Positions 1 to 38,575 of a stretch of DNA of 38,575 bases are shown here, piece after piece. How positions within the stretch are numbered: the stretch's first letter is position 1; each line of letters begins with the position of its first letter. Source of the stretch: an uncultured Parvularcula sp. (lineage in GTDB: Bacteria; Pseudomonadota; Alphaproteobacteria; Caulobacterales; Parvularculaceae); contig CALFRH010000355.1 of NCBI GenBank assembly GCA_937919225.1, positions 1 to 38,575 on the forward strand. The letters are read 5' to 3'. The position numbers and the translations under genes were made by a program. Under the pieces are notes generated by a model, which was given only the letters and a program-made list of their open reading frames with translations, had not been told where the DNA came from and did no database searches.

Positions 1-161
1 CCGGCGAGGGCCGCCTCCACCGCCTCTTCTCCAAACTTCTTCGCACAACGGGCAGGGCCCTTTGCCAAGAGGCTGGCGGTGTAAGAGGTGGACGGATCAG
101 CGCCCTTTCGCGCTTCAATCGTTGCCATTAGACGCGTCAAAGTTTGGCTTAAGTCAGTCAT
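1..161 (-). CDS. hisE: Phosphoribosyl-ATP pyrophosphatase HisE, N-terminal part (gene runs off the window)
   Basis: HisE hydrolyses phosphoribosyl-ATP to phosphoribosyl-AMP and pyrophosphate, the second step of histidine synthesis, in the cytosol. Translating the minus strand from the ATG at 161 gives [20 protein letters not shown], then a stretch with [10 protein letters not shown] and [13 protein letters not shown]. These are the helix-1 and metal-binding EExxE-like segments of the HisE/MazG-type fold. About 53 codons lie inside the window; the C-terminal part is beyond base 1. The start ATG overlaps the hisF stop in an ATGA, as at every junction of this his block, which supports both the start and translational coupling. 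The reading frame is intact as far as it can be seen. Confidence 0.88.
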
Positions 162-925
162 GAGACAATCCGCATTGGTAGGCCCGCCGCAGACATATGG
201 TCCTTGGCCTCAGCAATCGTGTATTCGCCAAAGTGGAAAATGCTCGCAGCCAGTACGGCTGAGGCATGGCCCCGTTTAACGCCGTCCACGAGGTGATCAA
301 GGGTGCCAACACCCCCCGACGCAATGACGGGAATAGTGACCGCGTCGCTGATCGCGCGGGTGAGGTCCAAATCAAAGCCGGTCTTCGCGCCATCCCGGTC
401 CATGGAGGTGAGGAGGATTTCCCCCGCGCCCCGCTCGGCCGCCTGGCGCGCATGGGCGATGGCATCCACCCCCGTGGGTTTGCGCCCCCCATGGGTAAAG
501 ATTTCCCATTGTCCGTCCCCGACGGACTTTGCATCAATCGCCACCACGATGCATTGGTTCCCCGCCGCCTTCGCCGCCGCGTCAATGAGGGAGGGGTCTT
601 TGACCGCTGCAGAGTTGATCGCCACCTTGTCCGCGCCCGCGTGGAGGAGAGTGTGCACATCCTCAACGGTCCGGACACCGCCCCCCACCGTCAAGGGGCA
701 AAAGGCCTCCTCCGCGGTGCGGGTGACAATATCAAGGAGGGTGCCCCGACCCTCGTGGGTGGCGGTGATATCGAGGAAGCAGATTTCGTCCGCCCCCGCA
801 TCGGAATAGGCTTTCGCGGCTTCCACCGGGTCGCCCGCATCGCGCAGATCGACAAAGTTGACGCCCTTTACGACCCGGCCCCCCGCCACATCGAGGCAGG
901 GGATCAATCTTACCTTAAGGGTCAT
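158..925 (-). CDS. hisF: Imidazole glycerol phosphate synthase, cyclase subunit HisF
   Basis: HisF is the cyclase half of IGP synthase. It uses ammonia delivered by HisH to turn PRFAR into imidazole glycerol phosphate and AICAR. The 255-aa product is the normal family length and begins [16 protein letters not shown], which holds the first catalytic Asp of the (beta/alpha)8 barrel. The second catalytic Asp lies in VAIDAK near residue 130. The phosphate-binding loops are visible as [10 protein letters not shown] and the late [10 protein letters not shown]. It overlaps hisA upstream and hisE downstream by 4 bp each (ATGA), so the genes are almost certainly co-transcribed and translationally coupled. 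No anomalies were seen. Confidence 0.97.
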
Positions 926-1665
926 TCCACCCCCTCGAGCGCTAGGGCCTCAGCAGGGTCAATCGTTCCCTCGTAAAGGGACCGACCGAGAATAGCCCCC
1001 ACAACCCCGTCGGCGCGATAGGCCGAAAGCGCTTCTAAATCAGAAACCTGGGCAATGCCGCCAGAGGCCAACACCGGCACCGGCACAGCCTTTGCCAATG
1101 CCGCCGTTGCCGGCACGTTCGGCCCTGTCAGGGCGCCGTCTCGCGAAATATCCGTATACACAAAGGCAGCAACTTTGCCAGTATCGTAGCGGTTAATGAC
1201 CGTCTCCGCCGACAGGGTCGATGCCTCCCCCCAACCATCGGTGGCGACGAAACCATCCTTCGCATCGATGCCCAAAACAATCCGTCCCGGGAAGGCCTCG
1301 AGCGCAGCTGCAACGAAATCGGGATCCTTCACCGCCGCGGTCCCAAGGATCACCCGCGCCACCCCAAGGTTGAGCCACCGCTCAGCGATGTCGAGACTGC
1401 GGATCCCGCCGCCAAGCTCCACCGTGGCCCCCGTTTCCTTGAGGATCGCCTCCACCGCATCGGCATTCTCAGGACGCCCCGCAAAGGCACCGTCCAGGTC
1501 CACCACATGAAGGTGCTTAAACCCCGCCGCCTCAAATGCGCGCGCCTGGGCCGCGGGATTGTCCGCATAGGTCTTGGACTGATCCATATCCCCATGGAGG
1601 AGGCGAACGCAGTGGCCACCCTTCAAATCAATCGCGGGCCATAAGGCAAATCGGTCAGCACTCAT
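922..1665 (-). CDS. hisA: ProFAR isomerase HisA
   Basis: HisA is 1-(5-phosphoribosyl)-5-[(5-phosphoribosylamino)methylideneamino]imidazole-4-carboxamide isomerase, an Amadori-type reaction that supplies the PRFAR used by HisH-HisF. The protein opens [16 protein letters not shown], the conserved HisA strand-1 motif with the catalytic Asp. It also shows ELGGGIRSL and [12 protein letters not shown] phosphate-binding loops and LGIDAKDG for the second acidic residue. I chose the ATG at 1665, not the upstream in-frame codon at 1677, because 1665 gives the same 4-bp ATGA overlap with hisH seen at the other his junctions and removes an unconserved four-residue tail. The length becomes 247 aa, typical for the family. 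Confidence 0.96.
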
Positions 1666-2291
1666 GACGGTGACCACTCCAAAAAGTTGGCAAGAAACCG
1701 AAGGCCATAGGCCTGGCTTTTCTCAGGGTGGAACTGCACCCCAGCAATATTGTCCCGCGCCACCATAGCCGGGAACCGCTCCCCATAGGTGCAGGTAGCC
1801 GCCACAGCTTGGGGGTCGGCCGCATCAAAGCGATAGGAGTGGACGAAATAGGCATCCCCATCGGGCGGCAAGAGCGGGTGGCCCCCACCGTCAACACTGT
1901 TCCAGCCCATATGGGGGACCTTCAAACCGTCGGCGTTGAGGGACCGGACCTGCCCCCCAATCCAGCCGAGCCCTGGGGTCTCCCCATGCTCAAGCCCGCG
2001 GGTCGCCAAGAGCTGCATCCCAACGCATATTCCCAAAAAGGGTCGTTTCTGTTCCAAAACAGCTTCCGAGAGGGCCTCGACCAACCCCTCGCGGGCATCC
2101 AGCATGGTGCGGCAGGCACCAAACGCCCCCACACCGGGCAGGACAAGACGATCCGCCGCCGCCACCTGCGCTGGGTCAGCGGTCAACTCGATCTTGACCG
2201 CAAGCCCCGTATCAGCAGCGGCACGCACCAACGCCTTATGCGCCGAGTGCACATTGCCCGAGCCATAATCCACTAAAACCACGGTTTGCAT
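1662..2291 (-). CDS. hisH: Imidazole glycerol phosphate synthase, glutamine amidotransferase subunit HisH
   Basis: HisH is the class I glutaminase of IGP synthase; it releases ammonia that is channelled into HisF. The nucleophile Cys lies in PFLGICVGMQLLA and the His/Glu of the triad in GVQFHPEKSQ near the C-terminus. The N-terminus VVLVDYGSGNVHSAHKAL is diagnostic. The reading frame is open to 2336, but the extra 15 residues are Pro/Arg-rich and not family-like, so I start at the ATG at 2291 (209 aa, normal length). No strong Shine-Dalgarno is visible in front of it. It overlaps hisA by 4 bp. The amidotransferase, isomerase and cyclase are adjacent, as expected for partners in consecutive steps. 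Confidence 0.95.
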   Translation of the reverse strand: MQTVVLVDYGSGNVHSAHKALVRAAADTGLAVKIELTADPAQVAAADRLVLPGVGAFGACRTMLDAREGLVEALSEAVLEQKRPFLGICVGMQLLATRGLEHGETPGLGWIGGQVRSLNADGLKVPHMGWNSVDGGGHPLLPPDGDAYFVHSYRFDAADPQAVAATCTYGERFPAMVARDNIAGVQFHPEKSQAYGLRFLANFLEWSPS

Positions 2292-2467
2292 GGGCCGGGG
2301 ATTAGGCGCGTCGGGGGATGGGCGCAATGGGGGCAATTATCTGTCTCGCGGGCGCGAAGCGCCTCCGACGGAGCGGGCTGACTGCCCGGCGTGCAGTCGC
2401 ACGCTTACCACCGGTCCGGACGTTGTCCTCCACGGCGCCTATCTTTCTTGAGCCCGTAAGAACAGCG

Positions 2468-2803
2468 TTACACCAGCTTCAGCTTTTGCCGGTCGAACAC
2501 CTTCAACACGGCCCCCAGATCGTGGCCACGCTTTAGGATTTGGCCGCCCATAGCCACAACGCTGTAGGCCCCCTGCTTGGTGCGCAGCTTGGGCTGCTTC
2601 TCTATCCGATAGAGGGGCGCTTCGGATGCCCGGCGGAAGACGCTGAACACCGCGCGGTCACTCAACCCGTCAATGGCATAATCCTTCCAATCGCCCGAGG
2701 CGACAAAGACCCCATAAAGGCCTAAAATTTGATCGAGTTCTTGGCGGGTAAAATGCACCTGTTGGGGGGCAGGACGGGCCTTTGGGCGGATCGAGCTTTC
2801 CAT
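2468..2803 (-). CDS. DUF2794 family protein of unknown function
   Basis: A 111-aa soluble protein with no signal peptide or membrane segment. It carries the features I recognise as DUF2794: an N-terminal FTRQELDQILGLYGVFVASG, then DWKDYAIDGLSDRAVFSVFR, APLYRIEKQPKLRTKQG and a final GQILKRGHDLGAVLKVF. The family is widespread in alphaproteobacteria and its function is unknown. It lies 176 bases upstream of hisH on the same strand, so it could share a transcript, though the gap is much longer than those within the his block. It ends with TAA. Family assignment is from memory of the pattern. Confidence 0.8.
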   Translation of the reverse strand: MESSIRPKARPAPQQVHFTRQELDQILGLYGVFVASGDWKDYAIDGLSDRAVFSVFRRASEAPLYRIEKQPKLRTKQGAYSVVAMGGQILKRGHDLGAVLKVFDRQKLKLV

Positions 2804-3122
2804 CGGTCAAAGATAAGGCCGGATAGCCCGATTGTTCAACCGTTCCAAGGCACTGTGTGTTGATGACCCAAAATCGCCGCAATTCCGGCACCCCCTTGCC
2901 CTGATTACCCTTCATAAGTGTCATGTCGGTCGAGGGGATGACCCTGATTTCGGATCAACTCGCCCCCCAGCCCCCGAATGAAGGCCTCTCGGCTGACCTA
3001 CGCCTTCCCTCGCAGCTCACAGTAATACCGCCTTGCCGCCAATGAGGTGCGCGGTTTTCGACAAAAAGAGAAGCGAAACCAAAACCTACAGAAAAGGCGT
3101 CAGTTCAAAGGAGCATCTTTCG
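2804..3122. other. Intergenic region of 319 bases, no gene recognised
   Basis: This stretch lies between the stop of the GT2 gene and the start of the DUF2794 gene, both on the minus strand. Open frames crossing it are short and do not resemble proteins. It should hold the promoter of the DUF2794/his block, but I could not pick a convincing -35/-10 pair. I see no strong terminator hairpin for the GT2 gene in it. Confidence 0.5.
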
Positions 3123-4163
3123 CTATGCACGTTGCAGCTCCTGATGGTCATCAAGCGCCAATGATATATTTTGCGCAGTATCGGCGTTATCCCCTAAACC
3201 GCCATAAAGCGAATTCACAAAATACAAAGGACGCCTCTTAGTTTCGTTAAATATACGACCAAGATATTCACCAATGATGCCCAATCCAATGAGCTGTACC
3301 GATCCAATAAAAGTAATTGAGACAAATAATGTTGGAAACCCCGCGACAGGGTCCCCAAGAAATAGGGCTTTCAGCAAAATATAAAACCCATATGTGAAAG
3401 ATATCAAGGATATCAACAAACCCACATATGTGAAAACACGTAAGGGCAAAGTTGAAAAGGACGTGATTCCTTCAAGCGAGAAGTTCCACAGTCGCCAATA
3501 ATTAAATGATGTCTTCCCCGCCTGGCGTGGCTCCCTATCATATTCGACAAAAGCTTGATTAAAGCCAACAGACGCGAAAATACCCTTCATAAATCGGTGA
3601 TGTTCACGGAAGGACTTAATCGCCTCAAGAGCTTTTCGGTCAATCAACCGAAAATCCCCCACACTGGGCGGCACCGTGACCCGACCCCCGAGATTTTGCA
3701 TAAACCTATAGAATAGAGACGCCGTCCACTTTTTCAGGAAGGTTTCGCCCTGGCGTGATCGCCGACGGGCGTTCACAACCTGGAACCCTTTTTCCCACAT
3801 CTCTACGAGGCGAGGAATAAGCTCTGGCGGATCTTGCAAGTCGACGTCGATCGGGATCACCCCCTGGCCGCGCGCAAAATCCAACCCAGCCGTAAGAGCG
3901 ATTTCTTTGCCGTAGTTCCTGCTTAGATCCACCACCGCGACCTTCGGGTCCGTACCCTGGAGCTTAATGAGTGTCTCTAAGGTTCCATCGGTGCTCCCGT
4001 CATTCACAAAGACGATCTCGTAATCGTCAGTCACCCCCTTAAGGGCCTTGGTGGCGCGTTCGTGAAAAAGCGCGATATTGTCCTGCTCATTGTAGGCAGG
4101 GGCAACGAGGGAAAGATATGGTGAGGTCACGGGGCTACCTGAAAGTGAATAGTTTGTGGACAA
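3123..4163 (-). CDS. GT2 family glycosyltransferase, DPM1/GtrB/ArnC-like (polyprenyl-phosphate sugar transferase)
   Basis: A 346-aa GT-A fold glycosyltransferase followed by two membrane helices, the layout of enzymes such as GtrB and ArnC that move a sugar from a nucleotide donor to undecaprenyl phosphate on the cytoplasmic face. Visible motifs are SLVAPAYNEQDN near residue 20, FVNDGSTDGT near 52-61, SRNYGKEIALTAG near 81-93 and the metal-binding DVDLQDPPE at 106-114. Hydrophobic segments lie near 244-272 and 280-303, followed by GEYLGRIFNETKRRP, typical of the family tail. The ATG at 4163 overlaps the GtrA gene by 29 bp; a GTG at 4130, just after the GtrA stop, is an alternative start. The neighbouring gtrA-like and GT39 genes indicate a lipid-linked sugar modification system for LPS, glycan or lipid. 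The sugar and acceptor are unknown. Confidence 0.9.
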   Translation of the reverse strand: MSTNYSLSGSPVTSPYLSLVAPAYNEQDNIALFHERATKALKGVTDDYEIVFVNDGSTDGTLETLIKLQGTDPKVAVVDLSRNYGKEIALTAGLDFARGQGVIPIDVDLQDPPELIPRLVEMWEKGFQVVNARRRSRQGETFLKKWTASLFYRFMQNLGGRVTVPPSVGDFRLIDRKALEAIKSFREHHRFMKGIFASVGFNQAFVEYDREPRQAGKTSFNYWRLWNFSLEGITSFSTLPLRVFTYVGLLISLISFTYGFYILLKALFLGDPVAGFPTLFVSITFIGSVQLIGLGIIGEYLGRIFNETKRRPLYFVNSLYGGLGDNADTAQNISLALDDHQELQRA

Positions 4164-4560
4164 AGTAGTTAACGAGGAACAAGATACCGGTCGTCGCCAC
4201 TTGCGAGAGGAACGCGTTAAGGGAAAGCAGTTTAACGAAGATGTAAATCAAACCGGTATTTGCTATCACTGTGCCCGATACAACAATCATATATCGAACC
4301 AATGTCACCTTATGTGATGCCTGGCTTTCAAAAGTCTTTGAATAGTTCACGACATATCCCACCAGAGCACCGCAGACAGCGCCGACAAAGGCCCACATCA
4401 CGGGTCGGCCGATCAGCGCGATACCGCCAAACATGACCACATAGTGGGTCGCAGTCGCCAGGACACCAGCGCTAAAAAACCACAAAATGGCGTGTAGGTT
4501 GTATCGCTTTAAGAACGCAGCGAGACGATCATTCACGTCACTCCCCATAGTCTTCGGCAT
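4135..4560 (-). CDS. GtrA-like membrane protein (putative polyprenyl-phosphate-sugar flippase)
   Basis: A 141-aa protein that is almost entirely four hydrophobic helices: FFSAGVLATATHYVVMFGGI, PVMWAFVGAVCGALVGYVVN, VTLVRYMIVVSGTVIANTGL and a last one ending LVNYFVHKLFTFR. The final basic FxHKLFTFR is the usual GtrA ending. GtrA-type proteins are thought to flip polyprenyl-phosphate-linked sugars to the periplasm, so it fits between the cytoplasmic GT2 enzyme and the periplasmic-facing GT39 enzyme. It overlaps the GT39 gene by 23 bp (11 bp if the ATG at 4548 is used) and the GT2 gene downstream, so the three form one operon. It ends in TAG. Confidence 0.85.
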   Translation of the reverse strand: MPKTMGSDVNDRLAAFLKRYNLHAILWFFSAGVLATATHYVVMFGGIALIGRPVMWAFVGAVCGALVGYVVNYSKTFESQASHKVTLVRYMIVVSGTVIANTGLIYIFVKLLSLNAFLSQVATTGILFLVNYFVHKLFTFR

Positions 4561-6163
4561 TCTGGAGCGCCTCAGCGACGGACCGAAGATGTTCAGTATC
4601 AGTTGAAAAAACGGAAACCCTCACCCCTTCTACCACCCCATCCACGTAATTTGGGTACGCCTCAAGCAAGTCATTGACCACTTCATTCCACTGCTTGGAG
4701 GCTTCTTTTTCAAAGCGGGCCTCTTCCTCCACCACAAGCAGTGCCGACCGACAAGCGGCCGGGACCGTTACAGTGTTCATACCGATCTCAACACGCCGCC
4801 CCGTTGATGCCTCAAGGCAGTTCTGGACAGCCGTCGTGACACCTTGCCTTTCTTCGGGCGAAGCCACCAATTCAATAAACTCTCCACCCCTAAATAGCCC
4901 GCTTCGGGTTAGCTCCACCTGCGTACCGTAGTACTTTTTGTAGATCACAATATCCTTTTGCGGATCAATATAAGATGCCAAAGGGATAACCTTCTCCGCA
5001 AATAGATACTCTTTCTCAGGCAAATAGGATCGCGACAGGGAGGTCGATAAATTGACCCCCAGGACAAAAAGGATAAAGCAAGCAGCGAGCGGCCGCTGAT
5101 GGATTCGCGTAGCGAAGAAAGCCAGGACAATAGAGGAAAAAACGGTAAAAACCTGAATAGTTCGTATAAGGTAAATTGGCTCTACAACACCAATCACCGC
5201 TGCGATTATCGTTCCCCCCGCCGTGAACACACCGAGGATAATTGCCTTCAGCTTACTATTGAACCAGATAGCAATCCAGCCAGCCGCCAGAGACAAGAAG
5301 ATCACGGGTTTTACAATGAAATGAAATGGGTATGCCCCCATCGTCGTACCATAAAACAACGATAGGGTCGTCGGCTGCATCCAATCTTTTCTCGGATCCG
5401 AAAGAGAACTGTTCAACAGATGATAGACCTGCGGGATTGTCAGGAGCGTTGCCACGAACAACGCCCCCACTAAAAAAGCAAATACTTTGAATTCCCTCAC
5501 CGCCAAGAAATACAATGACACTAAGCTATAGCAAATAAACAGCAGAACCGACGTATAGTGCGTATAGAATGTCATCGACAAAAATATAGCAAACACGCTT
5601 CCTGAAAGCAGAACAGGCGTCCAGCTCGCCGAGTCACTCCGTATACTATCTACAAAACGCAAAAACCCATAAAAAGAAACCAGGAACAAGAATGTGTAGA
5701 ATGGATACATTCGCACTTCCCGCGCATAATGGATCGCAAGAGGTGCCGTCGCAAAAAAGGCAGCCGCCAGGAGGGCCACCTTCACCCCATATAATCTGCG
5801 CGCAATGAGAAAAACCATCGGGACACACAAGGTGCCAAAAAACACCGAGAACATACGCGCGCTCAATCGTGTCTCCTCAAAAAAAGAAAACCACGTTTTG
5901 AGCGAGAGAAAGTACAATGGCGGATGAATATCGCTCACACGGCCAATGTTCAGCAGATCGGCAGCAGGGGTTCTGGAATAAACGATGGAATGCACTTCAT
6001 CCTGCCATGGCGCTGCGAAGTCAACGTTCCAAAGACGAAGCGACCACGCAACCACGACGATCAAAAAAAGCACTGTATACTGAACTATATCCTTTTTTCG
6101 ATTATTTGTGTGGCCAGTATCCATTAAGTTGATAAATTCGTGGCGCAAATTCAGAAGCGTCAT
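4538..6163 (-). CDS. GT39-type integral membrane glycosyltransferase (ArnT/PMT-like)
   Basis: A large multi-spanning protein. After the first helix it has FAAPWQDEVHSI, in which the DE pair matches the catalytic acid motif of GT39/ArnT-type enzymes in the first periplasmic loop. SDIHPPLYFL follows, the HPPLY signature of these families. About ten further hydrophobic segments follow, then a C-terminal soluble periplasmic part of roughly 130 residues. Such enzymes take a sugar from a polyprenyl-phosphate carrier and place it on lipid A, protein or glycan. The frame is open to 6244, but the first 27 residues look non-native. I start at ATG 6163, and ATG 6124 is also possible; neither has a strong ribosome site. 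Base composition is visibly more AT-rich than the his, cytochrome and cyclase genes, which may mean transfer. Confidence 0.85.
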   Translation of the reverse strand: MTLLNLRHEFINLMDTGHTNNRKKDIVQYTVLFLIVVVAWSLRLWNVDFAAPWQDEVHSIVYSRTPAADLLNIGRVSDIHPPLYFLSLKTWFSFFEETRLSARMFSVFFGTLCVPMVFLIARRLYGVKVALLAAAFFATAPLAIHYAREVRMYPFYTFLFLVSFYGFLRFVDSIRSDSASWTPVLLSGSVFAIFLSMTFYTHYTSVLLFICYSLVSLYFLAVREFKVFAFLVGALFVATLLTIPQVYHLLNSSLSDPRKDWMQPTTLSLFYGTTMGAYPFHFIVKPVIFLSLAAGWIAIWFNSKLKAIILGVFTAGGTIIAAVIGVVEPIYLIRTIQVFTVFSSIVLAFFATRIHQRPLAACFILFVLGVNLSTSLSRSYLPEKEYLFAEKVIPLASYIDPQKDIVIYKKYYGTQVELTRSGLFRGGEFIELVASPEERQGVTTAVQNCLEASTGRRVEIGMNTVTVPAACRSALLVVEEEARFEKEASKQWNEVVNDLLEAYPNYVDGVVEGVRVSVFSTDTEHLRSVAEALQNAEDYGE

Positions 6164-6655
6164 AATAGATTTCCAAGAGGGGGGATTTGTCCTGGACCTC
6201 TCCACAACCAGCACAAGAGAAAACTCGATTATGGTGGACGCCATACCAAAAAGGCAAACAACTGTCCATGTGAGGATCGGTCATGTAAACGAGGGAGCCG
6301 CTATCCAAACCGCCGCCAGACCAGATCAGGCCGCAGACCGACAGAGTGGGGCAGATACCGAACACGGAAAGGGCCCCTTTTTCCTGCATATGAGCAAAAA
6401 CACAGACTTGGGGCATGCAGGACGCATGCTTCCGCCCCTGTTGCGGTCACACCCGCCCTTCGCTGAAAACAGCGTTGCTGTTTTCTGGACGCTCGGGCTG
6501 TCGCAAATCCTCGAAAGGGAAATACCCTTCCTTGCGGTTTGCTCCTTGCCTGAAGCGATTTTGGTCTCGAACGAACACAATGGTTAAATAGTCACCGCAC
6601 CCTAGCCTTCTCCAAAGACTTGCATCTCAACGCCGTCTCAGACAGAGGCGCGGAG
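6164..6655. other. Divergent intergenic region with one perfect inverted repeat
   Basis: About 490 bases between the divergent GT39 and AEC transporter genes. No open frame here reads like a protein. It should contain both promoters but none is clear. One perfect 9-bp inverted repeat stands out: GAAAACAGC at 6465-6473 and GCTGTTTTC at 6477-6485 around a 3-base loop. No T-run follows on either strand, so it is more likely an operator or structural element than a terminator. Confidence 0.45.
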
Positions 6656-7606
6656 ATGGACGCGCTACACACGACCCTTCTGCCCTTATTCGCAGCCATC
6701 GGCGTTGGCTTCGCCGTGGGACGGCTAAAACTGTTCTCAAGCGATGAGGTGCGGGTGCTGTCCCGCTTTGTGTTCCAGGTGGCGATGCCCATCGCCATTT
6801 TCGCCTTTATGCAGCGGGCAACACCGCCAAGCCCCGCCTATGGTGGGCTAATCGCGGGATACCTTGCGGGGCTTGCCATCGTGACGGCCGCAGGGCTGTT
6901 GGTCGCAAGACGCATTGGGGGGCTCAACCTCAATGAAGCGGGGGTGGCAGTGTTCACCGTCGTTTGCGGGAATGCTGTGTTCCTTGGCCTGCCGGTGGCG
7001 CTCACGGTGGAGGGCTGGGCGACACCCTTCCTTGTCTTGATGATTTTTGAAGGGAGCCTCGCCTATGCCATTGGCCACGCTCTCATCACCTGGCCCAAGA
7101 ATGAAGACAATGGCGGTGATAAAGCCGCTCAGATTTGGGTCAGCGTGCGGGGGGCGCTCCATCGCTCCTTCACCAATCCGATTGTGCTGGCCGTGATTTT
7201 TGGCCTTATGGTCAGCGTGACCCCCCTCACCCTTCCCCCAGCGCTCGATAGCGCGGCGAGTTTCTTTGGCCGCATTGCCAGCCCGATGGGCCTTTTCATT
7301 TTGGGGGTGTACCTCACATCCCTAAAGGGGCCGAAGGGCAAAGCGCAATGGCAATTGCTCAGCCTCCTCCTCTTGCTGAAGCTAGCCGTTTTTCCACTGG
7401 TCACCGGGGGGTTCACCTACGCGCTGACGGGAAACTCAACCCTGGCCCTAGTGGGCGCGTTCCTGACCGGCATGCCGCCCGCCGTCTCCGCCATGGTGAT
7501 GGCATCGACCTATCGGCTGTGGGAGGGGGGAACCACCGCCATTGTTGGGGTAGGAACGATTGTCGGCCTTGGAACAGTGACCCTGTTCCTTCTCACCGTC
7601 CTTTGA
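6656..7606 (+). CDS. AEC-family (auxin efflux carrier-like) permease
   Basis: A 316-aa integral membrane protein with about ten hydrophobic helices in two five-helix halves, characteristic of the AEC/YfdV/MdcF transporter family that moves malonate, malate or other organic anions. Family-like features are VGFAVGRLKLFSSDEV near the start, FVFQVAMPIAIF in helix 2, VVCGNAVFLGLPVAL mid-first half, and TGMPPAVSAMVMA near the end. The frame is open from 6620, but the ATG at 6656 begins directly before helix 1 and has AGAGG about seven bases upstream. It ends tail-to-tail with the MFS gene, overlapping by 14 bases. The substrate cannot be told from the sequence. Confidence 0.88.
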   Translation: MDALHTTLLPLFAAIGVGFAVGRLKLFSSDEVRVLSRFVFQVAMPIAIFAFMQRATPPSPAYGGLIAGYLAGLAIVTAAGLLVARRIGGLNLNEAGVAVFTVVCGNAVFLGLPVALTVEGWATPFLVLMIFEGSLAYAIGHALITWPKNEDNGGDKAAQIWVSVRGALHRSFTNPIVLAVIFGLMVSVTPLTLPPALDSAASFFGRIASPMGLFILGVYLTSLKGPKGKAQWQLLSLLLLLKLAVFPLVTGGFTYALTGNSTLALVGAFLTGMPPAVSAMVMASTYRLWEGGTTAIVGVGTIVGLGTVTLFLLTVL

Positions 7607-9254
7607 TGGAAATATCCGCGCCGCCTTCGTCCACGGACGCACCGAAGATACGGCGAATGCCTGTGCGGGGTGTTTCATCTTCACAATCGTCGCGCGGCGC
7701 CTTTTCGATGGACGCATCGATAAAGAACATCGCCACCAAAAAGCTGATAAAGGCAAGGCCCACAGATATCCAGCTGAGCGCTTCAAAACTATAAATCATC
7801 GCATAGCGATAGTTGGTCGCGTGATAACCCATGAGGCCATCCCCGGCCCCATACCCCGCCGCCGCCACGGTCGGGTTTGCGACCTCGTAAAAGGCAATAC
7901 CCGCCGCCGCGCCATACCCTGCGATCGCAAAAAGGGTTGCCGCCCGCGCGCAGGCATTATTGATGCCCGAGGCGACACCGTGACTCTCCTCTGGTGTGGC
8001 GTTGAACAGCGCCGTGTTCATCCCCGGCACCACAAGGGCGATCCCCACACCGAAAATCCCTATAGAGAGAAAAACGCCCCATAGCTCACCCGCATAGGGG
8101 GCTAAACCCATGGACCCAAAGGCGAGAACGCCCACCAGCGAGCCTGCCGCCAGCATCGCCCGGACCCCAAACCGGCGGGACAGCTTACCCGACAGGGGCG
8201 TCAGAAGAACCATGGGTAGGGCAAAGCCCAAAAAGGCGATGCCAATCTCATCCATCCCATACCCATAGGCATCGGTGAGGAAGATAGGATAGAAGACAAA
8301 GATCCCGCCCATGGCCCCATAAAGCAGGATGGTGATGACGTTGATGGCGTTAAAGGTCCCGATGCCGAACAAAGCTGGCGGCGCCATGGGCGATTTGGCG
8401 TGACGCTCAACGATGATGAGCCCCAAAAGGGCAATCCCCCCCACCACCATGGGCAACCCCCCAAACACCAGGTTCGACGACGCCAGGAGTTCAGACAAGG
8501 TGATGAACCCATAGGCAATTACCCCACAGCCACCCACGGCAAGGATAGCGCCGGGCCAGTCGATACTCTCGGGCCGCCGGGCCGGTGGCCGCCGCGGCAC
8601 AAAAAGCGCCGCGATGAGGAGAGAGAGGAGGCCAAAGGGGACCGGCAGAATGAAAATGAACCGCCAGCTCTCATACTCGGCCAACCAACCACCGACAGGC
8701 GGGCCAATCGCCGTCATGATCGCAGAACAAACCGACCAGGCTCCAATGGCCCCTGAACGGCTTTCCTTGGGGAAGTAATCCGACAACAGGGTGAGGGACA
8801 TCGGCGTGAGCAAGGCCGCCCCAATACCCTGGCAGGCGCGCCCGACGATCAGCAATTCCGGCGTCGGGGCAAGGGCGCATAAACCCGATGCCACCGTGAA
8901 CACCGCCACCCCGACCATGAACGTGGCCCGGCGGCCATAAAAATCCCCAATGGCGCCGCCTATAAGCATCAGGGCGGAAATAAACAGCATATAGATGCTG
9001 GCCACCCACAACATGTCCCCAAGGCTCGCACCAAGAGCGGTTTGAATCGGATCGAGGGCCAAGGTGACGGCGGTACCGTTCACGAACGCCATGGACGACC
9101 CCATGATGGAGGCTGTCAGAACAGCCAGCCGTTGCCCTTTCGTGGACGAAACAGCCCCCTGTTTTTGTGATGTTTCGTGGCCTGCCACCGGTCCTGCTGC
9201 ACTCCCCTTGCCCCCATGTGCCCTACCGGAGCCATAGGTGTTACGGTCTAACAT
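7593..9254 (-). CDS. MFS drug efflux transporter, DHA2 (EmrB/QacA) type, 14 TM
   Basis: A proton-coupled export pump of the inner membrane. After a short cytosolic tail the protein shows the MFS motif A region [17 protein letters not shown] between helices 2 and 3, [17 protein letters not shown] in helix 4, and the motif C-like [20 protein letters not shown] in helix 5, diagnostic of drug:H+ antiporters. The total hydrophobic content fits 14 helices. The open frame continues to 9587, but that stretch runs antisense to the hbd coding region and is not MFS-like. I choose the ATG at 9254 (553 aa), which has GCGGGA a few bases upstream; ATG 9266 is an alternative. It is divergent from hbd and convergent with the AEC permease. 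The substrate is unknown. Confidence 0.88.
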
Positions 9255-9368
9255 TTTGTCCCGCATAGCCGAATTGACAGCGAAGGACAGCCCGAGACCA
9301 TTGCTGCAGCGCAAAAAGAAGCTAGTTTGGTATCTGCAATTAGTGACCATTGTTATGAGGAGGACGCC

Positions 9369-10247
9369 GTGACTGACATCAACACCATTGGGGTGATCGG
9401 AGCTGGACAGATGGGAGGCGGCATCGCGCAAGTTTTTGCTGCCGTCGGCTACGACATTTTTCTCCATGATGTTGAGGAGGAGAGGATTTCCGCGGGGCTC
9501 GACGCGATAAAGGCCAATCTGGGCCGGCAAGTGGCCAAAGAGAAGATGACCCCCGAGGAAGCCGACGCGGCCATGGCGCGCTTTCACAAGACGCCGGCGT
9601 TTGAGGGGCTGAAAGACTGCGATATCGTCATCGAAGCTGCCACTGAGAATGTCGAGATTAAGAAAGACATTTTCCGGCGCCTCTCTGCGATCCTGAAGCC
9701 GGATGGCATTATCGCCACCAACACATCTTCAATTTCTATCACCGCCCTCGCCGCAGTGACCGATCGGCCAGAGCGGTTCATCGGCCTTCATTTTATGAAC
9801 CCGGTGCCGGTGATGAAGCTGGTGGAAATTATCCGGGGTATCGCCACCAGCAACGACACCTATGAGACAAGCCGTGTCCTCGTTGAGCGCCTTGGGAAAA
9901 CGATGGCGTTGTCGGAGGATTTCCCCGGCTTTATCGTCAACCGTATCCTCATGCCAATGATCAATGAGGCGATCTATACCCTTTATGAAGGGGTGGGCAC
10001 GGTTGAAGCGATTGACACCGGTATGAAACTCGGCGCCAACCACCCAATGGGCCCGCTGCAGCTTGCAGACTTTATTGGCTTAGATACATGCCTTGCGATT
10101 ATGCAAGTGCTCTATGATGGCCTTGCGGACTCCAAATATCGTCCCTGCCCCCTCCTTGTGAAGTATGTGGAGGCCGGATGGCTCGGCCGTAAGACGGGTC
10201 GCGGGTTTTATGATTATTCAGGCGACGTACCGGTTGCCACGCGGTAG
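9369..10247 (+). CDS. hbd: 3-hydroxybutyryl-CoA dehydrogenase (3-hydroxyacyl-CoA dehydrogenase family)
   Basis: An NAD(P)-dependent oxidoreductase that interconverts 3-hydroxyacyl-CoA and acetoacetyl-type 3-ketoacyl-CoA, used in fatty acid or butanoate breakdown and related to polyhydroxybutyrate metabolism. The N-terminal Rossmann motif is [16 protein letters not shown]. The catalytic His is in [17 protein letters not shown], with [11 protein letters not shown] before it, and the C-terminal dimer domain contains [16 protein letters not shown] and [11 protein letters not shown]. The length of 292 aa from GTG 9369 is typical. I chose this GTG because GAGGAGG lies about seven bases ahead; the longer frame from 9327 adds an unlike tail. 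The gene ends in two consecutive in-frame TAG codons, then a strong terminator. No etf genes are adjacent. Confidence 0.94.
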
Positions 10248-10268
10248 TAGAAAATACCCCTCAATTGA

Positions 10269-10303
10269 AAAAGGCCCTGCACAACCGTAGGGCCTTTTCT
10301 TTT
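10269..10303 (+). terminator. Rho-independent terminator after hbd
   Basis: A perfect 10-bp stem, AAAAGGCCCT at 10269-10278 and AGGGCCTTTT at 10289-10298, with a 10-base loop and further T residues (CTTTT) after it. The A-tract on the left side means it could also stop transcription arriving on the minus strand. Confidence 0.9.
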
Positions 10304-10320
10304 GGGGCCGCAAAGTTTTA

Positions 10321-10370
10321 GAGCGCTTTCAAGACAATCGCGGTCACGGAGAAAGTGGGCTCAAGCGCTC
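10321..10370. repeat. Inverted repeat of GAGCGCTT, possible intergenic repeat element
   Basis: GAGCGCTT at 10321-10328 and AAGCGCTC at 10363-10370 form an 8-bp perfect stem around 34 bases. Together with the neighbouring CTAGAGCCGT palindrome it resembles short repeated palindromes found between genes in alphaproteobacterial genomes. That resemblance is from memory only, and the copy number in this genome is unknown. Confidence 0.35.
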
Positions 10371-10424
10371 AAAATAAAAATGCTAGAGCCGTCCATGGCT
10401 TTGATTGAACTGAAACGGCTCTAG
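10371..10424 (-). terminator. Rho-independent terminator of the FG-GAP/RTX gene, overlapping its stop codon
   Basis: A perfect 10-bp inverted repeat lies at 10383-10392 (CTAGAGCCGT) and 10415-10424 (ACGGCTCTAG), with a 22-base loop. Reading the minus strand, the stem is followed by a T-rich run, CATTTTTATTTT, the complement of 10371-10382. The first arm contains the TAG stop codon of the gene itself at 10421-10423. Confidence 0.75.
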
Positions 10425-13400
10425 CCGTCTGGATCAAAATCTAACGGGGTAATGGACGGAGACGTCATTGTCCGGTCATCGCTAAAGATCGCGGTCGCAG
10501 CCCCAATATCATCTGCACCCGAAAGATTTACTGGTGATGGCGCCGGTGGGGCCAATGATCCCATCCCCGACATACCGTCCCCTAAGAGAAGATCGTTGCC
10601 ATCTCCGCCGGAGAGGAAATCGGACCCCCCATCACCGATAATCATATCGTCCCCGCCCGTGCCCTTGATCGTATCGTTCTGCGCCGTTCCCATCAACGCA
10701 TCGGGGGGCGCGTTCTGTTGGGGCATCGTCACATTGACGGCGACCTCTGCGAGCAGATCATCATCGGACAAATCGGTACTACCGTAGAAAGTGTAGACCT
10801 GCCCCTCTCCACTCCCGCCACCCGAAGTATTGGCCACGAGGATATCCGTGAACCCATCATTATCAAAATCCCCCGCCGTAGCAGCGCCGGTGAGAAGGTC
10901 ACCCGACCCGGCGGCCCCCTCATTGCGCAAGGCAAACCCGTTCGCCCCATTTAAGCTAAACGTGTAAAGGATCGGCGCAAAGCCGTCTTCTTGTCCGTAG
11001 ACCACATAGGTGAGCCCACTACTCCCGTTGACCGAACGTCCTGACGAAACGAGAAAATCATCAATCCCGTCATTATTGACGTCCCCCGCGGCCTCGATAA
11101 CGCCGCCAAGCCCTTCGCCTTCAAAGCCCTGTAGTACAAACCCGTTCTCGCCTGTCAGCGTCGATAGGTTGATTAGGGGGTCAAAGCCAGCCTGCGATCC
11201 AAACAAGACGTAGACGGCACCAGACGCCGCTGACCCAAGACTTGTCGCGCCTTGCGCCCCGAAGGCAACATCATCAAATCCATCACCGTTGACGTCCCCG
11301 ACAAAGGATACTTCGCGACCGAACTGATCACTCGTCCCGCTGGTAAGCGTGATAAAGCCGTTCGTACCGTCCAAAGACACAGGATCAATCGTCTGACCCG
11401 GCAAAGCGGCGGCGCCGAAGATCACCACAGACACGCCAGCACCAGCGACTGTGCCATTGGTGCTGAGAATAATGTCCTTTAGCCCATCGCCATTGACATC
11501 TGCACCGCTGACCTCGTTACCCAGGGCAACAAAATCAGCCCCCGTAATAAGGGTCGCTCGACCTGCGGCTACCTCCGCATCAATATCTGCGCTGGGGGGA
11601 CGATCATCACTAGATCCGAAGACGATATATGCAGCGCCTTGGTTATTAGCATAAGCCGGAGCAGAGATGAGAACATCATCAAACCCATCCCCATTCACAT
11701 CGCCGACCGCCGACACGGCGTCACCAAAGGCTGAGGAAGCACCCACACTGCCAGGGACACCGTTCAAAGCAAAGCCATCAGCACCCGTTAGATTGGTTGG
11801 ACTAAGAACAGCCCCAAAGCTATCCGTTGAGGGCTTACCCAAAATAACAAAAGCTTGTTCTGCTCCGACACCGGTACCGCCATACATCGCCGACCCGACA
11901 ATAAGGTCATCAACACCGTCGCCATTAATATCACCAGCGCCACTGACGCTTGCGCCCAATAGGCCCGAAGCCGTCTCCCCAAGGACAATGAACCCGTCAC
12001 TGCCATCGAGATTGGATAAGTCACCATTCGCCGCAGGCCGCGAAGACTGCCCAAAAATCACATAGGCGGCACCCGTCGTATTGTTCTGGGCACTATTGTA
12101 AAAATACGCCGCACCGCCCGCGAAATCCTCGATCCCGTCGCCGTTAATGTCGCCGATAACGGAAAGGTCGCGCCCAATGCCATTGGCGAAGTCACCCCCC
12201 GTATAAGTGATGTCCAGACTCTCACCGACACGGTCAACAGGGACCGGGCCCGTATAGCTCGTTACGCCATCGGTGATCGCATAGCTCAATATATCCTGAG
12301 CGGTTTCACCCCCACTCAGATTACTGAAAATAGTCCCTGGCGTGTAGATAAGATTACCATCGGCATCAACATTCAATGTACTACCGGATGGCAAAGTGAT
12401 CGTTTGCGCAACGTCATTGGTGTTACCGTTTAGGCTGGCCACGAACAAATCCGTACTGGCCCGACTATCATTATCCAGAATGTTAAGGCCAGCGAGCGTG
12501 TTCGTGGTCAATATTGATGCGTCATCATCCACAGCCAAATTGCCAATAAAATTCCCAATGACCTCTATAGTAATGGTCGCCGCTGAGAACGCGCCCGCCG
12601 CATCTTCGATACCATAGCCAAAGCTATCGAACGTTGTGTTCCCCGGGCCCAGAAGGCCAAAGGCGTTGTTCGGATCATAGATAAATGAACCGTCAGCATT
12701 GATCTGCACCAACGCCCCCGATGGAAGGGGCGCGAAGAAACCCACATCGGAAAGTGACCCGTTCACATCAACAACGGTAAGGACGTCGCCATTATCAATA
12801 TCAACATCATTGGCCAGAACATTTCCGCTCACCGTCCCGGTGGACAAAACATCGGCAAAATCGCTCACCGCCACAGGTGCATCGTTCAGGCCCGTTACGG
12901 TAAGCGTTGCCTGGGCGCTGTCGGTCAAACCAACCGTCGCTGCAAACGCAGTTCGGCCGAAAAGAAGGTAGGCGCCACTGACGTCAGCGACAGATGCGTC
13001 ATCTAGGCTAGATCCAATAATGAGGTCGTCAAACCCATCATCATTGACATCTCCCGCAACGGATACCGATAGGCCAGCGGACACGCCAGCACTCTTACCA
13101 TCGATAAGAAAACCATTGGTCCCATCAAGGGTCGACAGATCTAGCGTGTTGCCGAAGCCGCCACCACTCCGCCCAAAGATGACGTAAACAGCACCGACAC
13201 CGCCATTTGTTCCTGGCGCGCTTACTAAGAGATCACCAACCCCATCGCCATTGATGTCACCGGCTGCGCTGATGGCGCGACCAAGGCCGATCGCCCCAAC
13301 CCCGGATCCATCAATCTCAAACCCGCTGACGCCAGTGCCAAGTTGAGATAGATCGACACTCGACCCAATCCCCGCATTGTCACCAAAAATGACATAGGCC

Positions 13401-14914
13401 TTACCCGGATCATTAGGGTTGCTACCCGGTGCACCAATTGCAAAATCAGGCACATTATCATTATTGATGTCACCAATCCCTGCAACGGTCGATCCCAGGC
13501 GATCACTATCCTGAAGCCCCCGAATGAGGGTGGCACCGCCCGACGCAAGATCGAGACTCCTCAGAAGACCCGGGTTCGAATTTGTGCCGTACACCACATA
13601 GGCGATGCCGGCCGCATTTTGCGTCGTCAGAAGGGTTGGGTCGTAGAAACTATATCCAGGGGCGCCAATCAGGACGTCTTCAAAACCGTCACCATTAATG
13701 TCGCCAATGCCAACAACATCTTCGCCAAGATAGCCATTTGTATAATAGGCAGCAATTTCAACGCCTTCGTCGCTTTGCAGCGTCGCAAGATCAAGGTTCT
13801 CCCGCTCAATCGTGTCCTCATCACCAAAGACGATGAAAGCCTTCCCCGCATTGCTGTAGCCAGCATAGGTACTTGTCGAGGCGCCAAGGATGATGTCATC
13901 GATACCATCCCCGTTAAAATCGCCGATGGATGACAAGGAATTCCCAATCCCGCCTTCGCCGCCGGTCCCAAAGATCGGGAAGAAATCCTCACTATACGAC
14001 CCATCAAGCTCAACCCGAACGGGGGCAGGCCCTCTTCGCCCGAGGATCAACAAAGCATCCCCGCTCAAGGCGGGATCCGTGCCCGGCGCACCGATCAAAA
14101 TATCGTCGACCCCGTCACCGTTCACATCGCCCGCCGCCGAAACGGCGCTGCCAATAAATGCCCCCCCATCAACGCCCACCAGGCGGACACCTTCACCCGT
14201 TTGGAGATTGTCTAAGTCGAGATCAGCCGGCAGCCCGTCTTGGCGACCGAAAATAATAAAGACGGACCCAGCCCCTAAACTACTGCCATTAGCTTTTGTG
14301 GGAGCACCGACCAAGAAGTCATCGATCCCATCGCCATTGACATCCCCCGCGGAGGACACAGACAATAGCGGAAGATTTACCGACGTGGTGGTGGTGATCG
14401 TCGAGCCGTTGACACCATCCACATCATCCAAAGAGAAACTGGCAAGAGGCACAAAGGCATCAGTGATCGTGTAGTCAATGATGACATCCACGGACTGGCC
14501 CACCGCCAACGAATCATAGTCCCCATCGGGATCAAAGGTCAGCTCGCCATTGTTCAGCTCTAAGAGGCGACCCCCTAAGCCTTGGATCCCCACATCAATA
14601 ATGGTGAGGTCCTCTCCCTCAGGATCAAAGTCATTATCCGTTACGGGAACAAGAATCTGGTCATCCTGCGTTCCTGTTGGATTACCAGGAACATCTGTCG
14701 CCACGGGAGCAGAATCCACGCCCTCAAATGTCACCGTTACCGTCGCCGTATCGCTGACATCCATTGCTCCTTGTCGGCCAAAGATGATGGCCGCTTCACC
14801 CCGGTCGCCGTCGACGCCAAAGGATCCAACGAGAAGGTCATCAATGCCATCGCCATTGACATCCCCCGCTGCGGATACGGCAAAGCCCAGATAGGCTTCG
14901 GTGCCGCCGCCCAC
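10421..14914 (-). CDS. Giant FG-GAP / VCBS-like / RTX protein, C-terminal portion (downstream of an in-frame TAG)
   Basis: 1497 residues from a GTG at 14914, although the frame is open from the TAG at 14993-14995, so this is the continuation of the gene starting at 16657. I count 15 FG-GAP calcium loops of the type GDVNGDGxDDxLxG here. The first closes the propeller begun upstream; then come an Ig/cadherin-like linker (APVATD..., TFDPDGDYDS), seven more loops, two more VCBS/cadherin-like linkers (NDAPVAVSD and NLAVDDDASI regions) and a final seven loops. The last 110 residues hold RTX nonapeptides (GTGGDDMIIGDGGSDFLSGG, GDGNDLLLGDG) and a short tail, as in type I secreted proteins. No signal peptide is present. 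It is probably an extracellular adhesin or surface protein. Without the upstream part it probably lacks a natural start, though the secretion signal is here. Confidence 0.82.
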   Translation of the reverse strand: MGGGTEAYLGFAVSAAGDVNGDGIDDLLVGSFGVDGDRGEAAIIFGRQGAMDVSDTATVTVTFEGVDSAPVATDVPGNPTGTQDDQILVPVTDNDFDPEGEDLTIIDVGIQGLGGRLLELNNGELTFDPDGDYDSLAVGQSVDVIIDYTITDAFVPLASFSLDDVDGVNGSTITTTTSVNLPLLSVSSAGDVNGDGIDDFLVGAPTKANGSSLGAGSVFIIFGRQDGLPADLDLDNLQTGEGVRLVGVDGGAFIGSAVSAAGDVNGDGVDDILIGAPGTDPALSGDALLILGRRGPAPVRVELDGSYSEDFFPIFGTGGEGGIGNSLSSIGDFNGDGIDDIILGASTSTYAGYSNAGKAFIVFGDEDTIERENLDLATLQSDEGVEIAAYYTNGYLGEDVVGIGDINGDGFEDVLIGAPGYSFYDPTLLTTQNAAGIAYVVYGTNSNPGLLRSLDLASGGATLIRGLQDSDRLGSTVAGIGDINNDNVPDFAIGAPGSNPNDPGKAYVIFGDNAGIGSSVDLSQLGTGVSGFEIDGSGVGAIGLGRAISAAGDINGDGVGDLLVSAPGTNGGVGAVYVIFGRSGGGFGNTLDLSTLDGTNGFLIDGKSAGVSAGLSVSVAGDVNDDGFDDLIIGSSLDDASVADVSGAYLLFGRTAFAATVGLTDSAQATLTVTGLNDAPVAVSDFADVLSTGTVSGNVLANDVDIDNGDVLTVVDVNGSLSDVGFFAPLPSGALVQINADGSFIYDPNNAFGLLGPGNTTFDSFGYGIEDAAGAFSAATITIEVIGNFIGNLAVDDDASILTTNTLAGLNILDNDSRASTDLFVASLNGNTNDVAQTITLPSGSTLNVDADGNLIYTPGTIFSNLSGGETAQDILSYAITDGVTSYTGPVPVDRVGESLDITYTGGDFANGIGRDLSVIGDINGDGIEDFAGGAAYFYNSAQNNTTGAAYVIFGQSSRPAANGDLSNLDGSDGFIVLGETASGLLGASVSGAGDINGDGVDDLIVGSAMYGGTGVGAEQAFVILGKPSTDSFGAVLSPTNLTGADGFALNGVPGSVGASSAFGDAVSAVGDVNGDGFDDVLISAPAYANNQGAAYIVFGSSDDRPPSADIDAEVAAGRATLITGADFVALGNEVSGADVNGDGLKDIILSTNGTVAGAGVSVVIFGAAALPGQTIDPVSLDGTNGFITLTSGTSDQFGREVSFVGDVNGDGFDDVAFGAQGATSLGSAASGAVYVLFGSQAGFDPLINLSTLTGENGFVLQGFEGEGLGGVIEAAGDVNNDGIDDFLVSSGRSVNGSSGLTYVVYGQEDGFAPILYTFSLNGANGFALRNEGAAGSGDLLTGAATAGDFDNDGFTDILVANTSGGGSGEGQVYTFYGSTDLSDDDLLAEVAVNVTMPQQNAPPDALMGTAQNDTIKGTGGDDMIIGDGGSDFLSGGDGNDLLLGDGMSGMGSLAPPAPSPVNLSGADDIGAATAIFSDDRTMTSPSITPLDFDPDG

Positions 14915-14992
14915 AATCGTAAAGCCGTTGGTCCCATTAAGGCCCGCCAGATCGAGGCTGGCGACAAATCCCTGTTCATGGCGGAGCGCTGC

Positions 14993-16657
14993 CTAGGCCG
15001 CCCCAGCATCAGTAGCGACGCGCAGGTGCGAGACGAGGATAAAGTCCTCGATACCGTCGGCATTGACGTCCCCCGCATCGGAAACTGACAAGCCAGCATG
15101 ATCGTTAGCGCCGAGCCCTTCGATACGGAAACCGTTAGCCCCATCAAGGTCGGCGGCGTTCAGATTGCCGCCAAGGCCCTGATTGCCAAACACGACATAG
15201 GCCGCACCTGTATCATTTTCACCGTCGAGGTGGGCACCAACGATAATATCGTCGATCCCATCATTATTCACATCGCCAACACCGGCTACGGAGCGTCCGA
15301 GTTGATCGCCAGCCGCCGCACCGTCGAGGCGAAAATTCGCATTGGCAAGGCTAAACTCAGCCCCGAAGGGGTTTGCCAGATCCTGCCCAAAGATAAGATA
15401 AGCGGACCCCGCATTCTCTCGACCCGCGGGGTCTGCATTCACCGCGCCGACAATAAAATCATCAACACCATCATTGTTGACGTCGCCGACCCCTTTTGCA
15501 GAAAAACCGCTCCGGTCATCGGCTGTTACCCCAACAATGACCGTACCATTGGCACCATTGAGACTGCCCACCGAGAAGGTGCCCGCAAGCCCAGTGCCGC
15601 CAAAGATAAGATAGGTCTCGCCCGCTTCGAAACCGGCTTCAGTATCCGCTGGCCAAGCGCCAATGAGGAGATCATCGAAGCCATCACCATTCACATCGCC
15701 AGCACTATTGACCGTAAAGCCGCTATAGGCATTACGCTGATCACCGACAATAGTGATCCCCGCTGCGGCCTCAACACCGCCATCACCAGGCAACCCTTGC
15801 CCATCGCCGAACACCACATAAGAGGCACCGACATTTTGAGTGCCCTGCTGATCGAACCGATAGGCACCGATGATAAAATCCTCAACATCATCGCCATTGA
15901 CATCACCCGCCGCGCCGACGGAAATGCCTGCCAAATCATTGGCCACCTCCCCGCGATAGGTGCTCCCCACCGCGCCAAGGCTCACAGTACCAGAGAGATT
16001 AGCCCCCCCCTGAACCAGGGTGGCGGCCCCCGCATCATCCGCACCCGCCAAATAGGACCCAATGAGAATATCATCAAACCCATCATTATTGACGTCACCG
16101 ACACCCGCGACAGAGGCCCCCGTGAAGCCCGATGCATCAAGTCCTGTGAACCGGACACCAGCAGCGCCAAGGGTCGAGACGTCAACGATCGGGTCGAACG
16201 CACCCATCGCTGGGGCACCAGCCCGTTGAGTGAGCGTATAGGTGAAGGTCTCAACCGCCGTGTCCCCAACGCCAAGCGCATCATAGGCGCCGTTCGGGTC
16301 CAGTTGGACGGTACCATCATCAAACACCGTGACCTGGCCACCGCCGGAAAGCGTCACCGTTATCGCGCCAACAAACGCTTGTCCGTTCACGGCCGTGATG
16401 ACGGTGTTGCCAGGGTCGGGAGAAACATCCGTCCCCGAACCGCTGGTAAGGTCACCTGCCACCGCAGCGCTTTCCGAAACCGTGAATTGGTCATCAACCG
16501 CATCAAGAACAGCGCCATCAATCGGCGCCGGCCTTAGGCGCGACTGGATGAACAAGACATCGTCCTGGTCGTCTTCAGATGCTGGGATCAGGGCGTCGAT
16601 GTCAAACGCCTCTCCCTCTAGCCATCCCCTATTTAACCCCAATTGACGGTCATTCAT
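14993..16657 (-). CDS. Giant FG-GAP / VCBS-like / RTX protein, N-terminal portion (ends at a premature in-frame TAG)
   Basis: 554 residues from the ATG at 16657, which has GGAGAGG about six bases upstream. The start is acidic (EDDQDDVLF), with no signal peptide, as expected for a type I secretion substrate. Residues roughly 50-150 form a VCBS/cadherin-like domain (AVDDQFTVSESAAVAGDL, TVQLDPNGAYDALGVGDTAV). Six FG-GAP loops follow (such as GDVNNDGFDDILIG). The frame stops at TAG 14993-14995, just where the repeat normally reads Y-V-V-F-G. The same frame then continues without another stop for 1520 codons and supplies the seventh blade. The intact product would be 2078 aa. It lacks the C-terminal RTX region, so on its own it should not be secreted by a type I system. 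Either a nonsense mutation or a sequence error. Confidence 0.82.
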   Translation of the reverse strand: MNDRQLGLNRGWLEGEAFDIDALIPASEDDQDDVLFIQSRLRPAPIDGAVLDAVDDQFTVSESAAVAGDLTSGSGTDVSPDPGNTVITAVNGQAFVGAITVTLSGGGQVTVFDDGTVQLDPNGAYDALGVGDTAVETFTYTLTQRAGAPAMGAFDPIVDVSTLGAAGVRFTGLDASGFTGASVAGVGDVNNDGFDDILIGSYLAGADDAGAATLVQGGANLSGTVSLGAVGSTYRGEVANDLAGISVGAAGDVNGDDVEDFIIGAYRFDQQGTQNVGASYVVFGDGQGLPGDGGVEAAAGITIVGDQRNAYSGFTVNSAGDVNGDGFDDLLIGAWPADTEAGFEAGETYLIFGGTGLAGTFSVGSLNGANGTVIVGVTADDRSGFSAKGVGDVNNDGVDDFIVGAVNADPAGRENAGSAYLIFGQDLANPFGAEFSLANANFRLDGAAAGDQLGRSVAGVGDVNNDGIDDIIVGAHLDGENDTGAAYVVFGNQGLGGNLNAADLDGANGFRIEGLGANDHAGLSVSDAGDVNADGIEDFILVSHLRVATDAGAA

Positions 16658-16811
16658 CGCGCCTCTCCCTCATCAAGGAACGGGAGAAATGGCGCGAATC
16701 CCCTCTCGCCATGGACTAAATCCCGCTGAGGTTGGTTTACTCTATATCCCGCCCTGTTGGAATAGCTGGCCCTACCCCCATGACGGGCGACTTCCGCCCG
16801 ATGGTATGGCT

Positions 16812-17276
16812 TCAGTCCTTCGGAGGATGACCGAGACGTCGGGCGAGTTCCGCCTGCTCCTCGTCGGTCAAAGGCACGGGCGTGGCGGCAACTCCTTTTG
16901 ACCGGATAAAGGCCAAAGCGCCGAAGGTAGCCAGCAAAAGTATGACCGCAGGCAAGAACCACAAGGCTATGTTTTGAATGGAAAATTTTGGCTTTAGCAA
17001 AATGAATTCGCCATACCGGTCCACCAGGTATGACTGGACCTCCTCATCACTATCGCCGGCCGCCACTCTCTCTTCCACGAGGCGAACAAGGTCCTTGGCG
17101 AGACCCGCATCGGATTCCGCAATCGACTGATTTTTACACACAATGCAGCGTATGGTTTCGGCCAAGGCCTCAACGCGCGCTTCGTCGGCCTCAGAGAGGG
17201 CTTCATCCTGTGCGCTCACGGGGGTCAGCCATACCGCGACAAGGGCCAGTGACAGGATAGCAAGACGCACCATCAT
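16812..17276 (-). CDS. ccmH: Cytochrome c maturation protein CcmH (CycL)
   Basis: CcmH is a membrane-anchored periplasmic thiol protein that reduces apocytochrome c cysteines and works with CcmF in heme ligation. From ATG 17276 the 154-aa product has a signal sequence (LAILSLALVAVWLTPVSA), then the hallmark IRCIVCKNQSIAESDAGLA with the redox pair C44/C47, DRYGEFILLKP, and a C-terminal membrane helix near residues 104-125. The frame is open to 17423, but the extra N-terminus lies inside ccmF. The chosen ATG overlaps the ccmF stop as ATGA. An ATG at 17273 follows immediately. It follows ccmF with no ccmG between, as in the cycHJKL arrangement of alphaproteobacteria. Confidence 0.94.
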   Translation of the reverse strand: MMVRLAILSLALVAVWLTPVSAQDEALSEADEARVEALAETIRCIVCKNQSIAESDAGLAKDLVRLVEERVAAGDSDEEVQSYLVDRYGEFILLKPKFSIQNIALWFLPAVILLLATFGALAFIRSKGVAATPVPLTDEEQAELARRLGHPPKD

Positions 17277-17944
17277 TCCGCCGGCGCCCCTGAAAGTGGC
17301 GGCCGCACCGGTTGCGGCACAGCGATTTTTGCGTTCTCCTTTTTGACCGGCGCTCCAACACGATAGCGACGATCCGACAGGGAGAGGATACCGCCCAAAA
17401 CCATAAGAACGCCGCCCATCCAAAGGTAGAGCACGAGCGGATGGTGGTAGACCCGCACCATTCGCGCCTCATTATTCTCACCGCGAGGCTCACCAATTGC
17501 CACGTAAACATCATGGGCCCAGCGGGGCTGGATGGCGGCCTCAATCGTTTGCTGCTGGGCCACGGGGTACCAGCGTCGCTCAGGCACGAGGCTGGCCACT
17601 TCCCGGTTGCCCTTCCAGAGGGAGAAAACCGACATCTCCGTTTCATAGTTGGCGACCCGGCCAACTTTTATGTCTTCAAAACGCAAAGTGAGCCCGGCGA
17701 TCTCCGCCTCGTCCCCCGGCGCCATAACCATCTGGCGTTCTGTTACCCAAAGGGAGGTTCCCACCATGCCGAGGACAGCAACACCAACCCCAAAATGCGC
17801 GAAAGTCCCGCCCCAATAGGCTCGCGGGAAGCCACTTGCCCTGCGCAACGCCGTCTTTAGCGGTGCCCGGAAGAGTTTCATCCTGTCCGCCACATCCGTT
17901 AGGGTCAGCGCCATCACCCAGATGGCGATGGCAAGGCCCACCAC
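17273..17944 (-). CDS. ccmF: CcmF, C-terminal portion (downstream of an in-frame TAG)
   Basis: 223 residues from a GTG at 17944. The frame is open from directly after TAG 17966-17968 and reads GIKGILAVVGLAIAIWVMAL, which continues the membrane helix interrupted by the stop. It contains the family-typical PRAYWGGTFAHFGVGVAVLG with a conserved periplasmic-side His, then a periplasmic domain (YETEMSVFSLWKG, VPERRWYPVAQQQTIEAAI, RMVRVYHHPLVLYLWMGG) and the last helix. Both halves together make 673 aa, close to the normal length of about 650. Whether this half is translated separately is unknown; I see no obvious ribosome site before the GTG. Confidence 0.85.
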   Translation of the reverse strand: MVGLAIAIWVMALTLTDVADRMKLFRAPLKTALRRASGFPRAYWGGTFAHFGVGVAVLGMVGTSLWVTERQMVMAPGDEAEIAGLTLRFEDIKVGRVANYETEMSVFSLWKGNREVASLVPERRWYPVAQQQTIEAAIQPRWAHDVYVAIGEPRGENNEARMVRVYHHPLVLYLWMGGVLMVLGGILSLSDRRYRVGAPVKKENAKIAVPQPVRPPLSGAPAE

Positions 17945-17965
17945 GGCGAGAATGCCTTTGATGCC

Positions 17966-19294
17966 CTAAATGTAAAGACCAATGCCAATGGCCACGGCGG
18001 TACCAATGGCCGTCGCCTTTAACCGGCCCGCTACCACCTCTAACCGGCCACGCTTCCACGGGAGCAGGATCCCTGCCGCCATGACGAGGACCAACAGGAC
18101 CATCAGCGGTGTGGTGACAATCGTATAATAGGGGGGGCCCACACTAATCCGATCGCCTGACATTACTTCCCGAAAGAGGGGGAAAAAGGTCCCAAGAACC
18201 ACGGTAAAGGTAATCACACAGAGGATTACGTTATTAAGGACAAGGGCGCTTTCGCGGCTGACACTCGAGAACGTGCCGCCCGCTTTCACCGCACTACCGC
18301 GCAAGGCGAAAAGCAACAGCGCGCCGCCCGTCAGCACACCGCAGATAACCAGGAGGAGTGCACCCCGCTCCGGGTCATTGGCAAACGCATGAACACTGGT
18401 CAGCACCCCAGACCGCACCACAAAGGTGCCCAGCAGTGAGGTGGAAAAGGCGACAATCGCCATGAGAACGGTCCAGAGCTTCAGCGTATCCCGCTTTTCC
18501 ACGACAATGGCTGAGTGAAGGAGCGCCGTGCCCGCAAGCCAAGGGATAAGGCTGGCATTCTCCACCGGGTCCCAAAACCAATAGCCGCCCCAGCCAAGCT
18601 CATAATAGGCCCACCAGGAGCCCATAGCGATCCCAAGGGTGAGGGACGACCATGCCACAAGCGTCCACGGACGCACCCATCGGGCCCACGCAGGGTCCAC
18701 TCGGCCTTCCAACAGCGCCGCTACCGCAAATGAGAAGGCTACGGAAAACCCTACATATCCCAAATATAAAAAGGGCGGATGGAAAGCGAGGCCAGGGTCC
18801 TGGAGCAGCGGGTTGAGGTCCGTGCCATCAAGGGGGACCGGGTCCATCCGCAAGAACGCATTGGAGGTGAACAAAGCAAAGGCGATAAAGGACACACCGA
18901 TAAGCCCCTGCACCCCGAGAACCCGTGCCCGCAAACTGTCCGGCAGGCGTTTGCCAAAACTGGCCACCGCACTCCCCAAAAGGGCGATAATCAAAATCCA
19001 GAGAATGAGCGAACCTTCATGGTTTCCCCACACTCCTGAGATTTTATAGATCATCGGCTTGTCAGAATGTGAGTTTTGAAAAACATTCTGAACACTGAAA
19101 TCAGATGTCACATAGGCATGGGTGAGCGCCAGAAACGACAAAAGGACCAACGCCCATTGGCCGTGAGCGCTAAGGCCCGCCATGCCCATAATAGCGCGAT
19201 CCTTTACATGCCCGCCCCATAATCCTGCGGCGGTCTGCACCACCGCGACGCAGAGGGCGAGCACCAGGGCGAAATGACCAAATTCGATAACCAT
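17966..19294 (-). CDS. ccmF: CcmF heme lyase, N-terminal portion (ends at a premature in-frame TAG)
   Basis: CcmF is the integral membrane core of the heme ligase that attaches heme to CXXCH sites in the periplasm. These 442 residues hold the SGVWGNHEGSLILW motif, PGLAFHPPFLYLGYVGFS and the tryptophan-rich WWD heme-handling motif ELGWGGYWFWDPVENASLIP, all intact. The frame ends at TAG 17966-17968 within a hydrophobic helix (AIGIGLYI), and the same frame carries on as the C-terminal part. CcmF is needed for all c-type cytochromes made by System I, so a true null would be costly unless another copy exists. Plant mitochondria do split CcmF into separate polypeptides. A sequence error, readthrough or a redundant copy are all possible. 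Confidence 0.88.
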   Translation of the reverse strand: MVIEFGHFALVLALCVAVVQTAAGLWGGHVKDRAIMGMAGLSAHGQWALVLLSFLALTHAYVTSDFSVQNVFQNSHSDKPMIYKISGVWGNHEGSLILWILIIALLGSAVASFGKRLPDSLRARVLGVQGLIGVSFIAFALFTSNAFLRMDPVPLDGTDLNPLLQDPGLAFHPPFLYLGYVGFSVAFSFAVAALLEGRVDPAWARWVRPWTLVAWSSLTLGIAMGSWWAYYELGWGGYWFWDPVENASLIPWLAGTALLHSAIVVEKRDTLKLWTVLMAIVAFSTSLLGTFVVRSGVLTSVHAFANDPERGALLLVICGVLTGGALLLFALRGSAVKAGGTFSSVSRESALVLNNVILCVITFTVVLGTFFPLFREVMSGDRISVGPPYYTIVTTPLMVLLVLVMAAGILLPWKRGRLEVVAGRLKATAIGTAVAIGIGLYI

Positions 19295-19382
19295 AGAGCG
19301 GGTTTAGCGGGGGTAATCAAAGAAGGGAATTGGGAGAGTAGACGCAGGAAAAGGGCGATCTCGGCAGCACCAATGGTTCATT

Positions 19383-19417
19383 CCTCCCCCGCGTAGCGGG
19401 GGAGGTGCCCGAAGGGC
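19383..19417. repeat. REP-like GC-rich hairpin between ccmF and the decaheme gene
   Basis: A perfect 10-bp stem, CCTCCCCCGC at 19383-19392 and GCGGGGGAGG at 19396-19405, has a 3-base loop and is followed at once by a small GCCC-GAA-GGGC hairpin near 19407-19417. Elements of this look are dispersed repeats in many alphaproteobacterial genomes (known from memory). It lies in the 213-base gap between the ccmF start and the decaheme gene stop and may affect mRNA stability or separate the two transcription units. Confidence 0.65.
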
Positions 19418-19507
19418 GGAAGGGGTGGTTCGCATCGATTACGCGGAGAGCCCATCATTCGAACTGAACCTCACACCCGTGCGCCCCCGGGGCGACGATA
19501 AAAGCGA

Positions 19508-21415
19508 TCACTGCACCCAGCGCCCAGGACTGAACCCATCAGGACCGGAAAGCGCCGCTTTTTTCTGCGCGACGCCCTTATGCACCGCATCCTCCGGCGG
19601 TACCGGCCCGAACACACCATCGAACAAACCTGCCGTCATCTGGGGCGCATGGGCGACATCGTGATAGATATGGCAGTCAATGCAGGGCGAGGGCACAAGA
19701 TCCCCGCTGGCGGTTTCTCCGGCATGACAATCCCGGCAGCCAACCACCTCATCGCCCCCCGCGACCATGCTGGGCCGCGTATCGATGCCCGGCAGGAGAA
19801 CATGGGTTGCACTGTCTGACACAGACGCCTCATGGCAACTCTCGCAGGTGAGATCCCCCACCTCATGCTTGGCATGATTGAACAGCCCCTTGGTCATAAA
19901 CCGATCCATGAGGGCCACCGGCATAATGCGGTAGTCGACAGTGCCTAAGGGCGGTTCCACCACCTGATGGCAGTCATAACAGGCGCCGCCTTCGGAGAAG
20001 ACATTGGCAATCATCGTATTCGCATTGCGTTCGGCATCCACAAGGGCCGACTGCTGACGATCCGATTGGCGCAAGAGAGACGTGCTGCCTGGACGGCGGC
20101 GGTCCGACACGGTGGGCACCACCGCCTGGCCCAGCGCTTTCGCTTTATAGTATTCCCGCAAAATGGCGACGACTTCCGCCGGCTGACCATGGGGCAGCTT
20201 ACGCTCGACAGTCCCATCGGTTTCAAAAACAAGGGAGTGGCACATTTGGCAGTTCGCCTCCATGTCCACAGGCTCGAACAACATGCCGCCACTTTCCTCA
20301 GTATGACAGTCTGCACACACCAGGGCATTGCCAAAGCCGTGGTCCACGGCCAGCTCCTGGGCCTGGCGCGCAACACCGCCATCGACGCTAAGGTGAATAT
20401 CATGGGGGAACTTCAGCCCCGAATTATCCTGAAGGGCCGGGTCATCAAGAGAGAAACGCGCGGAGATGGGCTCGGCCCCAGGGGTGGTCACCACCGTCGC
20501 GTGGAAATTAGGGTGATCCGTCCCAAAATCACTGGCGTCTAGTAAGGTCGTATCGGCAAGCCTTTCGGACATGCCCAAATGGCAGTCGGTACACAGAGAG
20601 GAATTATCAAGAACAATCCCATCCTCCCCATTATGTTCCCGATGACAATCAGCACACTCCCCCTGTTCCTTCCCAAAGAAGGCTGCCGTTTCCACCAACA
20701 AACCGTCAAAGCCATGCGCTTCGGCCATGGCGCTGGTCAACCGCCTAGGCTGGGCATGGTTCCCCAGGCCCTCATGACATTCAAGACAAGTGGCGTCGGT
20801 CACGTGTTCGAACGCCTTTTTGTGGCACGCTTCACACTCTCCCTCGAGATTGGCATGGGCCCCGGACAATTCACCACTCAGCCAGGACTGGTCAAGGTCC
20901 ACCCTATCATTGATGCCGCCTGGCAATGCCCCATGAAACCACAAGATTGGCAGTACAAGGAACACCGCCAGGGCCACTGCAAAGAAAAGCCAGGCCGGTC
21001 CCCGCTTTCCCATGCCAGTGCCGCGAAGGGTGAAAATATCGTCTACGTCTTTTTCGCGGAGCGTTTCCTCAGCCTCCAGCCGCTCCACCTCCACAAGCCA
21101 AAGGCCATTATTGTTAAGGCTGACCTTGAGCCCATAGGGACCCACCTGGATTTGGCGAGGGCGGGCATCAGACAGCGTCACCTGATTGACGGTCTTTCCA
21201 TCAATGACGAACTTTTTCTCCGCCAACGCTTGTACAGATAACCGCGACCCCGACACCTCCATTACCAGATGCTCAAGCCCCACCCGCAAATCACCAAGGA
21301 AAATATCATTGCTGGTGGCACGGCCCACGGTCAGCCGCGCTTGGTCGATCTGCCGGTCCCGGACAATGTCCTGGCCGCTAGCCCGCTTGGTGATTTGCCG
21401 AATGATAAAGGTCAT
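19508..21415 (-). CDS. FHA-like domain / TM helix / decaheme cytochrome c fusion
   Basis: A 635-aa protein. Residues about 1-110 resemble a forkhead-associated domain: TVGRATSNDIFLGD at 29-42 with the GR and SND positions, and a His at 49 where FHA has SxxH. A single hydrophobic helix follows at about 139-162 (AWLFFAVALAVFLVLPILWF). The rest is periplasmic with ten CXXCH heme sites: CEACH, CLECH, CADCH, CTDCH, CADCH, CQMCH, CYDCH, CESCH, CRDCH and CIDCH. The basic GMGKRGP before the helix places the FHA part in the cytosol. It begins 12 bases after the diheme cytochrome b gene, so they form one operon. Its likely role is to take electrons from, or give them to, the membrane heme b at the periplasmic face, with the FHA part possibly sensing phosphorylation or binding a partner. 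Confidence 0.88.
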   Translation of the reverse strand: MTFIIRQITKRASGQDIVRDRQIDQARLTVGRATSNDIFLGDLRVGLEHLVMEVSGSRLSVQALAEKKFVIDGKTVNQVTLSDARPRQIQVGPYGLKVSLNNNGLWLVEVERLEAEETLREKDVDDIFTLRGTGMGKRGPAWLFFAVALAVFLVLPILWFHGALPGGINDRVDLDQSWLSGELSGAHANLEGECEACHKKAFEHVTDATCLECHEGLGNHAQPRRLTSAMAEAHGFDGLLVETAAFFGKEQGECADCHREHNGEDGIVLDNSSLCTDCHLGMSERLADTTLLDASDFGTDHPNFHATVVTTPGAEPISARFSLDDPALQDNSGLKFPHDIHLSVDGGVARQAQELAVDHGFGNALVCADCHTEESGGMLFEPVDMEANCQMCHSLVFETDGTVERKLPHGQPAEVVAILREYYKAKALGQAVVPTVSDRRRPGSTSLLRQSDRQQSALVDAERNANTMIANVFSEGGACYDCHQVVEPPLGTVDYRIMPVALMDRFMTKGLFNHAKHEVGDLTCESCHEASVSDSATHVLLPGIDTRPSMVAGGDEVVGCRDCHAGETASGDLVPSPCIDCHIYHDVAHAPQMTAGLFDGVFGPVPPEDAVHKGVAQKKAALSGPDGFSPGRWVQ

Positions 21416-21427
21416 AAGCGTGCCGGA

Positions 21428-22315
21428 TCACCAATAAAAGAAGACACTAATAATATGTGCACTGAGGGCGGCGATGAGCAAAAACGTCATCGGCACATGA
21501 AAATAGAGCCACAATTCCAGCATGGTCTTATAGCGAACATGGCGCCTAGCACGGGCAAGGCTCACTTGCTTCCGCTCAAGCGCATCAATGACGGCACTAA
21601 GGGCCTCCCGCTCACGGCCATCTATGGTCGGATGCAATTGCCGCAGTTTTTTCACCGCCTTGTCTGTCGCGTCCGGTCCCGGATTTTTCGCTAGACGGGA
21701 GAAAACCCCCTTTGCCACCTTCGTTTTTTGGATGGACTGGCTAACAAGGTTGGTGATCTCCGACGGCAAGGGGCCAGCCAACTGCGTCAATTGGCGGTCA
21801 AGGGCGTTCAGATCCTGGACCATTTGCTCCCGGGTCATCTCCTCCCGGTTACGCCCCATCTTTTTAGGAATGACCGTATAGAAATAAATACCAATAAGCC
21901 CGGACAGAATCACAAAGACCATCACCCCATAGGCCAGGGTGTGCACGTTCCAGCCAAACTGAAAGCCAGTGTGCAGCGTCCCCAGTACCAATAGGGAAAG
22001 CCCCAAATAAACATGGGCCGAGGTCCATGCCTTCAAGCTCCATCGGCCAGCAGAAATTCGCCGTTTTCGAATACCAAGGGCCGTCAGCCATAGGATCAAC
22101 AGCGCACTCATGGTCCCTAACGTATAACCGTACCAGGTCCCCCCATTGGGCCTCGGAATGGGGTCATGTAAAAAGTAGACAAGGATCGCCAACACTGAGA
22201 GAGCTGCCGCGACCTTAAAATAGCGGTAGCCCTTATGTTTCAGGAAGCTTTCATGCGCGGCCTGCTGGCGACGCTTGGCCGCTGCGGAAAGGGGTGCCGC
22301 ATTGGATCGTGCCAT
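21428..22315 (-). CDS. Diheme b-type membrane cytochrome (cytochrome b561/NarI-like topology)
   Basis: A 295-aa protein with five hydrophobic helices (about 33-50, 62-80, 96-116, 124-148 and 269-292) and a charged coiled-coil-like cytoplasmic insert at 150-262. Four histidines are placed as expected for two bis-His hemes: H101 and H115 in helix 3, 14 residues apart, and H273 and H287 in helix 5, again 14 apart. This is the spacing used in diheme membrane cytochromes b. Its start overlaps the stop of the reductase gene upstream by 4 bp (ATGA), and the decaheme gene follows 12 bases later. It therefore probably carries electrons across the inner membrane between the FeS-flavoprotein and the decaheme protein. 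I do not recognise an exact named family. Confidence 0.82.
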   Translation of the reverse strand: MARSNAAPLSAAAKRRQQAAHESFLKHKGYRYFKVAAALSVLAILVYFLHDPIPRPNGGTWYGYTLGTMSALLILWLTALGIRKRRISAGRWSLKAWTSAHVYLGLSLLVLGTLHTGFQFGWNVHTLAYGVMVFVILSGLIGIYFYTVIPKKMGRNREEMTREQMVQDLNALDRQLTQLAGPLPSEITNLVSQSIQKTKVAKGVFSRLAKNPGPDATDKAVKKLRQLHPTIDGREREALSAVIDALERKQVSLARARRHVRYKTMLELWLYFHVPMTFLLIAALSAHIISVFFYW

Positions 22316-24849
22316 CAGTCACGCCCTCCAAAATCTAGGGGCCGTTCGGACGCATCCGTGAGATCGAGATAATCCTCCGGTGACACCCGAATGGCGGCGC
22401 CGGTCGGGCACGCCCGCACACACGCCGGGCCACCTTTAATGCCCGAACACATATCGCACTTGACGGCGAGTTTTGGGGTGCCCGTATCTTTTGTATGAGC
22501 ATCAATCCAATCGGAGTCCGGCTGGCCGGGACCGGGGCCCGCCCCGAACAGGAACCATCCGAGGAGGCCCGGCTTTTTCGGCGGCACTCGCTGCATCTGG
22601 ATGACACCATAGGGGCAGTAACGCTGGCAATTTCCGCAACCGATGCAAGTGTCATTGATAAACACTTCTCCATCCGCCCCCCGACGAATGGCGTCCGGCG
22701 GACAATCGGTCATACAATGGGGGTGCTCACAATGCCGGCAAGAGGTGGGCACGTGGATATTTTCGTACGTCTGCCCCGCCTCCCGATCGAGGCGCGAAAT
22801 TCCTTGATGCGTTTCAGCGCAGGCGACCTCGCAATTATCGCAAGCCACACAAAGACTTTCATCGATGAGAAGGGCGTCGGTGGCCTCCCCCAACCCTTCC
22901 GAAATAAGGAAATTCGCAACGCCAGAATAATAATCCGCCACGCTGCCGAAATTATCCTTATTAGACTCCACAAAGGCATTCAGTTTACGACGTTGAACGA
23001 CGGTCGCCCGGACCCGCTCCCGCAAAGAGGGGTCAGCGTTCAAGACTTCCTCAAACACTTCTCCCTTAAGGCGGATGAGCTGAGACTTAATAGCGGTTTT
23101 GACTGAAGCCGTCCGTAAACGGTTCTCAAACAGCGCCATCTCCCCGACATAAGTGCCCGCAGGAACATAAGAGAGAAAGACAGGCTTGCCGCCAATCAGC
23201 TTTTCAACGACTGCACTGCCATAGCGAATGATGTAGACGTCAAGATCGTCGCCGCCCTCTTCGATAATGGTTTTTCCCGCCGGGGCATCGACATACTCCG
23301 CATTTGCGATCAGCTTCTCAATCCACTTAACAGCGATGCTATTGCCGAAGATCTGACGGATCTGCCGCTCCGTCGCGATGCTGTCCACGCGCCGCCGCAC
23401 AGCGGGAACAGTATCGATAAGCTTAAGAGCAGCGGTACGCGGAATTTCGATGAGAACCGTTTGACCGCCCGCCCTCACCGTGGCGGACCGCGGGCGGCCA
23501 GAGATAAGGCCAATCTCCCCAAAGATCTGCCCCTCGCCTAAAGACACCACCGCCTTAGGATCATCAGCACTGACAGCCACATCAACCGACCCATCGACCA
23601 CAGCAAAGATGGACGAGCCAGATTCGTTCTTTCTAAAGAGGGTTTTACCCTTGCGCGGGGCATGCATTTTTGAATCAAGCAGGAATTCCCGCATTTGCAG
23701 GCGGCTCACCTCCTCAAAAATAGGCACTTTCGCCTGGAGGTGAGCAATCCATTCGTCAACCGAACGGTTACCGGGAAGGCCACCAAAAACACTCTCAAGA
23801 AGTGGTTCGTCGGCGGGCTTTAACGTGGTGTTCCCCGCAATACGCTCCACCACGTCATAGCCCTGATTCATACAGTGCTTGATGAGGGGATAGCCCGCGA
23901 GGGCGCCAATGACATAAAGGCCAGGAACAGTACTTTCAAAAGTTTCCGTCAGAACGGGGAAGGCCTCACGGTCGGGGCCTGTAAACTCTACCCCCCACCC
24001 TTCGATAAGCTTCCGCGGCGCTGCAGAGCCAAGACGCGCTATGATCAAATCGCAGTCGAGCGACACCTCCCCGTCCTTAGCGTCAATCACCATTTTGCCA
24101 TCCAGCACCTCTTTCGGGCTGGCGCTGGTCATAAAATCGAGCAGACCCTGCGCCTTGGCGTCCTCAAGGGCTGCAACATTGGCCGGTTTTGACCGGGGAA
24201 AACCGTCCGACCGTTGTAACAGGGTGACTGTGTTCGCAAGATCAGGGTCAGCGAGACCAAGGGCATTTTCAATCCCCGCATCGCCACCGCCGATAACGAT
24301 AATATTCTTGTCCAGATGATCCGCCGGATCATCGAGCTGGTAGGTCACAAAGGACTTATCGCCCCCGGGCACCCGTAATCTGTTGGGGTTCCCTTGGGTT
24401 CCAATCGCTAGAACAATGGTCTCAGCCTTGATCTTGCCACCGTCGCTAAGGGTGAGGGTGAAGGCCCCCTTCCGTCCTTCAATTGAGGTAACCTCTGCAT
24501 TGAGTCGTACGGAGAGTTTTTGCAATTCACTCTCATTATCCCATGCATCAAGAATAATCTCTCGGGCCCCAGCAGAAAAGGATAAATCCGAGCGCAGGAC
24601 CAGCGCATCGGGGGTCGCCATAATGTGCTTCCCGCGCTGATATTTGAAAATCGTATCGGACAGATGGCCAGTCTTTTCCAAGAGAATATGGGAAAGCCCA
24701 AGGCCCGCGGCGCGCGCCGCTGCACTGAGCCCAGCGGGCCCAGAGCCAATAATCGCTATTCTGACATCATCAATTTTGGTTTTGTCTGACACGTCGATGA
24801 GCATCCCCCGCTCGCCATTTATGAGGGTAGCATAATCCTCCTTATGCAC
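22315..24849 (-). CDS. FAD/NAD(P) reductase fused to two cyclic-nucleotide-binding domains and a four-cluster 4Fe-4S module
   Basis: 844 aa, apparently cytosolic. Residues 28-345 form a two-dinucleotide flavoprotein: FAD motif IIGSGPAGLSAA at 33-44, NAD(P) motif VIGGGDAGIE at 185-194, and a closing VIGALAGYPLIKH. The CXXC of thioredoxin reductases is absent. Two CNB domains follow, each with a phosphate-binding cassette: FGEIGLISGRPRSATV (E445, R454) and VGEMALFENRLRTASV (E570, R579). Residues 663-825 carry cysteines for four [4Fe-4S] clusters, as in DMSO-reductase beta subunits: C667/670/673/677, C704/707/712/716, C735/738/741/745 and C798/801/810/814. It is translationally coupled to the diheme cytochrome b. 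The start is GTG 24849 or ATG 24804, and both keep all domains. Its likely role is a cyclic-nucleotide-gated electron bridge between NAD(P)H and the membrane hemes. Confidence 0.9.
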   Translation of the reverse strand: MHKEDYATLINGERGMLIDVSDKTKIDDVRIAIIGSGPAGLSAAARAAGLGLSHILLEKTGHLSDTIFKYQRGKHIMATPDALVLRSDLSFSAGAREIILDAWDNESELQKLSVRLNAEVTSIEGRKGAFTLTLSDGGKIKAETIVLAIGTQGNPNRLRVPGGDKSFVTYQLDDPADHLDKNIIVIGGGDAGIENALGLADPDLANTVTLLQRSDGFPRSKPANVAALEDAKAQGLLDFMTSASPKEVLDGKMVIDAKDGEVSLDCDLIIARLGSAAPRKLIEGWGVEFTGPDREAFPVLTETFESTVPGLYVIGALAGYPLIKHCMNQGYDVVERIAGNTTLKPADEPLLESVFGGLPGNRSVDEWIAHLQAKVPIFEEVSRLQMREFLLDSKMHAPRKGKTLFRKNESGSSIFAVVDGSVDVAVSADDPKAVVSLGEGQIFGEIGLISGRPRSATVRAGGQTVLIEIPRTAALKLIDTVPAVRRRVDSIATERQIRQIFGNSIAVKWIEKLIANAEYVDAPAGKTIIEEGGDDLDVYIIRYGSAVVEKLIGGKPVFLSYVPAGTYVGEMALFENRLRTASVKTAIKSQLIRLKGEVFEEVLNADPSLRERVRATVVQRRKLNAFVESNKDNFGSVADYYSGVANFLISEGLGEATDALLIDESLCVACDNCEVACAETHQGISRLDREAGQTYENIHVPTSCRHCEHPHCMTDCPPDAIRRGADGEVFINDTCIGCGNCQRYCPYGVIQMQRVPPKKPGLLGWFLFGAGPGPGQPDSDWIDAHTKDTGTPKLAVKCDMCSGIKGGPACVRACPTGAAIRVSPEDYLDLTDASERPLDFGGRD

Positions 24850-24940
24850 CAGCCCCCGATGTCGCCAATATACTGAACAAATTCCGCCCCAATGTCGTCC
24901 GCGGCGGGGGATTACACCGTTCTCTGGGTTCCCTCGGCGT

Positions 24941-24956
24941 TTCTATTGCGATAGAA
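24941..24956. promoter_or_regulatory. TTCTAT-N4-ATAGAA palindrome in the divergent region between the two electron-transfer groups
   Basis: The 130-base divergent gap (24850-24979) holds a perfect 6-4-6 inverted repeat, TTCTAT at 24941-24946 and ATAGAA at 24951-24956, centred about 31 bases before the pentaheme ATG. The 6-4-6 geometry is like that of Fnr/Crp-family half-sites, but the sequence is not the standard TTGAT-N4-ATCAA. It could be an operator shared by both groups or a small leader hairpin. GAGGGGG follows just before the ATG at 24980 and is the ribosome binding site. Confidence 0.5.
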
Positions 24957-24979
24957 GAGAGAAAAAGAGGGGGATCGCT

Positions 24980-26356
24980 ATGCGCGTTCTAGGGAACCTC
25001 TGGCTGGCCATTGTGTGTACCGCCTTTTGCGTTTTTGCAGGAGCAGGGCGGGCAACGGCTACAGATGTGCCTGCTAAACCGCTCGATGATGGGCGGGAGC
25101 ATTTGGGCGTCGCCTCCTGCGGCGGGACGACCTGCCATTCGCGGCAAGCCCCCACAGGGGCAAAAATCCGACAAAATGAGATAATCACCTGGCAAGATCA
25201 AAGCAGCGTCACCGGGGCTCACGCTCGCGCCTACCGGGTACTGATGACCCCGCAAAGCCAAGCAATTGCGAGGCATTTGGGAATTGGCCCCGCTGAGGAG
25301 GCGGCCGGGTGCTTGTCTTGCCATGCCCATAATATCCCTGAAACTCAGCAGGGGCTGCAATTTAATTTGGCAGAAGGCGTGACCTGCGAAGCCTGCCATG
25401 GCGGCGCAGGCGACTGGCTCAGCACACATTATGCGACCGGCGCCACACACGCCCAAAACGTCGAAAATGGCCTCTACCCGGTCTCGGATATCACTGCCCG
25501 GGCGAGCCTCTGCCTTGATTGTCATTTTGGCTCCGACCGGCCGGACCAGTTCGTCACCCACCGGATTATGGGGGCCGGCCACCCAAGGATAAGCTTCGAA
25601 CTCGACCTTTTCACCGCCCTGCAACAGCATCATGACGAAGATACAGACTATCAGACACGAAAAGACGTTGCCGGTGGCATCAAAACCTGGGCCATTGGGC
25701 AGGCGATGGCGATGGAACGAAGCGCCGCCCTTCTCGCGGAGGATGACATCGCCCAGGACGGGTTGTTCCCGGAACTTTATTTCTTTGATTGCCACGCCTG
25801 CCATAAGCCGATCTCGAATGACCCCAAGGCGTTCGCCAGCTGGCGCCCAAACCCTGCACGCCCCCTCGGCCCCGGCGTGCCGGTCTACAATGACGCAAAC
25901 CTCATTATGCTGAAAGCAGCGGTTGCTGAAATCGCCCCGAGCAAGTCGGGCGCCCTTCAGAAAATCAATGCGCAGCTTCACGCCGGAACGCGCGTAGGCC
26001 GCTGGTCCACAAAGCAGGGGGCGGAGGGGCTCATGGCCTATGGCGCGGAGATGCGTAGTGTTTTCGAGGGCGCAACTTTCGATAAAGAAACAAGCCTTGG
26101 CATCCTCAACCGCATCCTAAACAGCACGGTATCGCGGGAGTATACGAACTATGCCGCTGGCGAACAGGCGGTGATCGCGGTGGACACCTTCCTCAACGCC
26201 ATGGTGGCACAAGACTTTATATCAGAAGCGGCCGCAACTGCCATCGCCCCCGCCCTCGCCCGGGCCAAAGGCGCGGTGGAAAGCCCCAACCAATATGATC
26301 CGGGCGCCCTTCGCGCATCTCTCAACCAAATCGCAGCGCGGGTGCGGGCATTGTGA
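24980..26356 (+). CDS. Periplasmic pentaheme cytochrome c (cytochrome c-554-like)
   Basis: A 458-aa secreted protein with a signal peptide (NLWLAIVCTAFCVFAGAG) probably cut after RATA. It has four CXXCH heme sites, CLSCH (C111), CEACH (C136), CLDCH (C178) and CHACH (near residue 272), plus an earlier CGGTTCH at C47-H53, a CX4CH spacing. The segment after the first site (WQDQSSVTGAHARAYRVL) and the HRIMGAGHPRISFELD stretch resemble the cytochrome c-554 / multiheme family in which His residues act as distal ligands. The last 170 residues have no heme sites and look helical. A strong ribosome site precedes ATG 24980. Its stop overlaps the next ORF. It is the likely soluble carrier between the inner-membrane decaheme and the outer-membrane components. 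Confidence 0.88.
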   Translation: MRVLGNLWLAIVCTAFCVFAGAGRATATDVPAKPLDDGREHLGVASCGGTTCHSRQAPTGAKIRQNEIITWQDQSSVTGAHARAYRVLMTPQSQAIARHLGIGPAEEAAGCLSCHAHNIPETQQGLQFNLAEGVTCEACHGGAGDWLSTHYATGATHAQNVENGLYPVSDITARASLCLDCHFGSDRPDQFVTHRIMGAGHPRISFELDLFTALQQHHDEDTDYQTRKDVAGGIKTWAIGQAMAMERSAALLAEDDIAQDGLFPELYFFDCHACHKPISNDPKAFASWRPNPARPLGPGVPVYNDANLIMLKAAVAEIAPSKSGALQKINAQLHAGTRVGRWSTKQGAEGLMAYGAEMRSVFEGATFDKETSLGILNRILNSTVSREYTNYAAGEQAVIAVDTFLNAMVAQDFISEAAATAIAPALARAKGAVESPNQYDPGALRASLNQIAARVRAL

Positions 26357-28614
26357 TGGGCCGTAGGCGCATCCCTTTCTGCCGAGGACGTCGCTTTTCG
26401 ATGGGCCCCTTAAAGAACCAAGCCCATTTAGAGATTAAGCATCTCGTCGTTCCCCACGGCGCGCCAGCGTCCGTGGGGTCCAAAGAACCACAAAATGCTC
26501 CCTCAACTCGATGGACCCCACGGACAAGCCGTGAGCAACGGCAAGTGGCTGAACCTCAACAACCTGTAGAGCAAACTGCAAATGCAGGTTTAGCACAATT
26601 AGCCCTGACGCTCATTGCCCTCTGCTTCTTCCTCGCCGCCTGTGGTGGTGGCGGTAGCGGCGGCAATGGCGAAGCACCAGCACCCACCACCCATAATGGC
26701 GGGGGCGGAACACCAACGGCACCGACCCAACGGTTGTTTGCGGACCCTGCGGCCCAAAACCTCACCATCAGCGATGTGGAAGCCATCATCGCCCAGGCCG
26801 TGGCGGAGGCCACCGCGCGGAACCAACCCGCCACCATTGCGGTGGTCGACCGTGTGGGGAATGTTCTCGGCGTCTACAAAATGACCGGCGCGCCAGACCT
26901 TACCGAAGTAACCCGGAAGGTGCCCGAAGATGATCCGAACCCGCCGGGCCTCCAGGGCGCCCGGGTGGAAAGCACCTTGGCCGCCATCGCGAAGGCGATC
27001 ACCGGGGCTTACCTCTCCTCCAGCGGCAATGCCTTCACCTCCCGCACCGCCAGTATGATCGTGCAGGAACATTTCCCCCCGGCACCGAACCTCACCCAGG
27101 GCCTTGAAAGCGGGCCCCTTTTCGGGGTGCAATTTAGCCAGCTGCCCTGCTCGGATCTCTCTACCCGTTATGCGGTGGGCCAGGGGGCCTTTATTGGGCC
27201 CAATCGCTCTCCCCTTGGCCTGTCGGCAGATCCTGGCGGGATTCCTCTCTATAAGGATGGCGTGGTGGTCGGCGGCATTGGCGTGTCCGCTGATGACACT
27301 TACACCTTTGACCCAGACGTCACCGACTTTGACAACAGCCCCGAGGAGGCGATGGCCATCGCGGGGTCGCAAGGGTTCGAGGCACCAACAGGCATCCGGG
27401 CCGACCGTATTTCGGTGGACGGAACATTCTTGCGCTTCACCGACATGGCGGTAACGGACCTTCAATCCACACCCGCGAGCGCACCTGCTTTTTCCGCCTT
27501 GTCCTCTGGCACACTTGTCTCTGTTCGCGGTTATTTCGGCGAGGATACGCCCGCCATCATTGCGGGCACGACCTATGGGTCAGAAGGGTCCGGTATTCGT
27601 CGGGGTACATCTTTTAATACCGAAGACGCCTACGTCTTGTCCGACGGGTTTGGATCGAACCGCTTCCCACCCCGGGCAGGGACGGAAGGGACATCCGAGG
27701 CCCTCACCGAAGGGGAGGTCATCGCCCTCCTCGAAGAGGCGTTTGGCATTCTTTCCAAAGCCCGCGCCCAAATCCGTCAGCCCCTGGGCAGCCGAGCGCA
27801 GGTAAGCGTCTCCATCGTGGACACCAATGGGCAGATCCTAGGCATCATCCGCTCCCCGGATGCTCCCATTTTCGGCATTGATGTCAGCCTGCAAAAGGCC
27901 CGCACCGCCACCTTTTTCTCAAACACGCTGGCCGCGACCCAGTTAAGCGCCGCGGTCCAAAGCCCCGCTGTGGCGGGCAGTCCGGGCATCCCCGATGGAA
28001 AGGTGCGCGGTAGTGTCGGCCGCGTCCGTACCCTCTTCATGGATCCCGCGGCCCTTACGGGCAGCTTTGCGTTTGCGGATCGCTCGGGCGGCAATCTGTC
28101 TCGCCCCTTCTTCCCTGATGGGGAGGTCGGAAACGCCCCCGGGCCCCTATCTGAACCCATTGAGCGATTTAATCCGTTTGCCACGGGCCTGCAGATCGAT
28201 CTCGTTTTTGGGAACTTTATCGAGCATCTCAACTTTGTCGCGGGCGCCGGGCCCGACACCCCCCGGCGCTGCACTTTTTTGCCGCCCGTCCCCGGCCTGT
28301 CGGGGGCGAATCGCCTGCAAAATGGGATCCAAATCTTCCCAGGCTCCGTCCCCATCTATCGCGGGGACCAGTTGATTGGGGGCATCGGGGTCTCCGGCGA
28401 TGGCATCGACCAAGACGATATGATTTCCTTCCTCGGGCTTCATAATGCGGGCCTACGGATGGATGGGACCATCAATAACGCCCCCCCGGCGATGAGGGCC
28501 GACCGCATCGTGGTGCCGCTTTCTAATGGCCGTGACGTCCGTCTGCGGTATATTAATTGCCCGTTCAGTCCGTTTTTGGACTCGGATGAGCAGAACGTCT
28601 GCCAGGGGAAATAG
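26356..28614 (+). CDS. Lipoprotein with two GlcG/HbpS-like (DUF336) domains
   Basis: The frame starts by overlapping the pentaheme stop (ATG 26356; the frame is open from GTG 26353). The first roughly 75 residues are basic and unconserved in look. Then comes a lipoprotein signal, LAQLALTLIALCFFLAAC, with the lipidated Cys near residue 97, followed by a Gly-rich linker. Two similar domains follow: one beginning LTISDVEAIIAQAVAEA with IAVVDRVGNVLGVYKM, the other beginning LTEGEVIALLEEAFGIL with VSIVDTNGQILGI. The pattern matches GlcG/HbpS heme-binding proteins. A later start near the signal (for example GTG 26545) is possible, and the true start is unsettled. It lies between heme cytochromes, so a heme-binding or redox-sensing role at the envelope is plausible but not shown. 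It ends in TAG. Confidence 0.72.
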   Translation: MGRRRIPFCRGRRFSMGPLKNQAHLEIKHLVVPHGAPASVGSKEPQNAPSTRWTPRTSREQRQVAEPQQPVEQTANAGLAQLALTLIALCFFLAACGGGGSGGNGEAPAPTTHNGGGGTPTAPTQRLFADPAAQNLTISDVEAIIAQAVAEATARNQPATIAVVDRVGNVLGVYKMTGAPDLTEVTRKVPEDDPNPPGLQGARVESTLAAIAKAITGAYLSSSGNAFTSRTASMIVQEHFPPAPNLTQGLESGPLFGVQFSQLPCSDLSTRYAVGQGAFIGPNRSPLGLSADPGGIPLYKDGVVVGGIGVSADDTYTFDPDVTDFDNSPEEAMAIAGSQGFEAPTGIRADRISVDGTFLRFTDMAVTDLQSTPASAPAFSALSSGTLVSVRGYFGEDTPAIIAGTTYGSEGSGIRRGTSFNTEDAYVLSDGFGSNRFPPRAGTEGTSEALTEGEVIALLEEAFGILSKARAQIRQPLGSRAQVSVSIVDTNGQILGIIRSPDAPIFGIDVSLQKARTATFFSNTLAATQLSAAVQSPAVAGSPGIPDGKVRGSVGRVRTLFMDPAALTGSFAFADRSGGNLSRPFFPDGEVGNAPGPLSEPIERFNPFATGLQIDLVFGNFIEHLNFVAGAGPDTPRRCTFLPPVPGLSGANRLQNGIQIFPGSVPIYRGDQLIGGIGVSGDGIDQDDMISFLGLHNAGLRMDGTINNAPPAMRADRIVVPLSNGRDVRLRYINCPFSPFLDSDEQNVCQGK
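26452..26523 (+). promoter_or_regulatory. Three-segment inverted repeats able to form alternative hairpins
   Basis: CCCCACGG at 26452-26459 can pair with CCGTGGGG at 26471-26478, and the extended CCGTGGGGTCCA at 26471-26482 can pair instead with TGGACCCCACGG at 26512-26523 (12 bp, perfect). The middle segment cannot do both, a layout seen in attenuators and also in small palindromic mobile repeats. It lies between the pentaheme stop and the lipoprotein signal peptide, in a part of the open frame that does not look like protein. Confidence 0.5.
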
Positions 28615-28618
28615 CGCT

Positions 28619-30469
28619 ATGTCTCACCCCCACCCCTTTTTGAGTACCGCCCTTATCGCCCTTGCCCTCTCCGCTTGCGCGACAGACCGGGTCCGAACCT
28701 ATGGCGGCAAGCCGAACCCAACCCCGCCGGGACCGCCGGTTATCGCTCCCACCACCATTCCGGGGGCGGACGACGAACCCACTGTCATCGTTGAAGAGAC
28801 CCGCCGCCGTCCAGGACGACCCAGGCCGGAACCCAAGATCTTCCTCTTAAATCCCGGCGCGGTGGAGGCCCCTGACCCTCTGGGCGAGAACGCTCTCGTC
28901 CCGGTGCCCGACCGCTGGCGTCTGGCCGAAGACCTTGGTATCAAAGAACGCTGGTGGGATCCCTATAATCAGAATACGCTCAAGGGCGACCGGCCGATTT
29001 GGGGTACCAAGGATTGGTTCGTCGTGGCCGCCCTCGTCTCTGACACGGTGGTGGAACCGCGCACCTTCCCCACGCCGGTGAGCATTCAAACCACCGACCG
29101 GCCAGATCGGCTCGATGTCTTTGGCAATTCCGAAAGCTTTGTCTTTGCCCAGACTTTCATCCCGTCCCTTTCCTTTATCAAGGGTTCGACGGCCTATAAG
29201 CCGCAGGATCTCGAATTCCGCCTTACCCCCGCGATCCAGTACAATTATGTGGACATTGAAGAGCGCCGGGCGCTCGAAGTCGAACCTTCCTCCAATACCG
29301 AGCGAAGCGACTTCTTCATCGGCCTCCAGGAAGCCTTTTTCGACTACCATATTCGCAACGTGTCGGATCGGTACGATTTTGATTCCGTCCGTATAGGGAT
29401 ACAACCCTTTAACGCTGACTTCCGCGGCTTCCTATTCCAGGACAGCCAGCTTGGCATCCGCTTTTTCGGAAACCGCGACAATAATCGGTTCCAATATAAT
29501 CTCGCCGCCTTTGCGCGGCTTGAGAAGGACACCAATTCGGGCCTCAACGCCGTCGATAAACCCATTCGCGAAGACTATGTCCTCGCCGCCAATGCCTTTC
29601 GCCAGGATCTGCCCTTCCCCGGCATGACCAGCCAGGCGACCCTGGTCCTCAATATGAACCGGGAAAAGGATGACATTGAGATTGACGAAAACGGGTTCCC
29701 CGTGCGCCCCGCTCTCATCGGAGACCTGCGCGGTCGGGACTATGATGTGGCCTATCTTGGCTATTCCGCGGACGGTCGGAAAGGGCGCCTTAACCTCTCC
29801 GCCTCTCTCTATTATGCATTCGGCAAGAACAAGCCCAGCGACTTTACTGGCGAAGAAACCGACATTTCCGCCTATTTCGCCGCTATTGAACCCTCCATCG
29901 ATTATGATTGGCTGCGCTTCCGTCTATCGGGGCTCTACGCCAGCGGAGACAGTGATCCGTTTGATGACAAAGAAGAGGGCTTTGACGCCATTTTCGAGAA
30001 CCCGCAATTTGCGGGCGCGGACACGAGTTATTGGATCCGCCAGACCATTCCCTATGCCGGGGGCGGCCGGGTCATCAATGTAAATGGCCGAAACGGCATC
30101 CTCAACACGCTTCGATCCTCAAAAGAACAGGGCCAGTCCCAATTCACCAATCCGGGGACGGTGCTTTTGGGCGCAGGGGCCGATGCCGATATCACGCCGG
30201 AGCTTCGCTTCAGCGTGAATGCGAACCATCTGTGGTTTGATGATACGTCAAGCCTGTCCGCCACGCGGATCCAGGCGCCGATTGACACGGACATTGGCTT
30301 TGATCTGTCCGCCGCTGCCATCTACCGCCCGGACTTTATCCAAAATGTGGTCTTCCGCCTCTCCGGCGCGACACTCCTCCCCGGCAATGGGTTTGAGCAG
30401 CTGTTCGCCAACGAAGAAGACGATGATTACTACTATTCGATCCTGTTTAACGCGACGTTGAGTTACTGA
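28619..30469 (+). CDS. Outer-membrane lipoprotein with beta-barrel-like body, unknown family
   Basis: 616 aa from ATG 28619, with AGGGGA upstream at the end of the previous gene. The frame is open from 28526, but that part overlaps the previous gene. Signal FLSTALIALALSAC has a lipobox with Cys20. A Pro/Arg-rich linker follows (about 35-75), then a long body rich in alternating aromatic/polar strands (LEFRLTPAIQYNYVDIE, FQYNLAAFARLEKD, GRLNLSASLYYAFG, LRFRLSGLYASGD). It ends FNATLSY, an aromatic C-terminus typical of outer-membrane barrels. No CXXCH sites are present. Its TGA overlaps the ATG of the decaheme gene by one base (TGATG), implying coupled synthesis. It could be a porin-like sheath or anchor for the large cytochrome, comparable in logic to MtrB/PioB, but no homology is claimed. 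Confidence 0.7.
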   Translation: MSHPHPFLSTALIALALSACATDRVRTYGGKPNPTPPGPPVIAPTTIPGADDEPTVIVEETRRRPGRPRPEPKIFLLNPGAVEAPDPLGENALVPVPDRWRLAEDLGIKERWWDPYNQNTLKGDRPIWGTKDWFVVAALVSDTVVEPRTFPTPVSIQTTDRPDRLDVFGNSESFVFAQTFIPSLSFIKGSTAYKPQDLEFRLTPAIQYNYVDIEERRALEVEPSSNTERSDFFIGLQEAFFDYHIRNVSDRYDFDSVRIGIQPFNADFRGFLFQDSQLGIRFFGNRDNNRFQYNLAAFARLEKDTNSGLNAVDKPIREDYVLAANAFRQDLPFPGMTSQATLVLNMNREKDDIEIDENGFPVRPALIGDLRGRDYDVAYLGYSADGRKGRLNLSASLYYAFGKNKPSDFTGEETDISAYFAAIEPSIDYDWLRFRLSGLYASGDSDPFDDKEEGFDAIFENPQFAGADTSYWIRQTIPYAGGGRVINVNGRNGILNTLRSSKEQGQSQFTNPGTVLLGAGADADITPELRFSVNANHLWFDDTSSLSATRIQAPIDTDIGFDLSAAAIYRPDFIQNVVFRLSGATLLPGNGFEQLFANEEDDDYYYSILFNATLSY

Positions 30470-33400
30470 TGCGCCTGTCCAAGATCATCGCCGCCGCCTG
30501 TTTCGGTCTCCTTGCCATCACCCCGGCGGGCGCGGCGGATAAGGAAAAAGCGGTGAAGCGTTCTTACGTCACCGCACCGCCCGCCCCCTTTGGTCAGACC
30601 CAGGCCGCCGCGGATGCGAAGTCTGAGGGCTGTTACTCCTGCCATACGGACACGGACAAGGCGACCATGCACGCCTCCCCCGGCGTGGTACTAGGGTGCA
30701 CGGACTGCCATGGCGGGGATGCAACCGTGTTCGGGGATGCCAGCCTGCCCAAAGATCACGCGGACTATGTCGCGGCGCGGGACACGGCCCATGTGCTGCC
30801 CACCTATCCCAAATCGTGGAAATTCCCCAGCTCCGCCAACCCCAAGCGCTCCTACACCCTTCTCAATAAGGAAGCGCCGGAGTTCATCCGCTTTGTGAAC
30901 CCGTCGGATTACCGTGTGGCAAGGGAGGCGTGCGGCGCCTGCCACCTGCCGGTCATTGAGGCCGCGGAGCGCTCCCTCATGGCCACCGGCGCCATGCTGT
31001 GGGGCGGGGCGGCGTACAATAATGGCATCCTGCCATTTAAAAACTACATTCTGGGGGAAGCCTATACCCGCGAGGGGGAGGCGGCGATGCTGCTCGGCCC
31101 CGGCACGACGCCCGGCACCGTCACGCCGGAGCAGGCAGCCCGCGGCATCCTCCCCTATCTTCAGCCCCTGCCCACATGGCACGTCATTCCGCCAGCGGAC
31201 GTATTCCGCGTCTTTGAACGGGGGGGCCGGAACATCCTTACCCAATTTGCCGAGGTGGGCCTGCCCAACCCGGTGGGGGTCATTCAACGCCTGGAAGAAC
31301 CGGGGCGCCCGGACCTGCGCCAGTCAAACCGGGGACCGGGCACCGGCCTGCGGGTGGCAATCCCGGTCCTAAATATCTATAAAACCCGGCTCAATGACCC
31401 CTTCACCTGGTTCATGGGCACCAATGATCAGCCAGGGGATTACCGGACCTCGGGCTGTTCGGCCTGCCACACGCCTTATGCCAATGACCGGGAGCCGCGG
31501 CACGCGCTCACCTATGTGAAGTACGGTCGGGACGGGAAAACTGCCACCGCCGACCCGACCATCCCTGCGGATGAGAAGGGTCACCCCATCCGCCACGAGT
31601 TCACCAGCGCCATCCCCACGTCCCAGTGCATGAACTGCCACATGCACCAGCCCAACATGTTCCTGAACAGCTATCTGGGCTATACTATGTGGGATTATGA
31701 GAGTGATGCGCCCGCCATGTGGCCGGAAAAGCAGCACTATCCCACCATTGCCGAACAGTGCGCAGTCCTCGACCGTAACCCCGAGGGGGCCGCGGTGCGC
31801 GGCCTGTGGCGAGATGTGGACTTCCTCCGCAATGTCTATGACCTCAACGACGATCTCAAAGACACACAGTTTGCGGACTATCACGGCCATGGCTGGAACT
31901 TCCGCGCGATCCTAAAGCGGGACCGCAAGGGCAATTTGCTCGATGCCGACGGGAACATCGTCGCCCCTGACGATCCCGAAAAATGGCGGCGGGAGGGGGA
32001 ACCCCAATTCGTGCCTGCCGGCGTCAATCCCGGCAAGTCGGTTCATATGATGTCCATCCATGCCGAAGTGGGGATGCAGTGTGCGGACTGCCACTTCTCC
32101 GGCGACAGTCACGGCAATGGCTATATCCATGGCGAGGTGGCCAATGCGGTGGAGATTGGGTGTAAAGACTGCCACGGCACCGCCGATGCCTATCCCACCT
32201 TGCGCACCTCTAACGTCGCGGCCACCCCCCGCGGGCGAGATCTTGGCACCCTGCGTAATCCCGATGGCCGCCTGCGGTTTGAATGGGTCCGCCGGGACGG
32301 TCGGCAGGTGCTGGTCCAACGGTCCATCATCGACCCCGCCCTTGAATGGGAGATGAGCCTCGTCAAAGACTCCCTCGATAAATCGCACCCTGAATTCAAC
32401 GCCAAATCCGCCCGGGCGAAAACAGTCAAGGCCGCGGGCCTTTACGGGTCTGGGCCAATGGAATGGGGCCCTGGCATCTCATCAGAGGAAAGGGCGCACC
32501 AGGATGATGAGATGACGTGCTATACCTGTCACCTCTCCTGGACCACATCGTGCGGTGGGTGCCATTTGCCGATTGAGGCCAATTGGAAAACCAAAACCCA
32601 CAAATATGATGAGAAGACCACCCGGAACTACGCCACCTATAACCCGCAAGTGGCGCGGGACCAGATGTTCCAGCTGGGTAAGCACCAAACCACCAAGGGG
32701 AATGCCATTGCCCCCGTGCGCTCCACGTCGGCGCTGGTCCTCACCTCCACCAATGTGAACCGTGAACGGATCTATGTACAGCAACCGCCTGTGTCCTCGG
32801 CGGGCTATTCCTCTCAAGCCTTCGCCCCCCACTTCCCCCATACGGTGCGGAAGACGGAAACCAAGACCTGCACGGACTGCCACCTCTCCCAAGACGAAGA
32901 CAATAATGCCATCATGGCGCAGCTCATGTTGCTGGGCACCAATTTCGTCAACTTTATGGGCCTCCACGCCTGGGTCGGGGAGGAAGGCGCCCTCGAAGCC
33001 ATTCGGGTGACCGAGTTTGACGAACCCCAGACGGTGTTCGGCTCTTACCTCCATGAATATGCCTACCCTGACTATTATAAGGCCCATACCGAGCGGAACG
33101 GGAAGGAACTCATCAACTGGACCCGCGGGAAAACCTTTGATGCGGAGAATAAGTTCCGGGGGGAGACCGGCGCCCTCGAAGAAATTGCCAATGTCCGGCA
33201 AAAGGCGAGTGGCGCCGTCCAATGCCTCCAACATCGGGGCGAGTATCTCTTCGTTGCCGAGGGCAAGGGCGGCTTCATGGTCTACGACATCGCCTCGGTC
33301 GCCAATAAGGGCTTTTCGGAGCGGATCATCACCGCCCCCTTCTCCCCCCTCGGGCATGATCCAAGGGTGAAGTCGAAAAATGCCACCTGCATGGCCCTGG

Positions 33401-34407
33401 CCACGACCCAGCCGGTGAACCCGCTGAAGAACACGCCTGAAATGAATGCCATGAACCAGGAACAGGCCATGCATCCCATCTATCGGTATGCGGTGATTAC
33501 GGACGCAGAAGAGGGTCTTATTCTCACCGACATCACCACCTTTGGTGATGGGGAACCGCGGAACAATTTCCTTGAGCGCGCGGTGACCTGGAACGAGGCG
33601 GGCGTTCTCTCGGGTGCCAGCCACATCACCCTGGCCGGGTACCTTGCCTATATCACGACCCCGGACGGTATTGTGATCGTGGACCTCGATGATCCGTTAA
33701 ACCCGCAATATGTGACAACAGCGCCCTTGGCCGGGGCCCGGGCCACGGCGGTGCAGTTCCGCTACCTGTTCGCCACCAATGATGACGGCTTCCACGTCTT
33801 TGATATCACCGATCCCCGGATGCCGGTCATCGTGGAGAGTGCCTATGTGCCCATGGCCGATGCCCATCGTATCTATGTGGCCCGCACCTATGCCTATGTG
33901 GCAGGCGGCGCCGAGGGGCTTTACATCCTTGATGTTGAGAAGCCGCGCAAACCCTCCGTTTACGGGCAAGTGACTGACCTTGGGGACGGCCAGCGCCTTA
34001 GCGATACGCGGGACGTTGTGGTGGCCACCACCAATGCCTCCCTCTTTGCCTATGTGGCCGATGGCGAAGCAGGCTTTAAAGTGTTGCAGCTCACCTCCCC
34101 CATGGCCGGTCGCGGTGCGGACGGCAAGAATGAGCGGGCCTCCATGAACCCCAATTTCTATGGCTTCTCCCCCGAGCCCCGGCCGGAACTTATCGCGTGG
34201 AAGAAAACCCGCACCGCCGCACTGGCCCTATCCAAAGGCCTTGATCGCGACCGCGCCGTCGATGAAATGGGCGGACAAATGGCCGTCTTCGGACGGTTGG
34301 GATCGCGGCCCTTTACGAGGGACGAGATGGAGGAGTTTTTCCTCGACGATGCCCGCGACGTGTTCCGGGTGACGGACACGGTGGAGATGGACGGGTATCG
34401 GCGGTAG
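30469..34407 (+). CDS. Giant decaheme cytochrome c with C-terminal LVIVD-type beta-propeller
   Basis: 1312 aa with signal peptide LSKIIAAACFGLLAITPAGA. Ten CXXCH sites are visible: CYSCH (C55), CTDCH (C77), CGACH, CSACH, CMNCH, CADCH, CKDCH, CYTCH, CGGCH and CTDCH, all in the first roughly 820 residues. From about residue 900 the protein switches to repeats such as GGFMVYDIASV, GYLAYITTPDGIVIVDLDDP, GFHVFDITDPRMP and GLYILDVEKPRKP, the LVIVD repeat that builds a beta-propeller. The product is periplasmic or cell-surface. Size, heme number and neighbours suggest the outer end of an electron route, with the propeller binding a partner or substrate. I do not recognise a characterised enzyme; nitrite- and tetrathionate-reductase signatures were not seen. 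It ends in TAG. Confidence 0.88.
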   Translation: MRLSKIIAAACFGLLAITPAGAADKEKAVKRSYVTAPPAPFGQTQAAADAKSEGCYSCHTDTDKATMHASPGVVLGCTDCHGGDATVFGDASLPKDHADYVAARDTAHVLPTYPKSWKFPSSANPKRSYTLLNKEAPEFIRFVNPSDYRVAREACGACHLPVIEAAERSLMATGAMLWGGAAYNNGILPFKNYILGEAYTREGEAAMLLGPGTTPGTVTPEQAARGILPYLQPLPTWHVIPPADVFRVFERGGRNILTQFAEVGLPNPVGVIQRLEEPGRPDLRQSNRGPGTGLRVAIPVLNIYKTRLNDPFTWFMGTNDQPGDYRTSGCSACHTPYANDREPRHALTYVKYGRDGKTATADPTIPADEKGHPIRHEFTSAIPTSQCMNCHMHQPNMFLNSYLGYTMWDYESDAPAMWPEKQHYPTIAEQCAVLDRNPEGAAVRGLWRDVDFLRNVYDLNDDLKDTQFADYHGHGWNFRAILKRDRKGNLLDADGNIVAPDDPEKWRREGEPQFVPAGVNPGKSVHMMSIHAEVGMQCADCHFSGDSHGNGYIHGEVANAVEIGCKDCHGTADAYPTLRTSNVAATPRGRDLGTLRNPDGRLRFEWVRRDGRQVLVQRSIIDPALEWEMSLVKDSLDKSHPEFNAKSARAKTVKAAGLYGSGPMEWGPGISSEERAHQDDEMTCYTCHLSWTTSCGGCHLPIEANWKTKTHKYDEKTTRNYATYNPQVARDQMFQLGKHQTTKGNAIAPVRSTSALVLTSTNVNRERIYVQQPPVSSAGYSSQAFAPHFPHTVRKTETKTCTDCHLSQDEDNNAIMAQLMLLGTNFVNFMGLHAWVGEEGALEAIRVTEFDEPQTVFGSYLHEYAYPDYYKAHTERNGKELINWTRGKTFDAENKFRGETGALEEIANVRQKASGAVQCLQHRGEYLFVAEGKGGFMVYDIASVANKGFSERIITAPFSPLGHDPRVKSKNATCMALATTQPVNPLKNTPEMNAMNQEQAMHPIYRYAVITDAEEGLILTDITTFGDGEPRNNFLERAVTWNEAGVLSGASHITLAGYLAYITTPDGIVIVDLDDPLNPQYVTTAPLAGARATAVQFRYLFATNDDGFHVFDITDPRMPVIVESAYVPMADAHRIYVARTYAYVAGGAEGLYILDVEKPRKPSVYGQVTDLGDGQRLSDTRDVVVATTNASLFAYVADGEAGFKVLQLTSPMAGRGADGKNERASMNPNFYGFSPEPRPELIAWKKTRTAALALSKGLDRDRAVDEMGGQMAVFGRLGSRPFTRDEMEEFFLDDARDVFRVTDTVEMDGYRR

Positions 34408-34505
34408 GCTGATGGGCACGAGGCCAGACGCTTCATGGACTTTGCTTTAATGATTCATCTAAGCTAAAAGCTCAGCTGGTTAACACTATTATAGGCAGGG
34501 GAACC

Positions 34506-35066
34506 ATGAATATCATCAAATCAACTATGCTCGGCTTGGCCGGGCTCCTCACTATTACGGGCTGCGAAACCACCAGTAGTCGGCCATATGCGCCATCGAC
34601 AGAAAATGTCGTTACTATGAAGTCCAAATTCTCAGAAGCCACCACAGTTCAGGTTGGTACCTTTACCAAGGACCCGTCAGTATCGGACGACACCACCTGC
34701 CGCGCCCTAGGCTCCATCGAAGTGGTGCCAGGGAAAACGCCCGTTGAAGCTATCGAAAGCGCTCTTCGGGACGAGCTATTCCTTGCTGATGCTTACGACC
34801 CAAGCAGCAGCAACGTCATTACCGGCGTGGTGAATAAGCTCGACTTCAACTCCATTGGTACCGGGTCTTGGAATATCGGCATGTTGGTCAGTTCAACGGT
34901 ACTACCTCAGGGATACCAGGTGGACGCGACCTACTCATTCAAAACAAGCTATTCTGCAATCAGTGCATGCCAAAACGTGGTAGACGCATTCACACCCGCG
35001 GTGCAGCAACTCAATAACAATGTGGTCAATCACCCGCAGTTCCCTGCGCTAATCGGCGCAAACTAG
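34506..35066 (+). CDS. Small lipoprotein of unknown function
   Basis: 186 aa with a lipoprotein signal (MLGLAGLLTITGC, lipidated Cys20 region) and a strong ribosome site, AGGGGA, eight bases before the ATG. The mature part has two more cysteines (TTCRALG and SACQNVV) that could form a disulfide, and a hydrophobic stretch GSWNIGMLVSSTVLPQGYQV near the middle. Codon use and base composition are less GC-rich than the cytochrome gene before it. I do not recognise the family. It has its own terminator, and a 98-base gap separates it from the decaheme gene, so it is probably a separate unit. Confidence 0.75.
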   Translation: MNIIKSTMLGLAGLLTITGCETTSSRPYAPSTENVVTMKSKFSEATTVQVGTFTKDPSVSDDTTCRALGSIEVVPGKTPVEAIESALRDELFLADAYDPSSSNVITGVVNKLDFNSIGTGSWNIGMLVSSTVLPQGYQVDATYSFKTSYSAISACQNVVDAFTPAVQQLNNNVVNHPQFPALIGAN

Positions 35067-35093
35067 GCCAAGCAAAGCTAGACCAAGATCCTT

Positions 35094-35135
35094 ACCGCCA
35101 TCTAAGCCCTCTAGAGGCTTGGGTGGCGGTTTCGA
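35094..35135 (+). terminator. Rho-independent terminator after the small lipoprotein gene
   Basis: A 15-bp stem lies at 35094-35108 with 35116-35130 and a 7-base loop. All pairs are Watson-Crick except two G-U pairs. TTTCGATT follows. It lies 28 bases after the TAG of the lipoprotein gene. Confidence 0.75.
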
Positions 35136-35248
35136 TTCTGTCACGTGACAGACAAGTTCGCGCTAAGGGGGTTCAGTTTCAGGATCTTCGCCTCATTCCT
35201 TGGGGAAGAAGGAAAACCCCGCCAACGCATACAAGGTGATTCGTAAGC

Positions 35249-35280
35249 CGCAAAAAATCAGGGGGCCCATCCCCTGATTT
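35249..35280 (-). terminator. Rho-independent terminator of the phosphodiesterase gene
   Basis: AAATCAGGGG at 35255-35264 and CCCCTGATTT at 35271-35280 form a perfect 10-bp stem with a 6-base loop. On the minus strand the stem runs into additional T residues (six in a row in all). It sits eight bases beyond the TGA at 35289-35291 and is convergent with the lipoprotein terminator. Confidence 0.82.
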
Positions 35281-35288
35281 GCGGTACC

Positions 35289-36137
35289 TCACTCAGGCAC
35301 ATGGAACACATCCCGCATCACATCGCGGAAGCGTTCATGATATTCGAGGATCACGTCAAAGTCCCCGGCCACCCCATGGTGGCTCACAAATTGCTGCCCA
35401 TCCCAAAGGTGAAGGGCGAAGCCCGCAGGCTCGTCAACAATCAAAGGTCGACCGTCGGCTTCTGACGAGCTTAAGGGCGCCAGCTCCAGATGCACCTCCG
35501 CCGCCGTGGCACTGGAGACAAAACAATCCGTCCCCGCAAATTGCCGAACGATGGGGCGATGAATATGCCCACTGATGATCCGCTTCACATTACGATGACG
35601 CCGAACAACACTATCCAGCATTTGCACCCAAGGTTCATCGCTCTCCCGGGCGCCCATCCAATCGATCCCCGTGACAAAGGGGGGATGATGCAACGCCAAT
35701 AGGACAGGTTTGTCCCCAATATCGCTCAGGGTTTCGTCGAGCCATCGGGCACGGACCTCACAAAAATCGCCGCCATGGATGGTCTCGTCATGGGTATCGG
35801 TCACCACCAGCTGAACGGGCCCTAAGTCCCTCGTATACTGACAAAACCCATCATGAAAGGCCATTCGGCCAAAGACTTTCTTGAAGTTCGCCGAAAGGTC
35901 ATGGTTACCCATACATGGAAAGATCTCAATCTCCGCGCGATCCAGCATCTTTTTCAAAAGCTTGTAGGCAGAGACCGATCCCGTTTCGGTAAGATCGCCC
36001 GTCGCAACGATATAATCCGGCTGGCGCTTTAAGGCCTTTAGCCGCGCAAAGACAGCGAGGAGGCGGTGGTAGTTATCCTCCGCACCAATATCATCGCCGG
36101 TGCCAATGTGCAGGTCGGTAATTTGCGCAATCAGCAT
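35289..36137 (-). CDS. cpdA: Metallophosphoesterase, CpdA-like 3',5'-cyclic nucleotide phosphodiesterase
   Basis: A calcineurin-type dimetal phosphatase of about 282 aa in the cytosol; CpdA-type members hydrolyse cAMP to AMP. The full metal-ligand set is present: ITDLHIG, TGDLTETG, CMGNHDLS, LALHHPPF and ISGHIHRP. I start at ATG 36137 because AGAGG lies seven bases upstream, whereas the ATG at 36143 is only one base from that site; the frame is open to 36167. It ends at its own terminator. Directly upstream on the same strand is a CHASE2-adenylate cyclase, so synthesis and breakdown of the same messenger appear encoded side by side, which strengthens the cAMP assignment over other phosphoesterases. 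Confidence 0.85.
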   Translation of the reverse strand: MLIAQITDLHIGTGDDIGAEDNYHRLLAVFARLKALKRQPDYIVATGDLTETGSVSAYKLLKKMLDRAEIEIFPCMGNHDLSANFKKVFGRMAFHDGFCQYTRDLGPVQLVVTDTHDETIHGGDFCEVRARWLDETLSDIGDKPVLLALHHPPFVTGIDWMGARESDEPWVQMLDSVVRRHRNVKRIISGHIHRPIVRQFAGTDCFVSSATAAEVHLELAPLSSSEADGRPLIVDEPAGFALHLWDGQQFVSHHGVAGDFDVILEYHERFRDVMRDVFHVPE

Positions 36138-36188
36138 AAGCATGCCTCTCGTCCGAGCGTCGCCCACACGGTATCGCCGAAGACTGTA

Positions 36189-38483
36189 TTATTTGCTGCT
36201 AAACACATAGACGCCATCCCAGTGTGGCGGCGGCGGATCGCTTCGATAGCCCTCAATTCGATCCTTCATAATGCCATAGTAGCGCTGAAGTCCGAAATGT
36301 TTCCCTAACAGAATACATTCATCTGCCAGGGTCAGAGCCTTATCAAAATCCTGCTGCCGGTACGCCTCCAAGAACTCGCCCTGTCGCTCTCTCAATTGAA
36401 CAAAACGGGGATCCCCACCCACCGTTTCATCGCCCACGAGAACAAAGATGGTGAGCCACTCATCCTTGCCCACTGCTTTTGCGCGGTCCACCTCGAACGT
36501 AGCAAAACCGTCAAGATGTCTTGCTGTCTCATCCCCCACCAGGATGCCGACACCATATTGCTTTGTCATCCCTTCAAGGCGGGACGCGGTGTTCACCGTA
36601 TCGCCAAGCACAGAATAGGCAAAGCGTTGCTCTGACCCCATATTCCCCACCGAGGTGAGCCCAGAATGAAGACCGATGCCAATGGCGGTCTTAACAGGAA
36701 GCGCCTCCCCCGGCTGCGCGTCATCACGCCCGCGCGCGGCATTCATCGCATCAAGCTTTTCCATCATCGCCAGCGCGCTTCGGGCCGCGTTTTTGTACTG
36801 GTCAGGGTCGTCAAGCGGCGCATTCCAAAAGCTCATCACCGCATCGCCAATATATTTGTCCACGGTTGCCTTGTGGGACATCAAAATATCCGTCATCGGC
36901 GTAAGGTAGGTGTTTAGATAGGTGGTCAGTTCCTCCGGCGTCATGCCTTCGGAGATTTTAGAGAAACTCCGAATGTCCGAGAACAGAATAGTCATCTCGC
37001 GCTCTTGCCCCCCAAGCGCCAGCTGACTGGGATCGTCTGCAAGCTTCTCCACCATCTCTGGCGACAGATACCGATCAAACGCATCCTTAATGTAGGACTT
37101 TTCTGCCTCGGTCACCACAAAGCTGACAAGCGATGTTGAACCGTACACCACCAAAAGAGCTAACGCAGGATAGACGGGATCAAAAAGTAAAGACCGTTCA
37201 TCGTAAAGGAACCAGGAAAGCCAAAAAAGGCCACCAACGATGACCGCGCCCACAAGGCCACTGCGCAGCGGCCCTGCAATGGGGACAATCAAAATGAGAA
37301 TAAGACCGCCCGCTAACATGGCAATCATCCGCACCCCAGGTGCCCAGTCCGGCCGCTGAATAAAATCACCGAGCAGCATTTGTTCGAGCGCCTGGGCGTG
37401 AACCAATACGCCGGGGAGAGCAGGATCGACGGGCGTTGGCACCAAATCGCGCAAGCCCTGGGCCCCGGTCCCCACAAATACGATAGTCCCCTCGAACAAC
37501 TCCCGAAGTTCCGCATCCGTTGTGTTCGGATCAAGTACTTTCCAAGCGGGCACCATCCGGTTTTCTTTGCTGGCAGTATATTTCATCCAGACCGCCCCGT
37601 CGGGGGTCGTGGGAATTTCAAAGCCGCCGACCTTAATGGAAACAATGTCTGAGGACCGCGCGCCATATTGCCGAGAGGCCGTGGAGGTCTTAAGCACGTA
37701 GGCGCCGGCATTCTCTCCCATCGCCTCGGCGATAAAGCGCAGAACAGCGAGAGAGAGGGAGGGGTAAATCTCATCCTTCATGACAGCCAGCATGGGCGCC
37801 GCCCGAATAACCCCGTCGGCATCCTTCTGGATACTAACGAAGCCAGCGTCGAGCGCTTGGCTCTCAATCACTTCAAGCGAGGTGGTCGCGCTGCGATAGG
37901 TGGGCAGCGTCCCGGTGGGATCATCGCCCAGCGTCACGACGCCAACCCGGCGCAGGGGATCGGTCTTCCCCTCCATCTGTTCAAGAAAGTAGCCCATAAT
38001 GACCGGCAGGGTGCTGAAGGTCCGGCCTATCGAGACATCGTGGGGCTCATAATCGCGTAAGGACTCGATGACCTCCGCCCCGGCGCCGCCGCGTTCCAAG
38101 ATAGGCCCCAGATTCTCCGGCGACGTCCGGTCCGGCTCGGAGAAGACAATATCAAATGCGATGACCCCTGCCCCAGCATCCGCCAACCGTTGGGTCATAT
38201 CGGCGATGAGGGGACGGGGCCACGCCCATTGCCCAAACCGGCGCAAAGACTCTTCATCAATGTCCACCACCCGGACATAGACATCTTCATAGGGCCGCGG
38301 CGCTGTGCGCTGGTAATGGTCAAACAGAAGGTTGCCAAAAGACTGGAGACTTAGAGGCTGGAAAAAATGGACCACAGCCGCGACGAGCAGCAGAAAAAAC
38401 CCCGCCGCCGCCGGAAAGGTTCGTTTCCGCCACCCCATCCGCAGTGCTGCTGTCGGCATCGCCATCAAATCACCACTGGCCAC
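36189..38483 (-). CDS. CHASE2-domain class III adenylate cyclase
   Basis: 764 aa. An N-terminal membrane helix lies at about 23-40, and a periplasmic CHASE2 sensor from about 50 to 345 (VYVRVVDIDEESLRRFGQWA, GVIAFDIVFSEPD, EGTIVFVGTGAQGLRDLVPT). Three helices at about 385-458 complete the usual CHASE2 layout. The cyclase domain at about 490-660 has metal Asps D503 (LFSDIRSFS) and D547, the adenine-selecting pair K543 (DKYIGDAVMSFW) and D628, and N631/R635 in LGDTVNTASRLEG. The catalytic set is complete and specifies ATP, so the product is cAMP. The start is GTG 38483 or ATG 38465/38459. It lies 51 bases upstream of the phosphodiesterase on the same strand. The signal sensed is unknown. Confidence 0.9.
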   Translation of the reverse strand: MASGDLMAMPTAALRMGWRKRTFPAAAGFFLLLVAAVVHFFQPLSLQSFGNLLFDHYQRTAPRPYEDVYVRVVDIDEESLRRFGQWAWPRPLIADMTQRLADAGAGVIAFDIVFSEPDRTSPENLGPILERGGAGAEVIESLRDYEPHDVSIGRTFSTLPVIMGYFLEQMEGKTDPLRRVGVVTLGDDPTGTLPTYRSATTSLEVIESQALDAGFVSIQKDADGVIRAAPMLAVMKDEIYPSLSLAVLRFIAEAMGENAGAYVLKTSTASRQYGARSSDIVSIKVGGFEIPTTPDGAVWMKYTASKENRMVPAWKVLDPNTTDAELRELFEGTIVFVGTGAQGLRDLVPTPVDPALPGVLVHAQALEQMLLGDFIQRPDWAPGVRMIAMLAGGLILILIVPIAGPLRSGLVGAVIVGGLFWLSWFLYDERSLLFDPVYPALALLVVYGSTSLVSFVVTEAEKSYIKDAFDRYLSPEMVEKLADDPSQLALGGQEREMTILFSDIRSFSKISEGMTPEELTTYLNTYLTPMTDILMSHKATVDKYIGDAVMSFWNAPLDDPDQYKNAARSALAMMEKLDAMNAARGRDDAQPGEALPVKTAIGIGLHSGLTSVGNMGSEQRFAYSVLGDTVNTASRLEGMTKQYGVGILVGDETARHLDGFATFEVDRAKAVGKDEWLTIFVLVGDETVGGDPRFVQLRERQGEFLEAYRQQDFDKALTLADECILLGKHFGLQRYYGIMKDRIEGYRSDPPPPHWDGVYVFSSK

Positions 38484-38503
38484 CCCCGGCCACTCCCAGC
38501 AAG

Positions 38504-38515
38504 AGCGTTAACGCT
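38504..38515. promoter_or_regulatory. 12-bp perfect palindrome upstream of the cyclase gene
   Basis: AGCGTTAACGCT is a perfect 12-bp palindrome 20 bases upstream of the GTG at 38483. It could be an operator for the cyclase-phosphodiesterase unit. One short palindrome is weak evidence by itself. Confidence 0.3.
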
Positions 38516-38575
38516 ACCGTCTTCACCGCCTTTCGTCTAGCGCGCTAAGAGGATGCCCGGTCAACGTTTGAGATC

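Follow-up and report, generated by a model that had tools for sequence, protein, structure and literature searches.

Multiheme electron conduits have been studied mostly in metal-respiring anaerobes, and the Sphingomonadales, the Caulobacterales, and their relatives are known mainly as aerobes. Two described systems come closest to the locus reported here. In the main text of He et al. (2017, PMC5566968), PCC4 comprises an inner membrane protein (IMP) with two WX3HX13H motifs and an SGXXG motif; cytochromes of 4, 5, and 10 hemes; an Fe-S protein with PF13247 that is encoded upstream of the IMP; and further redox domains. PCC4 is presented there without an extracellular multiheme cytochrome, is reported from Fe(II) oxidizers and their habitats, and is modeled to run inward, from an extracellular donor to quinone. 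For the "group 1" PCCs from a metagenome of Sterkfontein ghost rock (PMC13264449, 2026), the section devoted to them describes a large decaheme gene of 4 to 5 kbp beside a barrel of ∼20 strands and, in 7 of 11, a nearby gene for a ferredoxin-NADP reductase.

We analyzed a stretch of 38,575 nucleotides from an uncultured Parvularcula sp., referred to here as the window. All seven ORFs that the original prediction had listed between 19508 and 34407 were present at their coordinates, tightly packed in two groups, with P0003, P0002, and P0001 on the reverse strand and P0004, P0005, P0006, and P0007 on the forward strand. There are 10 CXXCH sites in P0001, 4 in P0004, and 10 in P0007, and 5,000 shuffles of each of these proteins never yielded more than one. 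Conservation counts given below refer to distinct relatives, with each locus counted once.

Sequence comparisons indicate that the two divergent groups form one system. All seven genes occurred together in 46 of the 80 fetched loci, and in one locus, from a proteobacterium of another class, all seven lie on one strand. Fifteen loci carried the outer group only, and a direct check found P0003 elsewhere in the host genome in 15/15 cases. P0007 was present in 20 of 289 genomes of the class, all 20 of which also carried P0003 (hypergeometric, 7e-26, kinship ignored); a sample of 398 genomes from the phylum gave 11 of 11 (hypergeometric, 2e-18, kinship ignored). The co-occurrence of the divergent groups, on which the original prediction had staked its case, was thus borne out. 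Together with the complete loci, it rules out two unrelated operons that are simply neighbors. The predicted reading as a single multiheme system that spans the envelope and is entered through a cytosolic module is thus supported. The gene set is conserved in many Alphaproteobacteria, and the hosts include several Erythrobacter as well as members of Sphingobium, Novosphingobium, and Phenylobacterium. We rejected P0008 (34506 to 35066) as a part of the system, as it had a homologue in none of 113 loci at an E value of 1e-8, and a CcmF gene adjoining the cluster was seen in just 3 of the 113 loci and is not the rule.

The putative entry protein P0003 (22315 to 24849, reverse strand) matched FAD/NAD(P), Fer4, and PF13247 in Pfam, as well as cyclic nucleotide-binding (CNB) domains in two stretches. 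It is 844 aa long as called, and its relatives suggest a later true start. The ferredoxin-like C terminus holds 16 Cys residues arranged as four times four, a pattern kept in 79/79 relatives; two phosphate-binding-cassette patterns of the CNB type are found in 78/79, and the GDA-IEN pattern of the NAD(P)-Rossmann domain is found in 73/79. The FAD and NAD(P) domains are YpdA/TrxR-like. YpdA and thioredoxin reductase enzymes have their catalytic Cys in a CxxC motif or as the Cys of a GGGPC motif. In the P0003 family, CxxC occurred within the first 370 aa of 0/79 relatives and GPC occurred in 3/79, and P0003 scored 119.2 bits against the NCBIfam YpdA model (cutoff, 339.9). These results do not fit such an enzyme.

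P0002 (21428 to 22315, reverse strand) is a predicted diheme b-type inner membrane protein, with WX3HX13H at residues 97 and 269 and SGLIG at residue 138. Both WX3HX13H motifs are present in 78/79 relatives, and the only Pfam match, cytochrome b561, fell below the cutoff. Fusion of P0002 to P0003 in two loci ties the cytosolic and membrane parts together. We also examined nine of the ten loci around weak IMP relatives, and two of them had neither the motif nor a heme gene. P0001 (19508 to 21415, reverse strand) combines a predicted cytoplasmic FHA-like domain, a single transmembrane segment (residues ∼136 to 154), and a predicted periplasmic decaheme cytochrome, whose ten CXXCH sites are kept in 76/78 relatives, with nine in the other two. 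Its N terminus gave only a below-cutoff Pfam match, to Yop-YscD_cpl, and the GR of the FHA-like domain is kept in 78/78 relatives. Phosphothreonine-binding FHA domains share a Ser-[RPK]-x-His feature. This was found in 0/78 relatives, and a loose S-x-x-H was found in 10/78; the family thus appears to lack the canonical FHA phosphobinding residues.

On the forward strand, P0004 (24980 to 26356) is a predicted periplasmic, c554-like cytochrome (Pfam Cytochrome_C554) with four CXXCH sites and one CX4CH site at residue 47, a combination kept in 75/75 distinct full-length relatives. A sequence search against the PDB returned only c554, at an E value of 0.25. Of the predicted 10 + 5 + 10 hemes, both tens stand by CXXCH count, and the five is reached only if the CX4CH site is included. 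P0005 (26353 to 28614) matched HbpS (PF03928, a heme-binding family), and its N terminus as called is probably too long; P0006 (28619 to 30469) probably starts at 28619, 4 nt past the end of P0005. Both had been taken for lipoproteins, one of them barrel-like. A lipobox pattern was present in 63/84 relatives of P0005 versus 0/85 relatives of P0006, with some called starts possibly misplaced, so that P0005 retains the name and P0006 is better called an outer membrane barrel. P0006 had no Pfam match; its AF2 model is a barrel of ∼18 strands (mean pLDDT, 75.8) that resembles AlgE, Occ, and sucrose porins. The best fold match in Foldseek was AlgE (3rbh; E=2.1e-13), and no MtrB-type entry was among the best 50 of 721 matches.

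P0007 (30469 to 34407, forward strand), the largest cytochrome, has ten CXXCH sites, kept in 87/87 relatives, followed by an LVIVD beta-propeller (Pfam), and shares 59 to 76% identity across the Sphingomonadales, the Caulobacterales, and their relatives. Inspection by eye revealed a signal peptide, from which secretion is predicted, and no outer membrane anchor. The propeller part was modeled with confidence and the heme part poorly (mean pLDDT, 54.3); the listed Foldseek matches were propeller proteins or chains containing one, and a sequence search against the PDB yielded no relative at an E value of 0.01.

The locus is better drawn as far as 38483, so that it takes in two probable associated signaling genes on the reverse strand. 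P0010 (35289 to 36167) is a metallophosphoesterase (PF00149) of the CpdA/SpdA cyclic nucleotide phosphodiesterase type, with four metal motifs in 61/62 family members. It scored 132 bits against SpdA (cutoff, 400) and 83 bits against CpdA (cutoff, 225), and the better-scoring model, SpdA, is named for 2',3'-cyclic nucleotides. P0011 (36189 to 38483), ∼21 nt from P0010, joins CHASE2 (PF05226) to a class III adenylate/guanylate cyclase domain (PF00211). Besides the window, the P0010 family was found in 60/80 loci and the P0011 family in 31/80; the 20/80 loci with no P0010 homologue include some short ones. Within the window's order and the Sphingomonadaceae, a P0010-like gene lay at the cluster in 9/10 P0003-bearing genomes and was found in 0/16 searched relatives without P0003 (Fisher, 3e-6). 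In 7/8 genomes, P0010 was the sole match in the genome and stood at the cluster, and 7/8 genomes, with 1 to 3 cyclases per genome, had a cyclase no more than ∼20 kb away from cluster genes; the exceptions were one genome without P0010 and one without a cyclase near the cluster. In 32 of the 53 sequences with both genes, P0010 comes straight after P0001, and in another 15 the two overlap as called. Where the modules are split, as in three genomes, P0010 stays beside the P0003 module.

This linkage appears to be clade limited: the window's order, the Sphingomonadales, and Caulobacterales-type relatives are the only groups in which we saw it. Among 23 other P0003-bearing genomes of the class, a P0010 homologue was present in 19 and beside P0003 in none, and 7/37 searched genomes without P0003 also carried one. 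A class-wide cyclase link is unsupported, since 13/26 P0003-bearing genomes of the class hold 10 to 63 cyclases, with positions available for some only. The clade limits, the P0010 scores below both phosphodiesterase cutoffs, and the apparent lack of canonical FHA residues speak against the model proposed below.

We propose, at about even confidence, that the locus encodes a trans-envelope electron exporter tuned by cyclic nucleotides. NAD(P)H, probably NADPH, would reduce the FAD of P0003, from which electrons would pass through four presumed [4Fe-4S] clusters, enter P0002 at its two b hemes, and travel over the inner membrane to the anchored decaheme P0001, and then through P0004 to the outer module of P0005, P0006, and P0007. 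After a path of ∼25 hemes, the ten-heme propeller protein P0007 would reduce an acceptor on the cell surface or close to it. We infer the outward direction from the Pfam scan of the cluster proteins, which recognized no proton-pumping family, so that flow from NADPH to an outside acceptor would be downhill. Passage of electrons through the outer membrane is putative, as the barrel resembles AlgE and not MtrB. The CNB domains of P0003 may tune the flow to a cyclic nucleotide from the neighboring cyclase and phosphodiesterase. In a stricter form, which is possible but on the doubtful side, cAMP or another cyclic nucleotide bound to the two CNB domains would switch NADPH-driven export on or off, and the locus would encode a cyclase and a phosphodiesterase dedicated to this switch; control would then sit on the enzyme itself, with no transcription factor between. 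If the cyclic nucleotide link is real, a second messenger would directly control electron export. Some host groups are easily grown and mutated, so the role of the conduit is directly testable.

An AlgE-like barrel of ∼18 strands, as modeled, is small for an Mtr-type cytochrome-in-porin arrangement, which counts against export. Its likeness to solute porins, and a P0007 signal peptide with no anchor seen by eye, would instead suit a periplasmic reductase, in which the barrel admits a solute that periplasmic P0007 reduces with NADPH-derived electrons. We consider this rather unlikely; a large decaheme encoded beside a barrel is, by analogy with the clusters treated in PMC13264449, counted as a porin-cytochrome cluster. 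Sphingobium, Novosphingobium, and Phenylobacterium are known mainly as heterotrophic genera, and their presence among the hosts weighs against electron uptake, in which the outer module would oxidize a donor outside the cell, Fe(II) or Mn(II) for example, and the electrons would run inward as far as quinone or NAD(P)+. A high-potential donor could, moreover, reduce NAD(P)+ only with an energy input, for which the Pfam scan recognized no module. Uptake is what He et al. propose for PCC4, which is reported from Fe(II) oxidizers; its direction is opposite to that of the exporter. In addition, several of our hosts are Erythrobacter, a genus with an Mn(II) oxidizer on record, though in their text for PCC3 and not PCC4 (PMC5566968). 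In the text of PMC13264449, however, a carbon fixation pathway is reported in only three of 36 PCC-bearing MAGs, and we regard uptake as unlikely. The CNB and FHA-like domains and the linked cyclase and phosphodiesterase could also belong to a chain that reports the envelope redox state to cyclic nucleotide signaling and has no respiratory role. An outer membrane barrel and about 25 conserved heme sites seem much for a sensor, and the signaling link is confined to some clades, which makes this quite improbable. The exporter remains our preferred reading.

The nearest kin had been sought in MtrCAB/PioAB, with which the locus shares the idea of a periplasmic cytochrome and an outer membrane barrel. 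That kinship did not hold up: P0006 matched no MtrB/PioB-type family in Pfam or NCBIfam, and P0001 scored 28.4 bits against the MtrA/DmsE model TIGR03508 (cutoff, 192.2). The best NCBIfam matches of P0007 were ExtM, ExtN, and ExtO of the Geobacter Ext cluster; an ExtM identity was rejected at 67.8 bits (cutoff, 800), and the Ext cluster, as described in PMC5877670, differs by containing Rieske and cytochrome b components. In a literature search, mostly of open-access papers and at the level of titles and abstract openings, we found no description of the full combination with its signaling genes. The main-text passages on PCC4 contain no mention of cyclic nucleotide binding or a phosphodiesterase, and NAD(P)H comes up there only where the IMP is likened to or set against NAD(P)H oxidase; the "group 1" section of PMC13264449 has no mention of HbpS, a propeller, CNB domains, or signaling genes.

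P0002 nevertheless has the two WX3HX13H motifs and the SGXXG of the IMP of He et al., P0003 likewise matches PF13247, and a 10-heme and a 4-heme cytochrome are shared with PCC4 as given in that text. The window differs in having cytochromes of 10, 4 (plus CX4CH), and 10 sites, not the set of 4, 5, and 10, and in an outer module of HbpS, another barrel, and an LVIVD decaheme. Two loci that we found (L051 and L053) join the P0003/P0002/P0001 module to genes for a 4(+1)-heme cytochrome, a 5-heme cytochrome, and a barrel, the same composition as printed for PCC4; their 5-heme type (604 to 641 aa) is not among the seven proteins of the window, and in a profile comparison confined to these loci, their barrel was not related to P0006 (hhalign probability, 0.5%). 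The window's decaheme gene measures 3.94 kb, its barrel has ∼18 strands as modeled, and P0003 lies within the cluster, which may place it with "group 1," as compared by description. The system thus appears to be of a known kind, its inner half resembling PCC4 in composition and membrane protein motifs and its outer half probably fitting the 2026 "group 1" clusters.

We conclude that the seven-gene set is a real and widely conserved but uncharacterized electron-transfer system of the porin-cytochrome kind. The predicted arrangement of seven adjacent genes in two divergent groups was borne out: the genes are present and tightly packed within each group, at junctions of a few bases. The inner group lies on the minus strand, in the order P0003 (FAD/NAD(P)-Fe-S entry protein; 22315-24849), P0002 (diheme b inner-membrane protein [IMP]; 21428-22315), and P0001 (FHA-like anchored decaheme; 19508-21415). 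The outer group, on the plus strand, runs P0004 (periplasmic cytochrome), P0005 (HbpS lipoprotein), P0006 (β-barrel), and P0007 (decaheme with LVIVD propeller). P0005 as called carries ∼95 residues ahead of its lipobox (26353-26640), exceeding most relatives seen, and its start or frame may be wrong.

Scanning 84,980 species genomes for P0007 gave at least 593 confirmed stretches, in which one gene may match twice. Of the 80 loci kept, many of which end at contig ends, 78 came from alphaproteobacterial taxa and two (L131 and L137) were placed to phylum only. All seven genes occurred together in 46/80 loci and the outer four alone in 15/80. P0003 was found in 26 and P0007 in 20 of 289 genomes sampled from the class, and in 15 and 11, respectively, of 398 sampled from the phylum. 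Every P0007-bearing genome in both samples also held P0003 (20/20 and 11/11), as did, elsewhere in the genome, all those with outer-only loci (15/15); the two groups thus co-occur in other genomes, as the original prediction implied. One genome of another class (G626; L160) carries all seven genes in one run on one strand, and a single-strand run of six of the seven occurs in several genomes that belong to the class but not to the window's order (e.g., L038, L044, and L045). P0003 occurred without P0007 in six class genomes (G025, G052, G060, G105, G120, and G258), in one of which (G025) the contig end falls within the HbpS gene. For L056 and L057, large Sphingobium plasmids (12 records) carry P0003 and P0007 homologues, and a Sphingopyxis plasmid carries the outer module with no P0003 match; 11 of the 13 P0007-bearing plasmid records are nonmobilizable according to PLSDB.

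The predicted heme count of 10 + 5 + 10 held for both tens, while the five of P0004 comprise four CXXCH sites and one CX4CH site. Shuffled P0001, P0004, and P0007 (5,000 shuffles each) contained at most 1 heme site, far below the real counts. The ten sites of P0001 were kept in 76/78 full-length relatives (L157 and L158 have nine CXXCH each), the 4 + 1 pattern of P0004 in 75/75, and the ten CXXCH of P0007 in 87/87. Adjoining the cluster, a ccmF/nrfE-type heme lyase (17273-19294, minus strand) is apparently split into a 442-amino-acid frame matching NrfE/CcmF and a 223-amino-acid frame, followed by a ccmH-like ORF read by eye (16812-17423); the split would reflect either a frameshift or an error of assembly in this operon for cytochrome c maturation. 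Another very large protein (10421-16657, minus strand), whose repeats look FG-GAP-like by eye, is apparently also in two frames (1,497 and 554 amino acids), with a break near 14914-14993.

In P0003, FAD and NAD(P) folds are combined with two stretches of cyclic-nucleotide-binding (CNB) domain and with Fer4 domains; its 16 cysteines, arranged as four sets of four, were present in 79/79 relatives. Among these, the catalytic cysteines of thioredoxin reductase were absent, and that of YpdA was absent in 76/79, so the flavin would most likely pass electrons to the Fe-S clusters. P0002 carries two WX3HX13H motifs and SGLIG; He et al. (2017; PMC5566968) liken the b-heme motifs of the IMP to those of ferric reductase and NAD(P)H oxidase. 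P0003 and P0002 form a single fused protein in L157 and L158; this fusion and the b-heme motifs suggest that electrons drawn from NAD(P)H cross the inner membrane and reach P0001. Outward flow would be downhill. Inward flow would require an energy input, and among the cluster proteins scanned none was recognized as a coupling module. The outer step is the weakest part of the proposed path, because the structure modeled for P0006 is an AlgE-like barrel with ∼18 strands and the placement of P0007 is only putative.

Beyond the originally predicted range lie a CpdA/SpdA-type metallophosphoesterase (P0010; 35289-36167), which fell below the cutoff of both phosphodiesterase models, and, separated from it by ∼21 nt, a class III cyclase with CHASE2 (P0011; 36189-38483). 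Besides the window, these families occurred in 60/80 and 31/80 loci, respectively. Where P0001 and the phosphoesterase were both present (53 sequences), the latter directly followed in 32, overlapped P0001 as called in 15, and lay apart in 6, window included. It was the sole genome match, at the cluster, in 7/8 cluster genomes searched, being absent from the eighth (G633), and it stood by the inner module where the modules lie apart (G481, G608, and G653). Across family f15 (evidently Sphingomonadaceae) and the order of the window, it was found in 9/10 P0003-bearing genomes versus 0/16 searched without P0003 (15 of the order plus G012 of f15; p = 3e-6, relatedness not corrected). A class III cyclase lay within ∼20 kb of cluster genes in 7/8 genomes, each with only 1 to 3 cyclases. 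Among 23 other P0003-bearing class genomes, 19 held a phosphoesterase homologue, in none beside P0003; 7/37 genomes without P0003 also had one, and 13/26 P0003-bearing class genomes hold 10 to 63 cyclases. Cyclic-nucleotide control of the electron-transfer system is a likely prediction.

In the original prediction, this exact combination was not recognized as a described system. Its kind is already in print, although no joint description was found in the literature searched; nor was the signaling part of such clusters, and the signaling neighborhood is what is new here. The main text of PMC11475568 mentions neither Sphingomonas nor Caulobacter. "Group 1" porin-cytochrome clusters (PCCs) from a 2026 metagenome (PMC13264449) have a decaheme gene of 4 to 5 kbp and a barrel of ∼20 strands, with a ferredoxin-NADP reductase gene in 7/11; compared by description only, the window set fits roughly (3.94 kb, ∼18 strands). 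Two loci (L053 in G105 and L051 in G060) join the inner module to two cytochromes, of 4+1 and 5 hemes, and to another barrel-like protein. This matches PCC4 as He et al. (2017; PMC5566968) describe it, namely a porin, three cytochromes carrying 4, 5, and 10 hemes, an IMP, and redox proteins. Profile comparison found their barrel unrelated to that of the window, so a single inner module seems to work with two or more kinds of outer module. Weaker IMP relatives (E values of 1e-7 to 1e-13) adjoin a 10-heme protein in L195, L196, L197, and L200, loci of other proteobacteria that also hold a 3- to 5-heme cytochrome and a P0003-related protein. Because that of L195 has a double CNB and Fer4, with no FAD part recognized, CNB domains are recurring partners of this b-type IMP. 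In L199, L202, and L204, such relatives instead adjoin 21- to 24-heme proteins, the arrangement of PCC3.
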